Part shown: piece after piece, positions 1 through 64,000 of the stretch
How the letters are laid out: each line of letters starts with the position of its first letter
Position numbering within the stretch: position 1 is the first letter of the stretch
Origin: Arcicella aurantiaca
Lineage (GTDB): Bacteria; Bacteroidota; Bacteroidia; Cytophagales; Spirosomataceae
Assembly (NCBI RefSeq): GCF_003148625.1
Contig: NZ_QGGO01000006.1
Location: 186,001-250,000 of the forward strand
Length of the DNA: 64,000 nt
Direction of reading: 5' to 3'
Made by a program: the position numbers and the translations under genes
Notes under the pieces: generated by a model
What the model was told of the DNA's origin: nothing
Database searches by the model: none
The model's input: only the letters and a program-made list of their open reading frames with translations

Positions 1-401
1 TGTTTGGTAGATTTATCGAAAAATAACTCAGGAGCCCAGACATTTATAGTTGTTGGTTCATGTTTCATGACGGGTAAAAATTGTTGTTCCGACCAATGAA
101 TTAAATCCTTTGAATTGGCATAACCAAACCCTAAATCGCCACGCCAACTGCTTGTCCAAACCAAGTGAAAAGTGCCGTCTTCTCCTTGCACAATGGATGG
201 GTCACGCATTACTTTTTGATTGCCGATGTTCGGTTTTAGTAAAGTCTTATTCAAATCTTTCCAATGATACGCATCTTCGGAATACAACATTCTTAAACCT
301 TCATTGGCAGGTTCATGAAAGGACGTAAATAAATAGACATCTTTTGAACAAGCCGTTGCGAAAATTGAAAGGAATATTAGATAAATGAGGTTCTTTTTCA
401 T
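1..401 (-). CDS. GH43-like glycoside hydrolase lipoprotein, 3' part outside window
   Basis: The N-terminal 134 residues are visible; the C-terminus lies beyond the left edge. The protein opens with MKKNLIYLIFLSIFATACSK, a lipoprotein signal with Cys at residue 18 followed by Ser-Lys-Asp, so it is probably a surface or periplasmic lipoprotein. MRDPSIV (about residues 65-71), SKDLIHWS and NVWAPELFFD match the five-bladed propeller of GH43 and related arabinan/xylan-active enzymes; the Asp of RDPS and the Glu of APE would be catalytic or supporting residues. It is the last visible gene of the minus-strand hemicellulose locus. The fold is clear; subfamily and substrate are not. Confidence 0.8.
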   Translation of the reverse strand, partial: MKKNLIYLIFLSIFATACSKDVYLFTSFHEPANEGLRMLYSEDAYHWKDLNKTLLKPNIGNQKVMRDPSIVQGEDGTFHLVWTSSWRGDLGFGYANSKDLIHWSEQQFLPVMKHEPTTINVWAPELFFDKSTK

Positions 402-420
402 AGAAAGATTGACAGGTTTT

Positions 421-500
421 GTCCAAAGTATTAGGTACTAAGTATTAAGACTAAATACAACATATTTTCACTAATTTTCTTAATACTTAATACATTGGAC
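421..500. repeat. Imperfect inverted repeat between two hydrolase genes
   Basis: The left arm (421-449) begins GTCCAAAGTATTA and ends AAGTATTAAG. The right arm (479-500) is its reverse complement apart from a missing six-base stretch and one mismatch. It fills most of the gap between the BNR-protein stop and the GH43-like start, so it could be a processing or attenuation structure or a small repeat element. No T-run follows on either strand. Confidence 0.55.
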
Positions 501-523
501 TTAATACATTACATACTTTCAAA

Positions 524-2359
524 CTAATTAATTTTAGTAGCTTTAAAAGATTTTAGGTAAAAAATAGCTTCTGGGTCTTGTTCTCCTGCATTTGCTACAT
601 CAAAATTTTGGTCGGTTGGCGTGTCTGCATTCGGATAACGACGCACTTCCCCTGTTCTAAACACCACTTTTTTGAAACTTGCCACAGGAGCAAAAAACAA
701 TTTTGTTCCCTTTTTCTGACCATTCACATACACATCATACATCCGTTTATTTCGGTCGAGTTCAATACGGAAATCATACTTTTTATTAGGTTCATAATTT
801 TGAATTCCTGAGTTTCTATAACCCACTTTTGCTTTTATTAGACTGTCTGAATCAATGATTAATCTGACTGCGGGTGTGCCTTTTTCATCTTGAAATTCAA
901 TGTTCAAAATGCCTTTATTGGTTTGTGCAGGAATGATAGAAAACTCAATGTCAATTTTCTTAGCATTGGGAATTACTCGCTCTGCTTTTGCGTAATCAAA
1001 TTTGTCTTTATCTCTTAAAGTCAAGGCTTTTGAGCCATCGGGAGCATTTTCTATCTTAACAGAAGCCCACAACGGACTATAAATATTCCAAAGATTTAGG
1101 GCATTTTCTTGGGGCATCTTGGCGAAATCCTCCGAAACATTTTCAGTAACATCAGCCGTGACAGGTACTGGAATTTTTGCTACCCAAATATCTTCTTTAT
1201 TCATGCTGTAAGTTACCCAGAGATTTTTATCAGAGGGTGTGCCGTTCCCTTCCTCAATTCCTCTGACATATTGTGGCCCATAAGATTTAAAATTACCTCC
1301 GTAACGCATCGTTGTAATTTCACCATTTACAAGTAATAAGTTATTGTAATCCAAGCCGTTATCACTCGTAGAAATTGCCAAAGGCCAACGAAATTCCGAA
1401 GGATTATAAACCGTTGCATAACGTCCATCAGATAGTTTTTGACCCCAAATTTTAGCATTACTATTCACAAAACCAGGGGCTCTCAACGGATTATATTGCC
1501 AAGTTTTGCCTTCATCTTTACTGATAGAAGTCAAAGCGTGTTTCCATAATCCAACCACATTTTTATTGGGTAAATGATAATAGCTAAAAGCCTTCAATTC
1601 TTTTTTCAGTGGAATTAAAGCATCATCTCGGTCGGCTTCTTCAACCCATTGTTGCATCATTAATGGTGTTCCTAAAAGTTCATCACAAGCCTCTACGAAT
1701 CCTTTGTCTTTGGCGGTTGTATAAAATGGATATGCCGATTTAGTTTTGTCCCAAGAAGTATTATTTCTGATAAAATAAATTTCTCCAAACTTGCCATCGG
1801 GTAAAATTTCACGAACCACTCGCCCAATTCCCTTTCCGTCGTTTGGGTCATCTTTGGCGTCTAAGGCAATTCCATAATAAGCCAAAACTAATAAGCGGTT
1901 TTTCTTAGAGACAAAAAAGCCCATTCGCTGGTGCATTACGGCAAATAAGTCTTTGGCAACAGCATTTTGTCCTTCTTTTTTCCAACCATCTGGAATTTTA
2001 TAAGGAGGAAAAACTACAACGGGCTTCGACCAATTATAACCATCTTTGGAAGTTTGTAAGAATGATTGACTTGGCGGAATATGCTCGCCAACGGGGTCGC
2101 TGAGGTATTCTAAGTAAAAAGTATTGTTCCAATAAGCCAACATTGGAGCGTGGTTGTACGTCCAATTACTACCTCCTGCCAATTCTGGATGCTCACGATT
2201 GGCTCTAAATGTTTGAATATTATGCACACCCACCGCAGGTGTTAATTGCCCATGATGATAATCCACATTTACAAGTGTATTGCCTGTATAACGCACGGTA
2301 TCTTGGGCTTTTACGCAAGAAAAAGTAGCAAAAAGTAATATGATTAGTGAATATTTCAT
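524..2359 (-). CDS. BNR/sialidase-superfamily propeller protein with C-terminal jelly-roll domain
   Basis: Secreted protein of 611 residues. The start is placed at MKYSLIILLF, just before a signal peptide ending near VKAQ; the longer open frame would run through a hairpin repeat. Asp-box signatures SKDGYNWS and SKDEGKTW show a sialidase-type beta-propeller (about residues 40-420). The C-terminal 180 residues (from about ENVSEDF) look like a concanavalin-like beta-sandwich (FRIELDRNKRMYDVYVNG). Such proteins are often labelled exo-alpha-sialidase, but in plant-polysaccharide loci they are more likely glycosidases or lyases of other families. It lies between GH127 and a GH43-like gene, so a role in removing side chains is inferred. 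No CAZy family can be assigned by eye. Confidence 0.7.
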   Translation of the reverse strand: MKYSLIILLFATFSCVKAQDTVRYTGNTLVNVDYHHGQLTPAVGVHNIQTFRANREHPELAGGSNWTYNHAPMLAYWNNTFYLEYLSDPVGEHIPPSQSFLQTSKDGYNWSKPVVVFPPYKIPDGWKKEGQNAVAKDLFAVMHQRMGFFVSKKNRLLVLAYYGIALDAKDDPNDGKGIGRVVREILPDGKFGEIYFIRNNTSWDKTKSAYPFYTTAKDKGFVEACDELLGTPLMMQQWVEEADRDDALIPLKKELKAFSYYHLPNKNVVGLWKHALTSISKDEGKTWQYNPLRAPGFVNSNAKIWGQKLSDGRYATVYNPSEFRWPLAISTSDNGLDYNNLLLVNGEITTMRYGGNFKSYGPQYVRGIEEGNGTPSDKNLWVTYSMNKEDIWVAKIPVPVTADVTENVSEDFAKMPQENALNLWNIYSPLWASVKIENAPDGSKALTLRDKDKFDYAKAERVIPNAKKIDIEFSIIPAQTNKGILNIEFQDEKGTPAVRLIIDSDSLIKAKVGYRNSGIQNYEPNKKYDFRIELDRNKRMYDVYVNGQKKGTKLFFAPVASFKKVVFRTGEVRRYPNADTPTDQNFDVANAGEQDPEAIFYLKSFKATKIN

Positions 2360-2393
2360 GGGTTGAATTAAATGCTTTTTTAGCTTGAAAATT

Positions 2394-2427
2394 AACTTCC
2401 CGAAAGTTTTAGAACTTTCGGGAAGTT
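2394..2427. repeat. Perfect 15-bp-arm hairpin (TTCCCGAAA family)
   Basis: The arms AACTTCCCGAAAGTT (2394-2408) and AACTTTCGGGAAGTT (2413-2427) are perfect reverse complements around a 4-base loop. The same arm sequence recurs near 7.2, 43.4, 52.0 and 55.9 kb. Here it lies 35 bases before the start codon of the BNR protein, inside the presumed polycistronic mRNA. A second hairpin with arms GACAGATT/AATCTGTC at 2444-2462 spans the stop codon of GH127. Confidence 0.8.
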
Positions 2428-2449
2428 CTCCCAAAAACGTTTTGACAGA

Positions 2450-4492
2450 TTAGAAATCTGTCCTACTAAGTGGCAACCAAACGCTCATTTCTGATTGTCC
2501 TCGGTTAGCCCAAGCAAAATATGGAATTAAGGTAATTTTAGTGGGTGCAGAACTTTTACTATTAATAGGTTGGTAGAGCGAATTTTTCCATTCTTTTTTA
2601 CCCAAAGTTTTTACCGTTCCATCAAGCGTCAACATTTCAGCATTGCCGATTTTACTTAATTTTGAAGTCCATTTGGTATTCGTAGGAATTGAAATAGAGC
2701 TTAGTTGTTCGTTATTTTGAAGGTCGTTTGACTCTAAACAATAAACAATTGGACCTCTTTTTACGGCTACTTGGTTTCTGGTTTCTTCTACCAATGGATT
2801 CGATTCCATCAATTGTACTTCCATCGGTAAACGTAATGATAAAACATCGCCCGCTTTCCAAATTCTTTTGATTTCCACGTATTGCCCCGAAACTACATTT
2901 GTTGTTATTTCCTTTCCATTAATTAATATTTGAGCCGAATTTGCCCAAGCAGGAATTCTTAGAAAAAAAGAATATTCAGTATTCTGTATTTTGTTGATTT
3001 TCAAGTCAATTGAGCCATTCCAAGGGTAATTTGTTACTTGTTCTAACGATAATTCTGAACCGTTTTCTAAGGTCGTATTCAATTTATTTCCCCCATAAAG
3101 ATGCACGTAAAGTCCATTATTGACTTGACTATAAAAATAATTACTTGCTTCTGCAATGGTACGCACAACGTTTGGCGGACAACAATTTGATTTACTGATA
3201 TATGTCTGACGACCGCCATTCCAACGTAATTCATACGGAAAATCATTTGAGGCACGAAGTGGATTTGTGTAAAAAAACTTATCACCTTCCAAGTTGATGC
3301 CTGACAAAATGCTATTATACAAAGCTAATTCCATGATGTCCGCATATTTGGCATCACCTGAGATTTGTAACATTCGCCAATTCCAAAGTAAATTTCCAAT
3401 ATTAGCACAAGTTTCATTATGAGCCGAATGATTGGGCAATTGAAATGCTTTTCCATAAGCCTGATGTACTTTTTGAACCGTATCAGGTTTATAAGCAGTA
3501 CCGTCTGGTGAAACACCATCATATAATGCCCCACAAGCACCTGTGATGTACATTTTGTGATTAATAACATCGTCCCAAACTAAATCAAGGGTCGAAAGCA
3601 AGGATTTATCACCTGTTTCTGCATAAATATCTGCTGCCCCTGCAAACAAATAATTGGCTCTTACGGCATGGCCAATCACCTTTTTCATTTGTCTGAAAGG
3701 CACACGGTCAGAGTTATCATCTGTGCCTTCTGTTTCGCCTCTAATGTCAATGAGTTTCTTAACTAATGCCAAATAACGTGGCTCGTTTGTAGTGCGATAC
3801 ATTTCCACAATTCCCATATAATGCGAAGGACAAATGGCATTTCGGGCTTGTTCAGGCGAAGCAGTATTATAAAAACCAATCAAAAAATCCGTTGCTTTTT
3901 TAGCAATTTCTAACAAATTTGTCTTTCCCGTAGCCCGATAATGAACGCAAGCCGCCGTCATTAAATGTCCAAAATTGTAGGCTTCAAAACTTAATTTATC
4001 ATCAAACATTTTGGGTTTATTGGTCGCTTTTTGCTCAATAATAGATTTCGTATAAATATATCCATCCTCTTTTTGTGCCTTTCCAATCACCGAAATGGCA
4101 TTATCCATAAGAACATCCAACTTTTTATCCTTAGTTTGGGCATACATACTTGCCACAGCTTCAAGGGTTTTATAGAAATCTCCATCATGAAAGGAAGGAC
4201 CTCTAAAACGACCTTTGGCTAAACCCGCAGCAACTTCAAAATTATGAAAAGCATGGCATGAAACGGTGTCATTATAACGATTCCAAAGTGTAGGAACCAT
4301 CGTATTTTTACAAACCTCAAAACGATTCGCCCAAAAACCATTTGTCCAAGAGACATTGCCCAAATCGACACTTTTTAGTTTTGCAAAATTACTTTTATTG
4401 GTGTTGGTCAAGCCTTTGTTTTGGGCTTGTATTTGACTGAAAGTCAATACTAAAACGAATAAAAAATATAACTTATTTGTTGCCCGTGTCAT
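2450..4492 (-). CDS. GH127 family beta-L-arabinofuranosidase (DUF1680)
   Basis: Exported protein of 680 residues. The start is placed at MTRATNKLYF, giving a signal peptide that ends near SQIQAQ; an upstream in-frame ATG would add a 43-residue tail without secretion features. The motif HNETCANIGN (about residue 360) and the pair of cysteines in SNCCPPN (about residue 435) correspond to the acid/base Glu and nucleophilic Cys of the zinc-dependent GH127 retaining enzymes. The length and the (alpha/alpha)6 barrel plus beta-sandwich layout fit. It removes terminal beta-L-arabinofuranose; some relatives (GH146) have similar activity, so the exact family could be either. It is followed by the BNR gene on the same strand and is divergent from the DUF5703 gene. 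Confidence 0.88.
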   Translation of the reverse strand: MTRATNKLYFLFVLVLTFSQIQAQNKGLTNTNKSNFAKLKSVDLGNVSWTNGFWANRFEVCKNTMVPTLWNRYNDTVSCHAFHNFEVAAGLAKGRFRGPSFHDGDFYKTLEAVASMYAQTKDKKLDVLMDNAISVIGKAQKEDGYIYTKSIIEQKATNKPKMFDDKLSFEAYNFGHLMTAACVHYRATGKTNLLEIAKKATDFLIGFYNTASPEQARNAICPSHYMGIVEMYRTTNEPRYLALVKKLIDIRGETEGTDDNSDRVPFRQMKKVIGHAVRANYLFAGAADIYAETGDKSLLSTLDLVWDDVINHKMYITGACGALYDGVSPDGTAYKPDTVQKVHQAYGKAFQLPNHSAHNETCANIGNLLWNWRMLQISGDAKYADIMELALYNSILSGINLEGDKFFYTNPLRASNDFPYELRWNGGRQTYISKSNCCPPNVVRTIAEASNYFYSQVNNGLYVHLYGGNKLNTTLENGSELSLEQVTNYPWNGSIDLKINKIQNTEYSFFLRIPAWANSAQILINGKEITTNVVSGQYVEIKRIWKAGDVLSLRLPMEVQLMESNPLVEETRNQVAVKRGPIVYCLESNDLQNNEQLSSISIPTNTKWTSKLSKIGNAEMLTLDGTVKTLGKKEWKNSLYQPINSKSSAPTKITLIPYFAWANRGQSEMSVWLPLSRTDF

Positions 4493-4832
4493 TGTGATTG
4501 AAGACTTAGTTCGTCTATTTATATAAAATCTTATCATTGTTTCTACAAAGGTAGTGGGAAGTGCAAGTTTTTTTTTGTACCATTTTTTCAATGTTTTATA
4601 CCATTTTGTCTTTGTGTTCAAATTAGAAAATCTAATTAAAATAAGAATATTATCAGAAAAATATCTTTAAAAGCCTGTTTTTTGCAATTTGAAAGAATAA
4701 AATGCTGGAATAAGTCATTCTGAAATGTTATCCAACTTATGATAATATTGTATGAACTTGAAATTGTATCGTAATTTCGAGAGATTTTAAAAGTAGAATT
4801 ATACGTGTACATTAGACATAAATTATCTAAAC

Positions 4833-7160
4833 ATGAAAAAAACGCAACATTCAATTATTGGTATCATTTTGCTTTGCCTATATTCTATTTGTGCATTCAC
4901 ACAGAATAATATTGATGATTGCAATATTACTTGGAAAAGTCAAAGCAAAAATTCCAGCGAGTCAATGCCTTGTGGTGGGGGAGATATTGGTTTAAATGTG
5001 TGGGTAGAAAATGGCAATTTATTGTTCTATATGGCTCGTAGTGGCACTTTTGATAATAATAATTCAGTGTTAAAATTGGGCAGAGTTCGGGTTAAACTTT
5101 CGCCAAATCCTTTTGAAAATAGCGATTCTTTTAGTCAAACACTGGTTTTAAAAGATGGAAACGTAGTCATAAAAGGGAAAAAGGATAAACTTGAATCAGC
5201 GATAAAGATTTGGGTTGATGTTTTTCATCCAATTATTCATGTGGAAGTTGAGAGTAATCAGCAAACAAAAATGAAGGTTGCTTACGAAAATTGGCGTTTT
5301 GAAGACCGCATTTTAAAAGGAAAAGAGAATAATCAAAATTCTTATAAATGGGCTCCACAAGGAATCGTAAAAACTCGGAAAGATAGTATTCGTTTTGAAA
5401 ACAATAATTTGATTTTTTTCCACCAAAATGCTGATGAACAGTCTGCTTTTGATGTAACCGTAAAACAACAAGGTTTAGATTCACTTAAAGAAAAACTATA
5501 CAATCCTATCAAGCATTTAATATTTGGTGGTTTTATAGATGTTCAAAATTGTGTTGCTTCTGGAACGTCTTTGGGTAAATATCAAGATACAGATTTTAAA
5601 GCTTGGAATTTTGAAAGCAAACAAAAAAGTAAATCGCACGAAATCAATATTTATTTACAAACCGAAAAAACTGAAAAGTTAGAAAGTTGGGCTAATGAAC
5701 TACAAAAACTCATTATTGATAATCAAAAATCGAAAGAAGCCAATAAAATAAATACACAAAATTGGTGGAAAAACTTTTGGGAAAAAAGCTTTATTTATAT
5801 CAATTCAGCATCTCAGAAAAACACAACAACTTGGCAAGTTGGAAGAAATTATCAGTTATTTCGTTATCAATTAGCGTGTAATGCTTTTGGAAAATATCCT
5901 ACAAAATTTAACGGTGGATTATTTACAGTTGACCCAATTTTTACAGACTCTACCTTAAAATTTACACCTGATTTTAGAAATTGGGGTGGTGGTACGCATA
6001 CCGCCCAAAATCAGCGATTGGTTTATTGGGGAATGTTGAAGTCGGGAGATATTGAAATGATGAAACCACAGTTTGATTTTTATCAGAATATCTTAAAAAA
6101 TGCCGAATTAAGAACGGAGTTTTATTGGAAACACAAAGGTGCATCTTTTACAGAACAGATAGAAAATTTTGGTTTGCCAAATCCCGCAGAATATGGTTGG
6201 AAACGCCCAAAAGACTACGACAAAGGCATGGAATACAATGCTTGGTTGGAATATGAATGGGATACGGTTTTGGAATTTTGTTTGATGATGCTCGAAACTG
6301 AACGATTTGAAGGAAAAAACATTCAATCATACATTCCTTTTATAGAAAGTTGCCTGACTTTTTTTGATGAACATTATCAATATTTAGCGAAAAATAGAGG
6401 AAGCAAAGCACTCGATGGCGACAAACACTTGATTTTATACCCAAGTTCGGGAGCAGAAACCTACAAAATGGCATATAATTCTACCTCAACAATTACAGGT
6501 TTACAAACAGTTTTAAGCAGATTATTAGCTTTGCCAAATGGCTATTTATCCCAAGAAAAAAGAGAGCAATGGGAGGGAATGTTAAAAAGAATTCCACCGA
6601 TAAATTTTAGAACTTTTGAAGGAAAAACAACCATTTCGCCTGCCAAACATTGGGAAAGAATCAATAATTCAGAGTGTCCACAATTGTATCCTGTTTTTCC
6701 TTGGGGAATGTATGGAATTGGTAAAGCAGGTTTAGATACTGCCATCAATACTTATTTATATGACGCTGATGCTCTGAGATTTAGAAGTCATATTGGTTGG
6801 AAACAAGATAATATTTTTGCGGCAAGGTTGGGTCTAACTGACGAAGCAAGTCGATTAACTTTATTGAAATTACAAGATTCTCCACGTCGTTTTCCAACGT
6901 TTTGGGGACCGGGTTATGACTGGACTCCCGACCATAATTGGGGCGGTTCGGGCATGATTGGTTTGCAAGAAATGTTGTTGCAAACGGATGATAAAAAAAT
7001 CTATCTTTTCCCTGCGTGGGATAAAACTTGGGACGTTCATTTCAAACTTCATGCTCCATATCAAACAACAGTTGAAGGCATTTTGAAAAATGGGAAAGTA
7101 GAATCGTTGATTGTTACGCCTTCAAGTAGGCAAAAAGATGTGGTGTTGATGTTGAAATAA
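4833..7160 (+). CDS. DUF5703-type glycoside-hydrolase-like protein
   Basis: Exported protein of 775 residues with a signal peptide ending near CAFTQ. The N-terminal region (about 25-280) begins DDCNITWKSQSKNSSESMP and continues CGGGDIGLNVWVENG, the pattern of the DUF5703 beta-sandwich of Bacteroidota. The remainder (about 300-770) is Trp-rich and helical, like the (alpha/alpha)6 barrels that follow this domain. Motifs worth noting are FGLPNPAEYGW, YPSSGAETYKMAYNSTS and FWGPGYDWTPDHNWGG. It is the only plus-strand gene in the first locus and is divergent from GH127 across about 340 bases, which must hold both promoters. The function is unproven; a glycosidase acting on a plant side chain is likely from context. 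Confidence 0.75.
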   Translation: MKKTQHSIIGIILLCLYSICAFTQNNIDDCNITWKSQSKNSSESMPCGGGDIGLNVWVENGNLLFYMARSGTFDNNNSVLKLGRVRVKLSPNPFENSDSFSQTLVLKDGNVVIKGKKDKLESAIKIWVDVFHPIIHVEVESNQQTKMKVAYENWRFEDRILKGKENNQNSYKWAPQGIVKTRKDSIRFENNNLIFFHQNADEQSAFDVTVKQQGLDSLKEKLYNPIKHLIFGGFIDVQNCVASGTSLGKYQDTDFKAWNFESKQKSKSHEINIYLQTEKTEKLESWANELQKLIIDNQKSKEANKINTQNWWKNFWEKSFIYINSASQKNTTTWQVGRNYQLFRYQLACNAFGKYPTKFNGGLFTVDPIFTDSTLKFTPDFRNWGGGTHTAQNQRLVYWGMLKSGDIEMMKPQFDFYQNILKNAELRTEFYWKHKGASFTEQIENFGLPNPAEYGWKRPKDYDKGMEYNAWLEYEWDTVLEFCLMMLETERFEGKNIQSYIPFIESCLTFFDEHYQYLAKNRGSKALDGDKHLILYPSSGAETYKMAYNSTSTITGLQTVLSRLLALPNGYLSQEKREQWEGMLKRIPPINFRTFEGKTTISPAKHWERINNSECPQLYPVFPWGMYGIGKAGLDTAINTYLYDADALRFRSHIGWKQDNIFAARLGLTDEASRLTLLKLQDSPRRFPTFWGPGYDWTPDHNWGGSGMIGLQEMLLQTDDKKIYLFPAWDKTWDVHFKLHAPYQTTVEGILKNGKVESLIVTPSSRQKDVVLMLK

Positions 7161-7170
7161 ATTAAGCATA

Positions 7171-7232
7171 CAACTTCCCGAAATAACTCCGTTATGAGTT
7201 AAACCCAAAATGGATATTGTTTCGGGAAGTTG
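7171..7232. repeat. Stem-loop repeat, TTCCCGAAA family
   Basis: CAACTTCCCGAAA (7171-7183) pairs perfectly with TTTCGGGAAGTTG (7220-7232). The interior contains AATGGATATTG, the core found in the copies near 43.4, 52.0 and 55.9 kb. It lies just after the DUF5703 gene and no outer arms are evident. Confidence 0.75.
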
Positions 7233-7261
7233 CTCAATCAAAATAAATTAAAAATTATTTA

Positions 7262-7430
7262 CGGAACTATCAACTATTTGTCGCAGACAAATTTAGACCA
7301 CAGATTGAACGGATTTTACAGATTTACACTGTGACACACAGTCTGGGACTCACAGTCAGATAAAATAAAGAAAAATCAGCGAAAATCAGTACAATCCGTT
7401 TCATCTGTGGTCTATCCATTTATAGTTCCG
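7262..7430. repeat. Long inverted-repeat element, CACAGATT family, copy 1
   Basis: The outer arms CGGAACTAT (7262-7270) and ATAGTTCCG (7422-7430) enclose inner arms that pair over most of 70 bases, including GACCACAGATTGAACGGATT on the left against the reverse complement of AATCCGTTTCATCTGTGGTC on the right. The centre contains small ACTGTGA/TCACAGT palindromes. It fills the gap between the convergent DUF5703 and GH35-like genes and could act as a bidirectional terminator. Related copies lie near 43.6 and 61.7 kb. Confidence 0.8.
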
Positions 7431-7431
7431 A

Positions 7432-9066
7432 TTATTTATACGTATAAAGTTGAAGTTTTTGAATTTCATAATCACCAACCGAAATGCGTAAATGTCTGCC
7501 TTGATGAATTTGGTCGCCATTCATGTGACGAAGGGTTTTCCAAACATTGTTTTCAAAATAACCTTCATCAACTTTCAAAATACCCACATTTAAGGCTGGA
7601 TTTTCTAACGATTTAAACGTAACCACTATGCCAGAACCAGTTACATAAAACTCATTTTCACCTGTTTGAATAATGATGGCACTTGTCATAGGCCATTCTG
7701 CTGATTTTGCTTCGGGCGACCAACCCAATGTATAATCATGACGAAAAGTGAATTGATATTTTCCTAAATTAACGACAGTTTCTTTGTTTTCATGGTCTAA
7801 TAAAACCGCTTCAATCTTGCCTTGTCCATGATTTTTGACAAGCAAAGGCGTTATTTGTTCCAACAAAGCATAGCTTTTTCCCAAAGGTTCGTTTTGTGGT
7901 TTTTCTGGAGATTCAATTGAAAATGGAGAAAAACCCAAAGCCTCATAATGTCCGATGGCGTACAAAGATTTTGCCATTACGGTATTATCAAAACGGTGTT
8001 CTGGAATAAATAAAGTTTCTCCGTGACGGGTATATAAATCATTCCAATGCTTGAAATCAGGGTTATAAAAATCGGGAGAAAGTAAATCCATTGAAGGCAT
8101 AGCAGCTTTCCAAAGGTCAATGACGTGTGGGAGAGGCCCTGCACTCGGATAACCACTTCCCGGAAGTTTATTTGGTCGGTTGAGTGCGGCATTTACAAAC
8201 ATTGGAATTGGATAGATTTTCTTGCCTGCTTCGGTAATGGTGTTGGTGTATTTGGCAAAATACCAAGCCATAAATAATTCGTCCGTTGCTAAACTTTTCC
8301 CAAAAACTTCTTCCCAATTTCCACTATTTTTAAAACCATTTTGTCCCCATCTAACCAAAATTTCGGGGGCTAATGTTGCTTGATTTTTCTTTAAATAATC
8401 CATCAAAACTGATGGTACATTACTTTTAAAAGCCTCATTTGCTAATGAATGATAATCACGAGCAGAAGGCAACATTCCAATTTCATTCTCAACTTGAACC
8501 ATGATAACGGTCTGTTCATTTTTATCAAAATCTTTGATAAATGCCATTAGTTTTTCAAATGCTTTCAAATCGGCTTGAAGATTGTTTTCGCTAAAAGGCG
8601 TTAAAATTTCCTGACTTTGGTTTTTGTCATCTTTCGCTCTTGGAAATCTTTCTTGATTAAGTTTTACCCAAGCAGGTACATGGCTCGACATACTATTTTT
8701 CCATGATGCAAACCAAAGAAAAACAATTTTAATCTGATTTTTGCGAGCTTCCGTAATCAGTTGTTGCAGTAAAAGATAGTCAAATTTGCCTTCCTCTTTT
8801 TCAAGTAATTCCCAATAAACAGGCACTAAAACGGTGTTGAGGTGCATTGCTTTGAGTTTTCCCCAAATTGGTTGCATATATTCAATGGTTGATGCTGAGG
8901 AATTTCCTAACTCTCCACCAAGAATAATCATTGGTTTGCCATTCACAATCAATTGGGTGGTTTTCCCTTTTTTCTCGAGATGAGGTAATTGATTTTGGGC
9001 AAAATTTGTTTGCTGAAAAGCTACAAAGAGAAGAATCAGAATGAGATTTTTTGGAGAAATTTTCAT
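7432..9066 (-). CDS. GH35-like beta-galactosidase with DUF5597 C-terminal domain
   Basis: Exported protein of about 544 residues with a signal peptide ending near TNFAQ; the start at MKISPKNL is preferred over an ATG three codons upstream. The TIM-barrel N-terminus has LGGELGNSSAS and QVENEIGM (about residues 188-195), where the Glu after Asn is the expected acid/base. The C-terminal 140 residues fit the DUF5597 beta-sandwich found in this group. It likely removes terminal beta-galactose from a hemicellulose side chain. It sits downstream of GH10 on the same strand with a 100-base gap, consistent with one operon. Substrate specificity is inferred from family and context only. Confidence 0.82.
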   Translation of the reverse strand: MKISPKNLILILLFVAFQQTNFAQNQLPHLEKKGKTTQLIVNGKPMIILGGELGNSSASTIEYMQPIWGKLKAMHLNTVLVPVYWELLEKEEGKFDYLLLQQLITEARKNQIKIVFLWFASWKNSMSSHVPAWVKLNQERFPRAKDDKNQSQEILTPFSENNLQADLKAFEKLMAFIKDFDKNEQTVIMVQVENEIGMLPSARDYHSLANEAFKSNVPSVLMDYLKKNQATLAPEILVRWGQNGFKNSGNWEEVFGKSLATDELFMAWYFAKYTNTITEAGKKIYPIPMFVNAALNRPNKLPGSGYPSAGPLPHVIDLWKAAMPSMDLLSPDFYNPDFKHWNDLYTRHGETLFIPEHRFDNTVMAKSLYAIGHYEALGFSPFSIESPEKPQNEPLGKSYALLEQITPLLVKNHGQGKIEAVLLDHENKETVVNLGKYQFTFRHDYTLGWSPEAKSAEWPMTSAIIIQTGENEFYVTGSGIVVTFKSLENPALNVGILKVDEGYFENNVWKTLRHMNGDQIHQGRHLRISVGDYEIQKLQLYTYK

Positions 9067-9166
9067 TAAAATCAATGCTTTTTATGAGGAATTGCGATAA
9101 ATAATTTGGACTTTAATTTGTCCAACAAATGAACAAACTAAAGTCCGTTTTACTAATTGAAAATGA

Positions 9167-10792
9167 TTATTTATTTTTCAAAGCATTCAAAACACCATAA
9201 TACGCTGTTTTCTTAGAATAATCTTTGTTAAATAATAAAGGAAAGTCTTTTCCGCCATTTGATAACCAACTTGTATCATCTGTCAAGCCCCAAACAGTAA
9301 TACCTGCTTGTTGGGTGGTTGGTACGTTTGTCATGTATGATTTTACAATATAAGCATACATATTTGCCTGATATGAAGCAAATTGAGGGTCTAAAACAAA
9401 ACCAACTTTTAAGTTTGGATTCACACGAACATCTAATTCTGAGACTCTCACTTTCAAGCCTGTCGCTGCTAATTTTTTAAACATATTGTCAATATTAGCA
9501 AAAGACGTATTCCAAGAACTGTGCATTTGGGTACCAATTCCATCAATTTTTGCCCCTTTCGCTTTAAGCTGACCAACATAAGCAATCAATGAATCTAATT
9601 TTGTAGGATTGTTTTCAAGGTTGTAATCATTGATGTAAAGTTCTGCACTTGGGTCAACTGCTGAAGCGTAATTAAAGGCTTTCAAAGCCCAATCACGACC
9701 TAAATATTTTGACCAAAAGAAAATATCAGTTGCATTACTTGCCACAGTAGTATTGGCATCTGTACGTAAAGCACCGCTACCGTCTGCCATTGGTTCATTC
9801 ACAACGTCCCACGCTTTTACTTTTCCTTTATAACGTGTAACTGTCTGAGTAATAAAGTCTTTCATCGCTTTATCAACCGCAGAAACCAACGCCGTTCCCG
9901 TTGGTGGAACTGCTGCCGAAGCATCAAAAACTTGAACATTATCTACTAAATAAGTATTGGCGGTACTTCCAATATCAAATAAAACCATCGTTTTTGCTCC
10001 GTTGGCAGTAAATGAATAAGTCTTTAAAACCCAGTCTGTTGAAACTGAATAATCAGCAGAATATTGAGCCGTTGAACCCGTTCCTCCCGTAGAAATTCTC
10101 ATTTTTCCGCCATTGGTTGCAGACTTAATGAAAAATGTCATGGTATAAACTTTTCCAACGGTTGTGGCAAACTCATCACTTGCTAATTGTACGTTCCAAG
10201 GGTTTCCACTTGTGCCAACAACGACCTTTAAAGCTCTTGAACCACTCTGAACTTCTGTTGAACTTTTGGTTTCTACCATTGACGTTCCTCCATTGTATTT
10301 TGACCAGTTATTAAAATTATCTCCAGAACCTGTTTCAAAACTTCCGTTAGCTAATAAATTGACTGCCGCTGGTCCAGAACCACCACCTGTTACAATTTTC
10401 ATGTAAGTAGCGTTTTGGTTTGCGTGCCAACCTAAGGTATGTCCAAATACTTCTAAACCCGCTGCGGTGGCTGCATTGTACATGGCATCAGCTTTTGAAA
10501 AGTCGATAGTTCCATCATTTTGGACTAAAGCACCATGTTTCATGTGATACCCAAACGTAACGGTTTTTGCCTCATTGGCTACTGCACCTCTGTATGTGGC
10601 ATCGTTTAAAAATGGCGTATAGTCAACTGCAATTCCAATCGGGAAATTGGTTGCAGCAGCTTTTAATGTTCCATCTACAACTGGAAATGAACCTGTATTG
10701 AGAACATCTACTTCATATTTACTGCATGAACTTACCATAAAACTTGCCGTAGCAATCATTATGGATGAAAAGATTTTATATTGTTTCTTCAT
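9167..10792 (-). CDS. GH10 endo-1,4-beta-xylanase with embedded carbohydrate-binding module
   Basis: Lipoprotein of 541 residues (start at MKKQYKIF; lipobox MVSSC). The GH10 barrel is split: the first part carries GYHMKHGALV and GHTLGWHAN, then a CBM4/9-like jelly roll is inserted at about residues 140-290 (LLANGSFETGS to YLVDNVQVFD), and the barrel resumes with the acid/base in WDVVNEP (about 329) and the nucleophile in VSELDVRV (about 452). This arrangement is known for surface xylanases of gut and soil Bacteroidota. It would cut xylan outside the cell and feed the SusC/SusD pair directly upstream in the operon. It is the best single indicator that the locus targets xylan or arabinoxylan. 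Confidence 0.93.
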   Translation of the reverse strand: MKKQYKIFSSIMIATASFMVSSCSKYEVDVLNTGSFPVVDGTLKAAATNFPIGIAVDYTPFLNDATYRGAVANEAKTVTFGYHMKHGALVQNDGTIDFSKADAMYNAATAAGLEVFGHTLGWHANQNATYMKIVTGGGSGPAAVNLLANGSFETGSGDNFNNWSKYNGGTSMVETKSSTEVQSGSRALKVVVGTSGNPWNVQLASDEFATTVGKVYTMTFFIKSATNGGKMRISTGGTGSTAQYSADYSVSTDWVLKTYSFTANGAKTMVLFDIGSTANTYLVDNVQVFDASAAVPPTGTALVSAVDKAMKDFITQTVTRYKGKVKAWDVVNEPMADGSGALRTDANTTVASNATDIFFWSKYLGRDWALKAFNYASAVDPSAELYINDYNLENNPTKLDSLIAYVGQLKAKGAKIDGIGTQMHSSWNTSFANIDNMFKKLAATGLKVRVSELDVRVNPNLKVGFVLDPQFASYQANMYAYIVKSYMTNVPTTQQAGITVWGLTDDTSWLSNGGKDFPLLFNKDYSKKTAYYGVLNALKNK

Positions 10793-10885
10793 GATTTTTA
10801 GCGAATTAGTAACCAAGATTTTAATCTGTTAGCAAACACAGAACAGACCGAAAACAGACTAAAGTCTGGGTTACTTTGATGTTAC

Positions 10886-12706
10886 TTATTTATACCCTTC
10901 GTTTTGAAATTGTGATTTGTTTTCTTCACAAGTTGCATCTAATTGCGACTGTGGAATTGGGCGTAAATAATGGAAATTACTAATCGTTGTTACATCAGGA
11001 TTATACCCTTTTGTTTTGGTACGGTCAATCAATTTTCCTCTCAATGCTAAGTCTGCCCAACGGATACTTTCACCACAAAGTTCACGAGTACGTTCGTCTA
11101 AAATGAAGTCAAGATTTATGACACTTGCCGTAATTTGATTTTTGGCAATACGAGCATTCAAATCTGCACTTGTTAAGTTAGGACGATACGCTGCACGAGT
11201 TCTCAAAACGTTAATTAATTGTGCAGCTTCATCATTTTTGCCAAGAGCCATTGCCGCTTCTGCCGCTAACAAATAAACTTCAGACAATTTTGCTACTACA
11301 AATGGACGACCAGAAACATCTTGGAAATTGGCACGATTTACAGCTTCGTATTTCTTTAAAGCAGGGTAAATATTATTAACTCTATTCTGATTTGTGTACA
11401 TTTCGCTTGGAGCAAAAACAACATATTTCTTCGCTGCTGAGCCTGTTAACGCTTTCATACTTTTAGCGATTTCTTCGGTTGGAGCTAAGTAAAATGCAGT
11501 ATCTCCTAAGGTCAAACCTAACGAAGCCATATTGCTTACGTAGGTATCATAATCGGCAGTTCCTTTGGTATAAAATGTTGCTACGTAATAAGTATCACGG
11601 AAAGTGTGCATGAAACGACTATCGTTAAATTTATCTGCAAAAGCTACATCTAACGTCCAGCGAGTAGGCAAAAATTGGCGTAACGGACGACCATATTGTA
11701 ATACACGAACAGGAAAAAACGCTTTGCCACTTTTTGTAACGGACTGATAATTAGACACAAAAAAGTTACAAGAAATATTTACTTTTTCGGCAAAATCTGT
11801 ACTTGGGTTGTTTACCTCATTGGCGATATTATTCAAAGGAGTACGTTCAATTGAGAAAATAACTTCTTTGTTATAATCATTTCCTTCTTTGTGAACATCG
11901 CCATAATCTTGCAATAAATCTACGCCGAATTTCGCCTTATTATCAATTACTTGTTTGGCAGCATTATAGGCATTTTGAAAATCCGAAGCCTGTTTAACCG
12001 TTGAATAAGCACGATACAAATAAACTCTTGATAATAAATGTAATGCCGCAACTTTTGACAATCTAAATTCTCCCGCAGGACGTTGGTCTGGAAGATTTTC
12101 ACTTGCAAAAATTAAATCATCAATCATTGCTTTGTAATTCTTTTCCAATAAATCTGTTCCCAAACGATTGAACTTGCAACTTGGCGTAGCATTAAATTTC
12201 AATTCGCCAGAACCTAAATCTAATGGAACTGCTCCAAAATTTTGAACCAATAATAAATAGTATAAGGCTCTTAAATATCTGGCTTCACCAACAACTCTTG
12301 CCTTTGAAGTAGCATCTAAACTAACCGATGGTGCAAATTCTACTACGGCATTACAAAGGTTAATATTTGAATAATTACGTCCCCAAGGCGTACCAATTGC
12401 TCCGTTTGTTGGACTCAAATTGTATGTTCCCAATTCACGAGTTTGGTCAGTTGCTGCTCCTTGGTCGCCAAAACTAAATTCGTCAGTTCCAACATTGGCT
12501 AAAATCAAAGCACCTTGTGGCCCAAAATCATAACGCATTCCTGCATAAGCCGTATAAACAGCCGAATAAAGTCCGTCAGAAGTTTTGAAGTAGTCAATCG
12601 TAAAAGCTGTTCGAGGCGTTTCTTCTAAAACTTCTCTACAACTCAAAAAACCACCGCCCATGATAACCGATAAGAGAATGGCTGATATTTTATGTTTTAT
12701 ATTCAT
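10886..12706 (-). CDS. SusD/RagB-family glycan-binding lipoprotein
   Basis: 606 residues with a lipoprotein signal ending FLSC, followed by Arg-Glu-Val-Leu-Glu-Glu, an acidic run typical of surface export in Bacteroidota. N-terminal TPR-like helices contain RYLRALYYLLLVQNFG. The C-terminal signature LDERTRELCGESIRWADL is characteristic of SusD proteins that partner with STN-type SusC. It captures oligosaccharides at the cell surface and caps the SusC barrel. It lies about 115 bases downstream of SusC and just upstream of the GH10 xylanase, so xylo-oligosaccharides are the likely ligand. Confidence 0.93.
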   Translation of the reverse strand: MNIKHKISAILLSVIMGGGFLSCREVLEETPRTAFTIDYFKTSDGLYSAVYTAYAGMRYDFGPQGALILANVGTDEFSFGDQGAATDQTRELGTYNLSPTNGAIGTPWGRNYSNINLCNAVVEFAPSVSLDATSKARVVGEARYLRALYYLLLVQNFGAVPLDLGSGELKFNATPSCKFNRLGTDLLEKNYKAMIDDLIFASENLPDQRPAGEFRLSKVAALHLLSRVYLYRAYSTVKQASDFQNAYNAAKQVIDNKAKFGVDLLQDYGDVHKEGNDYNKEVIFSIERTPLNNIANEVNNPSTDFAEKVNISCNFFVSNYQSVTKSGKAFFPVRVLQYGRPLRQFLPTRWTLDVAFADKFNDSRFMHTFRDTYYVATFYTKGTADYDTYVSNMASLGLTLGDTAFYLAPTEEIAKSMKALTGSAAKKYVVFAPSEMYTNQNRVNNIYPALKKYEAVNRANFQDVSGRPFVVAKLSEVYLLAAEAAMALGKNDEAAQLINVLRTRAAYRPNLTSADLNARIAKNQITASVINLDFILDERTRELCGESIRWADLALRGKLIDRTKTKGYNPDVTTISNFHYLRPIPQSQLDATCEENKSQFQNEGYK

Positions 12707-12823
12707 TTGATGTCAAAAAATTAAAATGTGTTTATTCGTACTTGCCTGCTTAGGTTTTAATGAAGTTTCAACTTGTTGAAAGTTAGATTGTTGAAATTGT
12801 AAAGTCTAAAACCCAATCCCTAC

Positions 12824-15800
12824 TTAAAATGAAATGTTAGCACCAAAAATAATTCCTTTGGTCGAAGGCGTAGTCAATCTTACATTCAAGTTACGACTTG
12901 AAATATTTCCCGGACCACCACCAACTAATCCTGATGAACCTTGACCGCTTGGTTCTGGATCAATACCACCTTTGTCTAAGTACGGAGCAAATAAAATAAA
13001 TGGATTGGTTGCCGTAACGTATAATTTCACATTACTCATTTTTACTGTTTTCAGTAACGATTCTGGTAAATTATACGCTAAATTGATACTTCTAATTTTG
13101 ATGAATGAAGCATCATAATAACCAAGCGTTGAACCTGCCGATAAGATTGGGCTGATTGAAGCAGAAGGCATTGGGAAATCATTTGTTGGATTAGAAGGAG
13201 TCCAATAATTTACGGCTAATTGATTTCTACGACCATCTAAAATAGTGGCATAAGTTGACAAAGGTTGATGCAAGGCACTTACCAAAGTTCCTCCCATACG
13301 TACAAAGGCAACAACCGATAATTCAAAGTTTTTATAACTAAAACGGTTCGTCATACCACCTTGCCAATTAGCCTGAGAATTCCCGATTACACTTCTGTCT
13401 GCGTCAGTAATTTTTCCGTCATTGTTAATATCTTCTAATTTTATTTGTCCCGGAACAGAATTGTATTTAGCAGCAACATCTGCTTCATTTAATTGCCAAA
13501 TACCAATTTTCTTATAATCATAAATAGCCGTTAAAGGATAACCCACGTGTAAACTGTTGGCAATATTTTGAGTAACCGAACCGTCTAATTTTTCTAATTT
13601 ATTACGGTTAAATGACAAGTTGAAGTCGGTACTCCATTTAAAACCACTTGCTGATTGAACATTTACCGATGAAAGACTAAACTCCATACCGTAGTTGCTC
13701 ATTTCCCCGATATTTGTCAAATATTGACCTGTAATACCAGAAGTTGGCGGTAAGGTTACACCATATAAAACGCCTTTTGTGTATTGTGAATAATAATCAA
13801 CAGAACCCGTGATTCGGTCATTTAACAAGCCAAAATCAAGACCGATGTTTTTGCCAACGGTACTTTCCCAAGTAAGATTGGCATCTGGTAAAGCGTTTAC
13901 ATTGTATCCCGAAACAACCGTATTTCCGAAGTTATATTTGATTGGAATTCTTGAACTGCCTTGAAATAAATAAGGAACAACGCCACCCAAGGTTGAATAT
14001 GGTCCAATTGACTGATTGGCAGTTGTACCTGTTCCTGCTCTTAATTTCAAGTTTGAAACAATTTCATTATTCTTCAAAAATGCTTCGTTAGAAATATTCC
14101 AACCTAAAGAAACCGCAGGGTAAAAAATAGCTTTACGACCAACCGCTAATACTGAAGATTCGTCTTGGCGACCTGTCAAAGTAATTAAATAACGGTCGTC
14201 ATAAGCATAATTTACTCTTGCCATTGTGGAAATCAAGCCTCTTGACGATTCTGAACCATTCATCAAAGTATTGCTCGAAGCCTGCGATAAATCATAATAT
14301 TGAATGAAATCAGCCGCTAAGTTTTCACCTTTCGTGTATGTATTATACGTTTGAGATTTCTGAACACTCCATAATCCTGTAAAACCAAATTTGTGTTTTC
14401 CAATGGTTTTGTCGAAATACAATAAATGTTCCATCAAAAGCGAGTACGATTTTGCATTATTCATGCTCGCAAAACTTGTTTGTCCAGCTCTGAAATAACT
14501 GTCTGCTTTTTGGAATTGTGCGTTTTCTTGGAATGAGAAATCAGCACCAATATTTAAGCGATATTTTAAATTATTCAAGATTTGTACTTCACCATATAAA
14601 TTATTGAATGTACGTAAACGTCTGGTTTTATCTTCCCAAGAATTAGGGTCAGAATTTAATAACAACGGACTGTACTGATTGGCATCATCAAGGTTTCCAG
14701 CGGGAGCTTTAATAACATTCCCATCGGCATTATAGGCTGGCATTAAAGGACTTAATGTCAAAATCGGGAACATCGGATAAACAAATTGCTGACCATTAAT
14801 GGTGTTAAAAGTGTTGAATGTACTCAAACCAATTTTTAATCTTTTCCCAATTTTAGTATCTGTTGAAGCTTTCAAAGTAAAACGTTCAAAATCTTGCCCC
14901 GGCAAAACGGTCGTTTCCTTAAAATATCCACCACCAATGGTAAATAAATTATCGTCTTTTCCACCCGAAGCGGTAATATTATGGTCGGTGATATAGCCAG
15001 ATTTATACATCAAATCTTGCCAATCAGTTGTTCTTCCTGTGGCGATAGATTCTAATTCTGGAGCTAAATATCCCGATGAATAAACTGATAAATTACGCAT
15101 GGCTTGGTACTGCGTAGCATTATAAACAGGATATTTACTGATGATATTTGTAATACCGTGATAGCCATTATAACTAACTTTCGTTTCGCCTGATTTTCCA
15201 CGCTTGGTTGTTACTAAAATAACACCATTGGCACCTCTTGAACCGTAAATAGCCGTTGCAGAAGCGTCTTTCAGTACATCAATCGAAGCAATATCATTTG
15301 GGTTAATATCGTTCAAATTTCCTCCTTCAAAAGGAATTCCATCTAAAACTACCAAAGGGTCGTTGCTACCATTAATTGAACGCTCGCCACGAATACGAAT
15401 TTGATTTCCAGAACCCGGAGTTGAGCCTGTTCTTTGAATTTCCAAACCTGCTACACGACCTTGTAAAGCTGAAACCATGTTGGAAGTTGGTACTTCTTTC
15501 AAGGCTTTGTCATTAATTGAAGCGATTGAACCCGTAACATCACTTTTCTTTTGGGTACCATAACCCACAACCACAACTTCTGCTAAGGCTTTATTGTCGG
15601 TAAGAAGAGAAATATTAATGACCGTTCTTGAACCAACAGTTACTTCTTGCGTAATGTAACCCACAGAACTAATAACCAAAATAGCGTTAGTGCCAGAGGG
15701 ATAAGTAATTGAAAATTCGCCGTTGGCATTGGAGCTAACACCTTTTGAGGTGCCTTTCAATAAAATATTTGCCCCCGGTAATCCTGCACCGTTTTCATCG

Positions 15801-16237
15801 GTAACTTTTCCTTTGACAGTTTGGTCGGCTGAGATTGTCGAGTTGATTCCGCTATTATCATTATTGATTTTTTCTATTTCCTGACTATTGAGAATTATCT
15901 GCCCACCAACCACTTGATAATTTATTTGCAATGGACGTAATACCATTTCTAAAACTTCAGAAAGTTTACGTTCGGTAGCATGAATACTTACTTTACGGTT
16001 AGGTTGGATTGCTTTTGAGCTATAAACGAATTTTACGTCGGCTGCTTTTTCAAGATTATTTAGGACTTGTTTAAACTCTACATTATCCACTCTTAGACTT
16101 ACCGTTCGGTTTAGTAAGTCTTGTGTAAAGCTATTTGCTACCGAAATTGAGGAAAACAAACAGACTAAAAGCAACTGACACAAGGAATATTTCATAATCC
16201 TAAATAATGGAGGTTTAATTTTTTGATTTTTTTGCAT
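12824..16237 (-). CDS. SusC/RagA-family TonB-dependent outer-membrane transporter with STN domain
   Basis: 1137 residues. The frame starts MQKNQKIKPPLFRIMKYS; the hydrophobic signal begins at the second Met (residue 15), and this long N-terminal stretch also occurs in the SusC near 48.6 kb, so the upstream start is kept. Domains in order are: STN (about 45-110; VKFVYSS), a carboxypeptidase-like beta-sandwich (about 143-215; VKGKVTDENGAGLPGANI), a TonB-box-like EVVVVGYG, a plug, and a 22-strand barrel ending in Phe. The STN domain normally contacts the periplasmic part of FecR, which is encoded directly upstream. It imports glycan fragments bound by the neighbouring SusD. Confidence 0.95.
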   Translation of the reverse strand: MQKNQKIKPPLFRIMKYSLCQLLLVCLFSSISVANSFTQDLLNRTVSLRVDNVEFKQVLNNLEKAADVKFVYSSKAIQPNRKVSIHATERKLSEVLEMVLRPLQINYQVVGGQIILNSQEIEKINNDNSGINSTISADQTVKGKVTDENGAGLPGANILLKGTSKGVSSNANGEFSITYPSGTNAILVISSVGYITQEVTVGSRTVINISLLTDNKALAEVVVVGYGTQKKSDVTGSIASINDKALKEVPTSNMVSALQGRVAGLEIQRTGSTPGSGNQIRIRGERSINGSNDPLVVLDGIPFEGGNLNDINPNDIASIDVLKDASATAIYGSRGANGVILVTTKRGKSGETKVSYNGYHGITNIISKYPVYNATQYQAMRNLSVYSSGYLAPELESIATGRTTDWQDLMYKSGYITDHNITASGGKDDNLFTIGGGYFKETTVLPGQDFERFTLKASTDTKIGKRLKIGLSTFNTFNTINGQQFVYPMFPILTLSPLMPAYNADGNVIKAPAGNLDDANQYSPLLLNSDPNSWEDKTRRLRTFNNLYGEVQILNNLKYRLNIGADFSFQENAQFQKADSYFRAGQTSFASMNNAKSYSLLMEHLLYFDKTIGKHKFGFTGLWSVQKSQTYNTYTKGENLAADFIQYYDLSQASSNTLMNGSESSRGLISTMARVNYAYDDRYLITLTGRQDESSVLAVGRKAIFYPAVSLGWNISNEAFLKNNEIVSNLKLRAGTGTTANQSIGPYSTLGGVVPYLFQGSSRIPIKYNFGNTVVSGYNVNALPDANLTWESTVGKNIGLDFGLLNDRITGSVDYYSQYTKGVLYGVTLPPTSGITGQYLTNIGEMSNYGMEFSLSSVNVQSASGFKWSTDFNLSFNRNKLEKLDGSVTQNIANSLHVGYPLTAIYDYKKIGIWQLNEADVAAKYNSVPGQIKLEDINNDGKITDADRSVIGNSQANWQGGMTNRFSYKNFELSVVAFVRMGGTLVSALHQPLSTYATILDGRRNQLAVNYWTPSNPTNDFPMPSASISPILSAGSTLGYYDASFIKIRSINLAYNLPESLLKTVKMSNVKLYVTATNPFILFAPYLDKGGIDPEPSGQGSSGLVGGGPGNISSRNLNVRLTTPSTKGIIFGANISF

Positions 16238-16253
16238 AGTTTTACTTGTTTTT

Positions 16254-16275
16254 GTTAAATTTTGAACGGTTTGAC
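16254..16275. promoter_or_regulatory. Conserved block upstream of susC (locus 1)
   Basis: GTTAAATTTTGAACGG followed by TTTGAC lies 17 bases upstream of the SusC start. A nearly identical block occurs at the same place in the third locus (48654-48676). Read on the plus strand it resembles the Bacteroidota -7 element TAnnTTTG, with a TTTG 21 bases upstream (16231-16234). It could be a promoter for an antisense RNA or part of the susC leader. Confidence 0.45.
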
Positions 16276-16286
16276 TGAAATACTTT

Positions 16287-16320
16287 GGCTATCGGTGCTG
16301 CAACACCTTTAGCCTTTTTT
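16287..16320 (+). terminator. Intrinsic terminator antisense to the operon
   Basis: GGCTATCGGTG (16287-16297) and CACCTTTAGCC (16304-16314) pair with one two-base internal mismatch around a 6-base loop and are followed by TTTTTTGTTTT. The T-run is on the plus strand, opposite to the sigma-FecR-SusC operon, and no plus-strand protein gene precedes it. This implies a short antisense transcript. Confidence 0.6.
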
Positions 16321-16351
16321 GTTTTAAAAGCCTTGATTATTGGGCTTTTGA

Positions 16352-17404
16352 CTAACATCCTTTTCCACTGATTAATATTTTTGTGCCTCTCACTTCGTAG
16401 GTAGCTTTTAGGGTGGCACAAATAATATCAAGTTTTGTATAAAGGTTACTTTCTGATAAATCTGCCGTTAATGGACAATTGGTTAGGTGTTCATTTTCGA
16501 CAATAATCTCAATACCATAAGCCTTTTCCAAATCTTTGAGTACCTCTGCAATGGTAGTTTCATCATATTTGAAAGAAGGCAAAATGGTAGGCTGTGTTGT
16601 CCTTAGCGGCTCAGGTTGAATCAACACAGGGTTTTTAACGATACCTGTAACAAAAACTTTGTTTTCAGGAAAATAGCTGACTTGCTGGTTTGGTGTTAGA
16701 ATTACCCCACTTTTGATAGTTTTGGAAATGTAATCGGCTTTGGTATCTTGCTTAAAAACAGATACTTTTCCCGTTACTACCGCTACCTCAACTTGGTTAT
16801 TAGGGTTTGTAGCTTTTACCCAGAAACTTGTACCCAAAACCTTCGTTACGATTTCGTTGGCATATACCAAAAACGGTTGCTTAGGGTTTCGTTTTACTTC
16901 AAAAAAAGCATCACCTTCTAAAAAAACTTCACGCTTTTCAATTGCCCATTTCTCTGGATAATCAATTGAACTTTTGGCACTTAGCGTAACAATACTTCCG
17001 TCGGGCAATAAAACTTTTTCTTCTTTGAGAGTATTATTTTCGTGGTGAACGAAATCTTTGTATTGCTTAGAAATAGTGGTATAGGTAGCATGACTATCAC
17101 TTTGATTTTGCCAAAAATACCCACCAACACCAATCAGAATCATTACACCTGCTGCAACACGGTAAAAATTATTTTGTTGATACCAACGGATAGGACGAAT
17201 ATTAACATTTTCAGGAAGTCGGCTTTTCATTTTTACTTTTTCCCATAATTCACGCTCCAAGTCATCCAACGACAACGACGGAAAGAGCACTTGATGGTCT
17301 TCATCCAACAACTCGTACCACTGTTCTACTAATTTTCGTTCTTGTTCTGAACAAGTACCTTTTAAGTAGTTTTCAAGTATGGTTTTAAATTGTATTTTAC
17401 TCAT
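16352..17404 (-). CDS. FecR-family anti-sigma factor
   Basis: 350 residues. The N-terminal cytoplasmic part (about 1-75) would bind the sigma factor encoded upstream, a single membrane segment follows (about 78-95; VAAGVMILIGVGGYFW), then the periplasmic FecR domain (about 100-220; VLLPDGSIVTLSAKS, EVFLEGDAFFEVKR) and a C-terminal DUF4974 domain (about 275-350). The C-terminus ends SGKGC, and two more cysteines (NCPLTADL, DIICATL) recur at equivalent places in the FecR of the third locus. It holds the ECF sigma factor inactive until SusC signals substrate. It sits between the sigma and susC genes, with a 114-base gap to susC. Confidence 0.93.
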   Translation of the reverse strand: MSKIQFKTILENYLKGTCSEQERKLVEQWYELLDEDHQVLFPSLSLDDLERELWEKVKMKSRLPENVNIRPIRWYQQNNFYRVAAGVMILIGVGGYFWQNQSDSHATYTTISKQYKDFVHHENNTLKEEKVLLPDGSIVTLSAKSSIDYPEKWAIEKREVFLEGDAFFEVKRNPKQPFLVYANEIVTKVLGTSFWVKATNPNNQVEVAVVTGKVSVFKQDTKADYISKTIKSGVILTPNQQVSYFPENKVFVTGIVKNPVLIQPEPLRTTQPTILPSFKYDETTIAEVLKDLEKAYGIEIIVENEHLTNCPLTADLSESNLYTKLDIICATLKATYEVRGTKILISGKGC

Positions 17405-17534
17405 ACATTTTTGATTTTGAGGATTTCGGGATTTGTAAATACCAACAACGATTAACTTGCCCTTATATACAAGTCAAACAAATGGTACTTAACCGCAAAT
17501 AAATATTTAAAATCACAGAAAGATTATATAAAAT

Positions 17535-18158
17535 TTACTTTTTATATAAAATATTCTCAAAATAGTACAATGCTATTTTGGACATAAAAAAACTGATAGA
17601 AAGGAAGTAATCTTGTAAATGAAGACGCAAAAAGCGTAAAGATTGGGTGATGTGGTACTCGACTGTACGTTCTGGGATTTGTAATTTGGCAGAAATTTCT
17701 TTGACAGATTTTTGCTCAAAACGACTCATCTGAAAAATTTCTTTGGTTTTTTGAGGTAATAAAGAAACGGCAGAAGCTAAAGATTTTTCAAAATCTTTTA
17801 GCTCCAAAGAGTCATTGGTAGAATTATCGGGAATTTCTAAATATTCAATTTGCGTTTCGAGTTGGCTTTTATAAGCAGAAATAACTTTGAAGCGAATCGC
17901 AGCATTTAAGTAAGCACTAACATTGGTTATTTTGAGAGACGCTCTTCGTTCCCACAAATCAACAAAAATCTCTTGCGTAATTTCTTGTGCTAAATCTTGG
18001 TCTTGGGTTTTATTGACTGCCGTAACGAAAAGTTTTTTCCAATAACGATGATATAATACCTCAAAAGCCAAGGCATTATCTTCATTCATTAAAGAAATGA
18101 GTTCGTTGTCAGAAATAAAATTTTGATTCAAGATTGTAATTAGGGTTAGTTTACTCAA
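17535..18158 (-). CDS. ECF-type RNA polymerase sigma factor
   Basis: 207 residues. Region 2 is recognised by LAFEVLYHRYWKKLF and the promoter-melting stretch EITQEIFVDLWERR; region 4 carries a helix-turn-helix (EISAKLQIPERTVEYHI). It belongs to the large sigma-70 family expansion of Bacteroidota that is paired with FecR anti-sigma factors. It lies upstream of FecR on the same strand with a gap of 130 bases. It is expected to direct transcription of the susC-susD-GH10 operon when released. The last 20 residues are hydrophobic and aromatic, an ordinary variation for this group. Confidence 0.93.
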   Translation of the reverse strand: MSKLTLITILNQNFISDNELISLMNEDNALAFEVLYHRYWKKLFVTAVNKTQDQDLAQEITQEIFVDLWERRASLKITNVSAYLNAAIRFKVISAYKSQLETQIEYLEIPDNSTNDSLELKDFEKSLASAVSLLPQKTKEIFQMSRFEQKSVKEISAKLQIPERTVEYHITQSLRFLRLHLQDYFLSISFFMSKIALYYFENILYKK

Positions 18159-18250
18159 ACAAATAATTCAATTGTATCTCTAAAGCAAAAACCGTTTTTT
18201 AAATACTGATTGAAAATAAAAATTGTATATCGGTACGGTCATTGCTTCGG

Positions 18251-18277
18251 ATTAATGTTGCAACTCGCTATTAATCA
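18251..18277. repeat. 27-base repeat shared with 52973-52999
   Basis: Begins ATTAATGTTGCAACTC and ends TATTAATCA; 24 of 27 bases match the copy at 52973-52999. It lies in the 226-base gap upstream of the sigma gene, where I see no other clear signal. Confidence 0.55.
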
Positions 18278-18384
18278 AGTTATTTACTATACGCCATTTA
18301 TGGAAAATATAAGTTGTTGATAATCAAGGTTGTGAGGGTGAGGAGTCCTGACTTCTAAATCTCAATCCTGCTTACTTCTAAAAT

Positions 18385-19482
18385 TTAAGTCAATGAAACC
18401 CCAATTGCTTTTCCAATTCCAAAGGTAATGGTGGCGGCTATTAATCCAAAAATCACTTGTCTAAATCCTGAGTACCAAATACTTTTACCCGTAAATAAAG
18501 TTATTGCTGAACCAATACCAAATAATCCGACGGCACTTAATAATGCACTTATCAAAACTGCTTGTAAACCTCCCATAAAGAAAAATGGAACGACAGGAAT
18601 GATAGCACCAATGGCAAAAAGAACAAATGATGTAACAGCCGCTTCCATTGCTGAGCCTTTCATGTCTTCTACATTGATTCCTAATTCTTCTTTCACCAAA
18701 ATTTCATGAGCAAGGTTTTTATTTGCCATTATATCTTTTGCCATTTGCTTGGCTTGTTCTTCTGGAATCCCCTTTGAATAGTAAATGAGAGCTAATTCTT
18801 TTTCTTCACCTTCGGGATTGGTCTCTAATTCTTCCATTTCAATTTCCATTTGATTTTCAAAAAGCTCTTGTGAACTTTTTACCGAAATCCATTCTCCCAA
18901 AGCCATTGATAAAGCACCTGCCAACATTCCAGCAAGTCCTGTCAAAAGCACTTCACTTTGCCCGTTGGTTGCTCCTGCAATTCCCATAACCAAACTGAAA
19001 TTTGATACCAAACCATCATTTCCTCCTAAAACTGCTGCTCTCAAAGCATTTCCGCCAACGGAACGATGTTTTTTCTCAAATCGGGCTAAGTTTGTCCCAG
19101 ATATATTTTTGTTGTTATCGAGTATATTTTTCAGAATCGTAACATGGGCAGTGTCAGAAATTGAACTTGCCATTTGGCTCTTTTTTCTTGCCCCAACTAC
19201 CGCATTAGAAATACTTTTTTCCGTATCTAAAAGCACACCTAAAACATAGTCGTAACCAAAAATCTTTCCTATCAATTTTAGTGTTTTGGCTCTTTTAGAA
19301 GGTAATGGCAAATCAGCGAGAGGTAATCCGTTTTTGTTGGCAAATGCAATGGCGTGGCTTTGTTCAATTTCACTCATTTGATAAAATACTTTTGCTATAT
19401 TTTCATCCTCTTCGTTTTCTGCAAGTAGTTTATATAAAAAACTGGCATCTATTTCAGTTTGAATGCTTTTTAAATCTATCAT
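18385..19482 (-). CDS. Ferritin-like/VIT1 (CCC1) family membrane metal transporter
   Basis: 365 residues. The N-terminal third (about 1-140) is a ferritin-like helical bundle with Glu and His in EIDASFLYKLLAENEED and SEIEQSHA, the ExxH type of di-iron ligand set. The C-terminal part (about 140-365) is a VIT1/CCC1 domain: GGNDGLVSNFSLVMGIAGA and ALSMALGEWISVKSS are its hallmark first and second membrane segments, followed by three more helices. Fused proteins of this kind (MbfA-like) export or sequester iron or manganese. It is not part of the glycan locus. Metal specificity cannot be read from the sequence. Confidence 0.88.
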   Translation of the reverse strand: MIDLKSIQTEIDASFLYKLLAENEEDENIAKVFYQMSEIEQSHAIAFANKNGLPLADLPLPSKRAKTLKLIGKIFGYDYVLGVLLDTEKSISNAVVGARKKSQMASSISDTAHVTILKNILDNNKNISGTNLARFEKKHRSVGGNALRAAVLGGNDGLVSNFSLVMGIAGATNGQSEVLLTGLAGMLAGALSMALGEWISVKSSQELFENQMEIEMEELETNPEGEEKELALIYYSKGIPEEQAKQMAKDIMANKNLAHEILVKEELGINVEDMKGSAMEAAVTSFVLFAIGAIIPVVPFFFMGGLQAVLISALLSAVGLFGIGSAITLFTGKSIWYSGFRQVIFGLIAATITFGIGKAIGVSLT

Positions 19483-19713
19483 TTTATGTTTGGATAAGGA
19501 AGTATTGCTGGTTTATTCAGCGATAACTTTAATTTACAAGGATTTTTCGGACAAGTAAATATTTGAACAATTTTTCTTAAAAAAACGGAACTGTGTACTT
19601 AATGTCGGAAAACCTCACCCGTGCGACAAATAATATATACTTCTTTAAAAAAGTCACCAAACACAATTATATTTGTATTTATCTTGCTAAATTTGATAGA
19701 TAAATACAAGTAT

Positions 19714-21132
19714 ATGATTGGAAGAGATAATCAAATTCAGCAGTTAAAAGAAGCTTTATCTTCTGAAAAATCGTCGTTTATAGCGGTGACAGGCAGAAGA
19801 AGAGTAGGCAAAACGTATTTGATTGAGGAAATTTACAAAAAACATTTGTGTTTAACCATCACGGGAATTCAAGGGGGAGATTTGAAAATGCAAATGGTTA
19901 ATTTTTCTCAAAAAATTGCCGAAGTTTCTTCAATGCCAATTGTGCCAAATCCCAAAAATTGGCAAGAAGTCTTTACATTACTCAAAACGTATTTGCAGTC
20001 TCTTTCAACCAAGAAAAAGCACGTTATTTTTTTAGACGAACTACCTTGGATAAACACCGTAAAATCGGGTTTTATTCAATTGTTAGCCCACTTTTGGAAT
20101 GATTATTTGTCGAAAGAAAAACATTTTATTTTAGTAGTTTGTGGCTCTTCAACATCTTGGATTAGTCAGAAAATAGTAAATGATAAAGGCGGTTTTCATA
20201 ATAGATTAACTCATCATATTCAACTTTTTCCGTTTACCCTTGCCGAAACTAAACAATTTTTATTGTCAAAAAATATCAAATTAACCAATTCCTCAATTGT
20301 TGATATTTACATGGTGATGGGCGGAATTCCCTTTTATTTAGAAAACATCAACAAAGGTGAAAGTGCCACCGTTTGTATTGAAAGAATGTGTTTTAGTGAT
20401 GGCGGAATTTTAAAAAATGAATACGATAATTTGTACAAAGCAATTTTTGAATTTCCTGCCAACCATGAAACAATCGTTTCGGTATTGGCAACTACAAAAA
20501 CTGGGATGACCAGAGAAGAAATCATCAAAAAATCGAAAGTAAGCGAAGGAGGACCTTATCAAAGAGCAATGGAAGAACTTTTGATTTCAGGTTTTGTAGT
20601 AGAAGAAACGCCTTTTGGAAAGAAAAAAAGAGGTTCAATTTATCGCTTGATTGATGAATATTCGGTGTTTTATCACAAATTCATCAAGAACAATCGTAAG
20701 TATCAAACAGGGATTTGGCAAATTTTATCAAATGCCCAAACCTATAAAATTTGGTCAGGCTACGCATTTGAATCCTTGTGTATGAAGCACGTCAATGAAA
20801 TTAAAAAGGCATTGGGAATTCAGAATGTTTATTCAGAAACGTCGTCGTACCGACACGAAGGCTCAAGCTCAGAAGATGGTTTTCAGATAGATTTAATAAT
20901 TGACCGAAAAGATGTAGCGATAAATCTGTGCGAATGTAAATATTATGAGGCGAATTTTGAGATTACTAAAAAATATGCTTCACAATTGAGTTGGCGAAAA
21001 GCCGCTTTTCGTGCTGCCACCAATACAAAAAAGAATATTTTTACCACAATTATCTCTAACCATGAACTAAAAGAAAATGAATATTCTTTGGACGTAGTTG
21101 ATGTGAAAATTACTATAAGTGACTTGATGTAA
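19714..21132 (+). CDS. ATPase of the archaeal-type DUF234 family with PD-(D/E)XK nuclease-like tail
   Basis: 472 residues from the ATG of MIGRDNQIQQ; an upstream GTG would add 31 residues, but this start fits the family better. It has Walker A GRRRVGKT (about 27-34), Walker B HVIFLDEL (about 103-110) and a sensor-like VVCGSSTSW. A winged helix follows (about 260-330), then a C-terminal domain with FQIDLIID and ECKYYEANFE (about 390-412), the Asp...Glu-x-Lys pattern of restriction-like nucleases. Proteins with this layout are widespread in Bacteroidota and archaea and lack an agreed function; links to DNA maintenance or defence are only suggestions. It stands alone between a minus-strand transporter and the sensor kinase. 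Confidence 0.85.
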   Translation: MIGRDNQIQQLKEALSSEKSSFIAVTGRRRVGKTYLIEEIYKKHLCLTITGIQGGDLKMQMVNFSQKIAEVSSMPIVPNPKNWQEVFTLLKTYLQSLSTKKKHVIFLDELPWINTVKSGFIQLLAHFWNDYLSKEKHFILVVCGSSTSWISQKIVNDKGGFHNRLTHHIQLFPFTLAETKQFLLSKNIKLTNSSIVDIYMVMGGIPFYLENINKGESATVCIERMCFSDGGILKNEYDNLYKAIFEFPANHETIVSVLATTKTGMTREEIIKKSKVSEGGPYQRAMEELLISGFVVEETPFGKKKRGSIYRLIDEYSVFYHKFIKNNRKYQTGIWQILSNAQTYKIWSGYAFESLCMKHVNEIKKALGIQNVYSETSSYRHEGSSSEDGFQIDLIIDRKDVAINLCECKYYEANFEITKKYASQLSWRKAAFRAATNTKKNIFTTIISNHELKENEYSLDVVDVKITISDLM

Positions 21133-21260
21133 ACAATATAAATGGTTTGGTGATAGGCTTTGGAAACAAAAGCATTTATGAAACTCCCAATCAAAGTTTT
21201 TCAACTGCATGAAAAATTAAAAAAATAGTCAGATATTTATATCATTCATGAACACACAGA

Positions 21261-24200
21261 ATGAAACATTTCTTTACTTCTCTTAAAATATTACTTTTAT
21301 TATTCGTACTTAACCACTCATTTAGTCAATCAAATTCAATTAATTTACAAAAAACAGAGAAGCATTTGAGCATTGCTGACGGCTTATCTAACAGACAAAT
21401 TAATAGCAGTTTTATTGATTCAAATAAAAAGACATGGTTTTTAACGGATAACAAAATCGGTCTTTTCGAATTCGGAAAAATAACAAACTTTCTGCTTTCC
21501 GAAACCTTCTCTAATCGTGGGTTTAACTCTGCTTATGAAGATGCAAATGGTAATTTTTGGCTTTCCGAAAATTATGAATGGTACTATCCTTTCAATATTT
21601 TAAGGTGTTTTGTTTTCAATCCAAAAACACATCGTGCTGTTCCGCTGAGTGAGTATATTCATCAGAAAATTGCCATTCATTCAATCATTGCTGATGCTCA
21701 AAACCGAATTTTTATTGGTACTAAAAATGGAGAAATATTCCAATTTGATGCCAAAAAACGAAGCCTTCAATTACTCTCTTCGCTTGATAAAATGCCCGTT
21801 AAATTGTTGTATGCTGGCAAAAAGGGAATAATTGCCTGTATCGAGCAAAATGCACAGAAAGACAAAACACTTTTACAACTTGACTTTAATGGCAATATTT
21901 TAACGAAAATAGATTTGAATAGACAATTTGTTAGGTCTGTTTTAGAGGTTCATAATCAACTATTCTGTGTAATTCTAAAAAGAGAAAGTATTCTTTTAAA
22001 AGAGATAGGAGGTATTGCTCAGATGGAATTTTCTACATCGTATGAAGCCTATTTGAATAATGTTTTCTTTGACAAAACCAATAATTTCTTTGTGGTGAAT
22101 CAAGGGAATTCTATAAGTTTTTTTGATTCTACATTCAGGTTTGTATTGAAAGAACAATTCAATTTTTTGATACATGACATCACACAAGATAGTTATGGAA
22201 ATTTTATTTTATCTACCAATAATGGTGTTAATATCGTTCAATTCAATGAAAGGAAATTTCATACATTTCTCAAAAACAATGAGTCAGAAAAAATAAACGA
22301 AAACTTTTCATGCAGGAAAATTATAAAAATTGACGAGAATCAAATTATTGTCAATACCAACAAAAAACGACAGTTAATAAATATCAAAACGGGTACAATA
22401 AAGCCTTTACATGACTTGAAAAATGATATTGCCCAAGACCCTCATTTTGTTTTGGCAAGTTTGAAAGCCAGTAAAGGGAATTTATTATTTGGAGAAGACG
22501 CTTTAGTGAAAACGAATCTTTCAACCATGAAAGATGAAGTGTTGTGTAGTTTTGATAACATAAAAATTTGGTCGATTGCAGAATATAAAAATGGGTATTT
22601 GATTGGTCTGGAAAGAAAAGGAATTCTTTATTATGACAATCAAACAAAGAAACTCATTCCTTTTTCAAAAGTGAATCAAGCATTTGAAACCGCAATTGTT
22701 TATGATTTTTATATTAACAAAAATGAAGTTTACATTGCTTCGGAGGCAGGTTTTTTTCAACTTTTAGATGAAAACAGATTAAAAAAAGTACATTTTCCGA
22801 TGGGCGAGAATGTACAAATGACTTGTTTTTCAATACAAAAAAATCGGAATCAACTATTACTTGCTACACTCAATGGAATTTGGATTTACGATTTGAAAAG
22901 CCAACAAATGCAGCGATTCATTCAAGAAAAAAAGTATTTACGCAAGAAATATTTATCTGCCTATTTCACGAGAAACGGCGTCTGGGCAAGTACCGAAGAA
23001 GGCATTTGGCACTTTGATAATCAAGGGAATTTAATGAAAATATATACCGTTGCAGATGGGCTAACCTCCAATGAATGTAATCGGTTAGCTCATTTTCAAG
23101 ACGAAAAAGGGGTGCTATATTTTGGGGGAATCAACGGATTAAATATTTTTAATCCAACAGATTTTTCAAATAAAATTGAACGAAAATTTTCATTACAGTT
23201 AGACTCCATTTCTACCTATCGTGATACTACCCAAAGCAGGGTGATTCCAGAATTTAAAGACTCATTTTTACGGTTAAATCGGGGTGAGAATACCCTTAAA
23301 ATGACTTTTTCATTTGAAGATTTCAAATTTAATTGTGAAAAAAAGTATTATTACCGAACAGACAGGTCGTTAACCAAAGAATGGCAAATGTTAACAGACC
23401 GTCGTTTGCTCATCAATAACATCAGTTATGGCAATACTACCATAGAAATTATGGTGGTAAGTTGCGATGATTTTCTGAATGCCGATACTAAAAAAATTAC
23501 CATCAATCGCCCCAATCCCCTTTATATGACTTGGTATTTTTGGGTAATAATCTTTATCCTTTTGAGTGTCCTAACGTATGGGATGATAAAATATTCAACT
23601 TATCAACTTAAACGTCGGAATAAAATATTACAACAAAAAGTAGATGAACAAACCTTGTCATTACAAGAAAGTTTGAACCTAAAAGAAACGCTTTTAAGTT
23701 TGCTTGTACATGATGTGAGATACCCCGTTCAGAGTTTTTATGATATTACTAAAAAGATGGCGTATCTTATCAAAAAAAATGATGTAGAACGTTTGCTTTT
23801 GCTTGGCAATGAGACAGAAAACAAAAGTCGAAAAGTGCTTTGGCTTATCGATGAACTTGTTTATTGGGTAAAAAGTACCAACAAAAGTTTTTCAATACAA
23901 ACACAAGATTGCCATTTGGGGCAATTAATTCAACAGATTTTTGAGATTTATGCAGATGAATTGCAAGAGAAAAAGTTGACTTATAAAATTGAAAATGCAA
24001 ATACCAGAGCCAATATTGAGCAAGGATTGTTTGTAATAATAATGAGAAATCTAATTTTTAATTCAGTTATCCATTCAAAACCTGAAACAGAGGTTGGTAT
24101 AATAATTGAGCAAAATGAGAATAATTGCTACAAAATCATCATTATTAATGAAATAAATCATAACAATGATGTATCAAATAAAGGTTTGGGTATTGGAATG

Positions 24201-24302
24201 ACTCTGTTGTTGCCTATATTGAAAAACGCTAATTTTAAAATTGAAAGTGAAAAAAACCGCTATGTTTTTACAAGTAAATTATTGATAAACACCCCAAAAT
24301 GA
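21261..24302 (+). CDS. Two-component-propeller sensor histidine kinase
   Basis: 1013 residues with a signal peptide ending near NHSFSQ. The periplasmic part consists of propeller repeats (about 30-640; e.g. YEDANGNFWLS, TRNGVWASTEEGIW), then a Y_Y_Y-like sandwich (about 660-745), one membrane segment (about 755-775) and a coiled linker. The kinase has a recognisable phospho-acceptor motif LLVHDVRYPVQ (His about 816) and N-box MRNLIFNS (about 928). The first glycine box (DxGxG) is not evident, where INEINH occurs instead; a later GLGIGMTLLL could serve as the second. It overlaps the response regulator start by four bases (ATGA), so the two are translationally coupled. The ligand is unknown. 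Confidence 0.88.
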   Translation: MKHFFTSLKILLLLFVLNHSFSQSNSINLQKTEKHLSIADGLSNRQINSSFIDSNKKTWFLTDNKIGLFEFGKITNFLLSETFSNRGFNSAYEDANGNFWLSENYEWYYPFNILRCFVFNPKTHRAVPLSEYIHQKIAIHSIIADAQNRIFIGTKNGEIFQFDAKKRSLQLLSSLDKMPVKLLYAGKKGIIACIEQNAQKDKTLLQLDFNGNILTKIDLNRQFVRSVLEVHNQLFCVILKRESILLKEIGGIAQMEFSTSYEAYLNNVFFDKTNNFFVVNQGNSISFFDSTFRFVLKEQFNFLIHDITQDSYGNFILSTNNGVNIVQFNERKFHTFLKNNESEKINENFSCRKIIKIDENQIIVNTNKKRQLINIKTGTIKPLHDLKNDIAQDPHFVLASLKASKGNLLFGEDALVKTNLSTMKDEVLCSFDNIKIWSIAEYKNGYLIGLERKGILYYDNQTKKLIPFSKVNQAFETAIVYDFYINKNEVYIASEAGFFQLLDENRLKKVHFPMGENVQMTCFSIQKNRNQLLLATLNGIWIYDLKSQQMQRFIQEKKYLRKKYLSAYFTRNGVWASTEEGIWHFDNQGNLMKIYTVADGLTSNECNRLAHFQDEKGVLYFGGINGLNIFNPTDFSNKIERKFSLQLDSISTYRDTTQSRVIPEFKDSFLRLNRGENTLKMTFSFEDFKFNCEKKYYYRTDRSLTKEWQMLTDRRLLINNISYGNTTIEIMVVSCDDFLNADTKKITINRPNPLYMTWYFWVIIFILLSVLTYGMIKYSTYQLKRRNKILQQKVDEQTLSLQESLNLKETLLSLLVHDVRYPVQSFYDITKKMAYLIKKNDVERLLLLGNETENKSRKVLWLIDELVYWVKSTNKSFSIQTQDCHLGQLIQQIFEIYADELQEKKLTYKIENANTRANIEQGLFVIIMRNLIFNSVIHSKPETEVGIIIEQNENNCYKIIIINEINHNNDVSNKGLGIGMTLLLPILKNANFKIESEKNRYVFTSKLLINTPK

Positions 24303-25027
24303 TTTCATACAATTGTTTAGTATTAGAAGATACACTTGGTGACCAATTAGCCATCGAGATGATTCTTAGCGAGTTTCCTCAAATTGAGGCTACTTATGTA
24401 AATTCTCCTAAAAGCTTTTTACAAGAACTTCCCAAGAAAAAATATCAAATGTTTATTGTGGACATTATCTTGAATGATTCACTCACGGGAATTGACTTGA
24501 TTCATTCAATTACGGATGTTTCTGCATGGGTAATTATTTCGAGTTCGATGGAGAGCCGAGATTATTATGAAGATTATAAATCCTTGAAATTCAATAAATT
24601 CTTTATAAAAAAGCCAATTGAAGAATTTGTGTTCAAAACCAATATTGAATCATTTTTATTTAATAAGCAGTCGGCAAAAGCGGAAGGAAAAAAAGTGGTA
24701 GAAGATAATTTTGTCATGTTAAAACAAGGGAATTATCTGCATAAAGTTATTCATACGGAAATTTTATTCGTAGAAACCTCCGACCATGCTACAACCGTTT
24801 ACACGCCTAAATGTAAATACACAACCTACACCTCACTAAAGCATTTTGAGGAATTGCTCAAAGATTTAGATTTTGAAAAAATCAATAGAAATACATTGGT
24901 CAATATGACAGAGGTAAAAAGAATAAACGTAAAGGAAAACTTTGTAGAAATAGACGCCCATCAAATTCAAATTAGTCGGGGAAACAGACAATTCTTGATT
25001 GATAAATATACTGATAAAACGGTGTAA
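24299..25027 (+). CDS. LytTR-family response regulator
   Basis: 242 residues. The receiver domain (about 1-120) has the acidic pair Glu10-Asp11, phospho-acceptor Asp55 in FIVDIIL, Ser81-82 and Lys105 in FFIKKP. The LytTR DNA-binding domain (about 130-240) has HTEILFVETSDHATTVYT, LEELL-like helices and INRNTLVNMTEVKRI. It is translated by overlap with the kinase upstream and should be its cognate regulator. LytTR proteins bind paired direct repeats about two helical turns apart; such a pair occurs just after this gene (25044-25076). Confidence 0.92.
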   Translation: MISYNCLVLEDTLGDQLAIEMILSEFPQIEATYVNSPKSFLQELPKKKYQMFIVDIILNDSLTGIDLIHSITDVSAWVIISSSMESRDYYEDYKSLKFNKFFIKKPIEEFVFKTNIESFLFNKQSAKAEGKKVVEDNFVMLKQGNYLHKVIHTEILFVETSDHATTVYTPKCKYTTYTSLKHFEELLKDLDFEKINRNTLVNMTEVKRINVKENFVEIDAHQIQISRGNRQFLIDKYTDKTV

Positions 25028-25043
25028 ATGAATAAGAAACGCC

Positions 25044-25076
25044 CATTCACGTAATAAATATTACCACTCACGTAGT
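25044..25076. promoter_or_regulatory. Direct repeat with 21-bp period, candidate LytTR operator
   Basis: CATTCACGTAAT (25044-25055) and CACTCACGTAGT (25065-25076) match at 10 of 12 positions and start exactly 21 bases apart, two turns of the helix. It lies between the LytTR regulator gene and the receiver-only gene, 76 bases before the latter's start. Spacing and position fit an operator; binding is not shown. Confidence 0.55.
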
Positions 25077-25151
25077 TAAATGAGATAAGTCATTGCTTTT
25101 TTTTTGAGTTGTGAATAATCTTTGTGAAATACCCATTAAAATCACAAAATT

Positions 25152-25538
25152 ATGAAACAATTTAATTGCCTCGTTTTGGAAGACTCCCTGTCTGACCAAC
25201 TATCTATTGAGATGTTATTAAATCAATATCCAGAAATTAAACCGTATTATACCAATAATCCTCAAGATTTTGAATATGAAATGGCTAATCATGAGTATAA
25301 ACTAATTATTACAGATATTAAACTAAAAGGAAATGTAACAGGAATAGACTTGATTCGTCCGATAAAAGACGACTCCATGTGGGTAATTATTTGTAGTGCT
25401 TATAATAGCAAAAAATACTACGAACAGTACAGACCGCTTCCCTTTACAAAATTTTACCTTCAAAAACCCTTAGATGAGTTTATTTTTAAGACTCATATTG
25501 AATCATTTCTTTTTGCTAAAAATGAAAAAGTAGAATGA
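25152..25538 (+). CDS. Stand-alone receiver-domain protein
   Basis: 128 residues consisting only of a receiver domain, clearly paralogous to the N-terminus of the LytTR regulator upstream (shared NCLVLED, TGIDLI, HIESFLF-like end). The phosphorylation residues are present: Glu10-Asp11, Asp55 in IITDIKL, Ser82 and Lys105 in LQKP. No output domain follows; a terminator is found within 70 bases. It probably arose by duplication of the regulator gene and loss of the LytTR part. It may be a phosphate sink, a competitor for the kinase or a protein-interaction output. Confidence 0.85.
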   Translation: MKQFNCLVLEDSLSDQLSIEMLLNQYPEIKPYYTNNPQDFEYEMANHEYKLIITDIKLKGNVTGIDLIRPIKDDSMWVIICSAYNSKKYYEQYRPLPFTKFYLQKPLDEFIFKTHIESFLFAKNEKVE

Positions 25539-25566
25539 CATAAAATCTTACAAGAAAGAAACAGAT

Positions 25567-25606
25567 GAATCGCTCAGAATAACATTTTGGGCGATTCTTT
25601 GTTTTT
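25567..25606 (+). terminator. Intrinsic terminator after the receiver gene
   Basis: GAATCGCTC (25567-25575) pairs with GGGCGATTC (25589-25597), one mismatch, followed by TTTGTTTTT. It closes the kinase-regulator-receiver operon. Confidence 0.75.
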
Positions 25607-25761
25607 AGACTATGATACAATCTGTTTTACAGCATAACAACCTCAAAACAAAAATACAATTGTTTGATTTTTGTAAGTTATGATTTGAAAAACATTATTT
25701 TTCATTGATTTATTCATATATTTTTGTTAAATTTTACTAAAAACGGAAATCATATATACTT

Positions 25762-26217
25762 ATGTCTAAATACACTCTAAAAATAAATGGGAAAACTCAA
25801 CAGGTAGATGTTGACCCATCAACCCCAATTTTATGGGTTTTGCGTGACCATCTAAATATGCCGGGTACTAAATTTGGTTGTGGAATGGCTCAGTGTGGTG
25901 CTTGTACTGTTCATTTGGATGGTTCGGCGGTTCGTTCTTGTAGCTTACCTGTTTCTGCGGTTGGCAAATCTGCTATTACTACCATTGAAGGTCTATCTGC
26001 CAATGCAACACATCCAGTACAAAAAGCATGGCTCGAACACGATGTGGCTCAATGTGGTTATTGTCAGTCGGGGCAAATTATGTCTGCGGCTGCTTTGTTA
26101 AAAGACAATCCTAATCCAACAGATGAAGATATTGATAACTACATGAGTGGAAATATTTGTCGTTGTGGAACATATTTGAGAATTAAAGAGGCAATCAAAG
26201 CTGCTGCTAAAAAGTAA
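25762..26217 (+). CDS. [2Fe-2S] subunit of a molybdenum hydroxylase (isoquinoline 1-oxidoreductase alpha type)
   Basis: 151 residues. The plant-ferredoxin-like cluster uses Cys40, Cys45, Cys48 and Cys60 ([17 protein letters not shown]), and the C-terminal helical cluster uses Cys98, Cys101, Cys133 and Cys135 ([20 protein letters not shown]). This is the small electron-transfer subunit of the xanthine oxidase superfamily, of the two-subunit IorA/IorB kind that lacks a FAD subunit. The large subunit starts 12 bases after its stop. It has no Tat signal of its own and would be exported with its partner. Confidence 0.92.
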
Positions 26218-26229
26218 CCTTTAAGCAAA

Positions 26230-28485
26230 ATGAAAATGGAAAATAAAAACGCATATAATAGACGGTCGTTCCTAAAATCTTCAGTAATAGCAGGTGGTGG
26301 AATGATGCTTAGTTTCAGTTGGTTTTCGAGTGCAAAAGCGGCTGAAAAAGTAGCTGAATTGAATTTAGCTGAACAATGGTCTGAATTAGCGGCATATATC
26401 AAAATCACGCCTGATAATGTCATAAAAATATTAGTACCCAATCCAGAATTTGGACAAAACGTAATGACTTCTCTACCGATGATGGTGGCTGAGGAACTCG
26501 ACTGTGATTGGAAGAATGTAGTCGTTGAAATGAGTACGCACGACAACGTAAAATATGGCCCACAGTTTACAGGAGGAAGTAATTCGATAAGAATGTACTG
26601 GAAACCTTTGAGAAATGCAGGGGCAGCAGCAAGACAAATGCTGGTTGAAGCGGCGGCTCAAACTTGGGGAGTTCCAGCTTCTGAAATCACAACAAAAGCA
26701 GGCGTTTTATCTCATTCGAGTGGAAAAACTGCTAAATATGGTGAAATGGCGGCTAAAGCGGCAACTATCGCAGTGCCAAAAGATGTCAAATTGAAATCGC
26801 CAAAAGACTTTTCAATCGTAAGAAATTCAAAGAAAAACACTGAAGGAGAGAAAGTTGTAACAGGAAAACCGCTTTTTGGAATAGATTACAAAGTAGATGG
26901 AATGTTAATTGCGATGATTCAACATCCACCTGCATTTGGTAAAAAATTAAAATCATTTGATGCCACTGCTGCCAAAAAAATGTCTGGTATCAAAGACATT
27001 TTTAGCTTCAAATTGTACGACGAAGGTTTTGAACAAGCTGGTTTTGATACCAGTACTTTTAATGAAATGGTTGCCATTGTCGGAAATTCTACTTGGGAAG
27101 TGATGAACGCTCGCAAGAAAATAGTATTTCAATGGGAAAATGCTCCAGAGGTTAAAAATGTAATTAATGGTTGGGGCGGAAGAAAAACCGAGCAGATTTC
27201 TCCTGCGGGTTTAGAAAGTTCCAAAAGCCAAATGGTCAAAATGCAGGAAATGGCTAAAAAACCTGCCAAAGAAATAAGAAAAGACGGCGACCCAGAAACA
27301 GCTTTCAAAAATGCTGCGACAGTTATTGAACGCACTTACAATGCTCCTTTCTTAGCTCATAATACGATGGAACCGATGAACTTTTTTGCCCATGTTCAGG
27401 CAGATAAGGCATTGGTAGCAGGGCCTTTGCAAGCACCAGGCTGGATGGAACCAACTCTTGCTAAGATTCTAAATCTTCCTGCTGAAAAAATCGAAATTCA
27501 AATGACTCGTATGGGCGGTGGTTTTGGACGTAGAGCATACGCTCAGTATGTCTATGAAGCGGCTCGTATTTCTCAAAGAGTGAAAGCTCCTGTAAAATTG
27601 ATTTATTCTCGTGAAGACGATATGAATTATGGTATTTATCGCCCGATGTACACTGCAACTTATCGTGCAGCTTTAGATGCGAATAAAAATCTGATTGGTT
27701 TTCATGTAACAGGTGGTGGAATTCCTGAAAATCCTGTTCATGCCAATCGTTTTCCAGCGGGTGCGGTTGATAATTATTTAGCTGACGGTTGGGAGATTCC
27801 TTCAAATATTACCATTGGGGCATTCAGAGCTCCACGCTCAAACTTCAATGCAGCCGCAGAACAATCATTTTTAGATGAACTTGCCGAAGCAATGGGAAAA
27901 GACCCTATCGAAATGAGATTGGAAATGCTGAAAAGAGCAAAAGAAAAGCCAGTGGGAAAAAATAACGAATACGACGCTGCTCGTTATATCGGTGTTTTAG
28001 AATTATTGAAAGAAAAATCGGGTTGGGGAAAACCTGAAAATGCAGGTAAAAAACGTGGCGTTGCCGCTTATTTCTGCCATGCTTCTTATGCAGGTCATGT
28101 GGTTGATATGGTTATCAGAGACGGACAACCTTATGTTGAATCTGTAACAAGTGCCGTCGATTGTGGTGTTGTAGTCAACCCAGATGCGGCACGAAATATG
28201 GTTCAAGGTGCGGTTGTGGATGGAATCGGAAATTCATTTTACGGAGCATTGACTCACAAAGATGGTGCTGCCGAACAAAGTAATTTCCATAATTACAGAA
28301 TGATTCGCCATAATGAAGCTCCTAAGAAAATTGATGTTCATTTTGTAGAAAACGACATCGACCCAACAGGACTTGGTGAACCGCCTTTTCCTCCAGTTTT
28401 CGGGGCAGTTGCCAATGCTTTGTTCAAAACAACAGGCAAACGTCACTACAATCAACCATTTTTGGCTGAGCAACCGAAATCTTAA
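26230..28485 (+). CDS. Molybdopterin-binding large subunit of molybdenum hydroxylase (isoquinoline 1-oxidoreductase beta type)
   Basis: 751 residues. A twin-arginine signal (NRRSFLKSSVIAGGG) shows periplasmic export in the folded state. Family motifs include PEFGQNVMTSLPMMVAEEL, RMGGGFGRRAYAQYV for cofactor binding, AFRAPRSN, and GLGEPPFPPV near the C-terminus, whose Glu is the expected catalytic base. It hydroxylates or oxidises an aldehyde or N-heterocycle; the substrate is not predictable. A c-type cytochrome or a maturation factor of the CoxI/XdhC type, often found beside such pairs, is absent here. It forms an operon with the Fe-S subunit upstream. Confidence 0.9.
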   Translation: MKMENKNAYNRRSFLKSSVIAGGGMMLSFSWFSSAKAAEKVAELNLAEQWSELAAYIKITPDNVIKILVPNPEFGQNVMTSLPMMVAEELDCDWKNVVVEMSTHDNVKYGPQFTGGSNSIRMYWKPLRNAGAAARQMLVEAAAQTWGVPASEITTKAGVLSHSSGKTAKYGEMAAKAATIAVPKDVKLKSPKDFSIVRNSKKNTEGEKVVTGKPLFGIDYKVDGMLIAMIQHPPAFGKKLKSFDATAAKKMSGIKDIFSFKLYDEGFEQAGFDTSTFNEMVAIVGNSTWEVMNARKKIVFQWENAPEVKNVINGWGGRKTEQISPAGLESSKSQMVKMQEMAKKPAKEIRKDGDPETAFKNAATVIERTYNAPFLAHNTMEPMNFFAHVQADKALVAGPLQAPGWMEPTLAKILNLPAEKIEIQMTRMGGGFGRRAYAQYVYEAARISQRVKAPVKLIYSREDDMNYGIYRPMYTATYRAALDANKNLIGFHVTGGGIPENPVHANRFPAGAVDNYLADGWEIPSNITIGAFRAPRSNFNAAAEQSFLDELAEAMGKDPIEMRLEMLKRAKEKPVGKNNEYDAARYIGVLELLKEKSGWGKPENAGKKRGVAAYFCHASYAGHVVDMVIRDGQPYVESVTSAVDCGVVVNPDAARNMVQGAVVDGIGNSFYGALTHKDGAAEQSNFHNYRMIRHNEAPKKIDVHFVENDIDPTGLGEPPFPPVFGAVANALFKTTGKRHYNQPFLAEQPKS

Positions 28486-28498
28486 TTAGGGGTTGGGA

Positions 28499-28535
28499 TT
28501 TAGGGGTTAGGATTTAAAACTACCTAATCCCTAAA
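28499..28535. terminator. Hairpin after the molybdenum hydroxylase operon
   Basis: TTTAGGGGTTAGG (28499-28511) pairs with CCTAATCCCTAAA (28523-28535) with one mismatch. It is 13 bases after the stop codon. A clear T-run is missing, so termination is probable rather than certain. Confidence 0.45.
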
Positions 28536-28538
28536 TTT

Positions 28539-28644
28539 ATAGAGTATAACGTATCAGAATATATTTTGGAATAATGTTGTTTAGATTAGACAACTTTTTT
28601 GAAAGTTGTCTAATCTAATTTCAATACGTCATGCCGTTGTCTAT
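28539..28644. repeat. Short element with ATAGA termini, copy 1, carrying a perfect internal hairpin
   Basis: The ends ATAGAGTATAACGTATCA and (reverse-complemented right end) ATAGACAACGGCATGACG are imperfect inverted repeats. The interior TATCAGAATATATTTTGG continuing through AATAATGTTGTTTAGATT is found in reverse orientation at 59827-59906. This copy additionally has a perfect 15-bp-arm hairpin (28583-28597 with 28602-28616, arm AGATTAGACAACTTT). It lies between a convergent gene pair. Confidence 0.8.
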
Positions 28645-28670
28645 CATTCTATCTATTTAAAAATGACACC

Positions 28671-29081
28671 TTATTTTCTTTTTGTTCCTACTGAATCATA
28701 CACAATTACTTTCTCCCATAAATGCGAATAATCAGCTACAAATTTTAAATGAATTGGGTGTTTTTGATAAATTTCTTCTTGTTCTAAATTATCAAAAAAT
28801 AATAACCACGATACTGAATAACCTCTCTCAATAACACTTCTATTGGTGCTTGCAGGCGTGCCAATATGTACCATTTTAATTTCTGGCACTTTTGATAAGG
28901 CTTCCAATCCTTCTAATAATTTCGCTTTATCGGCTTCACTACTTGGGTTTTTCAACCAAAAATATACATGATGAACAAATATTTCTTTGCTTGCCATTTT
29001 TTCTGAAGCCTCAGTAGTAGAAACTGCAACCGATGCTAAAGCAGTAGTTTGTAAAAAGTTGCGACGTGTTGTTTTTTTCAT
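28671..29081 (-). CDS. Dabb (stress-responsive A/B barrel) domain protein with Tat signal
   Basis: 136 residues. The twin-arginine signal KKTTRRNFLQTTALASVAVS indicates export. The mature part contains FVHHVYFWLKNPSSEADKA, VHIGTPASTNRSVIERGYSV and HPIHLKFVADYSHLWEKVIV, the conserved pattern of Dabb ferredoxin-like barrels. Members dimerise and are often found next to sugar-oxidising genes in Bacteroidota; no catalytic role is established. It follows the DUF1080 gene with a 19-base gap, so the two are co-transcribed. Confidence 0.88.
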   Translation of the reverse strand: MKKTTRRNFLQTTALASVAVSTTEASEKMASKEIFVHHVYFWLKNPSSEADKAKLLEGLEALSKVPEIKMVHIGTPASTNRSVIERGYSVSWLLFFDNLEQEEIYQKHPIHLKFVADYSHLWEKVIVYDSVGTKRK

Positions 29082-29100
29082 TGAATGTTATATTTAAAAT

Positions 29101-29973
29101 TTATAAAAATAATTTCTCATAAGCCTTTGGCATTGAAGCAATTGGCTTTATCCGAATATCTCGATAGAAAACTTCTGCGGCTTCACTCTGCAATTGAATT
29201 TTGCCACTTGTAAGTGGAAATTCTTTGCCATCTTTTTGAATAAATCGTGAATTCTTTAAAACCATTACCACTTTTCCGTTTACAATATGCAGACTTTTTC
29301 CTTGATAACAAATAAGGTCTATGGTAGTCCATTCTTCATTTGGGCTTTCATAATTTCCAGAACGCATACAATAATAATCACCACCACTTTTGAATGTTCT
29401 AAAATCTTGTTTTTCATCCGCAATTCTATTCATAATTCCTTCAGAGGGAAGTGAGCGAATATCAATAGAAGAATTAGCTTGACACCAAAAATCACCTGTA
29501 TGCCCTTCCATGATTTGAAATTCTTGTGAAAGCATCCATGAACGCCAATATTCAACTCCTGCTTCACCAACAGAATGATAAAGAATACCCGAATCACGAA
29601 GTTTATTTAAACGTGGCTCATATTTCTTATTCCCCCATTTTACCTGCAAAGTGAGATGATAATTGTCATAAGATTTTTTTGTAAATAAGCATCCATAAAT
29701 CTCTCCACTTACCTTTAAAACACGTCCTTGTGGCGTATTCAAAATAGTAAAAACACCTGTGTTATCTTTGTTATAACCAATTGGTTTAATATCGTTTCCT
29801 AAAGAATCTTTTGGTATTTTTCCATTATAATTGTCCTTATGGCGATAACTTAAATAATTTTCCCATTGACTTAAATTATCATCTAATAATGATGCCCATT
29901 CTGATGATTTTTGGACAGAAGTATTGAGAAAAAGAGGAATTATAAAGCATAATAGAATAAAAGAGCGTTTCAT
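29101..29973 (-). CDS. DUF1080 (3-keto-disaccharide hydrolase-like) family protein
   Basis: 290 residues with a signal peptide ending around FLNTSVQ. The concanavalin-like fold shows GVFTILNTPQGRVLKVSGE, YDNYHLTLQVKWG, RDSGILYHS, SQEFQIMEG and GKIQLQSEAAEVFYRDIRI, the core of DUF1080 proteins. Some relatives hydrolyse 3-keto-glycosides. It is co-transcribed with the Dabb gene and divergent from an AraC regulator that starts 115 bases away and could control it. The substrate is unknown. Confidence 0.88.
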   Translation of the reverse strand: MKRSFILLCFIIPLFLNTSVQKSSEWASLLDDNLSQWENYLSYRHKDNYNGKIPKDSLGNDIKPIGYNKDNTGVFTILNTPQGRVLKVSGEIYGCLFTKKSYDNYHLTLQVKWGNKKYEPRLNKLRDSGILYHSVGEAGVEYWRSWMLSQEFQIMEGHTGDFWCQANSSIDIRSLPSEGIMNRIADEKQDFRTFKSGGDYYCMRSGNYESPNEEWTTIDLICYQGKSLHIVNGKVVMVLKNSRFIQKDGKEFPLTSGKIQLQSEAAEVFYRDIRIKPIASMPKAYEKLFL

Positions 29974-30088
29974 ATTTATATTTGTTAAAGAGTATATTTA
30001 AAATACTATTGCAAAACTATAATTTCTGAAACGCAAATTTGTTGTAAAAATCCAACATAACTTGGTGTTTTTCAAGACTAATGATTAT

Positions 30089-30925
30089 ATGAAAAGATAC
30101 GTCTTACATACGCCGTTTAATATCTATCATTTTGAGTCCAAAAAGTGGATGCACGCTATTCATAAGCATACTTATTTTGAAATTATTTTTATCATCAAAG
30201 GAGATGGAATTCATAACATCAATGGAAATACTTTTCAATATGCTGAAGGAGATGTTTTTCTTTTAGGCCCAGAAGATTACCATGATTTTGAAATTAATAC
30301 CCTTACAGAATTTTGTTTTATTCGTTTCAATGAATCATTCTTCAAAAATGAAACGCAAGAAAAAGATAATATGTGGTATCAAGTACGACAAACACTTTTA
30401 TATACTTCGTCCCAAAGTCGTGGCTCTATTGTTCAGAACAAACAGGATAAGCAAAAACTGAATCATTTATTAACGGTTTTGGAAGAGGAATATGAAAATC
30501 AACAAAACCAATATTTTGAAATTATGCGTGATAGTTTGATGCGAAGTATGATGATAATTTTGGCAAGAAATCTATTTGGACAAACCTCCAATAATACTAT
30601 TAATAAGGACTCCGTAGAAGCTATTTTACTATACATTAAGCAACATATTTATAAGCCAAACGAACTGAATATTGAACATTTAGCTAATGTATTTAACTAC
30701 GCTCCAGATTATATTAGTATCTTTTTCAAAAAGCATACAGGCGAATCTCTAAAACAGTACATAACCAAGCATAAAATCAAACTTATTGAAGCTCGTTTAT
30801 TGTATAGTCAAATGACCGTTTCAGAAATTGCAGACGAATTTGGTTACACCGACGAAAGTCATTTTTGTAAACAATTCAAGAAATTTACAGGAAGTACACC
30901 TACGGCTTTTCGGAAAAAAGACTAA
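30089..30925 (+). CDS. AraC-family transcriptional regulator
   Basis: 278 residues from the ATG of MKRYVLHTPF; a TTG nine codons earlier is less likely. The N-terminal cupin-like sensing domain (about 1-150; HKHTYFEIIFIIKG, YAEGDVFLLGPEDYH) is followed by two helix-turn-helices (about 175-278; NIEHLANVFNYAPDYISIFF and VSEIADEFGYTDESHFCKQF). It is divergent from DUF1080/Dabb and lies upstream of the sulfatase on the same strand, so it may respond to a sugar and regulate either side. Confidence 0.92.
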   Translation: MKRYVLHTPFNIYHFESKKWMHAIHKHTYFEIIFIIKGDGIHNINGNTFQYAEGDVFLLGPEDYHDFEINTLTEFCFIRFNESFFKNETQEKDNMWYQVRQTLLYTSSQSRGSIVQNKQDKQKLNHLLTVLEEEYENQQNQYFEIMRDSLMRSMMIILARNLFGQTSNNTINKDSVEAILLYIKQHIYKPNELNIEHLANVFNYAPDYISIFFKKHTGESLKQYITKHKIKLIEARLLYSQMTVSEIADEFGYTDESHFCKQFKKFTGSTPTAFRKKD

Positions 30926-30961
30926 TTTATTTGATTTAAAAAGGTTAAATTTTAATCAATA

Positions 30962-31010
30962 GACTTCCTGCGAAGGTGTTTTACGACTTAAAACACTTTA
31001 GCGGGAAGTC
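30962..31010. repeat. Stem-loop with 22-bp arms
   Basis: GACTTCCTGCGAAGGTGTTT (from 30962) pairs with the arm ending in GCGGGAAGTC (30989-31010); three differences remain, all compatible with G-U pairs in RNA on one strand. The loop is five bases. It lies 36 bases after the AraC stop and may terminate that gene, though no T-run follows. It is not the same sequence as the TTCCCGAAA family. Confidence 0.6.
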
Positions 31011-31137
31011 TAATAAGTAATTGCTCTGTTAAAATTCAGAATTGTTTAAACTTTTCAAGTAGAATCATGGAATTTCGTGTATTTATTAAAAAGTGTCTAA
31101 ACAGTTTCAATATTCGTCAACTAATTTTCGGTATTTT

Positions 31138-32583
31138 ATGAAAAAAATATTGTTAAGTATCACGCTCATTATTACATTTTTCGTTGGGGCAAAATCACAA
31201 AAAAGCGTTGTAAAAAAAGATAATCGTCCAAACATTGTGTTCATTTTAGCCGATGATTTAGGCTACGGTGATATTGGAATAAACGGACAAAAACTCATCA
31301 AAACACCCAATATTGACCGTTTGGCTAAACAAGGTGTTCGGTTTACACAGTTTTATGCAGGTACGAGCGTATGTGCTCCGTCACGGTCGGCATTACTTTC
31401 TGGGCAACACACGGGGCATACTTATATTCGTGGAAATAAAGGCGTTGACCCCGAAGGACAAGCTCCTATTGCTGATTCGGTTTTAACGGTTGCTGAAATT
31501 TTACAAAAATCGGGTTATCAAACCGTAGCCTTTGGTAAATGGGGCTTAGGGCCAGTTGGTTCAGAAGGTGACCCCAATAAACAAGGTTTTGACCATTTTT
31601 TTGGATATAATTGTCAGAGTTTGGCACATCGGTATTATCCAAATCATCTTTGGGATAATGGAAAGAAAATCGTTTTAGAAGCGAACGAAAATCTTACAAA
31701 AAACAAAGAATATGCTCCTGATATTATTCAAAATAAAGCCTTAGATTTTGTTAAAAATAGAGATAAAAACAAACCATTTTTCTTGTTTTTGCCTTATATT
31801 TTGCCACACGCTGAACTTATCGTTCCAGAAGACAGTATCTTTTTGTACTACAAAGGAAAATTTGAAGAACAACCTTACAAAGGAAAAGATTATGGGGTAA
31901 ATGCCAATACAACTGCCTATGTATCACAAGCTTATCCTCATGCAACTTTTGCTGCAATGGTTACCAGACTTGATTTATATGTGGGACAAATTTTGGATAA
32001 ATTAAAAGCGGAAGGTTTAGATAATAACACTTTAGTCATTTTTACGAGTGATAATGGGCCACATCGAGAAGGCGGAGCAGACCCTTTATTTTTTAATAGT
32101 GGGGGAGGATTTAAAGGTTTTAAAAGAGATTTGTACGAAGGCGGAATCCGTGAGCCTTTCATTGTGAGATGGACGAATACGATTCAACCCAATTCTACGA
32201 ATAATCATATTGGTGCGTTTTGGGATATTCTCCCTACGTTTACAGATATTGCTGGTGTAAAATCCCCTAAAAATATAGATGGCATTTCCTTTTTATCAAG
32301 CTTAAAAGGAAAAGGAAACCAAAAAACTCATGATTTTCTCTATTGGGAATTTCACGAAAATGGAGGAATACAGGCAGTCCGACAAGGTATTTGGAAGGCG
32401 GTAAAATTGAATGCTGCTCTCGATAAAAATGCTGAAATTGAACTATATGACTTGTCAAAAGACCCTCAAGAAAGTAAAAATATTGCCAAATTATTTCCTG
32501 AGAAAGCCAAAGAATTAGGTAAATTAATGACTTCTTCACATACAGAATCGCAATTATTTCCTTTTGATCAAAACGGTAAATAA
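31138..32583 (+). CDS. Arylsulfatase-type sulfatase (S1 family)
   Basis: 481 residues from MKKILLSITL, with a signal peptide ending near GAKSQ; the in-frame extension upstream has no signal character. The metal-binding ILADDLGYGDIG, the formylglycine motif Cys79-Ala-Pro-Ser-Arg83 followed by SALLSGQHTG, and the later TSDNGPHREGG are complete, so the enzyme should be active after conversion of Cys79. It removes sulfate esters from glycans or small molecules. No anaerobic sulfatase-maturing enzyme is present in the window. A terminator separates it from the sigma factor downstream, so membership of the second glycan locus is not certain. Confidence 0.92.
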   Translation: MKKILLSITLIITFFVGAKSQKSVVKKDNRPNIVFILADDLGYGDIGINGQKLIKTPNIDRLAKQGVRFTQFYAGTSVCAPSRSALLSGQHTGHTYIRGNKGVDPEGQAPIADSVLTVAEILQKSGYQTVAFGKWGLGPVGSEGDPNKQGFDHFFGYNCQSLAHRYYPNHLWDNGKKIVLEANENLTKNKEYAPDIIQNKALDFVKNRDKNKPFFLFLPYILPHAELIVPEDSIFLYYKGKFEEQPYKGKDYGVNANTTAYVSQAYPHATFAAMVTRLDLYVGQILDKLKAEGLDNNTLVIFTSDNGPHREGGADPLFFNSGGGFKGFKRDLYEGGIREPFIVRWTNTIQPNSTNNHIGAFWDILPTFTDIAGVKSPKNIDGISFLSSLKGKGNQKTHDFLYWEFHENGGIQAVRQGIWKAVKLNAALDKNAEIELYDLSKDPQESKNIAKLFPEKAKELGKLMTSSHTESQLFPFDQNGK

Positions 32584-32603
32584 TAATTCGACACTATTTT
32601 TTC

Positions 32604-32636
32604 AAAGCCTTCATATTCAATTATGAAGGCTTTTTT
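32604..32636 (+). terminator. Intrinsic terminator after the sulfatase
   Basis: AAAGCCTTCATA pairs with TATGAAGGCTTT followed by TTTT; a textbook hairpin 21 bases after the stop codon. Confidence 0.9.
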
Positions 32637-32823
32637 ATTGAAAACCAATACCGTAAGATTAGGACAGAGAATGCTAAGGAGTTTGATAGATTTGTTCACA
32701 ATTTCTAATCGTGATTTAGCAGACAAATCCAAAAAAATCTAAAATTTAAACTATTTTCAAAATACAAGGTAGGGTATTACAAATCCCACTTGTCTATTTA
32801 TTGAAAGCACAAAATCAAAGAGA

Positions 32824-33441
32824 ATGAATTATCTTTCTAAATCTGACAATGCTATAAAAAATATAGAATTAAAGCCTTCCTCAGACAGCCCGCCGATATT
32901 AAAAGAAGATTTAATGATTCGAAAGATATTCGAGGAAGATACACGTATGGGTTGTGAAATCCTGTTCAGTAAATATTTTTCGATGCTTTGTAGTCATGCC
33001 ACAAGGTTGGTTTACTCCAGAGAAGTTGCTGAAGATATTGTCTCAGAGATTTTTTGTCATTTATGGAAAGAACAAATTTTTTCACAAATAACGGGGTCAT
33101 ATAGGGCATATCTTTTTAAAGCCGTCAGACACCGTGCTTACAATTATATTCGATGGGAAATGAGCCGACAGTCGGATGTGGAAGTATTTGAATTAGAGAT
33201 AATTCACCCGCAAATGAACTCAGACGATATGATGGAATTTGAGGAATTGAGCGAAAAAATTAACGAAACAATCAATGGATTACCCACTCAATGTCGAAAT
33301 ATCTTTTTGTTAAATCGCTTTGAAAATAAGAAATATAAAGACATTGCAGAGGAGCTAAATATTTCAGTAAAAGCAGTTGAAGCACAGGTTTCCAAAGCAT
33401 TAAGTATTTTAAGAAAAGCACTCATCGAAGAATCTATTTAA
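32824..33441 (+). CDS. ECF-type RNA polymerase sigma factor
   Basis: 205 residues. Region 2 shows GCEILFSKYFSMLCSHATRL and VAEDIVSEIFCHLWKE; region 4 shows KYKDIAEELNISVKAVEAQV. It is of the Bacteroidota type paired with FecR. A 50-residue N-terminal extension precedes region 2 and is longer than in the other two sigma factors here. It precedes FecR by 59 bases and opens the plus-strand susC/susD operon. Confidence 0.93.
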   Translation: MNYLSKSDNAIKNIELKPSSDSPPILKEDLMIRKIFEEDTRMGCEILFSKYFSMLCSHATRLVYSREVAEDIVSEIFCHLWKEQIFSQITGSYRAYLFKAVRHRAYNYIRWEMSRQSDVEVFELEIIHPQMNSDDMMEFEELSEKINETINGLPTQCRNIFLLNRFENKKYKDIAEELNISVKAVEAQVSKALSILRKALIEESI

Positions 33442-33500
33442 AATCAATCTTGAAAATCAAATATCCTTTTTAGTTAACTATTTGATTTTGAGTGAATGAC

Positions 33501-34499
33501 ATGAAAGAGAACATTACTGAAAATATATTGTACGATTATTTTGCGGGAAGGTCAACGCCACTGCAAAAAAAAATGATTAAAGAATGGCTCTCTGATTCTT
33601 CAAATGAGGACATTTTTTATTATTATTTAGCTCAATGGGAAACCAAACGTCCTCAATATGAGGCAGATAGAGAACGTGGTCTTGCAAGTTACAAGGCATT
33701 TTTGAATGATGGAAAAGACTATCCATTTTATTCAAAAAAACCACAAAAATCTAAGAAATTCTTATTTCTAAATATCAGAAATTTTCTAATTGCCGCTTCA
33801 GTTCTTTTTGTGTTGACTTTTGGCTTTTATGTTTCAAAGGATTTTTTCCTTTATAAAACGTACACAACCAAAAACCAAAATCAGGAAACAATTTTGCTTT
33901 CAGACGGCAGTAAAGTGATTTTGAATGCCAACTCTTCCATCAAAGTTCCGAATGATTTAAAGGAAAGTTCTTTGCGTGAAGTTTGGTTGAAGGGTGAAGC
34001 TTTTTTCTCGGTAGCACATAAATCTGCCAATACCAGATTTATTGTTCATACCGAAAATCTAAATATTGAAGTGTTAGGAACAAAATTTAATGTTCAGAAC
34101 AGAAGAGGAAAAACTGAAGTAGTTTTAAATGAAGGTAAAATCCGATTGACCTCAAATGAAGGCGGAAAATCTCAAATTAAAACTGTTTTAATGAAACCAA
34201 ACCAATTGGTAAGCTTTGCCAATGCGGATACTGCTTTGCGAATTCAAACCGTAAAATCAGAAAATTATAGTGCTTGGCATAATAATAAACTGGTTTTTAA
34301 AGACACAAAACTAAGTGATGTGGCTCACACTTTAGAAGATTTTTATGGCGTAAAAATCATTATTTCAGATGATAAAATTAATAATCGAGAACTCACAGGG
34401 ACTCTTCCAAACGACGACCTTTCTGTGGTATTAAAAACATTAGCTGCCACACATAATATTGAAATAATACAATCAAAAGACCAAATTATTTGGCGATAA
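33501..34499 (+). CDS. FecR-family anti-sigma factor
   Basis: 332 residues from the ATG (a GTG three codons earlier is possible). It has a short cytoplasmic N-terminus, a membrane segment (about 93-112; FLIAASVLFVLTFGFYV), a FecR domain (ILLSDGSKVILNANSSIKV, EVWLKGEAFFSV, IEVLGTKFNVQ) and a C-terminal DUF4974 domain (DVAHTLEDFYGVKIIIS). Unlike the other two FecR proteins in the window, the C-terminus lacks the three cysteines and ends IIWR. Only 41 bases separate it from susC, with no terminator between. Confidence 0.92.
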   Translation: MKENITENILYDYFAGRSTPLQKKMIKEWLSDSSNEDIFYYYLAQWETKRPQYEADRERGLASYKAFLNDGKDYPFYSKKPQKSKKFLFLNIRNFLIAASVLFVLTFGFYVSKDFFLYKTYTTKNQNQETILLSDGSKVILNANSSIKVPNDLKESSLREVWLKGEAFFSVAHKSANTRFIVHTENLNIEVLGTKFNVQNRRGKTEVVLNEGKIRLTSNEGGKSQIKTVLMKPNQLVSFANADTALRIQTVKSENYSAWHNNKLVFKDTKLSDVAHTLEDFYGVKIIISDDKINNRELTGTLPNDDLSVVLKTLAATHNIEIIQSKDQIIWR

Positions 34500-34540
34500 A
34501 ACTTTCTTAAAATCTCTCAAGTATCAAAATCCTAATAATT

Positions 34541-37500
34541 ATGAATAAACGTCTCTACGTGATTTTTTGTGTCATTTTTGAAATATTACTATTTCAGCAA
34601 AATATATCACATTCCCAAGCGATGACATCAATTGCGGGAAATGTACAAGTTACATCGACCAATCATCACAATAATCAGCTCTTTCTCAGTAAGTTACTCC
34701 ATGACTACGAAAAGCAGTTTAAAGTATATTTTACCTTTGAAAGTAATCTGATTAAAAACCAAATTGTTAAAAATGACTTTAAAGTTTCGGATAATTTAGA
34801 AGAAAATTTGAATCAAGTTTTAACGCCATTAAGCCTAAAATACACGAAAGTTTCTGATAAATATTACACCATTTCTCAGGGTTTCTTGCAAAAGAAATTA
34901 AAAGCTAATTTACTCACTGAAAACAAGTTACAAGTCAATTTAGAAGACAAAATGCCCGTTAAAATTACCATTTCTGGAACAATAACAGATGAAAATGGTG
35001 CAAAAATGGCAGGGGTTTCAGTGTCAGAAAAGAATACCTCAAACGGAACAATTTCTGATAACAATGGTAATTATTCAATTACCGTTCTGAATGAAAATGC
35101 AATTATTACGTATAGTTTCATAGGTTACTCGTCTCAGGAGGTTGGCGTTGGCAAAAAAGATAAAATAAATATCAAAATGTTGCCAGATGTTCAAGCCTTA
35201 ACAGAGGTAGTAGTAGTAGGATATTCTACCAAAACAAAAGAATCTTTAACGGGTTCAATTTCAACGGTTACTTCAAAAGATATTGAAAATGTGCATGGTG
35301 GTTCAACGGTGAGTTCGAGTTTAGCAGGGAAAATTTCGGGTGTTACTTTCAAAATGCCAGATGGTCGCCCCGGAGCAAGTGCCAATATCCAAATCCGTAA
35401 TATGGGAACACCTTTGTATGTAATTGATGGAATTCAACAAGACGGAGGGCAATTTAACAACCTTGCTCCAAACGATATTGAAAGTATAACCATTCTAAAA
35501 GACGCTTCTGCGGCAATTTATGGGGTACGTGCTGCCAATGGCGTTGTGTTGGTAACGACCAAAAAAGGAAAATTAAACCAAGAAACAAGAATAAATATTG
35601 ATGCTTATACAGGTGGACAAAACTGGACGAGCTTTCCGACAGTTTTAAATAATTCGTATGATTTCATGCAAAATAGAGCTGCCGCCGAAGTAACTTCTTT
35701 TGGCTCAACTTCTATTACACAAGCTGAACTTGAAAAGTATAGAATGGGCGAGTCAGCAGGAGCGGCATACAGAAGTTTTGATTGGAAAAATTTTATCATC
35801 AATAGCAATGCCCCACAAACGTCGTTAAATGCCAATGTTACAGGAGGTTCAGACAAAGTTAATTATTATTTGTCGGCAACAAATCTTTATCAAAATTCAG
35901 TTTTAGGTCGTGAATATTTGTTTAATCGTACTAATATTCAAAGTAATTTAACGGCTCAAATTACGAAAAGATTAAAAGTGGGTGTTCAAATTAACGGACG
36001 TATCGAAACCCGTGAAAATCCCGGTGTTCCCGGTGGAGATGATTATAATTTGGCTCGTCAGTCACTTTACATCAATACGCCTTTAGACCGCCCTTATGCC
36101 AATGACAATCCTAATTATCTGAAAGACAACGGCAATAAAACCAATGCAAACTGGGCATTTTTGAATTACAAAATCTCAGGAAAATACAAAAACGATTGGC
36201 GAGTTTTACAAAGTAATTTTAGTGCAGAATACCAAATTCCCGGCATAGAAGGGCTTACGGTGAAAGGATTTTATTCGTATTATTTAGCGGACTATCTTTT
36301 AAATAATCATGAATACACTTTCAACGCTTATACGTATCGTCCTGAAACGCAAATTTATGAACGTACAAACGGTAGTACAAACCCATGGAGAGAACGTGAA
36401 CAGATTAAACAAATTAATACTACGGGACAATTACAGTTTACTTATTTTAACAAATTCGGGAATCATTCTATTGGAGCAACCTTCGTAGCGGAACGTTTAT
36501 ATACCACTCGTTTACGCAATTGGATTCACGCAGTACCAACTACCAACGCTTTGCCATTAATCTATTTTCCAACGGCTGATAGATATGATGATAGCGACGA
36601 CCAGACGGCTCGTTTGGGTTATGTTGGAAAAGTAGATTATAACTATGCCGATAAATATTACATAGAATTATCGGCAAGAAGAGACGCTTCCTATCTTTTT
36701 GCAGCTGATAAAAGAGTTGGATATTTCCCCGGCGTTTCTGTGGGTTGGAGAATTACCAACGAACCTTTCATGAAAAACCTTTTGAAGGATAGAACTGACA
36801 TTCTTTCAGATTTAAAATTGAGAGCTTCTTATGGTATTTTGGGAGACGACAGAAATCCGAATGATTCAAATAGTCCACTTGTTCGTCAATTTGGTTATTT
36901 AGAAGGATATAATTACAATCAAGGAACGGCTATTTTAGGAAATGCTGCCGTAGTAGGTTCTGCTGATGCGGGTGTACCTGTGACTAATATTTCATGGTTG
37001 AGAAGTGAAGTGAAAAACTTCGGGATTGATTACAGCCTTTTTAACAGAAAATTATCAGGTTCATTTGATTTTTTCTATCGTAAAAGAGACGGACTTTTAG
37101 CTTCTAAAACAGATATTGTTGTGCCAACTGAAATTGGATATTCGTTACCTCAAGAAAACCTAAATAGCGATTCGCAAGGTGGTGGAGAAATGTCATTATC
37201 ATATTCTACAAGTATCAATGAGTTGAAAATTAACATTGGCGGAAATATTAGTTACTCACGTTCAAAAAATGTTGATTTTTATAAACCAGCTTTTAATAAC
37301 TCTTGGGACCAATACAGAAACTCGGGCGTAAACAGATATAAAAATATTAACTGGGGATACGAAGTAGTTGGACAATTTACATCACAGGAACAAATCAATA
37401 ATTATCCTGCCAACATTGATGGAAGAGGTAACCGTACTTTATTACCGGGAGATTTAATTTATAAAGACCAAAATAATGACGGAAAAATTGATGAATACGA

Positions 37501-38044
37501 CCAAAGACCAATCGGTTTGGGTTTAGGCACTCAACCAAATATTAACTACGGAATTAATTTAGGTTTAGCTTATAAAAACTTTGATTTAAACATTGATTTC
37601 TCAGGAGCAAGCGGATACACGTGGAATCAGAACTGGGAAACTCGTTGGGCATTTCAAAATAATGGGAACTTAAATACCATTTTCTTAGATAGTTGGAGAA
37701 GAACAGACATTTATGACGTTAATTCTGCATGGATTCCGGGAAAATATCCTACAAACCGTTACAACGTAGGGACAAGTCACAGTAATTATGCTCCAACATC
37801 ATCATTCTGGTTACACGATGTTACGTATTTGAGACTTAGAACTTTAGCATTAGGATATACTTTGCCTGTGAAAATTTTGAGCAAGGCAAAAATTAGAAAA
37901 ATGCGTATTTACGTGAATACTTACAACCTTTTATCATTTGACAACCTAAAACAATACGGTGTTGACCCTGAAGTTCAAGACGATAATGGTTTACAATTTC
38001 CTCAAAATAAATTTGTAAACGTAGGAATCAACCTTTCACTATAA
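34541..38044 (+). CDS. SusC/RagA-family TonB-dependent transporter with STN domain
   Basis: 1167 residues. After a signal peptide (to about HSQA) comes a divergent STN domain (about 50-112; KVYFTFESNLI), the carboxypeptidase-like domain (about 145-215; ISGTITDENGAKMAGVSVSE), EVVVVGYST, the plug (GAANGVVLVTTKKGK-like) and the barrel, ending NVGINLSL. It forms an import complex with the SusD encoded 19 bases downstream. The glycan is not evident, but the operon also carries a GH5-like enzyme. Confidence 0.95.
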   Translation: MNKRLYVIFCVIFEILLFQQNISHSQAMTSIAGNVQVTSTNHHNNQLFLSKLLHDYEKQFKVYFTFESNLIKNQIVKNDFKVSDNLEENLNQVLTPLSLKYTKVSDKYYTISQGFLQKKLKANLLTENKLQVNLEDKMPVKITISGTITDENGAKMAGVSVSEKNTSNGTISDNNGNYSITVLNENAIITYSFIGYSSQEVGVGKKDKINIKMLPDVQALTEVVVVGYSTKTKESLTGSISTVTSKDIENVHGGSTVSSSLAGKISGVTFKMPDGRPGASANIQIRNMGTPLYVIDGIQQDGGQFNNLAPNDIESITILKDASAAIYGVRAANGVVLVTTKKGKLNQETRINIDAYTGGQNWTSFPTVLNNSYDFMQNRAAAEVTSFGSTSITQAELEKYRMGESAGAAYRSFDWKNFIINSNAPQTSLNANVTGGSDKVNYYLSATNLYQNSVLGREYLFNRTNIQSNLTAQITKRLKVGVQINGRIETRENPGVPGGDDYNLARQSLYINTPLDRPYANDNPNYLKDNGNKTNANWAFLNYKISGKYKNDWRVLQSNFSAEYQIPGIEGLTVKGFYSYYLADYLLNNHEYTFNAYTYRPETQIYERTNGSTNPWREREQIKQINTTGQLQFTYFNKFGNHSIGATFVAERLYTTRLRNWIHAVPTTNALPLIYFPTADRYDDSDDQTARLGYVGKVDYNYADKYYIELSARRDASYLFAADKRVGYFPGVSVGWRITNEPFMKNLLKDRTDILSDLKLRASYGILGDDRNPNDSNSPLVRQFGYLEGYNYNQGTAILGNAAVVGSADAGVPVTNISWLRSEVKNFGIDYSLFNRKLSGSFDFFYRKRDGLLASKTDIVVPTEIGYSLPQENLNSDSQGGGEMSLSYSTSINELKINIGGNISYSRSKNVDFYKPAFNNSWDQYRNSGVNRYKNINWGYEVVGQFTSQEQINNYPANIDGRGNRTLLPGDLIYKDQNNDGKIDEYDQRPIGLGLGTQPNINYGINLGLAYKNFDLNIDFSGASGYTWNQNWETRWAFQNNGNLNTIFLDSWRRTDIYDVNSAWIPGKYPTNRYNVGTSHSNYAPTSSFWLHDVTYLRLRTLALGYTLPVKILSKAKIRKMRIYVNTYNLLSFDNLKQYGVDPEVQDDNGLQFPQNKFVNVGINLSL

Positions 38045-38063
38045 TTTATAAAAAACATTCTCA

Positions 38064-39968
38064 ATGAAAAAATATATATACGTTTTCCTCTCTTTTCTGG
38101 TAATTGGAACAGGAGGATGCTCAAGTGATAGTGAGTTTTTAGATATTTCGCCAACCTCAATTTTAAGTAACGAACAGGCTTTTTCAGACCCTGCACAAGT
38201 ATTATCAATTCTTGCCAATTTGTATAATCGTCAGGTTGATATTACCAGTTTTAATAACTCTTGGAGTTCATTTGTAGATTTTGGAGAAAGCTTCCCTTCT
38301 GACGGGAATTATTCTACCGTACAAAATAACGGTTGGGGTTATGGCAGTTGGGGAACTTGGGATTATGGTTATATCAGAGACTTAAATTTGTTCATTAAAA
38401 GAGATAGTGCCGCCACTGCATTGTCGGTAGTTGATAAAGCCCGTTTCTCAGCAGAAGCCCGTTTTTTAAGAGCCAATTATTATTTTGAAATGACTAAAAG
38501 AATGGGCGGTGTACCCTTAATTTTAGAACCACTTTTGTATGATTTCAACGGCGACCCATCGTATCTGAGAAAGCCACGTGCCAAAGAATATGAAATGTAC
38601 GATTTCATTATTAAAGAAGCTGAAGCAATTAAAAACGACCTTCCTGCCAACTTAAACGATAGGTCACGTGCATCAAAAGGAGCAGTTTTGGCAATGGAAG
38701 CAAGAGCAGCCTTATATGCGGCTTCAATTGCAAAATACGGAGCTAATACGCCTGTCGTGAAATTATCAGGAGATGAAGTTGGTATTCCTGCAAATAAAGC
38801 TGATGGCTACTACCAAATTGCTCTGAGAGCTGCCAAAGAAATTATTAGTGGCTCAGCAGGTGGATATGCACTTTATCAAAATAAACCTGATTTAGCCGAA
38901 AATTTTGCCAACTTATTTTTGGATAAAGAAGTAAATAATAAAGAGTCGATTTTCTTTGAAGACTATAAATTAAAAACTTCAAAAGTTCACAACTTTACCA
39001 CAAGCAATCAACCATTTTCATCAGGAGAAGAATCGGCAAATGGTGATGCAGGACGTATTAATCCGTCTTTAAATTTGGTAGAAAATTTTGAAAAATTAGA
39101 TAATACTTTTGCTCCAATGGCACATCAAGATGCTAACGGGCAACCTATTTATTACAACAATCCAATTGATATTTTTGCAGGAAGAGACGCCCGTTTGGCA
39201 GGAACGATAATTTTACCCGGTTCAGCTTTTAAAGGTCAGCAGTTGGATATTTGGGCAGGATATAAATTAGGAAACGGACAAGTGGTGACTAACCAAGACG
39301 CCAGCAGATTTGTGGCTTTACCGAATACCTCAAATCCTGTTCAAGTTTTAGGAAAAGACGGGCCTTATAATGGAAATGTAAACCGTACACAAACAGGTTT
39401 TTATATCCGTAAATACCTTGACCCAACACCGGGAGCAGGTTCAAGAGGGACAAATAGTGCAGTTGCTTTTATTCGTTACCGATATGCAGAAGTGCTATTA
39501 AATGCCGCTGAGGCAGCTTTTGAGTTAGGTTTAAATGCTGATGCCGTAAACTATATTAATCAAGTGAGAGCAAGAGCAGGTTTAACAATTCCGTTAAAAT
39601 CTTCAGATTTAACTTTTGATAGAATAGTGCATGAAAGACGTGTGGAATTGGCTTACGAAGGACATTTCTTATTTGACATGAAGCGTTGGAGATTAGCTCA
39701 TGTTGTTTGGGATGGCGGCAAAATGACTACTTCAGAATTAGTATCGAATATCGGAAAAGCAACAAAACGCAACACACAACCTTTCGGATTGTGGCCTTAT
39801 AAATTTTATGACCCTACAAGTCCGAATAACGGTAAATGGGTTTTTGATGTAGTTTTACCAAATCTTGTAACAGGTGCAAACAATTTTCAGTTTGGTAATT
39901 ATTATTCAGCAATTGACAACAACATTATTGCGGCGAATCCAAAATTAGTGAGACAGCCCAATCAATAA
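38064..39968 (+). CDS. SusD/RagB-family glycan-binding lipoprotein
   Basis: 634 residues. The lipobox is TGGC followed by Ser-Ser-Asp-Ser-Glu, a surface-export type signal. TPR-type motif SAEARFLRANYYFEMTKRMG near the N-terminus and the C-terminal HERRVELAYEGHFLFDMKRW identify the family. It is larger than the other SusD proteins here. It is partner of the SusC directly upstream. Confidence 0.94.
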   Translation: MKKYIYVFLSFLVIGTGGCSSDSEFLDISPTSILSNEQAFSDPAQVLSILANLYNRQVDITSFNNSWSSFVDFGESFPSDGNYSTVQNNGWGYGSWGTWDYGYIRDLNLFIKRDSAATALSVVDKARFSAEARFLRANYYFEMTKRMGGVPLILEPLLYDFNGDPSYLRKPRAKEYEMYDFIIKEAEAIKNDLPANLNDRSRASKGAVLAMEARAALYAASIAKYGANTPVVKLSGDEVGIPANKADGYYQIALRAAKEIISGSAGGYALYQNKPDLAENFANLFLDKEVNNKESIFFEDYKLKTSKVHNFTTSNQPFSSGEESANGDAGRINPSLNLVENFEKLDNTFAPMAHQDANGQPIYYNNPIDIFAGRDARLAGTIILPGSAFKGQQLDIWAGYKLGNGQVVTNQDASRFVALPNTSNPVQVLGKDGPYNGNVNRTQTGFYIRKYLDPTPGAGSRGTNSAVAFIRYRYAEVLLNAAEAAFELGLNADAVNYINQVRARAGLTIPLKSSDLTFDRIVHERRVELAYEGHFLFDMKRWRLAHVVWDGGKMTTSELVSNIGKATKRNTQPFGLWPYKFYDPTSPNNGKWVFDVVLPNLVTGANNFQFGNYYSAIDNNIIAANPKLVRQPNQ

Positions 39969-39995
39969 GTTACTGATAAACAAAAGATTATAAAT

Positions 39996-40694
39996 ATGAA
40001 AATTTCACATATATTCATTTTTGCATTAATGCTAACGGCTTTATTTTCTTGTGAAAGAGATAATTATCAGCCACCATCTGTTACCCTAAGCGGACGATTA
40101 GTTTATAAAGGAGTTCCGATTCCCTTAGAATATAATCAAGTTCCGTATCAACTTTATCAATATGGTTTTGGCAAAGTTGGTCCTATTAGCCAATCTTTTA
40201 CGCAAGACGGGGCATTTTCTTCATTGCTTTTTGCAGGAGATTATAAATTCACGATAATTAATGCAACTGTACCTTTTAAATGGCCACAAACAGTTGCAGG
40301 TAAACCCGATTCATTAACCATCAATTTGTCGTCAGATAAAACCATGGATATTGAAGTGACACCATATTACATGGTTCGTGATGCTAAAATTTCTGCGGCT
40401 TCAAATAAAGTTAATTCAACTTTCAAAATTGAAAAAACACTTTTAGATGCCAGTGGTAAAAATTTCAGTAGAGCAGTATTATTTATTAATAAAACTCAGT
40501 TTGTGTCAACTAATGATAATATCGCTTCTGTTTCAATAAATGCCTCAGAAATCACAGACTTAAATAATGTAAACTTGAGTGTAAATATTCCGAGTATCGT
40601 TCCCACACAAAATTATGTTTTTGCAAGAGTGGGCGTACAAATTGCTGGTATTAATAGTTGGGTATTTTCTCCGATTCAAAAACTTACATTTTAG
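39996..40694 (+). CDS. DUF3823 surface lipoprotein
   Basis: 232 residues with lipobox LFSC followed by Glu-Arg-Asp. The two beta-sandwich halves include SGRLVYKGVPIPLEYNQVP, FAGDYKFTI and FARVGVQIAG, as in DUF3823 proteins, which are regularly encoded just after susC/susD in Bacteroidota and are thought to be surface glycan-binding accessories. It sits 27 bases after susD. No catalytic residues are evident. Confidence 0.85.
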   Translation: MKISHIFIFALMLTALFSCERDNYQPPSVTLSGRLVYKGVPIPLEYNQVPYQLYQYGFGKVGPISQSFTQDGAFSSLLFAGDYKFTIINATVPFKWPQTVAGKPDSLTINLSSDKTMDIEVTPYYMVRDAKISAASNKVNSTFKIEKTLLDASGKNFSRAVLFINKTQFVSTNDNIASVSINASEITDLNNVNLSVNIPSIVPTQNYVFARVGVQIAGINSWVFSPIQKLTF

Positions 40695-40696
40695 AA

Positions 40697-40773
40697 ATTT
40701 ATGTAGTTAATTTTCAGTACATTGGAGAGGAATTAGACATACAATTAAGGATTGTTAGCATTTCTACATAAAT
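40697..40773. repeat. Widely spaced inverted repeat in an intergenic gap
   Basis: ATTTATGTAG (40697-40706) and CTACATAAAT (40764-40773) are perfect inverted 10-mers 57 bases apart, directly after the DUF3823 gene. Whether this is a structure or chance cannot be decided by eye. Confidence 0.35.
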
Positions 40774-40860
40774 AGTTTATTTTTTATTAAAGCACATTGG
40801 ATAAATAATAGATTCTACACTTATTCCCCAATCAAAATTCAAATTTTTATCTTTTTAAAC

Positions 40861-41904
40861 ATGAAAAAATTACTTTTATTACTGTTGTTGATTAACGTTT
40901 TTCAGGCAAATGCACAACAATGGACGGCAGAAAAAGCAAATACTTGGTATGCCAAACAACCGCTTTTTGTTGGAGCAAATTTTATCCCAAGCACTGCCAT
41001 CAATGAACTTGAAATGTGGCAAGCTGAAACGTTTGACCCTGTTACTATCGACCGAGAATTGGGTTGGGCTGAAGGTTTAGGCATGAATATTATGCGAGTT
41101 TTTTTACATAATATTCCTTACGAAACCGATAAAGCGGGCTTTTTGAAAAGAATGAATGAGTTTTTGACCATTGCCGACAAACATCATATCAAAATCATGT
41201 TTGTGTTGTATGATTCTTGTTGGAATGACGACCCAAAAGCTGGAAAACAAATGGAGCCAAAAGTTGGGGTTCATAATTCGGGTTGGGCAAGATGTCCGGG
41301 TACGAAAATGTTATTCGATTCAAGAACTTGGGGAAGATTAGAAGATTACACAAAAGGTGTTATTGGGGCATTCGCCAATGATAATCGTGTAATTGTATGG
41401 GATATGTACAATGAACCTTCAAATTCGGGTTATTTAGATGCGGTAGTGCCGCTTTTGAAAAAGTCTTTCGAATGGGCAAGAGCAGCTAAACCATCTCAGC
41501 CAATTACAGCAGGTTGGTGGCACGACCACCCTTTGAGTAATGAATTTATGTTGAACAATTCGGATATTATTACCTTCCATAATTATCGTTCTCCAGAAGA
41601 TTTAGAAAAAGCAATCAAAGGTTTTCAAGAAACCTATAAACGCCCTGTCATTTGTACAGAATACATGGCTCGTAAACACAAAAGCACTTTTGAAACTTGT
41701 TTGCCTATCTTTGAAAAATATAAAGTTGGAGCGATTAACTGGGGCTTAGTGAAAGGAAAAACTAATACTATTTATGCTTGGGACGAACCGCTACCAAGTG
41801 GAGAAGAACCCAAATTATGGTTTCATGATATTTTCAGAGCAGACGGTGCTATTTACAAACAAAGTGAAGTAGATGCTATAAAAATGACTACGCACAAGAA
41901 GTAA
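40861..41904 (+). CDS. GH5-like cellulase-superfamily glycoside hydrolase
   Basis: 347 residues with a signal peptide ending NANAQ. It has a TIM barrel with GMNIMRVFLHN, an acid/base Glu in WDMYNEPSN (about 184) and a nucleophile Glu in VICTEYMARK (about 265), then GAINWGLVKGK. These proteins are often labelled 1,4-beta-xylanase or cellulase in Bacteroidota; the class is a clan GH-A retaining enzyme, but the exact substrate is uncertain. It is the only hydrolase of the second susC/susD operon, 166 bases after the DUF3823 gene. Confidence 0.82.
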   Translation: MKKLLLLLLLINVFQANAQQWTAEKANTWYAKQPLFVGANFIPSTAINELEMWQAETFDPVTIDRELGWAEGLGMNIMRVFLHNIPYETDKAGFLKRMNEFLTIADKHHIKIMFVLYDSCWNDDPKAGKQMEPKVGVHNSGWARCPGTKMLFDSRTWGRLEDYTKGVIGAFANDNRVIVWDMYNEPSNSGYLDAVVPLLKKSFEWARAAKPSQPITAGWWHDHPLSNEFMLNNSDIITFHNYRSPEDLEKAIKGFQETYKRPVICTEYMARKHKSTFETCLPIFEKYKVGAINWGLVKGKTNTIYAWDEPLPSGEEPKLWFHDIFRADGAIYKQSEVDAIKMTTHKK

Positions 41905-41955
41905 ATGGTAAAGGAATCCATGTAGGGTTCTCGAAAATAATTGAAATGGCAAAAC

Positions 41956-42007
41956 AATAGTCGTAAGTTATGATTGTAGATTTTTTCTACCATAGCTTAC
42001 GACTATT
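41956..42007. terminator. Bidirectional hairpin between convergent genes
   Basis: AATAGTCGTAAGTTATG (41956-41972) pairs with CATAGCTTACGACTATT (41991-42007) with one mismatch; the loop itself has GTAGA/CTAC. CTTTT follows on the plus strand. It separates the GH5-like and GH105 genes. A small GAGCC-TAC-GGCTC hairpin with TTTATT follows at 42047-42065. Confidence 0.7.
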
Positions 42008-42104
42008 CTTTTGCTGAAATAAATTTCGGGGGCTATAAAATCTCCCGAGCCTACGGCTCTTTATTATGGCTACAACTTAACAAAATAATTCAGCTAAGAG
42101 CTAT

Positions 42105-43295
42105 TTACTTTTTGCCTTTTAAAGTCTCAAACTCTAATGCTAACATGATAAATGGCCCTACCGATTTGGGGTCATTATCTCTTTTTACTTCTTTGCAATA
42201 ATATTCGTAGCTTCCATCTCTGTACGGATTTCCACCCAAACCAGCTCCCGCACAAGCATCTGTGATGCTAATCTTTTGGTCAGATTCTACCCGAATAAAG
42301 TGCTTTAAAATTCCTGCATAGCCTTTTTGTGCAGTTTGGATGTATTCTGGCTGAATATATTTTCTTTTACCTGCTTTTATCAAAAAATAGACAAACATAG
42401 TAGATGCCGACGATTCCAGATAGTTTTCTGGTTGTTTGCCAACGTCCATCACTTGATACCACAGTCCTGAAGAAGAATCTTGATATTTTTTAAGTGTTTG
42501 AGCCATTTCTTGAGTTATTTTCAAAATGGTTTTGTATTGTGGATGTTCCTTCGGAAAATAATCAAGCACATCAACCAATGCCATAGCGTACCAACCCATG
42601 CCACGCCCCCAAACATGAGCCGATTTGCCTGTTTGTTTATCAGCCCAACGTTGTTCTTTGCTTTCGTCCCAACCATGATGATAAAGCCCAGTTTCGAGAT
42701 TTTTATTATGCTTATCAATCAAAATAATCTGATTCGCAATATCTGAAAACAATTCTGGCTCATTAAAAACCTTAGCGTATTGTGCCAAAAAGGGCGTTCC
42801 CATGTATAAACCGTCTAACCACATTTGATGCGGATAATGTTTTTTATGCCAAAAACCACCTTCTGAAGTTCTTGGATGCGTTAGCATTTGGCTACGTAAC
42901 AATTTGATGGCTTTTTCATATTTTGCCTCATGTGTTTTTTCATAAATGGCAAAAAGAAATTTTCCTGCATTGAGAGCATCAATATTGTAGGCATCAACTT
43001 TATACGTTTTGATACTTCCATCTTCATTGATGAGGTCGTCAGCGTATTTTTTTATGTAATTGTAATATTTTTCATTTCCCGATTGTCTCCAAAGTTGTTC
43101 GAGAGAACTACAAACTAAACCATTACAATAACCCCAGCGAGGGTCTTTTGAAAAATCAAGCATCCAACCTTCTGGATTTCTTAGAATATCCGAATCCGCC
43201 ATTCTGACAGACCAAGACTCTTTAGATTTTGTAGCAAATGCCAAAGTACAAATCAGTACTATAATGGCAGAACATTTAACGAAAATTGTTTTCAT
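42105..43295 (-). CDS. GH105/GH88-family unsaturated glucuronyl or galacturonyl hydrolase
   Basis: 396 residues, start at MKTIFVKCSA with a signal peptide ending near TLAFA. The (alpha/alpha)6 barrel shows MWLDGLYMGTPFLAQYA (catalytic Asp about 159), HVWGRGMGWYAMALVDVLDY and DACAGAGLGG. These enzymes hydrate the double bond left by pectate or rhamnogalacturonan lyases and release the unsaturated sugar acid. It follows susD of the third locus on the same strand, separated by 380 bases packed with three stem-loops. It is the best clue that this locus targets pectin. Confidence 0.88.
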   Translation of the reverse strand: MKTIFVKCSAIIVLICTLAFATKSKESWSVRMADSDILRNPEGWMLDFSKDPRWGYCNGLVCSSLEQLWRQSGNEKYYNYIKKYADDLINEDGSIKTYKVDAYNIDALNAGKFLFAIYEKTHEAKYEKAIKLLRSQMLTHPRTSEGGFWHKKHYPHQMWLDGLYMGTPFLAQYAKVFNEPELFSDIANQIILIDKHNKNLETGLYHHGWDESKEQRWADKQTGKSAHVWGRGMGWYAMALVDVLDYFPKEHPQYKTILKITQEMAQTLKKYQDSSSGLWYQVMDVGKQPENYLESSASTMFVYFLIKAGKRKYIQPEYIQTAQKGYAGILKHFIRVESDQKISITDACAGAGLGGNPYRDGSYEYYCKEVKRDNDPKSVGPFIMLALEFETLKGKK

Positions 43296-43330
43296 AAAAT
43301 ACATAATTTTTAATTACCACATCATTGAGT

Positions 43331-43440
43331 AATGTTTAATAAGTTTCTTCAACTTCCCGAAAGTTCTTTACCCGCAATGGATATTGTTTCGGGAAGTTCT
43401 ACAAGATTTTGGGATAAAAATTATCCAGATATACTAATAA
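43331..43440. repeat. TTCCCGAAA family element, copy with partial ends
   Basis: AACTTCCCGAAA (43353-43364) pairs with TTTCGGGAAGTT (43389-43400) around the core TTTACCCGCAATGGATATTG. The left flank TAATGTTTAATAAGTTTCTT and right flank TCTACAAGATTTTGG then ATAAAAATTATCCAGATA are shared with the copy near 52.0 kb. It is upstream of GH105. Confidence 0.8.
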
Positions 43441-43472
43441 TACTAACCCAAGCCCAACTTAATTAAGAAAAT

Positions 43473-43502
43473 ATCCCTTGAGATTTTAATTTCTCAAGGG
43501 AT
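43473..43502. terminator. Perfect hairpin downstream of susD
   Basis: ATCCCTTGAGA (43473-43483) and TCTCAAGGGAT (43492-43502) are perfect inverted repeats. On the minus strand it is followed by ATTTTCTTAATT. It could end the susC/susD transcript or protect its 3' end. Confidence 0.6.
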
Positions 43503-43545
43503 TGTTAAATAGATTTGAGGTTTAATGTTTTGGAGCAATAAAGGG

Positions 43546-43666
43546 TTTGTCAGAAGACAAATGATAGCTCACAGATTAAACAGATTTTTGCATTCTATCT
43601 GTGTAAACCTCTGTAAAATCAGTTCAATCTGTGGGCTAAATTTGTCTGGGACAAATAGCTGATAGT
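43546..43666. repeat. Inverted-repeat element, CACAGATT family, copy 2
   Basis: The left half reads TTTGTC...GACAAATGATAG then CTCACAGATTAAACAGATTT; the right half, reverse-complemented, reads CTATTTGTCCCAGACAAATT then CCCACAGATTGAACTGATTT. It lies ten bases downstream of the susD stop, so it could act as a terminator or 3' stabiliser. Confidence 0.75.
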
Positions 43667-43675
43667 TTAAATATT

Positions 43676-45325
43676 TTATTGATAACCAGCGTTTTGCGTA
43701 AATTCTGCTTTGTTGGTTACGGCATCTAATTGAGACTGTGGAATTGGTCGTAAAACGTGGTAACTACTCAAGTTTATAGCATTATCTGGAGCATAAGCTT
43801 TAATTCTTTCTACTAACTTTCCAGTACGTTTAAGGTCAAACCATCTCAATTGTTCTCCTGCTAACTCACGAGCCCTTTCATCAAGAATAAAATCCAATGT
43901 TACCTGTGCAGGCGAAATTTGCATTGCCGCAGCTTTTCCAGTTTTAGCGGCTCTTGTACGTAAAACATTGATATAAGTGGCAGCATCAGTATTATTACCC
44001 AATTTCATTTGTGCTTCAGCGGCTATTAGATATACTTCAGCCAAGCGAATCACAAATACATCTCTGGCACTTTGAGCTTCGTTCAAACTTGCCCGAGTAG
44101 CATCCATAAATTTTGATAATGAGGGGTAACGTTGATTATCTTTTACTGTTCCGTTGGCATTAAATATTTTGCTTCTATCATAAATTTGATATTTACGAGT
44201 GGCTTCAAAAGCATCAGGAATTTCTTTTCCTGTACAATAAACGGCAGTATCTCCAATGCTCATTCCTGTTGGACGGGTGGTTGCATTTGCCTTCCAAATT
44301 TGCTGAAAAGAAGCATCATATCGAGCATCATTTTCATCAAATAAATCTAACAAATAACGAGTAGGCATATAACGCACGAATGGTCGTCCGTTGGTAATAT
44401 CTCGAAGCATTCCCGGTCTGTCGTCATATTTCATAATAAAAAGCAAATGCCCATTATTACTGCCTCTACCATGCCCATAAGGGTTAAATGTGCTATTCAC
44501 AAGGTCGTTCAATGCCAAATTGGTAGAATAGTCAACCACATAAATGGCTTCTTTATTTTTGAGATTAGTCATTTTCCACAAATCGGCATAGTTAGCTTCC
44601 AATTTATAGCCATAATTTCCATTCAAAACTGCTTGTGCCATCTCCAAAGCCTCTTTATTCATTCCTCTTGTGAGGTAAATTCGAGCTAAAAATGCCTGAG
44701 AAGCCCCTTTGGTAACTTTTCCGTATTGAGTTTGAGTAGCAGGTAAATTGGCTGTGGCAAACTTTAAATCTTCAATGATTTGTTTGTAAATAATTTCTTC
44801 AGAAGTACGATTTGCCGTTGAGATTATTCCATTAGTTTCTTGGGTAGTAAAATGTACGCCACCCCAAGTTTCTACGATGTGCCAATAGTAAAATGCTCTT
44901 AAAAATTTAAGTTCAGCTTCTCTAACAGGTCTTAATGTTGCTGATAATCCTGCATTTTCAATGCGTTTAATTCCAGCATTACAAAGATTGATGGCTGCAT
45001 AAAATTCACGCCATTCAGTTGTTAAGGCAGAATTACTCCCTTGCAAATTCAGATATTGGGTTAAATCTCGGTAAACTTCCCCCGAACCACTCGTCCAAAT
45101 ATCAGTACCTGTTTCAGCAATATTGTATCCTTCTTCTTTTCCGTACCACCATCTTTGATAACTATATGCTGCATTTACCAGCGTTTCAAAACCTTCTGGC
45201 GTTGAATAAACGGATTCTGCTGTTAAGCCACTTGGGTTATACTCTGTCAAAACATCATTGCATGAAAAGCATGATATTGTGAGTAAACCAATGGCGATTT
45301 TTTTAATAGAAACTATATTTTTCAT
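43676..45325 (-). CDS. SusD/RagB-family glycan-binding lipoprotein
   Basis: 549 residues with a lipoprotein signal (ISCFSCNDVLTEY; the modified Cys is probably the second, followed by Asn-Asp). LKFLRAFYYWHIVETWGGV and the C-terminal LDERARELAGEQLRWFDLKR identify the family. It lies 17 bases downstream of susC. Its architecture matches the SusD of the first locus more closely than that of the second. Confidence 0.94.
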   Translation of the reverse strand: MKNIVSIKKIAIGLLTISCFSCNDVLTEYNPSGLTAESVYSTPEGFETLVNAAYSYQRWWYGKEEGYNIAETGTDIWTSGSGEVYRDLTQYLNLQGSNSALTTEWREFYAAINLCNAGIKRIENAGLSATLRPVREAELKFLRAFYYWHIVETWGGVHFTTQETNGIISTANRTSEEIIYKQIIEDLKFATANLPATQTQYGKVTKGASQAFLARIYLTRGMNKEALEMAQAVLNGNYGYKLEANYADLWKMTNLKNKEAIYVVDYSTNLALNDLVNSTFNPYGHGRGSNNGHLLFIMKYDDRPGMLRDITNGRPFVRYMPTRYLLDLFDENDARYDASFQQIWKANATTRPTGMSIGDTAVYCTGKEIPDAFEATRKYQIYDRSKIFNANGTVKDNQRYPSLSKFMDATRASLNEAQSARDVFVIRLAEVYLIAAEAQMKLGNNTDAATYINVLRTRAAKTGKAAAMQISPAQVTLDFILDERARELAGEQLRWFDLKRTGKLVERIKAYAPDNAINLSSYHVLRPIPQSQLDAVTNKAEFTQNAGYQ

Positions 45326-45342
45326 AACATTGAAATTCGTGA

Positions 45343-48300
45343 TTAAAGGTTTACGTTTAAGCCAAATACAAACAATTTCGTCATTGGAAAGTTCTCCGAA
45401 CCACCTCTTTCTGGGTCATAATCAAGTTTAGAGAAGGTAAATAAGTTTTTACCCGTTACATAAACCTTGATATTTTTGATGGTTTTTGAGCGTAAAATTG
45501 TAGCAGGAATATTGTAGCCTAAGGTAATATTTCTGATACGAGCAAATGAACCATCTTGATAGCCGAGTGTTGAGGTATATTTCAAACCACCATTTTTGTT
45601 TGGACGTGGATACGCATTGGTAGGATTTTCGGGTGTCCAATAATCAATACCAGCCGTACTATTTCCCGCTCCTTGTGCATCAAATCTTGCATAGCGGTCA
45701 GCATTAATCATTTGTCCCATTCGTGCATAAATAAACACATTAAGGTCAAAATTCTTAAATTTGAAAGTATTGTCTAAACCACCACTCCATTTGGGGCGAG
45801 GGTTACCAAGAATAACTCTATCATTAATGGCATCTATTTTACTATCACCGTTTTGATCCATTACTTTAATTTCACCCGGTGTTTGAATAGGCAAAATCTT
45901 ACTGGCAACATCTGCTTCTGAAGTTTGCCAAATTCCCGTTTTTTGATAGTCATAGAAAACATTGATAGGCTGTCCGATAAACCAACCGTTTCCAATATCG
46001 TTACCTCCTGTTACTAATTCTACAATTTCTTCATTATTTTTTGTGAAGGTAATATTACTGTTCCAAGAGAAATTTTTAGTACGAATATTAGTAGTTCCAA
46101 TGGTTACTTCAATTCCTTGATTTCGGGTTTTGCCAATATTTTGCTTTACGGTTGTTACTCCAGAAGTAGGCGGTAAGCCTCTGTCAAGCAGCAAGTTGGT
46201 TGTTTTGGTATCATAATAATCAACAGAACCGCTGATTCTACCCTCTAAAATTCCAAAGTCGAGTCCAAGGTTTTTTGTTTCAGATAATTCCCAACCCAAT
46301 TCTGCATTTCCAACATTTCTTGAAAAAGTATAGGCGGGAGCCACTACGTCGTCATAACCGAAAGCAATTCTTGTTAAAGACGATTGTGTAGCATAAGGTC
46401 CAGAAGGGTCATTTCCTGCAATACCATAACTCAATCGTAGTTTTAGGTCGCTTATTTGTGGAATATTTTTCATGAAATCTTCTTCCACTGCACGCCACGC
46501 AAAAGCAACTGATGGGAAAAATGTCCATTTATTTCCTTCTGCTAATTTTGAAGAACCGTCCTGACGAGCCGTTACCGTTAATAAATATTTTCCATTAAAG
46601 GCATAATTTAAACGTGCCGCATAAGATAATAAGGTACTTTTAGAGTAGCCAGAATTAATCTTAATTTCTTCAGTAGCATTTCCCAAAGCATAGTATAATT
46701 GAGATGGCAAAAGCTGATTTACTCCCGATGCAGAAACATTATCTGATGCTCCTGAAAGATAACTACCTACGCCAGTTAGCGTGAAATTATGCAAACCAAT
46801 CGCTTTTTGATAAGTGATTACGTTTTCCCAGTTGATAGAGGAACTATTGTTTTCGCTATATGTTGCCAATGATTTTCCTGTTAAACCTCTGTCTAATGAT
46901 TTTGGCGATTGGAACAATCCATTTCTTGAAGCACTTAAATTTGCTCCAAAAAGACTTCGGATGGTTAAACCTTTTAGAGGTGTAAATTCCAAATATCCAT
47001 TGGTTATACTTCGTGTGGTTGCAATGGTATTATTAAACACATTGGGTTGTTCATCTGACAATGGGTTGCCTGTTTGTCCATCAATCATCAAGAAATTAAA
47101 ATTTCCGTTAGCATCATAAAGCAAACCCAAAGGACTAATTTTATTGGCTTGGTTCAATGGGTCTCTTCTTACACTTTGGTCATAATAAGTAATTTGACTT
47201 TGTAAGCCAATTTTCATCCAATCGTTTAGGGTATAGTCAACATTCAAACGACCCGTATATCGTTTAATGTCATCTAATTTTAAAATCCCTTTTTCATTAA
47301 AATAATCTAAAGAAATATACGACTTTAAGCGTTCTGTGCCTGTTCTGACACCAATTTGATAGTTTTGTTGAAAACCATTATGGATTAATTCTTTTTGAAA
47401 ATCAGTCCATTCTCCATTTTGTAAGGCTTGGTATTCTGCAACATTGGCAAAAATAGTGGCATCGTCTGTTGAACTTTTCCATAAACCTGCGGCTCTCCAA
47501 GCTTCACGTTTTAAATCACGATATTCAGTCATGTTCATCGCTCTTGGATACATAGAAACCTGCGAAACCCCCGAATACGTATTAAAAGAAACGTCCGTTT
47601 TACCAGATTTTCCTTTTTTAGTCGTGATTAAAATAACGCCATTTGCACCTCTCGACCCATAAATAGCGATTGACGAAGCATCTTTCAAAACATCCATCGT
47701 TTCAATATCATTTGCGTTGATGTCTTCGAGATTGTTGTACTGAATTCCGTCCACAATAATTAAAGGAGAGTTACTGCCGCCAATAGAGCGGTTACCACGA
47801 ATGTTGATATTTACTCTCGCTCCAGCTTGTCCGCTACTACGTGTAATGTCCGCTCCTGCTATTTTCCCTTGGGCGGCTTCTAAAACGTTAGCTGTTGGCA
47901 CTTCTTTTAATTGCTCACTTTTCAATTGTACAACTGCCCCTGTTAAGTCCTTTTTCTTCACAGCACCATATCCAATTACCACAACTTCTTCAAGCGAACT
48001 ATTGGCTACATTCAATTGAACATTTAGCGTTGTTTGTACACCAACCTGTTTTTCTACGGGAGCATAACCAACAAAACTAAAGACTAAAATAGCGTTTTTA
48101 TCAGGTACTGCTATTTTGTATGAACCATCTGCATTGGTGGTTGTTCCATTGCGAGTACCTTTTATGGCAATATTTACTCCGGGTAATGGTTTATTATTTT
48201 CGTCATAAACTTTTCCAGCTACAGTTACGTCCACAGGAGCATTTACTTGTTCTTCAACCTGAGAATTTTCAGCGTTTTGATTTTGGCTTGCCAACACAAT

Positions 48301-48642
48301 TTGTTTGCCAGCTACTTCATAATTTACTTGTAAAGGTGTAAGTAATTTATGAAGAACTTGCCCCAAAGTAACGTTATTGAAGGATATACTTATTTTGCGT
48401 TCACTGTCTATAACCCGTGAACTATATACGAATCTGACATCCGTATTTTTCTCGATGGTATGCAATACCTCCTTTATACTCTGATTGGTAATTTTTAGAG
48501 ATAATGTTTGCCCTAACACCTCTTGCCCCTTCATTGGCAACGCCAAAGAGAGGTTCATACAAGCAATAATCAAGCAAAGTTGATAAAAGGTTAGTTTCAT
48601 GATTTGCCAAACAAAATGATAATTTTGTTGATTTTTTTTCAT
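45343..48642 (-). CDS. SusC/RagA-family TonB-dependent transporter with STN domain
   Basis: 1099 residues. It opens MKKNQQNYHFVWQIMKLT, the same pattern as the SusC near 16.2 kb, with the hydrophobic signal after the second Met. STN domain (about 45-112; VRFVYSSRVI), carboxypeptidase-like domain (about 138-210; VAGKVYDENNKPLPGVNI), EVVVIGYG, plug (SRGANGVILITTKKGK) and barrel ending FVFGLNVNL. It should transport pectin-derived oligosaccharides given the GH105 gene downstream. STN contact with the FecR encoded upstream would control the sigma factor. Confidence 0.95.
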   Translation of the reverse strand: MKKNQQNYHFVWQIMKLTFYQLCLIIACMNLSLALPMKGQEVLGQTLSLKITNQSIKEVLHTIEKNTDVRFVYSSRVIDSERKISISFNNVTLGQVLHKLLTPLQVNYEVAGKQIVLASQNQNAENSQVEEQVNAPVDVTVAGKVYDENNKPLPGVNIAIKGTRNGTTTNADGSYKIAVPDKNAILVFSFVGYAPVEKQVGVQTTLNVQLNVANSSLEEVVVIGYGAVKKKDLTGAVVQLKSEQLKEVPTANVLEAAQGKIAGADITRSSGQAGARVNINIRGNRSIGGSNSPLIIVDGIQYNNLEDINANDIETMDVLKDASSIAIYGSRGANGVILITTKKGKSGKTDVSFNTYSGVSQVSMYPRAMNMTEYRDLKREAWRAAGLWKSSTDDATIFANVAEYQALQNGEWTDFQKELIHNGFQQNYQIGVRTGTERLKSYISLDYFNEKGILKLDDIKRYTGRLNVDYTLNDWMKIGLQSQITYYDQSVRRDPLNQANKISPLGLLYDANGNFNFLMIDGQTGNPLSDEQPNVFNNTIATTRSITNGYLEFTPLKGLTIRSLFGANLSASRNGLFQSPKSLDRGLTGKSLATYSENNSSSINWENVITYQKAIGLHNFTLTGVGSYLSGASDNVSASGVNQLLPSQLYYALGNATEEIKINSGYSKSTLLSYAARLNYAFNGKYLLTVTARQDGSSKLAEGNKWTFFPSVAFAWRAVEEDFMKNIPQISDLKLRLSYGIAGNDPSGPYATQSSLTRIAFGYDDVVAPAYTFSRNVGNAELGWELSETKNLGLDFGILEGRISGSVDYYDTKTTNLLLDRGLPPTSGVTTVKQNIGKTRNQGIEVTIGTTNIRTKNFSWNSNITFTKNNEEIVELVTGGNDIGNGWFIGQPINVFYDYQKTGIWQTSEADVASKILPIQTPGEIKVMDQNGDSKIDAINDRVILGNPRPKWSGGLDNTFKFKNFDLNVFIYARMGQMINADRYARFDAQGAGNSTAGIDYWTPENPTNAYPRPNKNGGLKYTSTLGYQDGSFARIRNITLGYNIPATILRSKTIKNIKVYVTGKNLFTFSKLDYDPERGGSENFPMTKLFVFGLNVNL

Positions 48643-48653
48643 AATTTTAGTAC

Positions 48654-48676
48654 GTTAAAATTTGGACAATTTTGAC
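48654..48676. promoter_or_regulatory. Conserved block upstream of susC (locus 3)
   Basis: GTTAAAATTTGGAC then AATTTTGAC matches the block at 16254-16275 except for four substitutions and one extra base, at nearly the same distance upstream of susC (12 bases against 17). Its role as antisense promoter or susC leader is open. Confidence 0.45.
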
Positions 48677-48712
48677 AAAAAAAATCCTGCAATCCTTTTT
48701 GGAGGATTGTAG
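48676..48712 (-). terminator. Intrinsic terminator upstream of susC, operon sense
   Basis: CTGCAATCCT (48687-48696) pairs with AGGATTGTAG (48703-48712). On the minus strand the stem is followed within three bases by eight T (48677-48684 is all A on the plus strand). It would stop sigma-FecR read-through before susC or act as an attenuator. Confidence 0.65.
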
Positions 48713-48717
48713 TTGAT

Positions 48718-48751
48718 GAGTCGATAAACTCGCACTTTATCGGCTCTTTTT
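48718..48751 (+). terminator. Intrinsic terminator antisense to the operon
   Basis: GAGTCGATAAA (48718-48728) pairs with TTTATCGGCTC (48736-48746), one G-U type difference, followed by TTTTTAC on the plus strand. No plus-strand protein gene precedes it. The position between FecR and SusC equals that of the plus-strand terminator at 16287-16320. Confidence 0.65.
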
Positions 48752-48842
48752 ACATTAAGAGATTGATTTGTAAGTGAATGGATTTATGTTACATAGGCAC
48801 TTCTTGTTATTGATTATTAGATTTTTAAAAGTTTAAACAGCT

Positions 48843-49952
48843 TCATTGGCAACCTTCGCCTGTTATTATTATTTTTCCTTCTTTCAATTGATAATTGGCT
48901 CTTACAGCTTTGCAAATCAGATGTAATTTTTGATTTAAAGGTTCATCTGTAAGTGATGCCGTTACTGGACAATTCCCTAAATGTTGTGCGTCATATTCTA
49001 CATCCAAGTGATAGGCTTGCTCTATTCTATTAAAAACTTCGCTTAGATTTGTCTCGTTAAATTCAAATGAAATTCTTTCTATCGAAACATTTACATTGTT
49101 GTTTGGAACTGCCACCACAGACATTTGTGGGAGAATCGGACTAATAATTTTATCTTCTACAACAATCCGTTCACCGGGTAATAAAACTAAGCCTTCCAGT
49201 TTTTCATTTTGAGTCTTTCGTAATTGTTCTTCATTATCTGCCAAGTAAACTGCCACTCGTCCCGTTTTAACATTTACCGAAACTTTAGGAGAATTTGGAT
49301 ATGTTTTAACACTAAAACTTGTTCCTAAAACCTTCGTAATTACTTGATTTGCATGGACAATAAAAGGCTTACTTGGGTCTTTGGCAATTTCAAAAAATGC
49401 TTCCCCTGTTAAAAAAACCTCTCTCAAATCTTTCGTGAATGTTTGAGGATATGAAATTTTAGAGCCTTTTTTCAAAAGTATAGAACTACCATCTGCAAGG
49501 TTGATAACTTGTTGTTGATGGTCTTGATTAAATACTTCTACTAATTCATATTGATTTTTTGCCCTTTCTACTTGTGCTGCATAAGTATGTTCTGGAGTGA
49601 TAGCTGATTGTTGATTCCAAAAGATGCCGATAGCAATTATAACTGCTGCCGCCGCACTCCACATCCAAAACTTATATATTCCTTTTTTGACAGGTTTTTC
49701 GTATGCTTCAATTTCTTCTAAAATCGAATTTTTCAATTCATTTATTTCTTGTTGAGAAAATGTTGAATCAGAAATTTTATTCGCTAACAAAACCATTTGA
49801 CGTGCCAATTCTACGTCTTTTCGTTTAAAAGGATAGATTTCAAGCCAATTTTGCCAGAAATGTTCTGCTTCTAAATCAGCATGATTTATCCACTTTATAA
49901 AGTAGGAATCCTGAGCTAATTCTTCTGGACTATATGTTGTGTAATTATTCAC
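48843..49952 (-). CDS. FecR-family anti-sigma factor
   Basis: 369 residues. A cytoplasmic N-terminus (about 1-90) is followed by one membrane segment (about 92-110; FWMWSAAAAVIIAIGIFW), the FecR domain (about 140-260; INLADGSSILLKKGSKISY, REVFLTGEAFFEIAK, KVLGTSFSVK) and DUF4974 (about 290-369). The cysteines in NCPVTASL, HLICKAV and the end GEGCQ parallel those of the FecR near 16.4 kb. It regulates the sigma factor 234 bases upstream. Confidence 0.93.
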   Translation of the reverse strand: MNNYTTYSPEELAQDSYFIKWINHADLEAEHFWQNWLEIYPFKRKDVELARQMVLLANKISDSTFSQQEINELKNSILEEIEAYEKPVKKGIYKFWMWSAAAAVIIAIGIFWNQQSAITPEHTYAAQVERAKNQYELVEVFNQDHQQQVINLADGSSILLKKGSKISYPQTFTKDLREVFLTGEAFFEIAKDPSKPFIVHANQVITKVLGTSFSVKTYPNSPKVSVNVKTGRVAVYLADNEEQLRKTQNEKLEGLVLLPGERIVVEDKIISPILPQMSVVAVPNNNVNVSIERISFEFNETNLSEVFNRIEQAYHLDVEYDAQHLGNCPVTASLTDEPLNQKLHLICKAVRANYQLKEGKIIITGEGCQ

Positions 49953-49999
49953 GGATTATCTGTATTAAAAGTTTTAAAATAAGTTGGAATACAAATTCT

Positions 50000-50020
50000 G
50001 TTAGCATTTGATATGCTAAC
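50000..50020. other. Small hairpin between sigma and FecR genes
   Basis: GTTAGCAT and ATGCTAAC are perfect inverted 8-mers five bases apart, in the 234-base gap upstream of FecR. It could be an operator or a transcript structure; nothing else supports either. Confidence 0.35.
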
Positions 50021-50186
50021 TCGTAAAATCCCAATAATAGATTTAAAGAAAATGACTTTGTTAATGATAAGAGGAAGCAACTTCGATTTACTACCAAAGC
50101 AAAAGGTTATTTTTTTATTTTTTTTTTAAAAATATTGCAAAACGAAGATTCCACCCAATAAACCTAAATTCACGCAATAGCAAACT

Positions 50187-50771
50187 TTATTTTATTAGCA
50201 GAAATATGAGTAAGCTTACCAAGTATGATAAACGTGTACGAAGTTTCGATAGGGCATTTTGAAGTGTATTTGCCACCGTTTGTTCTTTCAAACCCAACAT
50301 TATAGCAATTTCTTTGAGTTTTAAATTGGAATAATATTTTAGAGTAATCACTTCTCTTTCTCTGGCAGAAAGCATTTTTAACGAAGAGGCTAATTGTTGT
50401 TCTTGTTGATGGTCAAATTCATTTTTGCATAAAATGGCTTCGGGCGAAGCATCATCAATTAATTCTGATAGGTAATTTTCGAATTCTTGAGCGTCTAAAT
50501 TTACATTTTTTAGATGTCGGGTAACGGCTCTTCTTACCGAACGATATAAATAAAATCTTACTTGAACGTCATTACTCAAATTATGACGATACAACCAAAT
50601 ATCAACAAAAACATCTTGGACGGCACTTTTTGCCATCGTGCGGTCAAGACAAATTTTGTAAGCATAATTCATCAATTCTTTCCCAAAAGCATCAAAAAGC
50701 TCTTTAAAAGCCTGTTTGTCATCTTTAATGATTTTTGCCCAAAGATGTAAATATTTTTGTTCAGTATTCAT
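50187..50771 (-). CDS. ECF-type RNA polymerase sigma factor
   Basis: 194 residues from MNTEQKYLHL. Region 2 shows AFKELFDAFGKELMNYAYKI and SAVQDVFVDIWLYR; region 4 shows KLKEIAIMLGLKEQTVANTL. It heads the third sigma/FecR/SusC/SusD set. The end is hydrophobic (YLVSLLIFLLIK), as in the sigma factor near 17.5 kb. An AraC regulator ends 115 bases upstream on the same strand but belongs to the next locus. Confidence 0.93.
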   Translation of the reverse strand: MNTEQKYLHLWAKIIKDDKQAFKELFDAFGKELMNYAYKICLDRTMAKSAVQDVFVDIWLYRHNLSNDVQVRFYLYRSVRRAVTRHLKNVNLDAQEFENYLSELIDDASPEAILCKNEFDHQQEQQLASSLKMLSAREREVITLKYYSNLKLKEIAIMLGLKEQTVANTLQNALSKLRTRLSYLVSLLIFLLIK

Positions 50772-50909
50772 TAATTCAAGATTGAAAAGATACAATTTAT
50801 ACTTCGATTAGTCTTAAAAGGGCAAAGGGCTAAATTTATACCTAAAAAGAAAATGATGTAATCTTAAATTAATAATTTTTAATTAAGTAGGACTACTCCC
50901 AACGCCTAC

Positions 50910-51797
50910 TTAATTCAACATTCGGTATTCGTTGGGAGTAAGTCCTACTTTTTGTTTAAATAGACGACTAAAATGTTGTGGATACTTAAATCCTAATTGA
51001 TAGGATATTTCACTGAGGGATTTTGATGTATCTAAAACTCGCTCTTTGGCAAGGTCTAATAATCGTAATTGGATATATTCTAAGGCTGTTTTTCCTGTTT
51101 CTTTCTTAATTAAATCTCCAAAATAATTAGACGATAAATTCAATTTATCTGCAAAGTAAGATACTGAGGGCAAGCCTTTTACTGATAATTCTTGACTAAA
51201 AAGATAGTCAGTCAGCGAAGTGTCAAATTGTTCAATAATGCCTTTATGTGCTTCTTCACGGGTTATAAATTGACGGTCGTAAAATCTTGAAAAATATTTA
51301 AGTAGTAATTCTAAATTGGCAATAATCAACTTCTTGCTGTGTTTATCAATATTTTGATTTATTTCTGTTGCAATATTTTCAAAACAATTAAGAATCACCT
51401 CTTTTTCTCTCTCAGAAACGTGCAAAGATTCATTTACCTGATAACTAAAAAAAGTATAGTCGTGGATACTTTTTCCTAAACTTGTGCCTTTAATGAGGTC
51501 TGGGTGAAAAACCAAAGCTTTTCCATAAGGTTGATGTATTTCACCTTCTGGCTCGTGCGTGATAATTTGCCCGGGGGCAAAAAAGACTATTGTACCTTCT
51601 TCATAATCATAATATTTATTGCCATATCGTAATTCTCCGCATTTAGTTTCCTTGATAATTATGGCATAAATATTCATCTTCGCCTTTGTTTTAGCAATTG
51701 GGTCAGACTTCCCCAAGTCCACAAAATTAATTAATGGATGAAGCGTCGTGTTGTTAAATGTTTGGCTATAATGTTTTATTGTATCGTAAATTATCAT
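50910..51797 (-). CDS. AraC-family transcriptional regulator
   Basis: 295 residues from MIIYDTIKHY; an ATG eight codons upstream is also possible. The N-terminal cupin-like domain (about 1-170; DYEEGTIVFFAPGQIITHEP) is followed by two helix-turn-helices (about 200-295; PSVSYFADKLNLSSNYFGDL and LSEISYQLGFKYPQHFSRLF). It belongs to the kind often divergent from oxidoreductase genes and would control the outer-membrane protein and molybdenum hydroxylase genes on the other strand. Confidence 0.92.
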   Translation of the reverse strand: MIIYDTIKHYSQTFNNTTLHPLINFVDLGKSDPIAKTKAKMNIYAIIIKETKCGELRYGNKYYDYEEGTIVFFAPGQIITHEPEGEIHQPYGKALVFHPDLIKGTSLGKSIHDYTFFSYQVNESLHVSEREKEVILNCFENIATEINQNIDKHSKKLIIANLELLLKYFSRFYDRQFITREEAHKGIIEQFDTSLTDYLFSQELSVKGLPSVSYFADKLNLSSNYFGDLIKKETGKTALEYIQLRLLDLAKERVLDTSKSLSEISYQLGFKYPQHFSRLFKQKVGLTPNEYRMLN

Positions 51798-51940
51798 GGC
51801 AGTAGTGGTTTTGATTTTCAAGATTTACCGAAATTATCAAAGAATTGATAGCTTATAATACTTACCTGTAAAAATGGTTAGTAAAACCGTAAAATTGATA
51901 AAATATCATCGCTCATTCTTTCCTAATTTTGGAACTTTAA

Positions 51941-52108
51941 TGTAGTGTTTAATAAGTTTCTTCAACTTCCCGAAACAATATCCATTGCGGGTAAAAAAAC
52001 TTTCGGGAAGTGAACCTCTCGACTACTTCCCGAAAGTTCTTTCTACTTTCGGGAAGTTCTACAAGATTTTGGAATAAAAATTATCCAGATAACTAATTAA
52101 ACAGTGTA
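51941..52108. repeat. TTCCCGAAA family element with two tandem hairpins and terminal inverted repeats
   Basis: Ends TGTAGTGTTTAATAAG (51941-51956) and ATTAAACAGTGTA (52096-52108) are imperfect inverted repeats. Inside are two hairpins, AACTTCCCGAAA...TTTCGGGAAGT enclosing CAATATCCATTGCGGGTA, and ACTTCCCGAAAGT...ACTTTCGGGAAGT. The stretch after the second hairpin is almost identical over 45 bases to that after the copy near 43.4 kb. It occupies half of the divergent gap between AraC and the barrel protein. Confidence 0.82.
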
Positions 52109-52164
52109 TTCAATGCTTAAATTCAAAAATCTGCCCAATCAGATTTATTATTCCAAAAACATTT

Positions 52165-52929
52165 ATGAATTATCTCAAATTATCAATCATTATTTCTTCA
52201 TTATTTTTAACACAACTATCTTATGGACAACAAGATACGACCAATTTAGTTAGTAGTTTTAGCGGCTCTGTTGGCATTACTAACAATGGATTTTCAATCA
52301 TTCCTACTTTCTCGTTAAATAGCCCTGCGGCAATTATGAATTTTACGTGGAAGAAAAAACGTTTTAGCTTTAATCCTGATATTCGCTTGGTAACAGATGC
52401 CAGTAAAGGAGGTTTTATTTTTTGGCTAAGATACCAAGCAATTCAAGCAAAAAAGTTTGGTTTGCGTGTGAGTGCTCACCCTGCTCTTAGCTTAGTGCGA
52501 AAAACGATAATTGACAACGGAAGTTCCATAGAAATTACTGAAATGTTACGTTTTTTGGCTTATGAGATTGTTCCAAGCTATCAAATTACGCCAAATTGGA
52601 ATGTAAGTGCAGTTTATTTACAAGGTCATGGCTTACAAAATCATGGACCACAATTAACAAGAGCATTTTTTGTAAATACCAGTATTTCAGATATTAAAAT
52701 TGGAGGCGATTTCAGATTTCAAATTACGCCATCCTATTATTACTTATATACTGACAGCTACACAGGTAACTATTTGGCTGTAACCGCAGGAATTTCCAAA
52801 AAAGGAAGTCCTTTTGCGATACAATCAACTATCAATCAAACATTTGACTCAAACATACCTAACAATAAAGACTTTATGTGGAACGCCATGTTAAGTTATA
52901 ATTTCAGTAGAAATTTGAAAAGAATTTAA
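52165..52929 (+). CDS. Predicted outer-membrane beta-barrel protein
   Basis: 254 residues with a signal peptide ending QLSYGQ. The rest alternates hydrophobic and polar residues in strand-like segments (FIFWLRYQAIQAKKFGLRV, AVTAGISKKGSPFAIQSTI) and ends LSYNFSRNLKRI, suggesting a small barrel. I recognise no named family. It lies upstream of the second molybdenum hydroxylase on the same strand and is divergent from an AraC regulator, so it may be a porin-like entry route for that pathway's substrate. Confidence 0.6.
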   Translation: MNYLKLSIIISSLFLTQLSYGQQDTTNLVSSFSGSVGITNNGFSIIPTFSLNSPAAIMNFTWKKKRFSFNPDIRLVTDASKGGFIFWLRYQAIQAKKFGLRVSAHPALSLVRKTIIDNGSSIEITEMLRFLAYEIVPSYQITPNWNVSAVYLQGHGLQNHGPQLTRAFFVNTSISDIKIGGDFRFQITPSYYYLYTDSYTGNYLAVTAGISKKGSPFAIQSTINQTFDSNIPNNKDFMWNAMLSYNFSRNLKRI

Positions 52930-52972
52930 ACATATTTAATGATAAGTAGGCGTTTGGATTTAGTTGTTGGGC

Positions 52973-52999
52973 ATTAGTGTTGGAACTCACTATTAATCA
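52973..52999. repeat. 27-base repeat shared with 18251-18277
   Basis: Begins ATTAGTGTTGGAACTC and ends TATTAATCA; differs from the copy near 18.25 kb at three positions. It lies between the barrel protein and the Fe-S subunit gene. GAGGAATGCCTC, a small palindrome, follows about 20 bases later. Confidence 0.55.
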
Positions 53000-53066
53000 G
53001 AATATTGCAACATAATCTGAGGAATGCCTCGTCTAATTCTTAACGAATACTTATAAAACTTAATCA

Positions 53067-53543
53067 ATGACAAAATATACACTCACCATCAACGGCAAAA
53101 AAACACAAGTTGAAGCCGAACCAGACACCCCAATGCTTTGGGTAATTCGTGATTATGTTGGACTAAAAGGTACAAAATTTGGATGTGGAATGGGCTTGTG
53201 CGGAGCTTGCACGATTCATCTTGACGGTCAGGCGATTCGTTCATGTCAAACGCCAATTTCATCGGTAAAAGCCACCAATAAAATTACAACGATTGAAGGT
53301 ATTTCCGCAGGAATTAATATTGACCATGTTGTTCAAAAAGCATGGATAGAAGAACAAGTGCCACAATGCGGTTATTGTCAGTCGGGACAAATTATGTCGG
53401 CGGTTGCCTTATTGAAATCAAATCCAAACCCAACTGATGACGATATTGACACTTTTATGTCAGGAAATATTTGTCGCTGTGGTACTTACGTTCGTATTCG
53501 TAAAGCCATTCATTCGGCAGCAAGCGAAATGAAGAAAAAATAA
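53067..53543 (+). CDS. [2Fe-2S] subunit of a second molybdenum hydroxylase
   Basis: 158 residues. Cys40, Cys45, Cys48, Cys60 and Cys101, Cys104, Cys136, Cys138 provide the two clusters ([37 protein letters not shown]). It is closely similar to the protein at 25762-26217 but has a longer linker (INIDHVV) and a Lys-rich end. Its partner starts 56 bases downstream. Confidence 0.92.
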
Positions 53544-53599
53544 TCAACCGTCAAACGTAGTAATGTTCAACGAAACATACTACAAAACCGAAATTCAAC

Positions 53600-55786
53600 A
53601 TGGAAAAAAATAATATCAACCGTCGTAATTTCTTACGATTTACGGGTATATCGGGAATGGCATTTGTTTTAGGAATCTCTCATTCATCCGCAAGCATAGA
53701 AAAAACACTGATTGAGCCAACCGAAGCCTCAACTTTGCTCCTAAGTCAGCCTTTTAATTTTACTCCGTACATCATTATTGAAAATACTGGAAAAATCACG
53801 CTTTATAATTCAAAACCTGAAATCGGACAAGGCACGTACCAATCCATTCCAGCTTTGATTGCCGAAGAATTGGAAATTTCTCCAGAACAATACACCGTTT
53901 TACAAACGAACGGAGAAATCAAATTTGGAGGAGCTCAATTTGCAGGTGGAAGTATGTCAGTACGAATGAGTTACACCGAAATGCGTAAGGCAGGTGCAAC
54001 CGCAAAAGAAATGTTACTTACCGCTGCCAGCCAACAATGGAATGTGCCTGTTTCGGAATGTTTTGCAGAAAAAGCTCAGATTATTCATAAGCCAAGCGGC
54101 AAAAAATTGGGTTACGGAGCATTAGTGGAAACTGCTTCAAAATTGGAAGTACCCAAAAATCCAACGCTAAAAGAAGCAAAAGACTTCAAAATTTTAGGCA
54201 AATCTGTAAAACGCCAAGACGTTCCCCTAAAAGTGAAAGGTCAAGCCATTTTTGGAATTGACGCAGAACTTCCCAACATGGTTTATGCTTCCGTTGAGCG
54301 TTGTCCTGTTTTTGGAGCAACACTTAAAGACTATGACAAAACTGCCACTTTAAAAATAGCAGGCGTGCAAGAGGTTTTGGAAGTAGAAAGAGTTTTTGGA
54401 GTTTATAAATCTGTTGGAGTTGCGGTTGTTGCCAAAAACTATTGGGCTGCCTTACAAGGACGTAAAGCCTTAAAAGTTAATTGGAATTATCAAGGAAAAG
54501 ACACCTTCAATTCGCAAGAATATACAAAATCTTTGCATGAATTATCTAAAAAAGAAGGCGTGATTGACGCAAATGTGGGCAATTTTGAAGAGAGTTTTGG
54601 AAGTGCTTCTAAAAAACTTGAAGCATTTTACGAAACTCCTTTTGTGTCGCATTCGCCCATGGAAGCGATGAATTGTACTGCCTTTTGGAATGCTGAAAAC
54701 AAACTCGACATTTGGACTTCCACGCAAGTACCTTCTGACGTAATGCGTGAAATACCTACTCGTTTCGGAATTAAAGCAGAAGATGTAACGCTTCATACAA
54801 ATTTTAGTGGGGGAGGTTTTGGACGTAGATTAGCCATTGATTTTATCATTGAAGCGGTCAATTTGGCAAAAGCCATCAAGAAACCTGTTAAATTAATTTG
54901 GACACGTGAAGACGATACTCAATTAGGGCCTTTCCGTCCGCCTACCTTTTCGGCAATGAAAGGAGCAGTTGGTTCAGACGGTAAATTAATTGCTTTTCAA
55001 CATAAAGTGATTTCACCTACTATCATGTCATTTTTGAACCCTAACAATGATAAAACAAAGCTTGATGGAACGATGACGGAAGGAATTAGTCATCAGAAAT
55101 ATGAAATTCCTAACATGAAAAATCTATTTGTTTATTCAGATATTCATGTGCCAATGTTTTGGTGGCGTTCTGTTACAAGTTCAACTTTAGCGTTTTCACA
55201 TGAATGTTTTATAGACGAATTGGCACATAGTGCAGGAAAAGACCCGATGGTGTTTCGTTTAGAAATGCTCACGAAGGATTCAGATACCAAACGTCTTTTA
55301 CAAAAACTGAAAGAGGTTTCTAAATGGGATTCAGCTCTACCAAAAGGCAAAGGACGTGGCGTGGCACAATGGGAATTTTTTGCAGGTTTAGGAGGTCATG
55401 TTGTTGAGGTTTCTAAATTATCCGACAATTCAGTTAAAATTGAAAAAATTTATGCAGTCATTGACTTAGGAACAGTCGTAAATCCTGATACAGTAAAAGC
55501 ACAAATGGAAGGTGCAATCGTGATGGCAATTACCGCTGCTATCAAGAATGGAATAACTTTCGCAGGCGGAAAAGCTGAACAAAGCAATTTTCATGACAAC
55601 CCTGTTTTACGAATCAATGAAGTACCCAAAATAGAAGTACATATTTTGGCAGAAGGTGGCAAAGAAATAAAAGGAGTTGGCGAACCGGGTTTACCACCTG
55701 TTGCCCCAGCTTTGGCAAATGCCATTTTTGCCGCAACGGGCAAACGTGTACGCAAAATGCCTTTTGATATTGATAAGTTGGTTTAA
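53600..55786 (+). CDS. Molybdopterin-binding large subunit of a second molybdenum hydroxylase
   Basis: 728 residues with a twin-arginine signal (NRRNFLRFTGISGMA). Motifs include KPEIGQGTYQSIPALIAEEL, FSGGGFGRRLAIDF, IHVPMFWWRSVTSS and the C-terminal GVGEPGLPPVAPALANAIF with the catalytic Glu. The MFWWRSV motif differs from GAFRAPRSN in the paralogue at 26230-28485, so the two probably take different substrates. With the alcohol dehydrogenase downstream it suggests stepwise oxidation of an alcohol or aldehyde in the periplasm and cytoplasm; that order is inference. Confidence 0.9.
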   Translation: MEKNNINRRNFLRFTGISGMAFVLGISHSSASIEKTLIEPTEASTLLLSQPFNFTPYIIIENTGKITLYNSKPEIGQGTYQSIPALIAEELEISPEQYTVLQTNGEIKFGGAQFAGGSMSVRMSYTEMRKAGATAKEMLLTAASQQWNVPVSECFAEKAQIIHKPSGKKLGYGALVETASKLEVPKNPTLKEAKDFKILGKSVKRQDVPLKVKGQAIFGIDAELPNMVYASVERCPVFGATLKDYDKTATLKIAGVQEVLEVERVFGVYKSVGVAVVAKNYWAALQGRKALKVNWNYQGKDTFNSQEYTKSLHELSKKEGVIDANVGNFEESFGSASKKLEAFYETPFVSHSPMEAMNCTAFWNAENKLDIWTSTQVPSDVMREIPTRFGIKAEDVTLHTNFSGGGFGRRLAIDFIIEAVNLAKAIKKPVKLIWTREDDTQLGPFRPPTFSAMKGAVGSDGKLIAFQHKVISPTIMSFLNPNNDKTKLDGTMTEGISHQKYEIPNMKNLFVYSDIHVPMFWWRSVTSSTLAFSHECFIDELAHSAGKDPMVFRLEMLTKDSDTKRLLQKLKEVSKWDSALPKGKGRGVAQWEFFAGLGGHVVEVSKLSDNSVKIEKIYAVIDLGTVVNPDTVKAQMEGAIVMAITAAIKNGITFAGGKAEQSNFHDNPVLRINEVPKIEVHILAEGGKEIKGVGEPGLPPVAPALANAIFAATGKRVRKMPFDIDKLV

Positions 55787-55833
55787 TTTAACAGATTAAA
55801 AATCTGAAAAGAAAATTTATAAAAGCATTTAAG

Positions 55834-56011
55834 TACAGTGTTTTATAAGTTATTTCAACTTCCCGAAACAATATCCATTGCGGGTAAATAACTTTCGGGA
55901 AGGGACATTGATGTTTTATACTTCTCGAAAGTTATTTACCCGCAATGGATATTGTTTCGAGAAGTTCTTTCGAATAATTAAGCTTCCCCAAAAAACGTAT
56001 TAAACACTGTA
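55834..56011. repeat. Best-preserved TTCCCGAAA element: 178 bp with terminal inverted repeats and 5-bp flanking direct repeats
   Basis: Ends TACAGTGTTTTATA (from 55834) and TATTAAACACTGTA (to 56011) are inverted repeats. TTAAG occurs immediately outside both ends (55829-55833 and 56012-56016). Inside, a unit at 55859-55902 is repeated inverted at 55921-55964; each unit is itself a hairpin, with CCCG/CGGG arms in the first and CTCG/CGAG in the second. It ends 19 bases before the alcohol dehydrogenase start. Confidence 0.85.
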
Positions 56012-56029
56012 TTAAGTTTAAACAAAAAC

Positions 56030-57085
56030 ATGAAAACACAAATTGTAAAAGCATTTGGAACAGATGCACCAACAGACGATTTAAAACAAATGGACATCCA
56101 ACGCAGAGAAGTTACTGCTAATGATGTGGAAATTGACATTTTATACTGTGGCGTTTGTCACTCAGATATTCATACGGCTCGAAATGAATGGCCGGGAACG
56201 ATTTATCCTAATGTTCCAGGGCATGAAATTGTAGGTAGGGTCACAAATGTAGGGAATCTTGTAACGAAATTTAAAGTTGGAGATTTAGCAGCAGTAGGCT
56301 GTATGGTGGATAGTTGTAGAACTTGCGAAAGTTGCCAAGAAGGTTTGGAAAACTATTGCGAAAAAGGCATGACAGGAACGTACAATTCTTCTGATAAACA
56401 CTTAGGTACACACACATTTGGCGGTTATTCTGAAAAAGTTGTGGTAGATGAAAATTACGTTTTGAGTGTACCCGAAAATTTAGATTTAGCAGCCACTGCA
56501 CCCTTATTATGTGCAGGAATTACTACGTACTCGCCCCTCAGACATTGGAACGTTGGCGAAGGTAAAAAAGTGGGAATTGTTGGTATCGGCGGTTTAGGAC
56601 ACATGGGGGTAAAATTAGCCAAAGCAATGGGGGCTTATGTAGTGGTAATCACTACTTCTGCTTCAAAAATTGAAGATGCTAAACGATTAGGAGCAGACGA
56701 AGTTATTCTATCAACAGATAAATCTCAAATGAAAAGCAATGCTCGAACACTACACTTTATCTTAGATTGCGTTTCTGCTCAGCATGACATCAACGCTTAT
56801 TTAAGTTTATTGAAAAGAGACGGACAATTAACTCTTGTAGGAGCTCCAGTAGATGCTCTGCCAGTTGCTCCATTTAGTTTAATTCCTGCACGCAAAAGTT
56901 TTTCAGGCTCTATGATTGGAGGAATTGCTGAAACACAAGAAATGTTAGATTTCTGTGGTAAACATAATATTACTTCCGACATTGAACTTATTGATATGCA
57001 AGACATTAACAACGCTTATGAACGTATGTTGAAAGGCGATGTAAAATATCGTTTTGTGATTGATATGGCGTCATTGAAAAAATAA
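56030..57085 (+). CDS. Zinc-dependent NAD(P)-linked alcohol dehydrogenase (cinnamyl-alcohol dehydrogenase type)
   Basis: 351 residues. Catalytic zinc site CGVCHSDIH (about 40-48) and GHEIVG (about 64-69), structural zinc cysteines in SCRTCESCQEGLENYC, and the nucleotide-binding GIGGLGHMGVKLAKAMGA (about 187-204) are all present. The family (YahK/AdhC-like) reduces aldehydes with NADPH or oxidises alcohols. It follows the second molybdenum hydroxylase but is separated from it by a complete repeat element, so it may have its own promoter. Confidence 0.93.
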   Translation: MKTQIVKAFGTDAPTDDLKQMDIQRREVTANDVEIDILYCGVCHSDIHTARNEWPGTIYPNVPGHEIVGRVTNVGNLVTKFKVGDLAAVGCMVDSCRTCESCQEGLENYCEKGMTGTYNSSDKHLGTHTFGGYSEKVVVDENYVLSVPENLDLAATAPLLCAGITTYSPLRHWNVGEGKKVGIVGIGGLGHMGVKLAKAMGAYVVVITTSASKIEDAKRLGADEVILSTDKSQMKSNARTLHFILDCVSAQHDINAYLSLLKRDGQLTLVGAPVDALPVAPFSLIPARKSFSGSMIGGIAETQEMLDFCGKHNITSDIELIDMQDINNAYERMLKGDVKYRFVIDMASLKK

Positions 57086-57110
57086 TAAGCTAATATCCTA
57101 AAAATTAATG

Positions 57111-57188
57111 AGGTCGAGTAAATATATTTTGAAGTGATATTGAGTAATTCAATTTTATTTCGAGATGATTTTACTCGACCTAATTTTT
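57111..57188 (+). terminator. Terminator-like long hairpin after the alcohol dehydrogenase
   Basis: AGGTCGAGTAAAT (57111-57123) pairs with ATTTTACTCGACCT (57168-57181), followed by AATTTTTTT. The loop is long (about 45 bases), but the stem and T-run are convincing. Confidence 0.65.
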
Positions 57189-57214
57189 TTAATTGCTTCA
57201 ATAATCGTGAAATT

Positions 57215-57590
57215 ATACTAATTTAAAAAAGGTATTGCGTATCTGAGTCTCAACGGAAGTCGTCCTTCCAAAGGCTACGGTTTATGCACACGTATTTGAA
57301 TATCGATTTAGAGCCATAGGCTCGGTTAAATTTTGTAGCGGTGGGTTTTAACCCACCTAAAATGATGCGAAAAGCCATTTTAGAGCCAGATGCTCGCCCC
57401 CTTTTAAATGCTTCGTTCCTACGGAACTCAAAAAATGGTCATTTTCTTTTTCGGTGGGTTAAAACCCACCGCTACAAAATCGGTCAAGCCTACGGCTTTT
57501 TTGTTCTATAAATTTGTGTATAAACCGTAGCCTTCAAAAGGACGACTTCCGTCGAAACTCATACACGCAATATCTTTATAAAATTAGTAT
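57215..57590. repeat. 376-bp nested inverted-repeat element
   Basis: The ends ATACTAATTT mirror each other (57215 and 57590). The outer arms pair over about 75 bases, including ACGGAAGTCGTCCTT and AAGGCTACGGTTTAT. A second inner pair, GTAGCGGTGGGTTTTAACCC (from 57335) and GGTGGGTTAAAACCCACCGC (from 57453), is itself palindromic. Small hairpins (TTCCTACGGAA, AAGCCTACGGCTT) fill the centre. I find no open reading frame in it; it looks like a non-autonomous mobile or structural element. Confidence 0.8.
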
Positions 57591-58156
57591 CACTTCTCTG
57601 GAAGTAGCATATTCCCACCCTAACTCTTCGTCAGTAATATATTGCTTAACAAAATAGTCAAATGTATTTAATGCTTAGATAAGCAAAAGAAATGACAATA
57701 TTTTATCATACTTGCTTGGTTGATTTTAATAAGTTTGTTAGTTAAAATTGGTTAGAGAAATGATAATTTAAAATGAAATCACCTCTGAATTTTAGTAGAA
57801 ATTTGGGGGTGTTTGTGTTTTATAAGAATGAAACGATACGACCAATTTAAAGAGAGGTTGGACTTTCGTATCTAAAGAATTAGCATTTGCAACATGACAA
57901 ACGCCGCACCGTTTTATCGTTGAAGTTGTTAAAACTTATTCCTTTTTTGTAAATCGTTTCACTTTATGGTTGTGCATAAAAAAATTGTTCTATGTAGCTC
58001 TGTCATAGCTGAGCTACTGTGGGTCAAAATTTCATAATCACAGCCAAAAAGTTAATTCAATACCCACTCAAAACAGTGTACTCAAAACGAAAAATGTAAA
58101 GAGGTTCACTTAAAAATTAATTTTTACAAATTGAAAATCGATTGTAAACTAACAAC
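57591..58156. other. 566-bp intergenic stretch upstream of GH28
   Basis: There is no plausible gene here. The only structure noticed is a short hairpin GTAGCTC/GAGCTAC (57994-58000 and 58011-58017). The promoter of the pectinase gene must lie here, but I cannot place it with confidence. Confidence 0.5.
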
Positions 58157-59809
58157 ATGAATAGAAAATTTTTATTACTCGTATTGGCACTCGTTGCCAT
58201 TTTTAATGCTGATAATTTTGCTCAGAAAGCACCCGTTTATAGCTGGCAAAATCTTCCTAAAATTGCCCAGCCATCTTTCAAAAAAGATACATTTAACATT
58301 ACAAAATTTGGGGCAAAACCTGACGGAATTTCGCTGAACACACAATCTATCAATAAAGCCATTGAAGAATGTAGTCAGAAAGGGGGAGGAGTTGTACTTG
58401 TACCACAAGGTATTTGGTTAACAGGACCTGTGGTGATGAAAAGCAACGTAAATCTGCATCTAAAAAAATCTGCAACGCTACTTTTTTCAACCGATAAATC
58501 GCAATACGCAATCGTAGAAGGTTTTTATGAAGGTAAACGTGCAGCTCGAAATCAGTCTCCCATTTCTGGAACAGATTTAGAAAATGTAGCCATTACAGGT
58601 CAAGGAATTATTGATGGAAATGGCGATGTTTGGCGTGCAGTCAATAAAAACCAATTGACCGACGAACAATGGAAACACAAAGTAGCTTCTGGCGGGGTTT
58701 TGAAAGACGATGGCAAAGTTTGGTATCCAAGCGAGCAATTCAAACAAGCGAGCGTTGGGGGCAAAAGTATGTTGCTTCTTGACGGTAAAAAACCAAGTGA
58801 TTTCCAAGATATGAAAGATTATCTTCGCCCAAATTTGGTGGTATTTACCCGTTGTAAAAAAGTTTTATTAGATGGAATAACTTTCCAAAATTCACCTGCT
58901 TGGTGTTTGCATCCTTTAATGAGCCAAGACCTGACTTTGAGAAATTTATATGTAAAAAATCCTGAATACGCCCATAATGGTGACGGTATGGATATTGAAT
59001 CTTGTAAGAATTTCTTAATTGAAAATTGTACCCTTGATGTTGGTGATGATGCCATTTGTATTAAATCGGGAAAAGATGAAGAAGGTCGTAAGCGTGGAAT
59101 GCCAACTGAAAATGGAATTATCAGAAATAATACCGTTTATAATGGTCACGGGGGCTTTGTAGTCGGTAGTGAAATGAGTGGTGGAGCAAGAAATATTTTT
59201 GTTTCCGATTGTACTTTTATGGGAACAGATAAAGGTTTACGCTTTAAATCTGTACGTGGTCGTGGTGGAATTGTTGAGCATATTTATGCTAAAAATATTT
59301 ACATGAAAGACATTGCCCAAGAAGCAATTTTCTTTGATATGTACTATTTTGTAAAATTTGCAACCGACACCCCTCGTGACGAAAGACCTGTGGTAAATGA
59401 AGGAACTCCCATTTTCAGAAATATGAAATTTGAAAATATTGTTTGTAGTGGTGCAAATAAAGGTGTTTTTGTTCGTGGATTGCCAGAAATGCCCATTGAA
59501 AACATTCAGTTAGAAAACTTAACGCTTCAGTCAGAAATAGGGGCAGAGTTTGTGGATACAAAAGGAATTTCTTTAAAAAATGTTACGTTCCATGCTAACA
59601 AAACAAAACCTGTTATTTCTGTGGTAAATAGCAATTCTCTCACTTTTGATTCAGTAAAATATCCAACTTCTACGGAATTATTATTTTCAATAAGTGGCGA
59701 TAGAACAAAAGCAATTGCCGTTAAAAATACTGATTCAAAAAACACAAAAAATAAAGTAGAGTTTACGGATAAGGCTTCTTTAAACGAATTTATTTTTTCT
59801 GAGAAATAA
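58157..59809 (+). CDS. GH28 family polygalacturonase-like glycoside hydrolase
   Basis: 550 residues with a signal peptide ending NFAQ. The parallel beta-helix starts with ITKFGAKPDGISLNTQSINK. Catalytic motifs are in order: NGDGMDIESC (about 273), VGDDAICIKSG (about 296), GHGGFVVGSEMSGG (about 331) and LRFKSVRGRGG (about 362). It hydrolyses galacturonic acid linkages in pectin, possibly in the exo mode or on substituted regions, since Bacteroidota members of this length act on rhamnogalacturonan or xylogalacturonan. The GH43 gene follows after 128 bases that include a repeat element. Confidence 0.92.
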   Translation: MNRKFLLLVLALVAIFNADNFAQKAPVYSWQNLPKIAQPSFKKDTFNITKFGAKPDGISLNTQSINKAIEECSQKGGGVVLVPQGIWLTGPVVMKSNVNLHLKKSATLLFSTDKSQYAIVEGFYEGKRAARNQSPISGTDLENVAITGQGIIDGNGDVWRAVNKNQLTDEQWKHKVASGGVLKDDGKVWYPSEQFKQASVGGKSMLLLDGKKPSDFQDMKDYLRPNLVVFTRCKKVLLDGITFQNSPAWCLHPLMSQDLTLRNLYVKNPEYAHNGDGMDIESCKNFLIENCTLDVGDDAICIKSGKDEEGRKRGMPTENGIIRNNTVYNGHGGFVVGSEMSGGARNIFVSDCTFMGTDKGLRFKSVRGRGGIVEHIYAKNIYMKDIAQEAIFFDMYYFVKFATDTPRDERPVVNEGTPIFRNMKFENIVCSGANKGVFVRGLPEMPIENIQLENLTLQSEIGAEFVDTKGISLKNVTFHANKTKPVISVVNSNSLTFDSVKYPTSTELLFSISGDRTKAIAVKNTDSKNTKNKVEFTDKASLNEFIFSEK

Positions 59810-59826
59810 GGTTATTATGTTGATTA

Positions 59827-59906
59827 TAGACAACGACATCACGTATTGGAAAATCTAAACAACATTATTCCAAAATATATTCTGATACTTTTTGTCGTAC
59901 TCTATA
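59827..59906. repeat. Short element with ATAGA termini, copy 2
   Basis: 80 bp. Ends ATAGACAACGACATCACGTA and, reverse-complemented from the right, ATAGAGTACGACAAAAAGTA are inverted repeats. It matches 28539-28644 in the opposite orientation but lacks that copy's internal hairpin. It sits between GH28 and GH43. Confidence 0.8.
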
Positions 59907-59937
59907 ACAAACAGTTATTGTCAAAACTACTGAAAAT

Positions 59938-61584
59938 ATGCGTTTTAGAATTTCATTAAAATTAATAATCATTGCCATTTTTTCCTCGACAACTTTGTTT
60001 GCACAACAAGCAAATACGGTTTCAAAAGTTTGGGTTTCAGACCTTGGAAATGGCACTTACAAAAACCCTGTAATTGATGCCGATTATTCAGACCCAGACG
60101 CTTGTCGTGTTGGAGATGATTTTTACATGACGGCTTCAAGTTTCGATGCCGTTCCGGGGCTTCCCATTCTTCATTCAAAAGATTTAGTCAATTGGAAACT
60201 TATCGGTCATGCCCTAAAACGTCAGCCCCCGATTGAGCATTTCTCCAAAACACAACATGGAAACGGCGTTTGGGCTCCTGCCATTCGTTATCATAATGGC
60301 GAATTTCTGATTTATTATCCCGACCCAGATTTTGGTATTTATGTGATAAAAACTAAAAATCCTGCGGGAAATTGGTCTGAACCTAAATTGGTAGAAGGTG
60401 GAAAAGGATTAATTGACCCTTGTCCTTTTTGGGATGAAGACGGTCAAGCGTATTTATCTCACGGTTGGGCAGGTAGTAGAGCAGGGATAAAAAGTATTCT
60501 GACCATCAAAAAAATGAATAATGAAGGTACAGAAGTTTTGGATGAAGGCGTAATTGTATATGACGGTCACGAACTTGACCCAACCATTGAAGGGCCTAAA
60601 ATGTACAAACGCAATGGATATTATTATCTTTTTGCTCCTGCGGGTGGCGTTTCAACGGGTTGGCAATTGGTTTTACGTTCCAAAAATGTTTATGGACCTT
60701 ACGAACGAAAAGTAGTAATGGCACAAGGAAATACGCCAATTAATGGGCCACATCAAGGTGCTTGGGTAAATACCGCAACGGGCGAAGATTGGTTTTTGCA
60801 TTTTCAGGATAAAGGAACTTATGGGCGAGTGGTTCATTTACAGCCTATGAAATGGGTAAATGATTGGCCAGTTATTGGTACTGATAAAGATGGAGACGGC
60901 ACAGGTGACCCCGTTTTGACCTATAAAAAACCGAATGTTGGCAAAACTTATCCTATCCAAACGCCACCAGAAAGTGACGAATTTAATACAATTCAAATGG
61001 GTTTGCAATGGCAATGGCAGGCAAATCCGAAAGGAATTTGGCATACCACGAGCAATCAAGGGTATTTAAGATTGTATTCATATAAATCTCCAGAAGATGC
61101 CAAAAACCTTTGGGATGTACCTAATTTATTGATGCAAAAATTTCCTGCACAAACTTTTATGGCAACTACCAAACTGAATTTCAAGCCAAATCCGAAGTTA
61201 GAAAATGAAAAAGTTGGTTTAGTAATTATGGGTAAAAGTTATGCCAATATTGCTCTCAAAAGTTCAAAAGAAGGGGTTGCTTTAGTGTATGGCGTTTGCA
61301 AAAAAGCAAATGAAAAAACTTCGGAAGAAGAAACTGTGATTGCTAAAGTTGAAGCCAATAAGGATATTTTTCTTAGAATAAAGGTTTCGGAAGGTGGAAA
61401 ATGTCAATTTGCATATAGCCTTGACGGTCAGACTTATACAAATGCAGGAGAAGTTTTTAAGGCAGACGTCGGAATGTGGATTGGTGCTAAAATGGGTATT
61501 TTCTGTACTCGTACAACACAAATTAATGATTCTGGTTATGCAGATTTTGACTGGTTTAGGGTTGAACCTTTGAGTGGAAATTAA
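59938..61584 (+). CDS. GH43 family glycoside hydrolase (xylosidase/arabinofuranosidase type) with C-terminal beta-sandwich
   Basis: 548 residues with a signal peptide ending TLFAQQ. The propeller shows the base Asp in VIDADYSDPDACRVGDDFY, the pKa-tuning Asp in LIDPCPFWDEDG and the acid Glu in TIEGPKMYKRNGYYYLFA. The C-terminal part (about 345-545) is a DUF1349-like sandwich (ESDEFNTIQMGLQWQW, SGYADFDWFRVEP). It resembles GH43 subfamily 12 enzymes and releases xylose or arabinose from side chains. Together with GH28 it suggests degradation of decorated pectin. Confidence 0.9.
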   Translation: MRFRISLKLIIIAIFSSTTLFAQQANTVSKVWVSDLGNGTYKNPVIDADYSDPDACRVGDDFYMTASSFDAVPGLPILHSKDLVNWKLIGHALKRQPPIEHFSKTQHGNGVWAPAIRYHNGEFLIYYPDPDFGIYVIKTKNPAGNWSEPKLVEGGKGLIDPCPFWDEDGQAYLSHGWAGSRAGIKSILTIKKMNNEGTEVLDEGVIVYDGHELDPTIEGPKMYKRNGYYYLFAPAGGVSTGWQLVLRSKNVYGPYERKVVMAQGNTPINGPHQGAWVNTATGEDWFLHFQDKGTYGRVVHLQPMKWVNDWPVIGTDKDGDGTGDPVLTYKKPNVGKTYPIQTPPESDEFNTIQMGLQWQWQANPKGIWHTTSNQGYLRLYSYKSPEDAKNLWDVPNLLMQKFPAQTFMATTKLNFKPNPKLENEKVGLVIMGKSYANIALKSSKEGVALVYGVCKKANEKTSEEETVIAKVEANKDIFLRIKVSEGGKCQFAYSLDGQTYTNAGEVFKADVGMWIGAKMGIFCTRTTQINDSGYADFDWFRVEPLSGN

Positions 61585-61632
61585 TTTTCAGATTGAAGAA
61601 ATCGAATGGCTCACGTTTAATTCTTTCGGAAT

Positions 61633-61766
61633 AATCTACCATTTGTTTGTTGCAAAGACAAAATTAGACCGTTGATTTAACAGGTTTACACGAAAAATTA
61701 AAGAAAAATCTGTGTAAATCTGTTAAATCCGTGTTATCTGTGGTCTTTGCAACAAATAGGTAGATT
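61633..61766. repeat. Inverted-repeat element, CACAGATT family, copy 3
   Basis: AATCTACCATTTG (from 61633) mirrors CAAATAGGTAGATT (to 61766), and TTGCAAAGAC mirrors GTCTTTGCAA. The interior has GATTTAACAGGTTTACACGA against TGTGTAAATCTGTTAAATCC. It lies between the convergent GH43 and HD-domain genes and may serve as a two-way terminator. Confidence 0.8.
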
Positions 61767-61779
61767 TATCTGAAATCTT

Positions 61780-62349
61780 CTACCTTTCAGATAAATGTCT
61801 CCAAGCAATTTCTTTGTATTTATCAATACTTGAATCTTCTAAATCAACTTCTTTAGCATTATCGTCCCATTCTCGCATTTTCAAATAAAGGTCAAACATG
61901 GGTGACTTTTCAAATAAAATTGCTTCTTCTTCCGTCATTTTTCCACCTTGAAATTCCAAAGTTTTTCTACTCGCTTCCGAAAGCTTTTCAAAGTAAGTTG
62001 GATATTTATAGGTTAAATATCTTTTGGCTTCAACATGATTTCTTACTAATTGTGCCACTCTGTTTGAAAAACCATTTTTATATAGAAAATTAGCTCCTGC
62101 CACTTCGTGCGAAATATTTCCAAGTCCATTCATTTCGTTTTTATTGGGCAGAAAATGTCCAATGTCATGTAAAAATGCCGCTAAAACAACATCTTCATCA
62201 AAGCCTTCATTTTCAGCCAATTGAGCCGTCTGAAAACTATGTTCTAAAATACTTACGGATTCGCCAAGGTATTCATTTGAGCCATTAATTTCATAAAAGC
62301 CAAAGATTGAATCGAGTCTTTGGCGAAGGATAGATTCTGAAATTGTCAT
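61780..62349 (-). CDS. HD-domain di-iron oxygenase, PhnZ/TIGR03276-like
   Basis: 189 residues. Tyr27, Glu30, His37, His61-Asp62, His81, His105, Lys109 and Asp162 occur in YLGESVSILEHS, AAFLHDIGHFL, ISHEVAGANFL, NHVEAKRYL and REWDDNAKE. The order and spacing agree closely with PhnZ, the mixed-valent di-iron oxygenase that cleaves 2-amino-1-hydroxyethylphosphonate, and with proteins named phosphonate-degradation-associated HDIG. No phosphonate hydroxylase (PhnY) or transporter is nearby, so the true substrate may differ. It is a single gene transcribed toward GH43. Confidence 0.8.
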   Translation of the reverse strand: MTISESILRQRLDSIFGFYEINGSNEYLGESVSILEHSFQTAQLAENEGFDEDVVLAAFLHDIGHFLPNKNEMNGLGNISHEVAGANFLYKNGFSNRVAQLVRNHVEAKRYLTYKYPTYFEKLSEASRKTLEFQGGKMTEEEAILFEKSPMFDLYLKMREWDDNAKEVDLEDSSIDKYKEIAWRHLSER

Positions 62350-62384
62350 CGTTTTGCGGAAAATTAAAATAAGTAAACTGAACT

Positions 62385-62510
62385 ATCCACTATTTTTCGC
62401 AATCAAAAAAATAACCGCAGACAGGGCAAAAAAGCCGCTGTCAGGGTTGAACCCGAAACCCTGACAGTGGCTTTTTTGCCCTGTCTGCGGTTGTGCGACG
62501 AATAGTAGAT
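62385..62510. repeat. Large hairpin with 36-bp arms inside outer inverted repeats
   Basis: AACCGCAGACAGGGCAAAAA (from 62413, 36-base arm) pairs with the arm ending TTTGCCCTGTCTGCGGTT (62457-62492) with one G-U type difference and an 8-base loop. Outside, ATCCACTATTTTTCGCA (62385-62401) mirrors TGCGACGAATAGTAGAT (62494-62510). The outer ends resemble the ACTATTTGTCGCA of the CACAGATT element at 7262. Confidence 0.85.
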
Positions 62511-62520
62511 AATTTCGTAA

Positions 62521-62660
62521 TTAAGTGTTAGGAATAAATTATTTGACATTATGTTTGGCGTATAGCATACGCCAATGTTTTGACAATTTTTGGCGTATGC
62601 TATACGCCACTACAAATCAATGACATTAATTTTATTAAATAATTTATTCTTGGTACTTAA
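62521..62660. repeat. 140-bp element with terminal inverted repeats and twin palindromes
   Basis: TTAAGTGTTAGGAATAAATT (from 62521) mirrors the reverse complement of the right end (to 62660) at 20 of 24 positions. Inside, TGGCGTATAGCATACGCCA (62556-62574) and TGGCGTATGCTATACGCCA (62591-62609) are each near-perfect palindromes and inverted copies of each other. No coding potential. Confidence 0.8.
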
Positions 62661-62830
62661 ACTGAAAATTTAGATATTTTTTAAATAGAGATTTAAGATT
62701 TTATTAGGTTTCAGTACCAATGCCCATCAACTAAATCCTAAGCCCTATTTAGATGAATTTTAAAAGAAGAAAAGTAGTAGAAAGCTCTACTACTTTTAAA
62801 GAATTTATAACCATTTTTCGTTTATTGATT

Positions 62831-64000
62831 TTATTTAATCAACCACATGGAAGCATTAATGTTATCGCTTCCTCCAAATTGACGAGCGATTGAGGTTGTT
62901 AAATTTTCCAAGTTTGTAGAAGATTCTGAACTTGGGTAAAGATAGCGAAGTGGAATTTTTGTACCATTGGCAGTTCCAGGACCAACCAAGAAGGTCGGAA
63001 CACCTGTTCTTCTCCAGTTATAATATGCTTCGTATCCAGAATTTTGGAAGAAAGCGAGGTATTTCTGATTTAAAATTTGTGTTAATCCTGTTGCATTATT
63101 TCCTGCATATTTTACAGAAGTTTGTGCCAAATAAGCCGTTGCATCAGCAATACCATAGAACGACATAGATGCTTTTACACCTTTTTCATACCAATCTTGT
63201 GCATTACCCGTTGCCCAACCTTGATTGATAGCCTCAGCAATGTTGAAACACATTTCTGGATAACTAATTACAAAGGTATTTTCGCCTGTGTATGAGCTAT
63301 AATAACGCTTACGACTTTGGAATGAATACTGTCCTAAACCTGCTTTTGACGACATATCGGCTAAATCTTCTCCCGAACTTGCCCCGACGTAAGCATCAAA
63401 ATCTGTTGCTTTTAACCCTTTTGCTAATTGAGCTTCTGCTGGTTCTGCCACTACAAATAAACGAGGGTCTTTAAAGTTTTTCAATAAATCTATGTAGGTT
63501 TTTGCCATATTTTCACGAGTGGCATTGTTTCCTAAATTGTCGGGATTTCGTGGATATTTGTTATTTGTACTCCAAACATATTGTAAACTTTCAGACAAAT
63601 CTGACATCAAAGGGTATTTAGTTGGATTACCCAAAACATTAGCAAAATCTGCTTTTACTTTCAAATCGGTATCATCCGTTCTTTTGCTCAAATGAATTAA
63701 AACTCTCAACCTTAACGAATTAACTGATTTTTGCCATTTACGAAGGTCATTTCCATAATAAATATCGCCATCTAAAGTTCTGTCGCCAGTTGTGATTAAT
63801 TGAGCCAAATCGTTATTTGAATCTTCCAACCATTTCAAAATCTGAACAAAAACTTCTTTCTGAGTATCGTATTTTGGTTTATCAATTGTAAGACCTTGCA
63901 AAGCATCTTTTACAGGTAAATCACCCACTCTCAAAGTCATATTGGTATAATAATAAGCACGTAAAAATTTCCCTAAAGCCGAATAGGGATTCAATTCTTT
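62831..64000 (-). CDS. SusD-like (SusD/RagB outer-membrane lipoprotein, second type), 5' part outside window
   Basis: The C-terminal 389 residues are visible; the signal peptide and N-terminus lie beyond the right edge. ALGKFLRAYYYTNMTLRVGD, LRKWQKSVNSLRLRVLIHLS, SYPEMCFNIAEAINQGWA and the final YNWRRTGVPTF are typical of the SusD-like_2 group, distinct from the three SusD proteins elsewhere in the window. It marks the end of a further glycan or peptide uptake locus whose SusC should lie upstream, to the right of the window. Confidence 0.88.
   Translation of the reverse strand, partial: KELNPYSALGKFLRAYYYTNMTLRVGDLPVKDALQGLTIDKPKYDTQKEVFVQILKWLEDSNNDLAQLITTGDRTLDGDIYYGNDLRKWQKSVNSLRLRVLIHLSKRTDDTDLKVKADFANVLGNPTKYPLMSDLSESLQYVWSTNNKYPRNPDNLGNNATRENMAKTYIDLLKNFKDPRLFVVAEPAEAQLAKGLKATDFDAYVGASSGEDLADMSSKAGLGQYSFQSRKRYYSSYTGENTFVISYPEMCFNIAEAINQGWATGNAQDWYEKGVKASMSFYGIADATAYLAQTSVKYAGNNATGLTQILNQKYLAFFQNSGYEAYYNWRRTGVPTFLVGPGTANGTKIPLRYLYPSSESSTNLENLTTSIARQFGGSDNINASMWLIK

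Follow-up and report, generated by a model that had tools for sequence, protein, structure and literature searches.

Among the described repeats closest to the one analysed here, the GTAG-tagged REPs, BIMEs and REPINs that go with RAYT genes are palindromes of 20–40 bp, present singly or as inverted pairs, located mostly 3' of genes and with a tyrosine transposase gene adjoining (PMC3733652). REPs are considered to rely on a dedicated and stably maintained RAYT (PMC6006769). A further group, subclass 2.6 of the TnpA-REP proteins (RAYT group 5), occurs mostly in Bacteroidetes beside "atypical secondary structures" that are described as lacking GTAG and as having copies elsewhere; its members carry the motifs NH[LIV]H, WQ and YIH[QN]NP, with a median HUH-to-Tyr distance of 82 (PMC6006769). 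In Pseudomonas putida and P. fluorescens, GTAG-1 units together with unrelated stem-loops constitute the terminal inverted repeats (TIRs) of transposase genes (PMC3733652), and the NEMIS, RUP and ERIC elements are short and intergenic, with TIRs and a strong secondary structure (PMC3733652).

The hairpin found in Arcicella aurantiaca resembles the GTAG REPs in its size, its single or inverted paired arrangement, its location and its adjoining tyrosine transposase gene but, unlike them, it is untagged and occurs flanked by MITE ends of several kinds. The joining of REP units to unrelated repeats, in hundreds of copies, recalls the Pseudomonas GTAG-1 units, although the Pseudomonas repeats flank a tyrosine transposase gene and the outer repeats of the present element are MITE ends accompanied by target duplications. 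Similarly, the whole element is short, intergenic, strongly folded and bounded by TIRs, as NEMIS, RUP and ERIC are, whereas its core is a REP-type hairpin common to elements with other ends. No account of one REP family as the core of several MITE families was found in the open PMC literature. The novelty of the present analysis lies in several MITE families having captured one and the same REP hairpin; movement of the hairpin by its RAYT is presumed. Altogether, the element is best read as a composite of two mobile systems, with a MITE outside and a REPIN-like inverted pair of hairpins from a REP/RAYT system inside, a reading to which we assign a probability of roughly 0.78.

The window, that is, the whole stretch of 64,000 nucleotides that was analysed, contains this 178-bp element at positions 55834–56011 (no strand assigned), between the genes for a molybdopterin-binding protein (53600–55786) and a zinc alcohol dehydrogenase (56030–57085); the transporter, hydrolase or regulator neighbours given in an initial annotation of this DNA were wrong for this copy. 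Its TIRs are 22 nt long and match at 86% (left, 55834–55855, plus strand; right, 55990–56011, minus strand; family consensus TACA[C/G]TGTTTAATAAGTT), and the target-site duplication TTAAG adjoins them on the left (55829–55833) and on the right (56012–56016); the same annotation had placed both features, at 55829–56016, exactly, base for base. Inside, a REP-like hairpin in its long-loop form (hairpin 1, 55857–55902, plus strand) is joined by a linker (55903–55920, plus strand) to hairpin 2 (55921–55966, minus strand), which is hairpin 1 inverted, and the two constitute an inner inverted repeat of 46 nt with 96% match. The predicted fold of the element reaches −84.2 kcal/mol, compared with a shuffle mean of −30.2 (z −13.6). 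A search of the own genome (G000, a draft of 5.93 Mb in 70 contigs, with the window at 186001–250000 of contig C6) with the 178-bp query returned 75 matches, in which palindromic parts count on both strands, and the window is without any match in Rfam. With its inverted ends, and with a 5-bp target duplication that recurs in the family, 55834–56011 is a genuine MITE, designated here MITE-A.

The own genome has 67 places with ends of this type (TACACTGTTTAATAAGTT, up to one mismatch), against none for the control, and such ends occur in 11 of the 222 genomes of the family Spirosomataceae. Five genomes of the own genus account for 151 of the 162 end places, against 5 places in total for the reversed control; the places listed for inspection are the first of each genome. 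Fifty-seven distinct two-ended copies were collected from the own genus and from genera g29 and g55, 63–233 bp long and with consensus ends. Identical 5-bp flanks surround 32 of the 57 (mean for shuffled flanks, 3.25), and flanks of other lengths are identical in two copies (k = 4) or in none (k = 6). The target is the palindrome YTWAR, whose T and A are invariant throughout the 32 duplications when these are read on both strands. The TTCCCGAAA hairpin, or a close half-site variant, lies inside 51 of the 57 copies; it is absent from the other six, four of which nevertheless have the duplication, and several copies of this kind have other palindromic or repetitive cores. Cores of this kind between MITE-A ends were observed at L228, L230 (G006), L233 (G004), L215 and L218 (G196), and include another long palindrome and CGCAGAT-type repeats.

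An autonomous partner with MITE-A ends was searched for among the unpaired ends, the pairs of ends 1.6 kb and 2 kb apart and the first places listed for each genome, and none was found there; likewise, none of the 10 ORFs scanned near the window copies encodes a transposase. The earlier proposal is supported in that the element is non-autonomous, its ends are consistent, it has target duplications and no helper adjoins it. On inspection, the unpaired ends in the own genome turned out either to be MITE-like or to be due to an IS inserted in a MITE. The tail of an IS4/IS701-like transposase on contig C60 was rejected as a helper since this IS has its own ends (TCAATACTWCGCTACGA); it apparently landed in a MITE-A end, the two halves probably being represented by contigs C20 and C60. 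Copies of this IS are found at several contig ends (L059 1–361, on C60; L036, C20:1–800; C45; C35), and the one apparently located in a MITE-A end is flanked by duplicated ACTTA. In genome G004, a 1.63-kb pair of MITE ends encloses an IS110 inserted within a hairpin, and the 2-kb pair in G005 belongs to two MITE-like copies that enclose ordinary genes. Several MITE-A copies in G004, and one in G006, have the IS110 at one fixed point of the hairpin (CTTTCGAG^; L214, G004:C296; L222; L224–L227); REPs in other bacteria are likewise IS targets (PMC3733652). Among viral sequences, the MITE end occurs in three stretches and the hairpin in two.

The hairpin is also found on its own. Its unit comprises 33 bp, A[A/C]CTTCCCGAAAGTT-N3-AACTTTCGGGAAG[T/G]T, and its stem ends sharply. 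In the own genome the half-site AACTTCCCGAAA occurs 104 + 102 times, against 3 + 0 for the reversed control, and the full pattern 53 times (control, 0). Seven of the 8 genus genomes contain the full pattern, as do 12 of 59 relatives, the own genome included (control 1 + 1, in G005), and 2 of 395 genomes of a phylum sample, again including the own. A scan of genome contigs yielded at least 97 stretches with the hairpin; all titles among the matches listed belong to Bacteroidota, from Saprospiraceae, Siphonobacter, Runella, Spirosoma, Chitinophagaceae and other groups, in addition to some genus-mates. Boundaries and gene context were evaluated on 99 hairpins from the 97 stretches listed. The loop has 3 nt in 80 of them and 4 nt in 16. 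The pair immediately outside the searched core covaries, being paired in 89 hairpins compared with 53.8 expected (A-T 67, C-G 17, T-A 3, G-C 2); one position further out A-T occurs in 89 of 99, and two positions beyond the covarying pair pairing falls below chance (13 of 99, with 25.2 expected). The flanks of the bare hairpins listed exhibit no clear excess of direct repeats or target duplications. GTAG adjoins 1 of the 198 unit ends and CGTC none of them, and neither serves as a tag (the count covered these two motifs); an orientation search also revealed no strong tag, the information being 6.31 where 20 shuffles, run with fewer restarts, reached at most 6.18. The TTCCCGAAA stem-loop is an independent repeat unit, and the view that its copies form one transposon family is not supported.

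The hairpins are unevenly placed with respect to genes. With a simple ORF caller, 12 of the 99 fell inside called ORFs and 11 were without a neighbour, and 76 were classified: 29 lie between convergent genes (18% expected, p 5e-5) and only 6 between divergent ones (23% expected, p 9e-4), and the median distance to the nearest stop codon is 33 bp versus 78 expected. Bare hairpins are mostly found 3' of genes in scattered Bacteroidota. These figures also suit an explanation in which the hairpin is a strong, often bidirectional terminator carried by MITEs as an insulator, the likeness across genomes results from selection and the RAYT neighbours are incidental. However, a 3' bias is seen for REPs as well (PMC3733652), and T-tracts (at least 5 T in the 8 nt past the unit) follow 17 of 198 ends, compared with 22 and 18 further out, so that no tract is apparent; moreover, a terminator scan of 51700–56200 reported none of the hairpins located there, and an identical core with a patchy presence across the phylum sample fits copying better than structural selection. 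Since the T-tract is absent, a canonical terminator role is unlikely, and we regard the explanation as a whole as improbable. For a REP-type repeat, the placement fits insertion being tolerated at gene ends, as described for REPs (PMC3733652).

The own genome encodes an intact RAYT of 206 aa (G000:C35:19907–20527, minus strand), with an array of hairpin variants upstream and none downstream. This array and the window element have in common the long-loop hairpin and the linker sequence GTTTTATA, and positions 55886–55968 of the window align with part of the array at 89% over 85 columns. A MITE-A end was looked for at this locus and none was found. An N run interrupts the array (L351 3852–4286, on C35) and could stem from a gap in the assembly of repeats or from masking. 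Against NCBIfam REP_Tyr_transpos the protein scores E 3.2e-18 and 66 bits (cut-off 80), and among solved structures, with E up to 1, it matches only 4er8 (TnpA-REP; E 6.1e-7). By motif, its catalytic residues are H59 and H61 of the HUH motif and Y142. The link to a Y1 enzyme first looked negative: PF01797 retrieved 7 own genes, all of them more than 1.5 kb from any hairpin half-site, and missed the RAYT because the relative at L348 scores below the Pfam cut-off (19.3 versus 23 bits). The route to the gene led from an own Y1 protein to L169 by tblastn, from L169 to L348 and L314, and from L348 back to the own locus (L017).

In three loci, one from a genus-mate and two from other genera, hairpins lie on both sides of the RAYT gene. 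At L169, a MAG of Chitinophagaceae, a Y1-type gene with one stop is located between two exact hairpins at 55 bp and 17 bp. The RAYT at L348 (genus-mate G002) is intact and accompanied by an exact hairpin at 2558–2591 and a stem-mismatched one at 1725–1758, and that at L314 (G187, another genus) is frameshifted, with an exact hairpin on one side, the only one in G187, and a mismatched one opposite. Two of the four RAYT genes are hence broken (L169 by its stop, L314 by its frameshift), and all four loci were reached from hairpin-bearing loci, so they do not constitute an unbiased sample of RAYT genes. With the L169 gene as query, 2 of 40 further hairpin loci contain it, namely L348 and L314; the 40 were taken from 48 hairpins counted in other genomes, and 15 of them repeat loci of the contig scan. 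A RAYT-like gene is absent from the other 96 contig-scan stretches listed and from the other 38 loci. Altogether, three RAYT loci occur among 124 distinct hairpins listed from other genomes, compared with 0.05 expected for two neighbours per hairpin and an assumed 5000 genes per genome (p ~2e-5). The own RAYT is 77.6% identical to that of G002, and its locus is probably inherited vertically, since it is collinear in both genomes, the flanking genes having 84% and 78% DNA identity. On the strength of these neighbourhoods, the hairpin appears to belong to a REP/RAYT system, in which the enzyme would act on the hairpins.

As judged from its sequence, the own RAYT resembles the Bacteroidetes subclass without a GTAG tag. 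The phylum, the NHIH motif, the HUH-to-Tyr distance (81 versus a median of 82), the lack of GTAG, the gene-side hairpins and the copies elsewhere in the genome all agree with subclass 2.6 (PMC6006769). Unlike that subclass as described (PMC6006769), it has F at the W position of WQ and a tyrosine motif YIHANP, in place of YIH[QN]NP, and its hairpin has a strong stem where a weaker structure is reported. The motif YIHANP is common to the own copy and L348, L169 has YIHNNP (past its stop) and L371 has YIHQNP. The last, a 41%-identical relative on a plasmid of Aureibacter tunicatorum, has no hairpin of the TTCCCGAAA type beside the gene. A different untagged palindrome, AACCCAAGGGTT/AAACCTTGGGTT, lies about 100 bp downstream of it (L371 2191–2214) and could be a REP of its own or a terminator. 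On the window's own contig, a weak RAYT match of 37 aa (43%, E 0.001; L367 4470–4580, about C6:124570–124680) is located about 2 kb from a hairpin and is perhaps a relic.

The surroundings of the hairpin vary within the own genome. Out of 100 distinct hairpin blocks collected, 54 have matching ends of one family within 160 bp, compared with 15 of 2000 random window positions, and they fall into five families: A (32), C (7), B (6), D (6) and E (3). Another 29 have one end (background, 338 of 2000), two have ends of two families and 15, some of them decayed MITEs, have no end. The share of family A is inflated, since 46 own-genome loci were obtained via the MITE-A query. Family B duplicates 4 bp, as found in 7 of 10 rows against 2.0 expected, two of the ten (both L283) looking spurious; because family A duplicates 5 bp, the two families probably use different enzymes. 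A 3-bp duplication for family E is weak (6 of 14 rows, 2.3 expected), and the end patterns of C and D caught spurious rows, hence no duplication length was used for them; consequently, it is less sure that families C–E are MITEs. At L243, an E element is nested within a MITE-A end.

These counts bear directly on the initial annotation, which had assigned all TTCCCGAAA copies to one classic MITE family, the hairpin being that family's own internal stem-loop. Its recognition of a transposon with TIRs and duplications stands, and the presence of the hairpin or a close half-site variant in nearly all two-ended MITE-A copies (51 of 57) would agree with a single family. Nevertheless, such a family is contradicted by the count of five end pairs, since the identical hairpin lies between ends B–E and also occurs bare, two of the window copies among those without MITE-A ends; in addition, MITE-A ends enclose unrelated cores in G004, G006 and G196, and hairpins surround RAYT genes, the own RAYT locus being without a MITE-A end. 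We consider this explanation highly improbable. In a variant of it, the hairpin would be an ancestral part of one MITE family whose ends either drifted apart or were swapped through recombination at the shared hairpin, and there would be no REP/RAYT activity at present. Chimeric and half-hairpin elements do exist: at L280, a MITE-A left end and a C right end are joined through a single hairpin arm, and families B and D have half-hairpin copies, from which we infer that hairpin arms also act as recombination points. Family A is, furthermore, the commonest (32 of 54), though sampling favours it. However, the different duplications of A and B point to different enzymes, hairpins without ends, some of them decayed MITEs, make up 15 of 100 blocks of the own genome and are also found in other genera, and the RAYT association speaks against this variant as well. 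This variant is unlikely, if somewhat less so than a terminator carried by MITEs.

Returning to the composite of a MITE and a REP/RAYT repeat, the outer part would be mobilized by a predicted DDE-type transposase that cuts the TACA[C/G]TGTTTAATAAGTT ends and pastes them into YTWAR, duplicating 5 bp; ends and duplications are observed features, to which this enzyme class and a past movement are ascribed. For the inner part, the RAYT, as an HUH-tyrosine enzyme, would act on single-stranded DNA, cutting and rejoining the hairpins so that they spread with no duplication of the target, a process suggested by the gene with its catalytic motifs, the adjoining array and the hairpins on both sides in three genomes. 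Some hairpin copies may then have entered MITEs, whose transposases would have spread them with 4- or 5-bp duplications, an order of events (RAYT copying before MITE entry) that is itself presumed, and the hairpins would settle or survive chiefly at the 3' ends of genes. That MITEs also carry hairpins around is suggested by the five end pairs, at least two of which have their own duplication length. More tentatively, and with somewhat less than even odds, the hairpin may lead a double life: an HUH RAYT would spread bare palindromes, five or more DDE-type MITE families would have been colonised and, thus, unrelated transposases would disperse the hairpin within this genome and perhaps also among Bacteroidota; hairpin-bearing MITEs may even out-compete others, through less harmful insertion at gene ends or a foldback that aids mobilisation. 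Should MITEs that rely on independent transposases be able to take up REPs, a REP family could persist after the loss of its RAYT and would have another way of passing between species; patchy REP distributions would then be easier to explain. For the untagged REPs of Bacteroidota, of which few descriptions exist, the locus also provides a concrete case of gene and hairpin, and it cautions that a hairpin in common does not by itself make repeats one transposon family.

The four further window sites once listed as related copies are of different kinds. That at 51941–52108 is the same MITE, with two hairpins, flanks TTTAA/TTCAA and ends with 2 and 1 mismatches. The site at 43331–43440 looks like a decayed MITE-A copy, in which a hairpin (43351–43398) remains and the ends no longer match. 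The other two have no MITE-A ends: a long-loop hairpin at 7171–7232 and a bare 34-bp unit with a 4-nt loop at 2394–2427. No relative with both neighbours of the focal copy adjacent was found, and in G002 the gene upstream of it is present and followed by a different gene. For the 51941–52108 copy, the expected absence in a relative was found in G005, where no element separates the flanking gene pair and the two genes are some 190 bp nearer to each other; this is a single site in one relative, with a gap too diverged for a base-exact empty site. The window sites other than the focal one adjoin genes for glycoside hydrolases, SusD, DUF5703 and an AraC-type regulator, and stretches 524–9075 and 42105–45325 contain polysaccharide-use genes (GH127, sialidase-like, GH35-type, GH88 and SusD).
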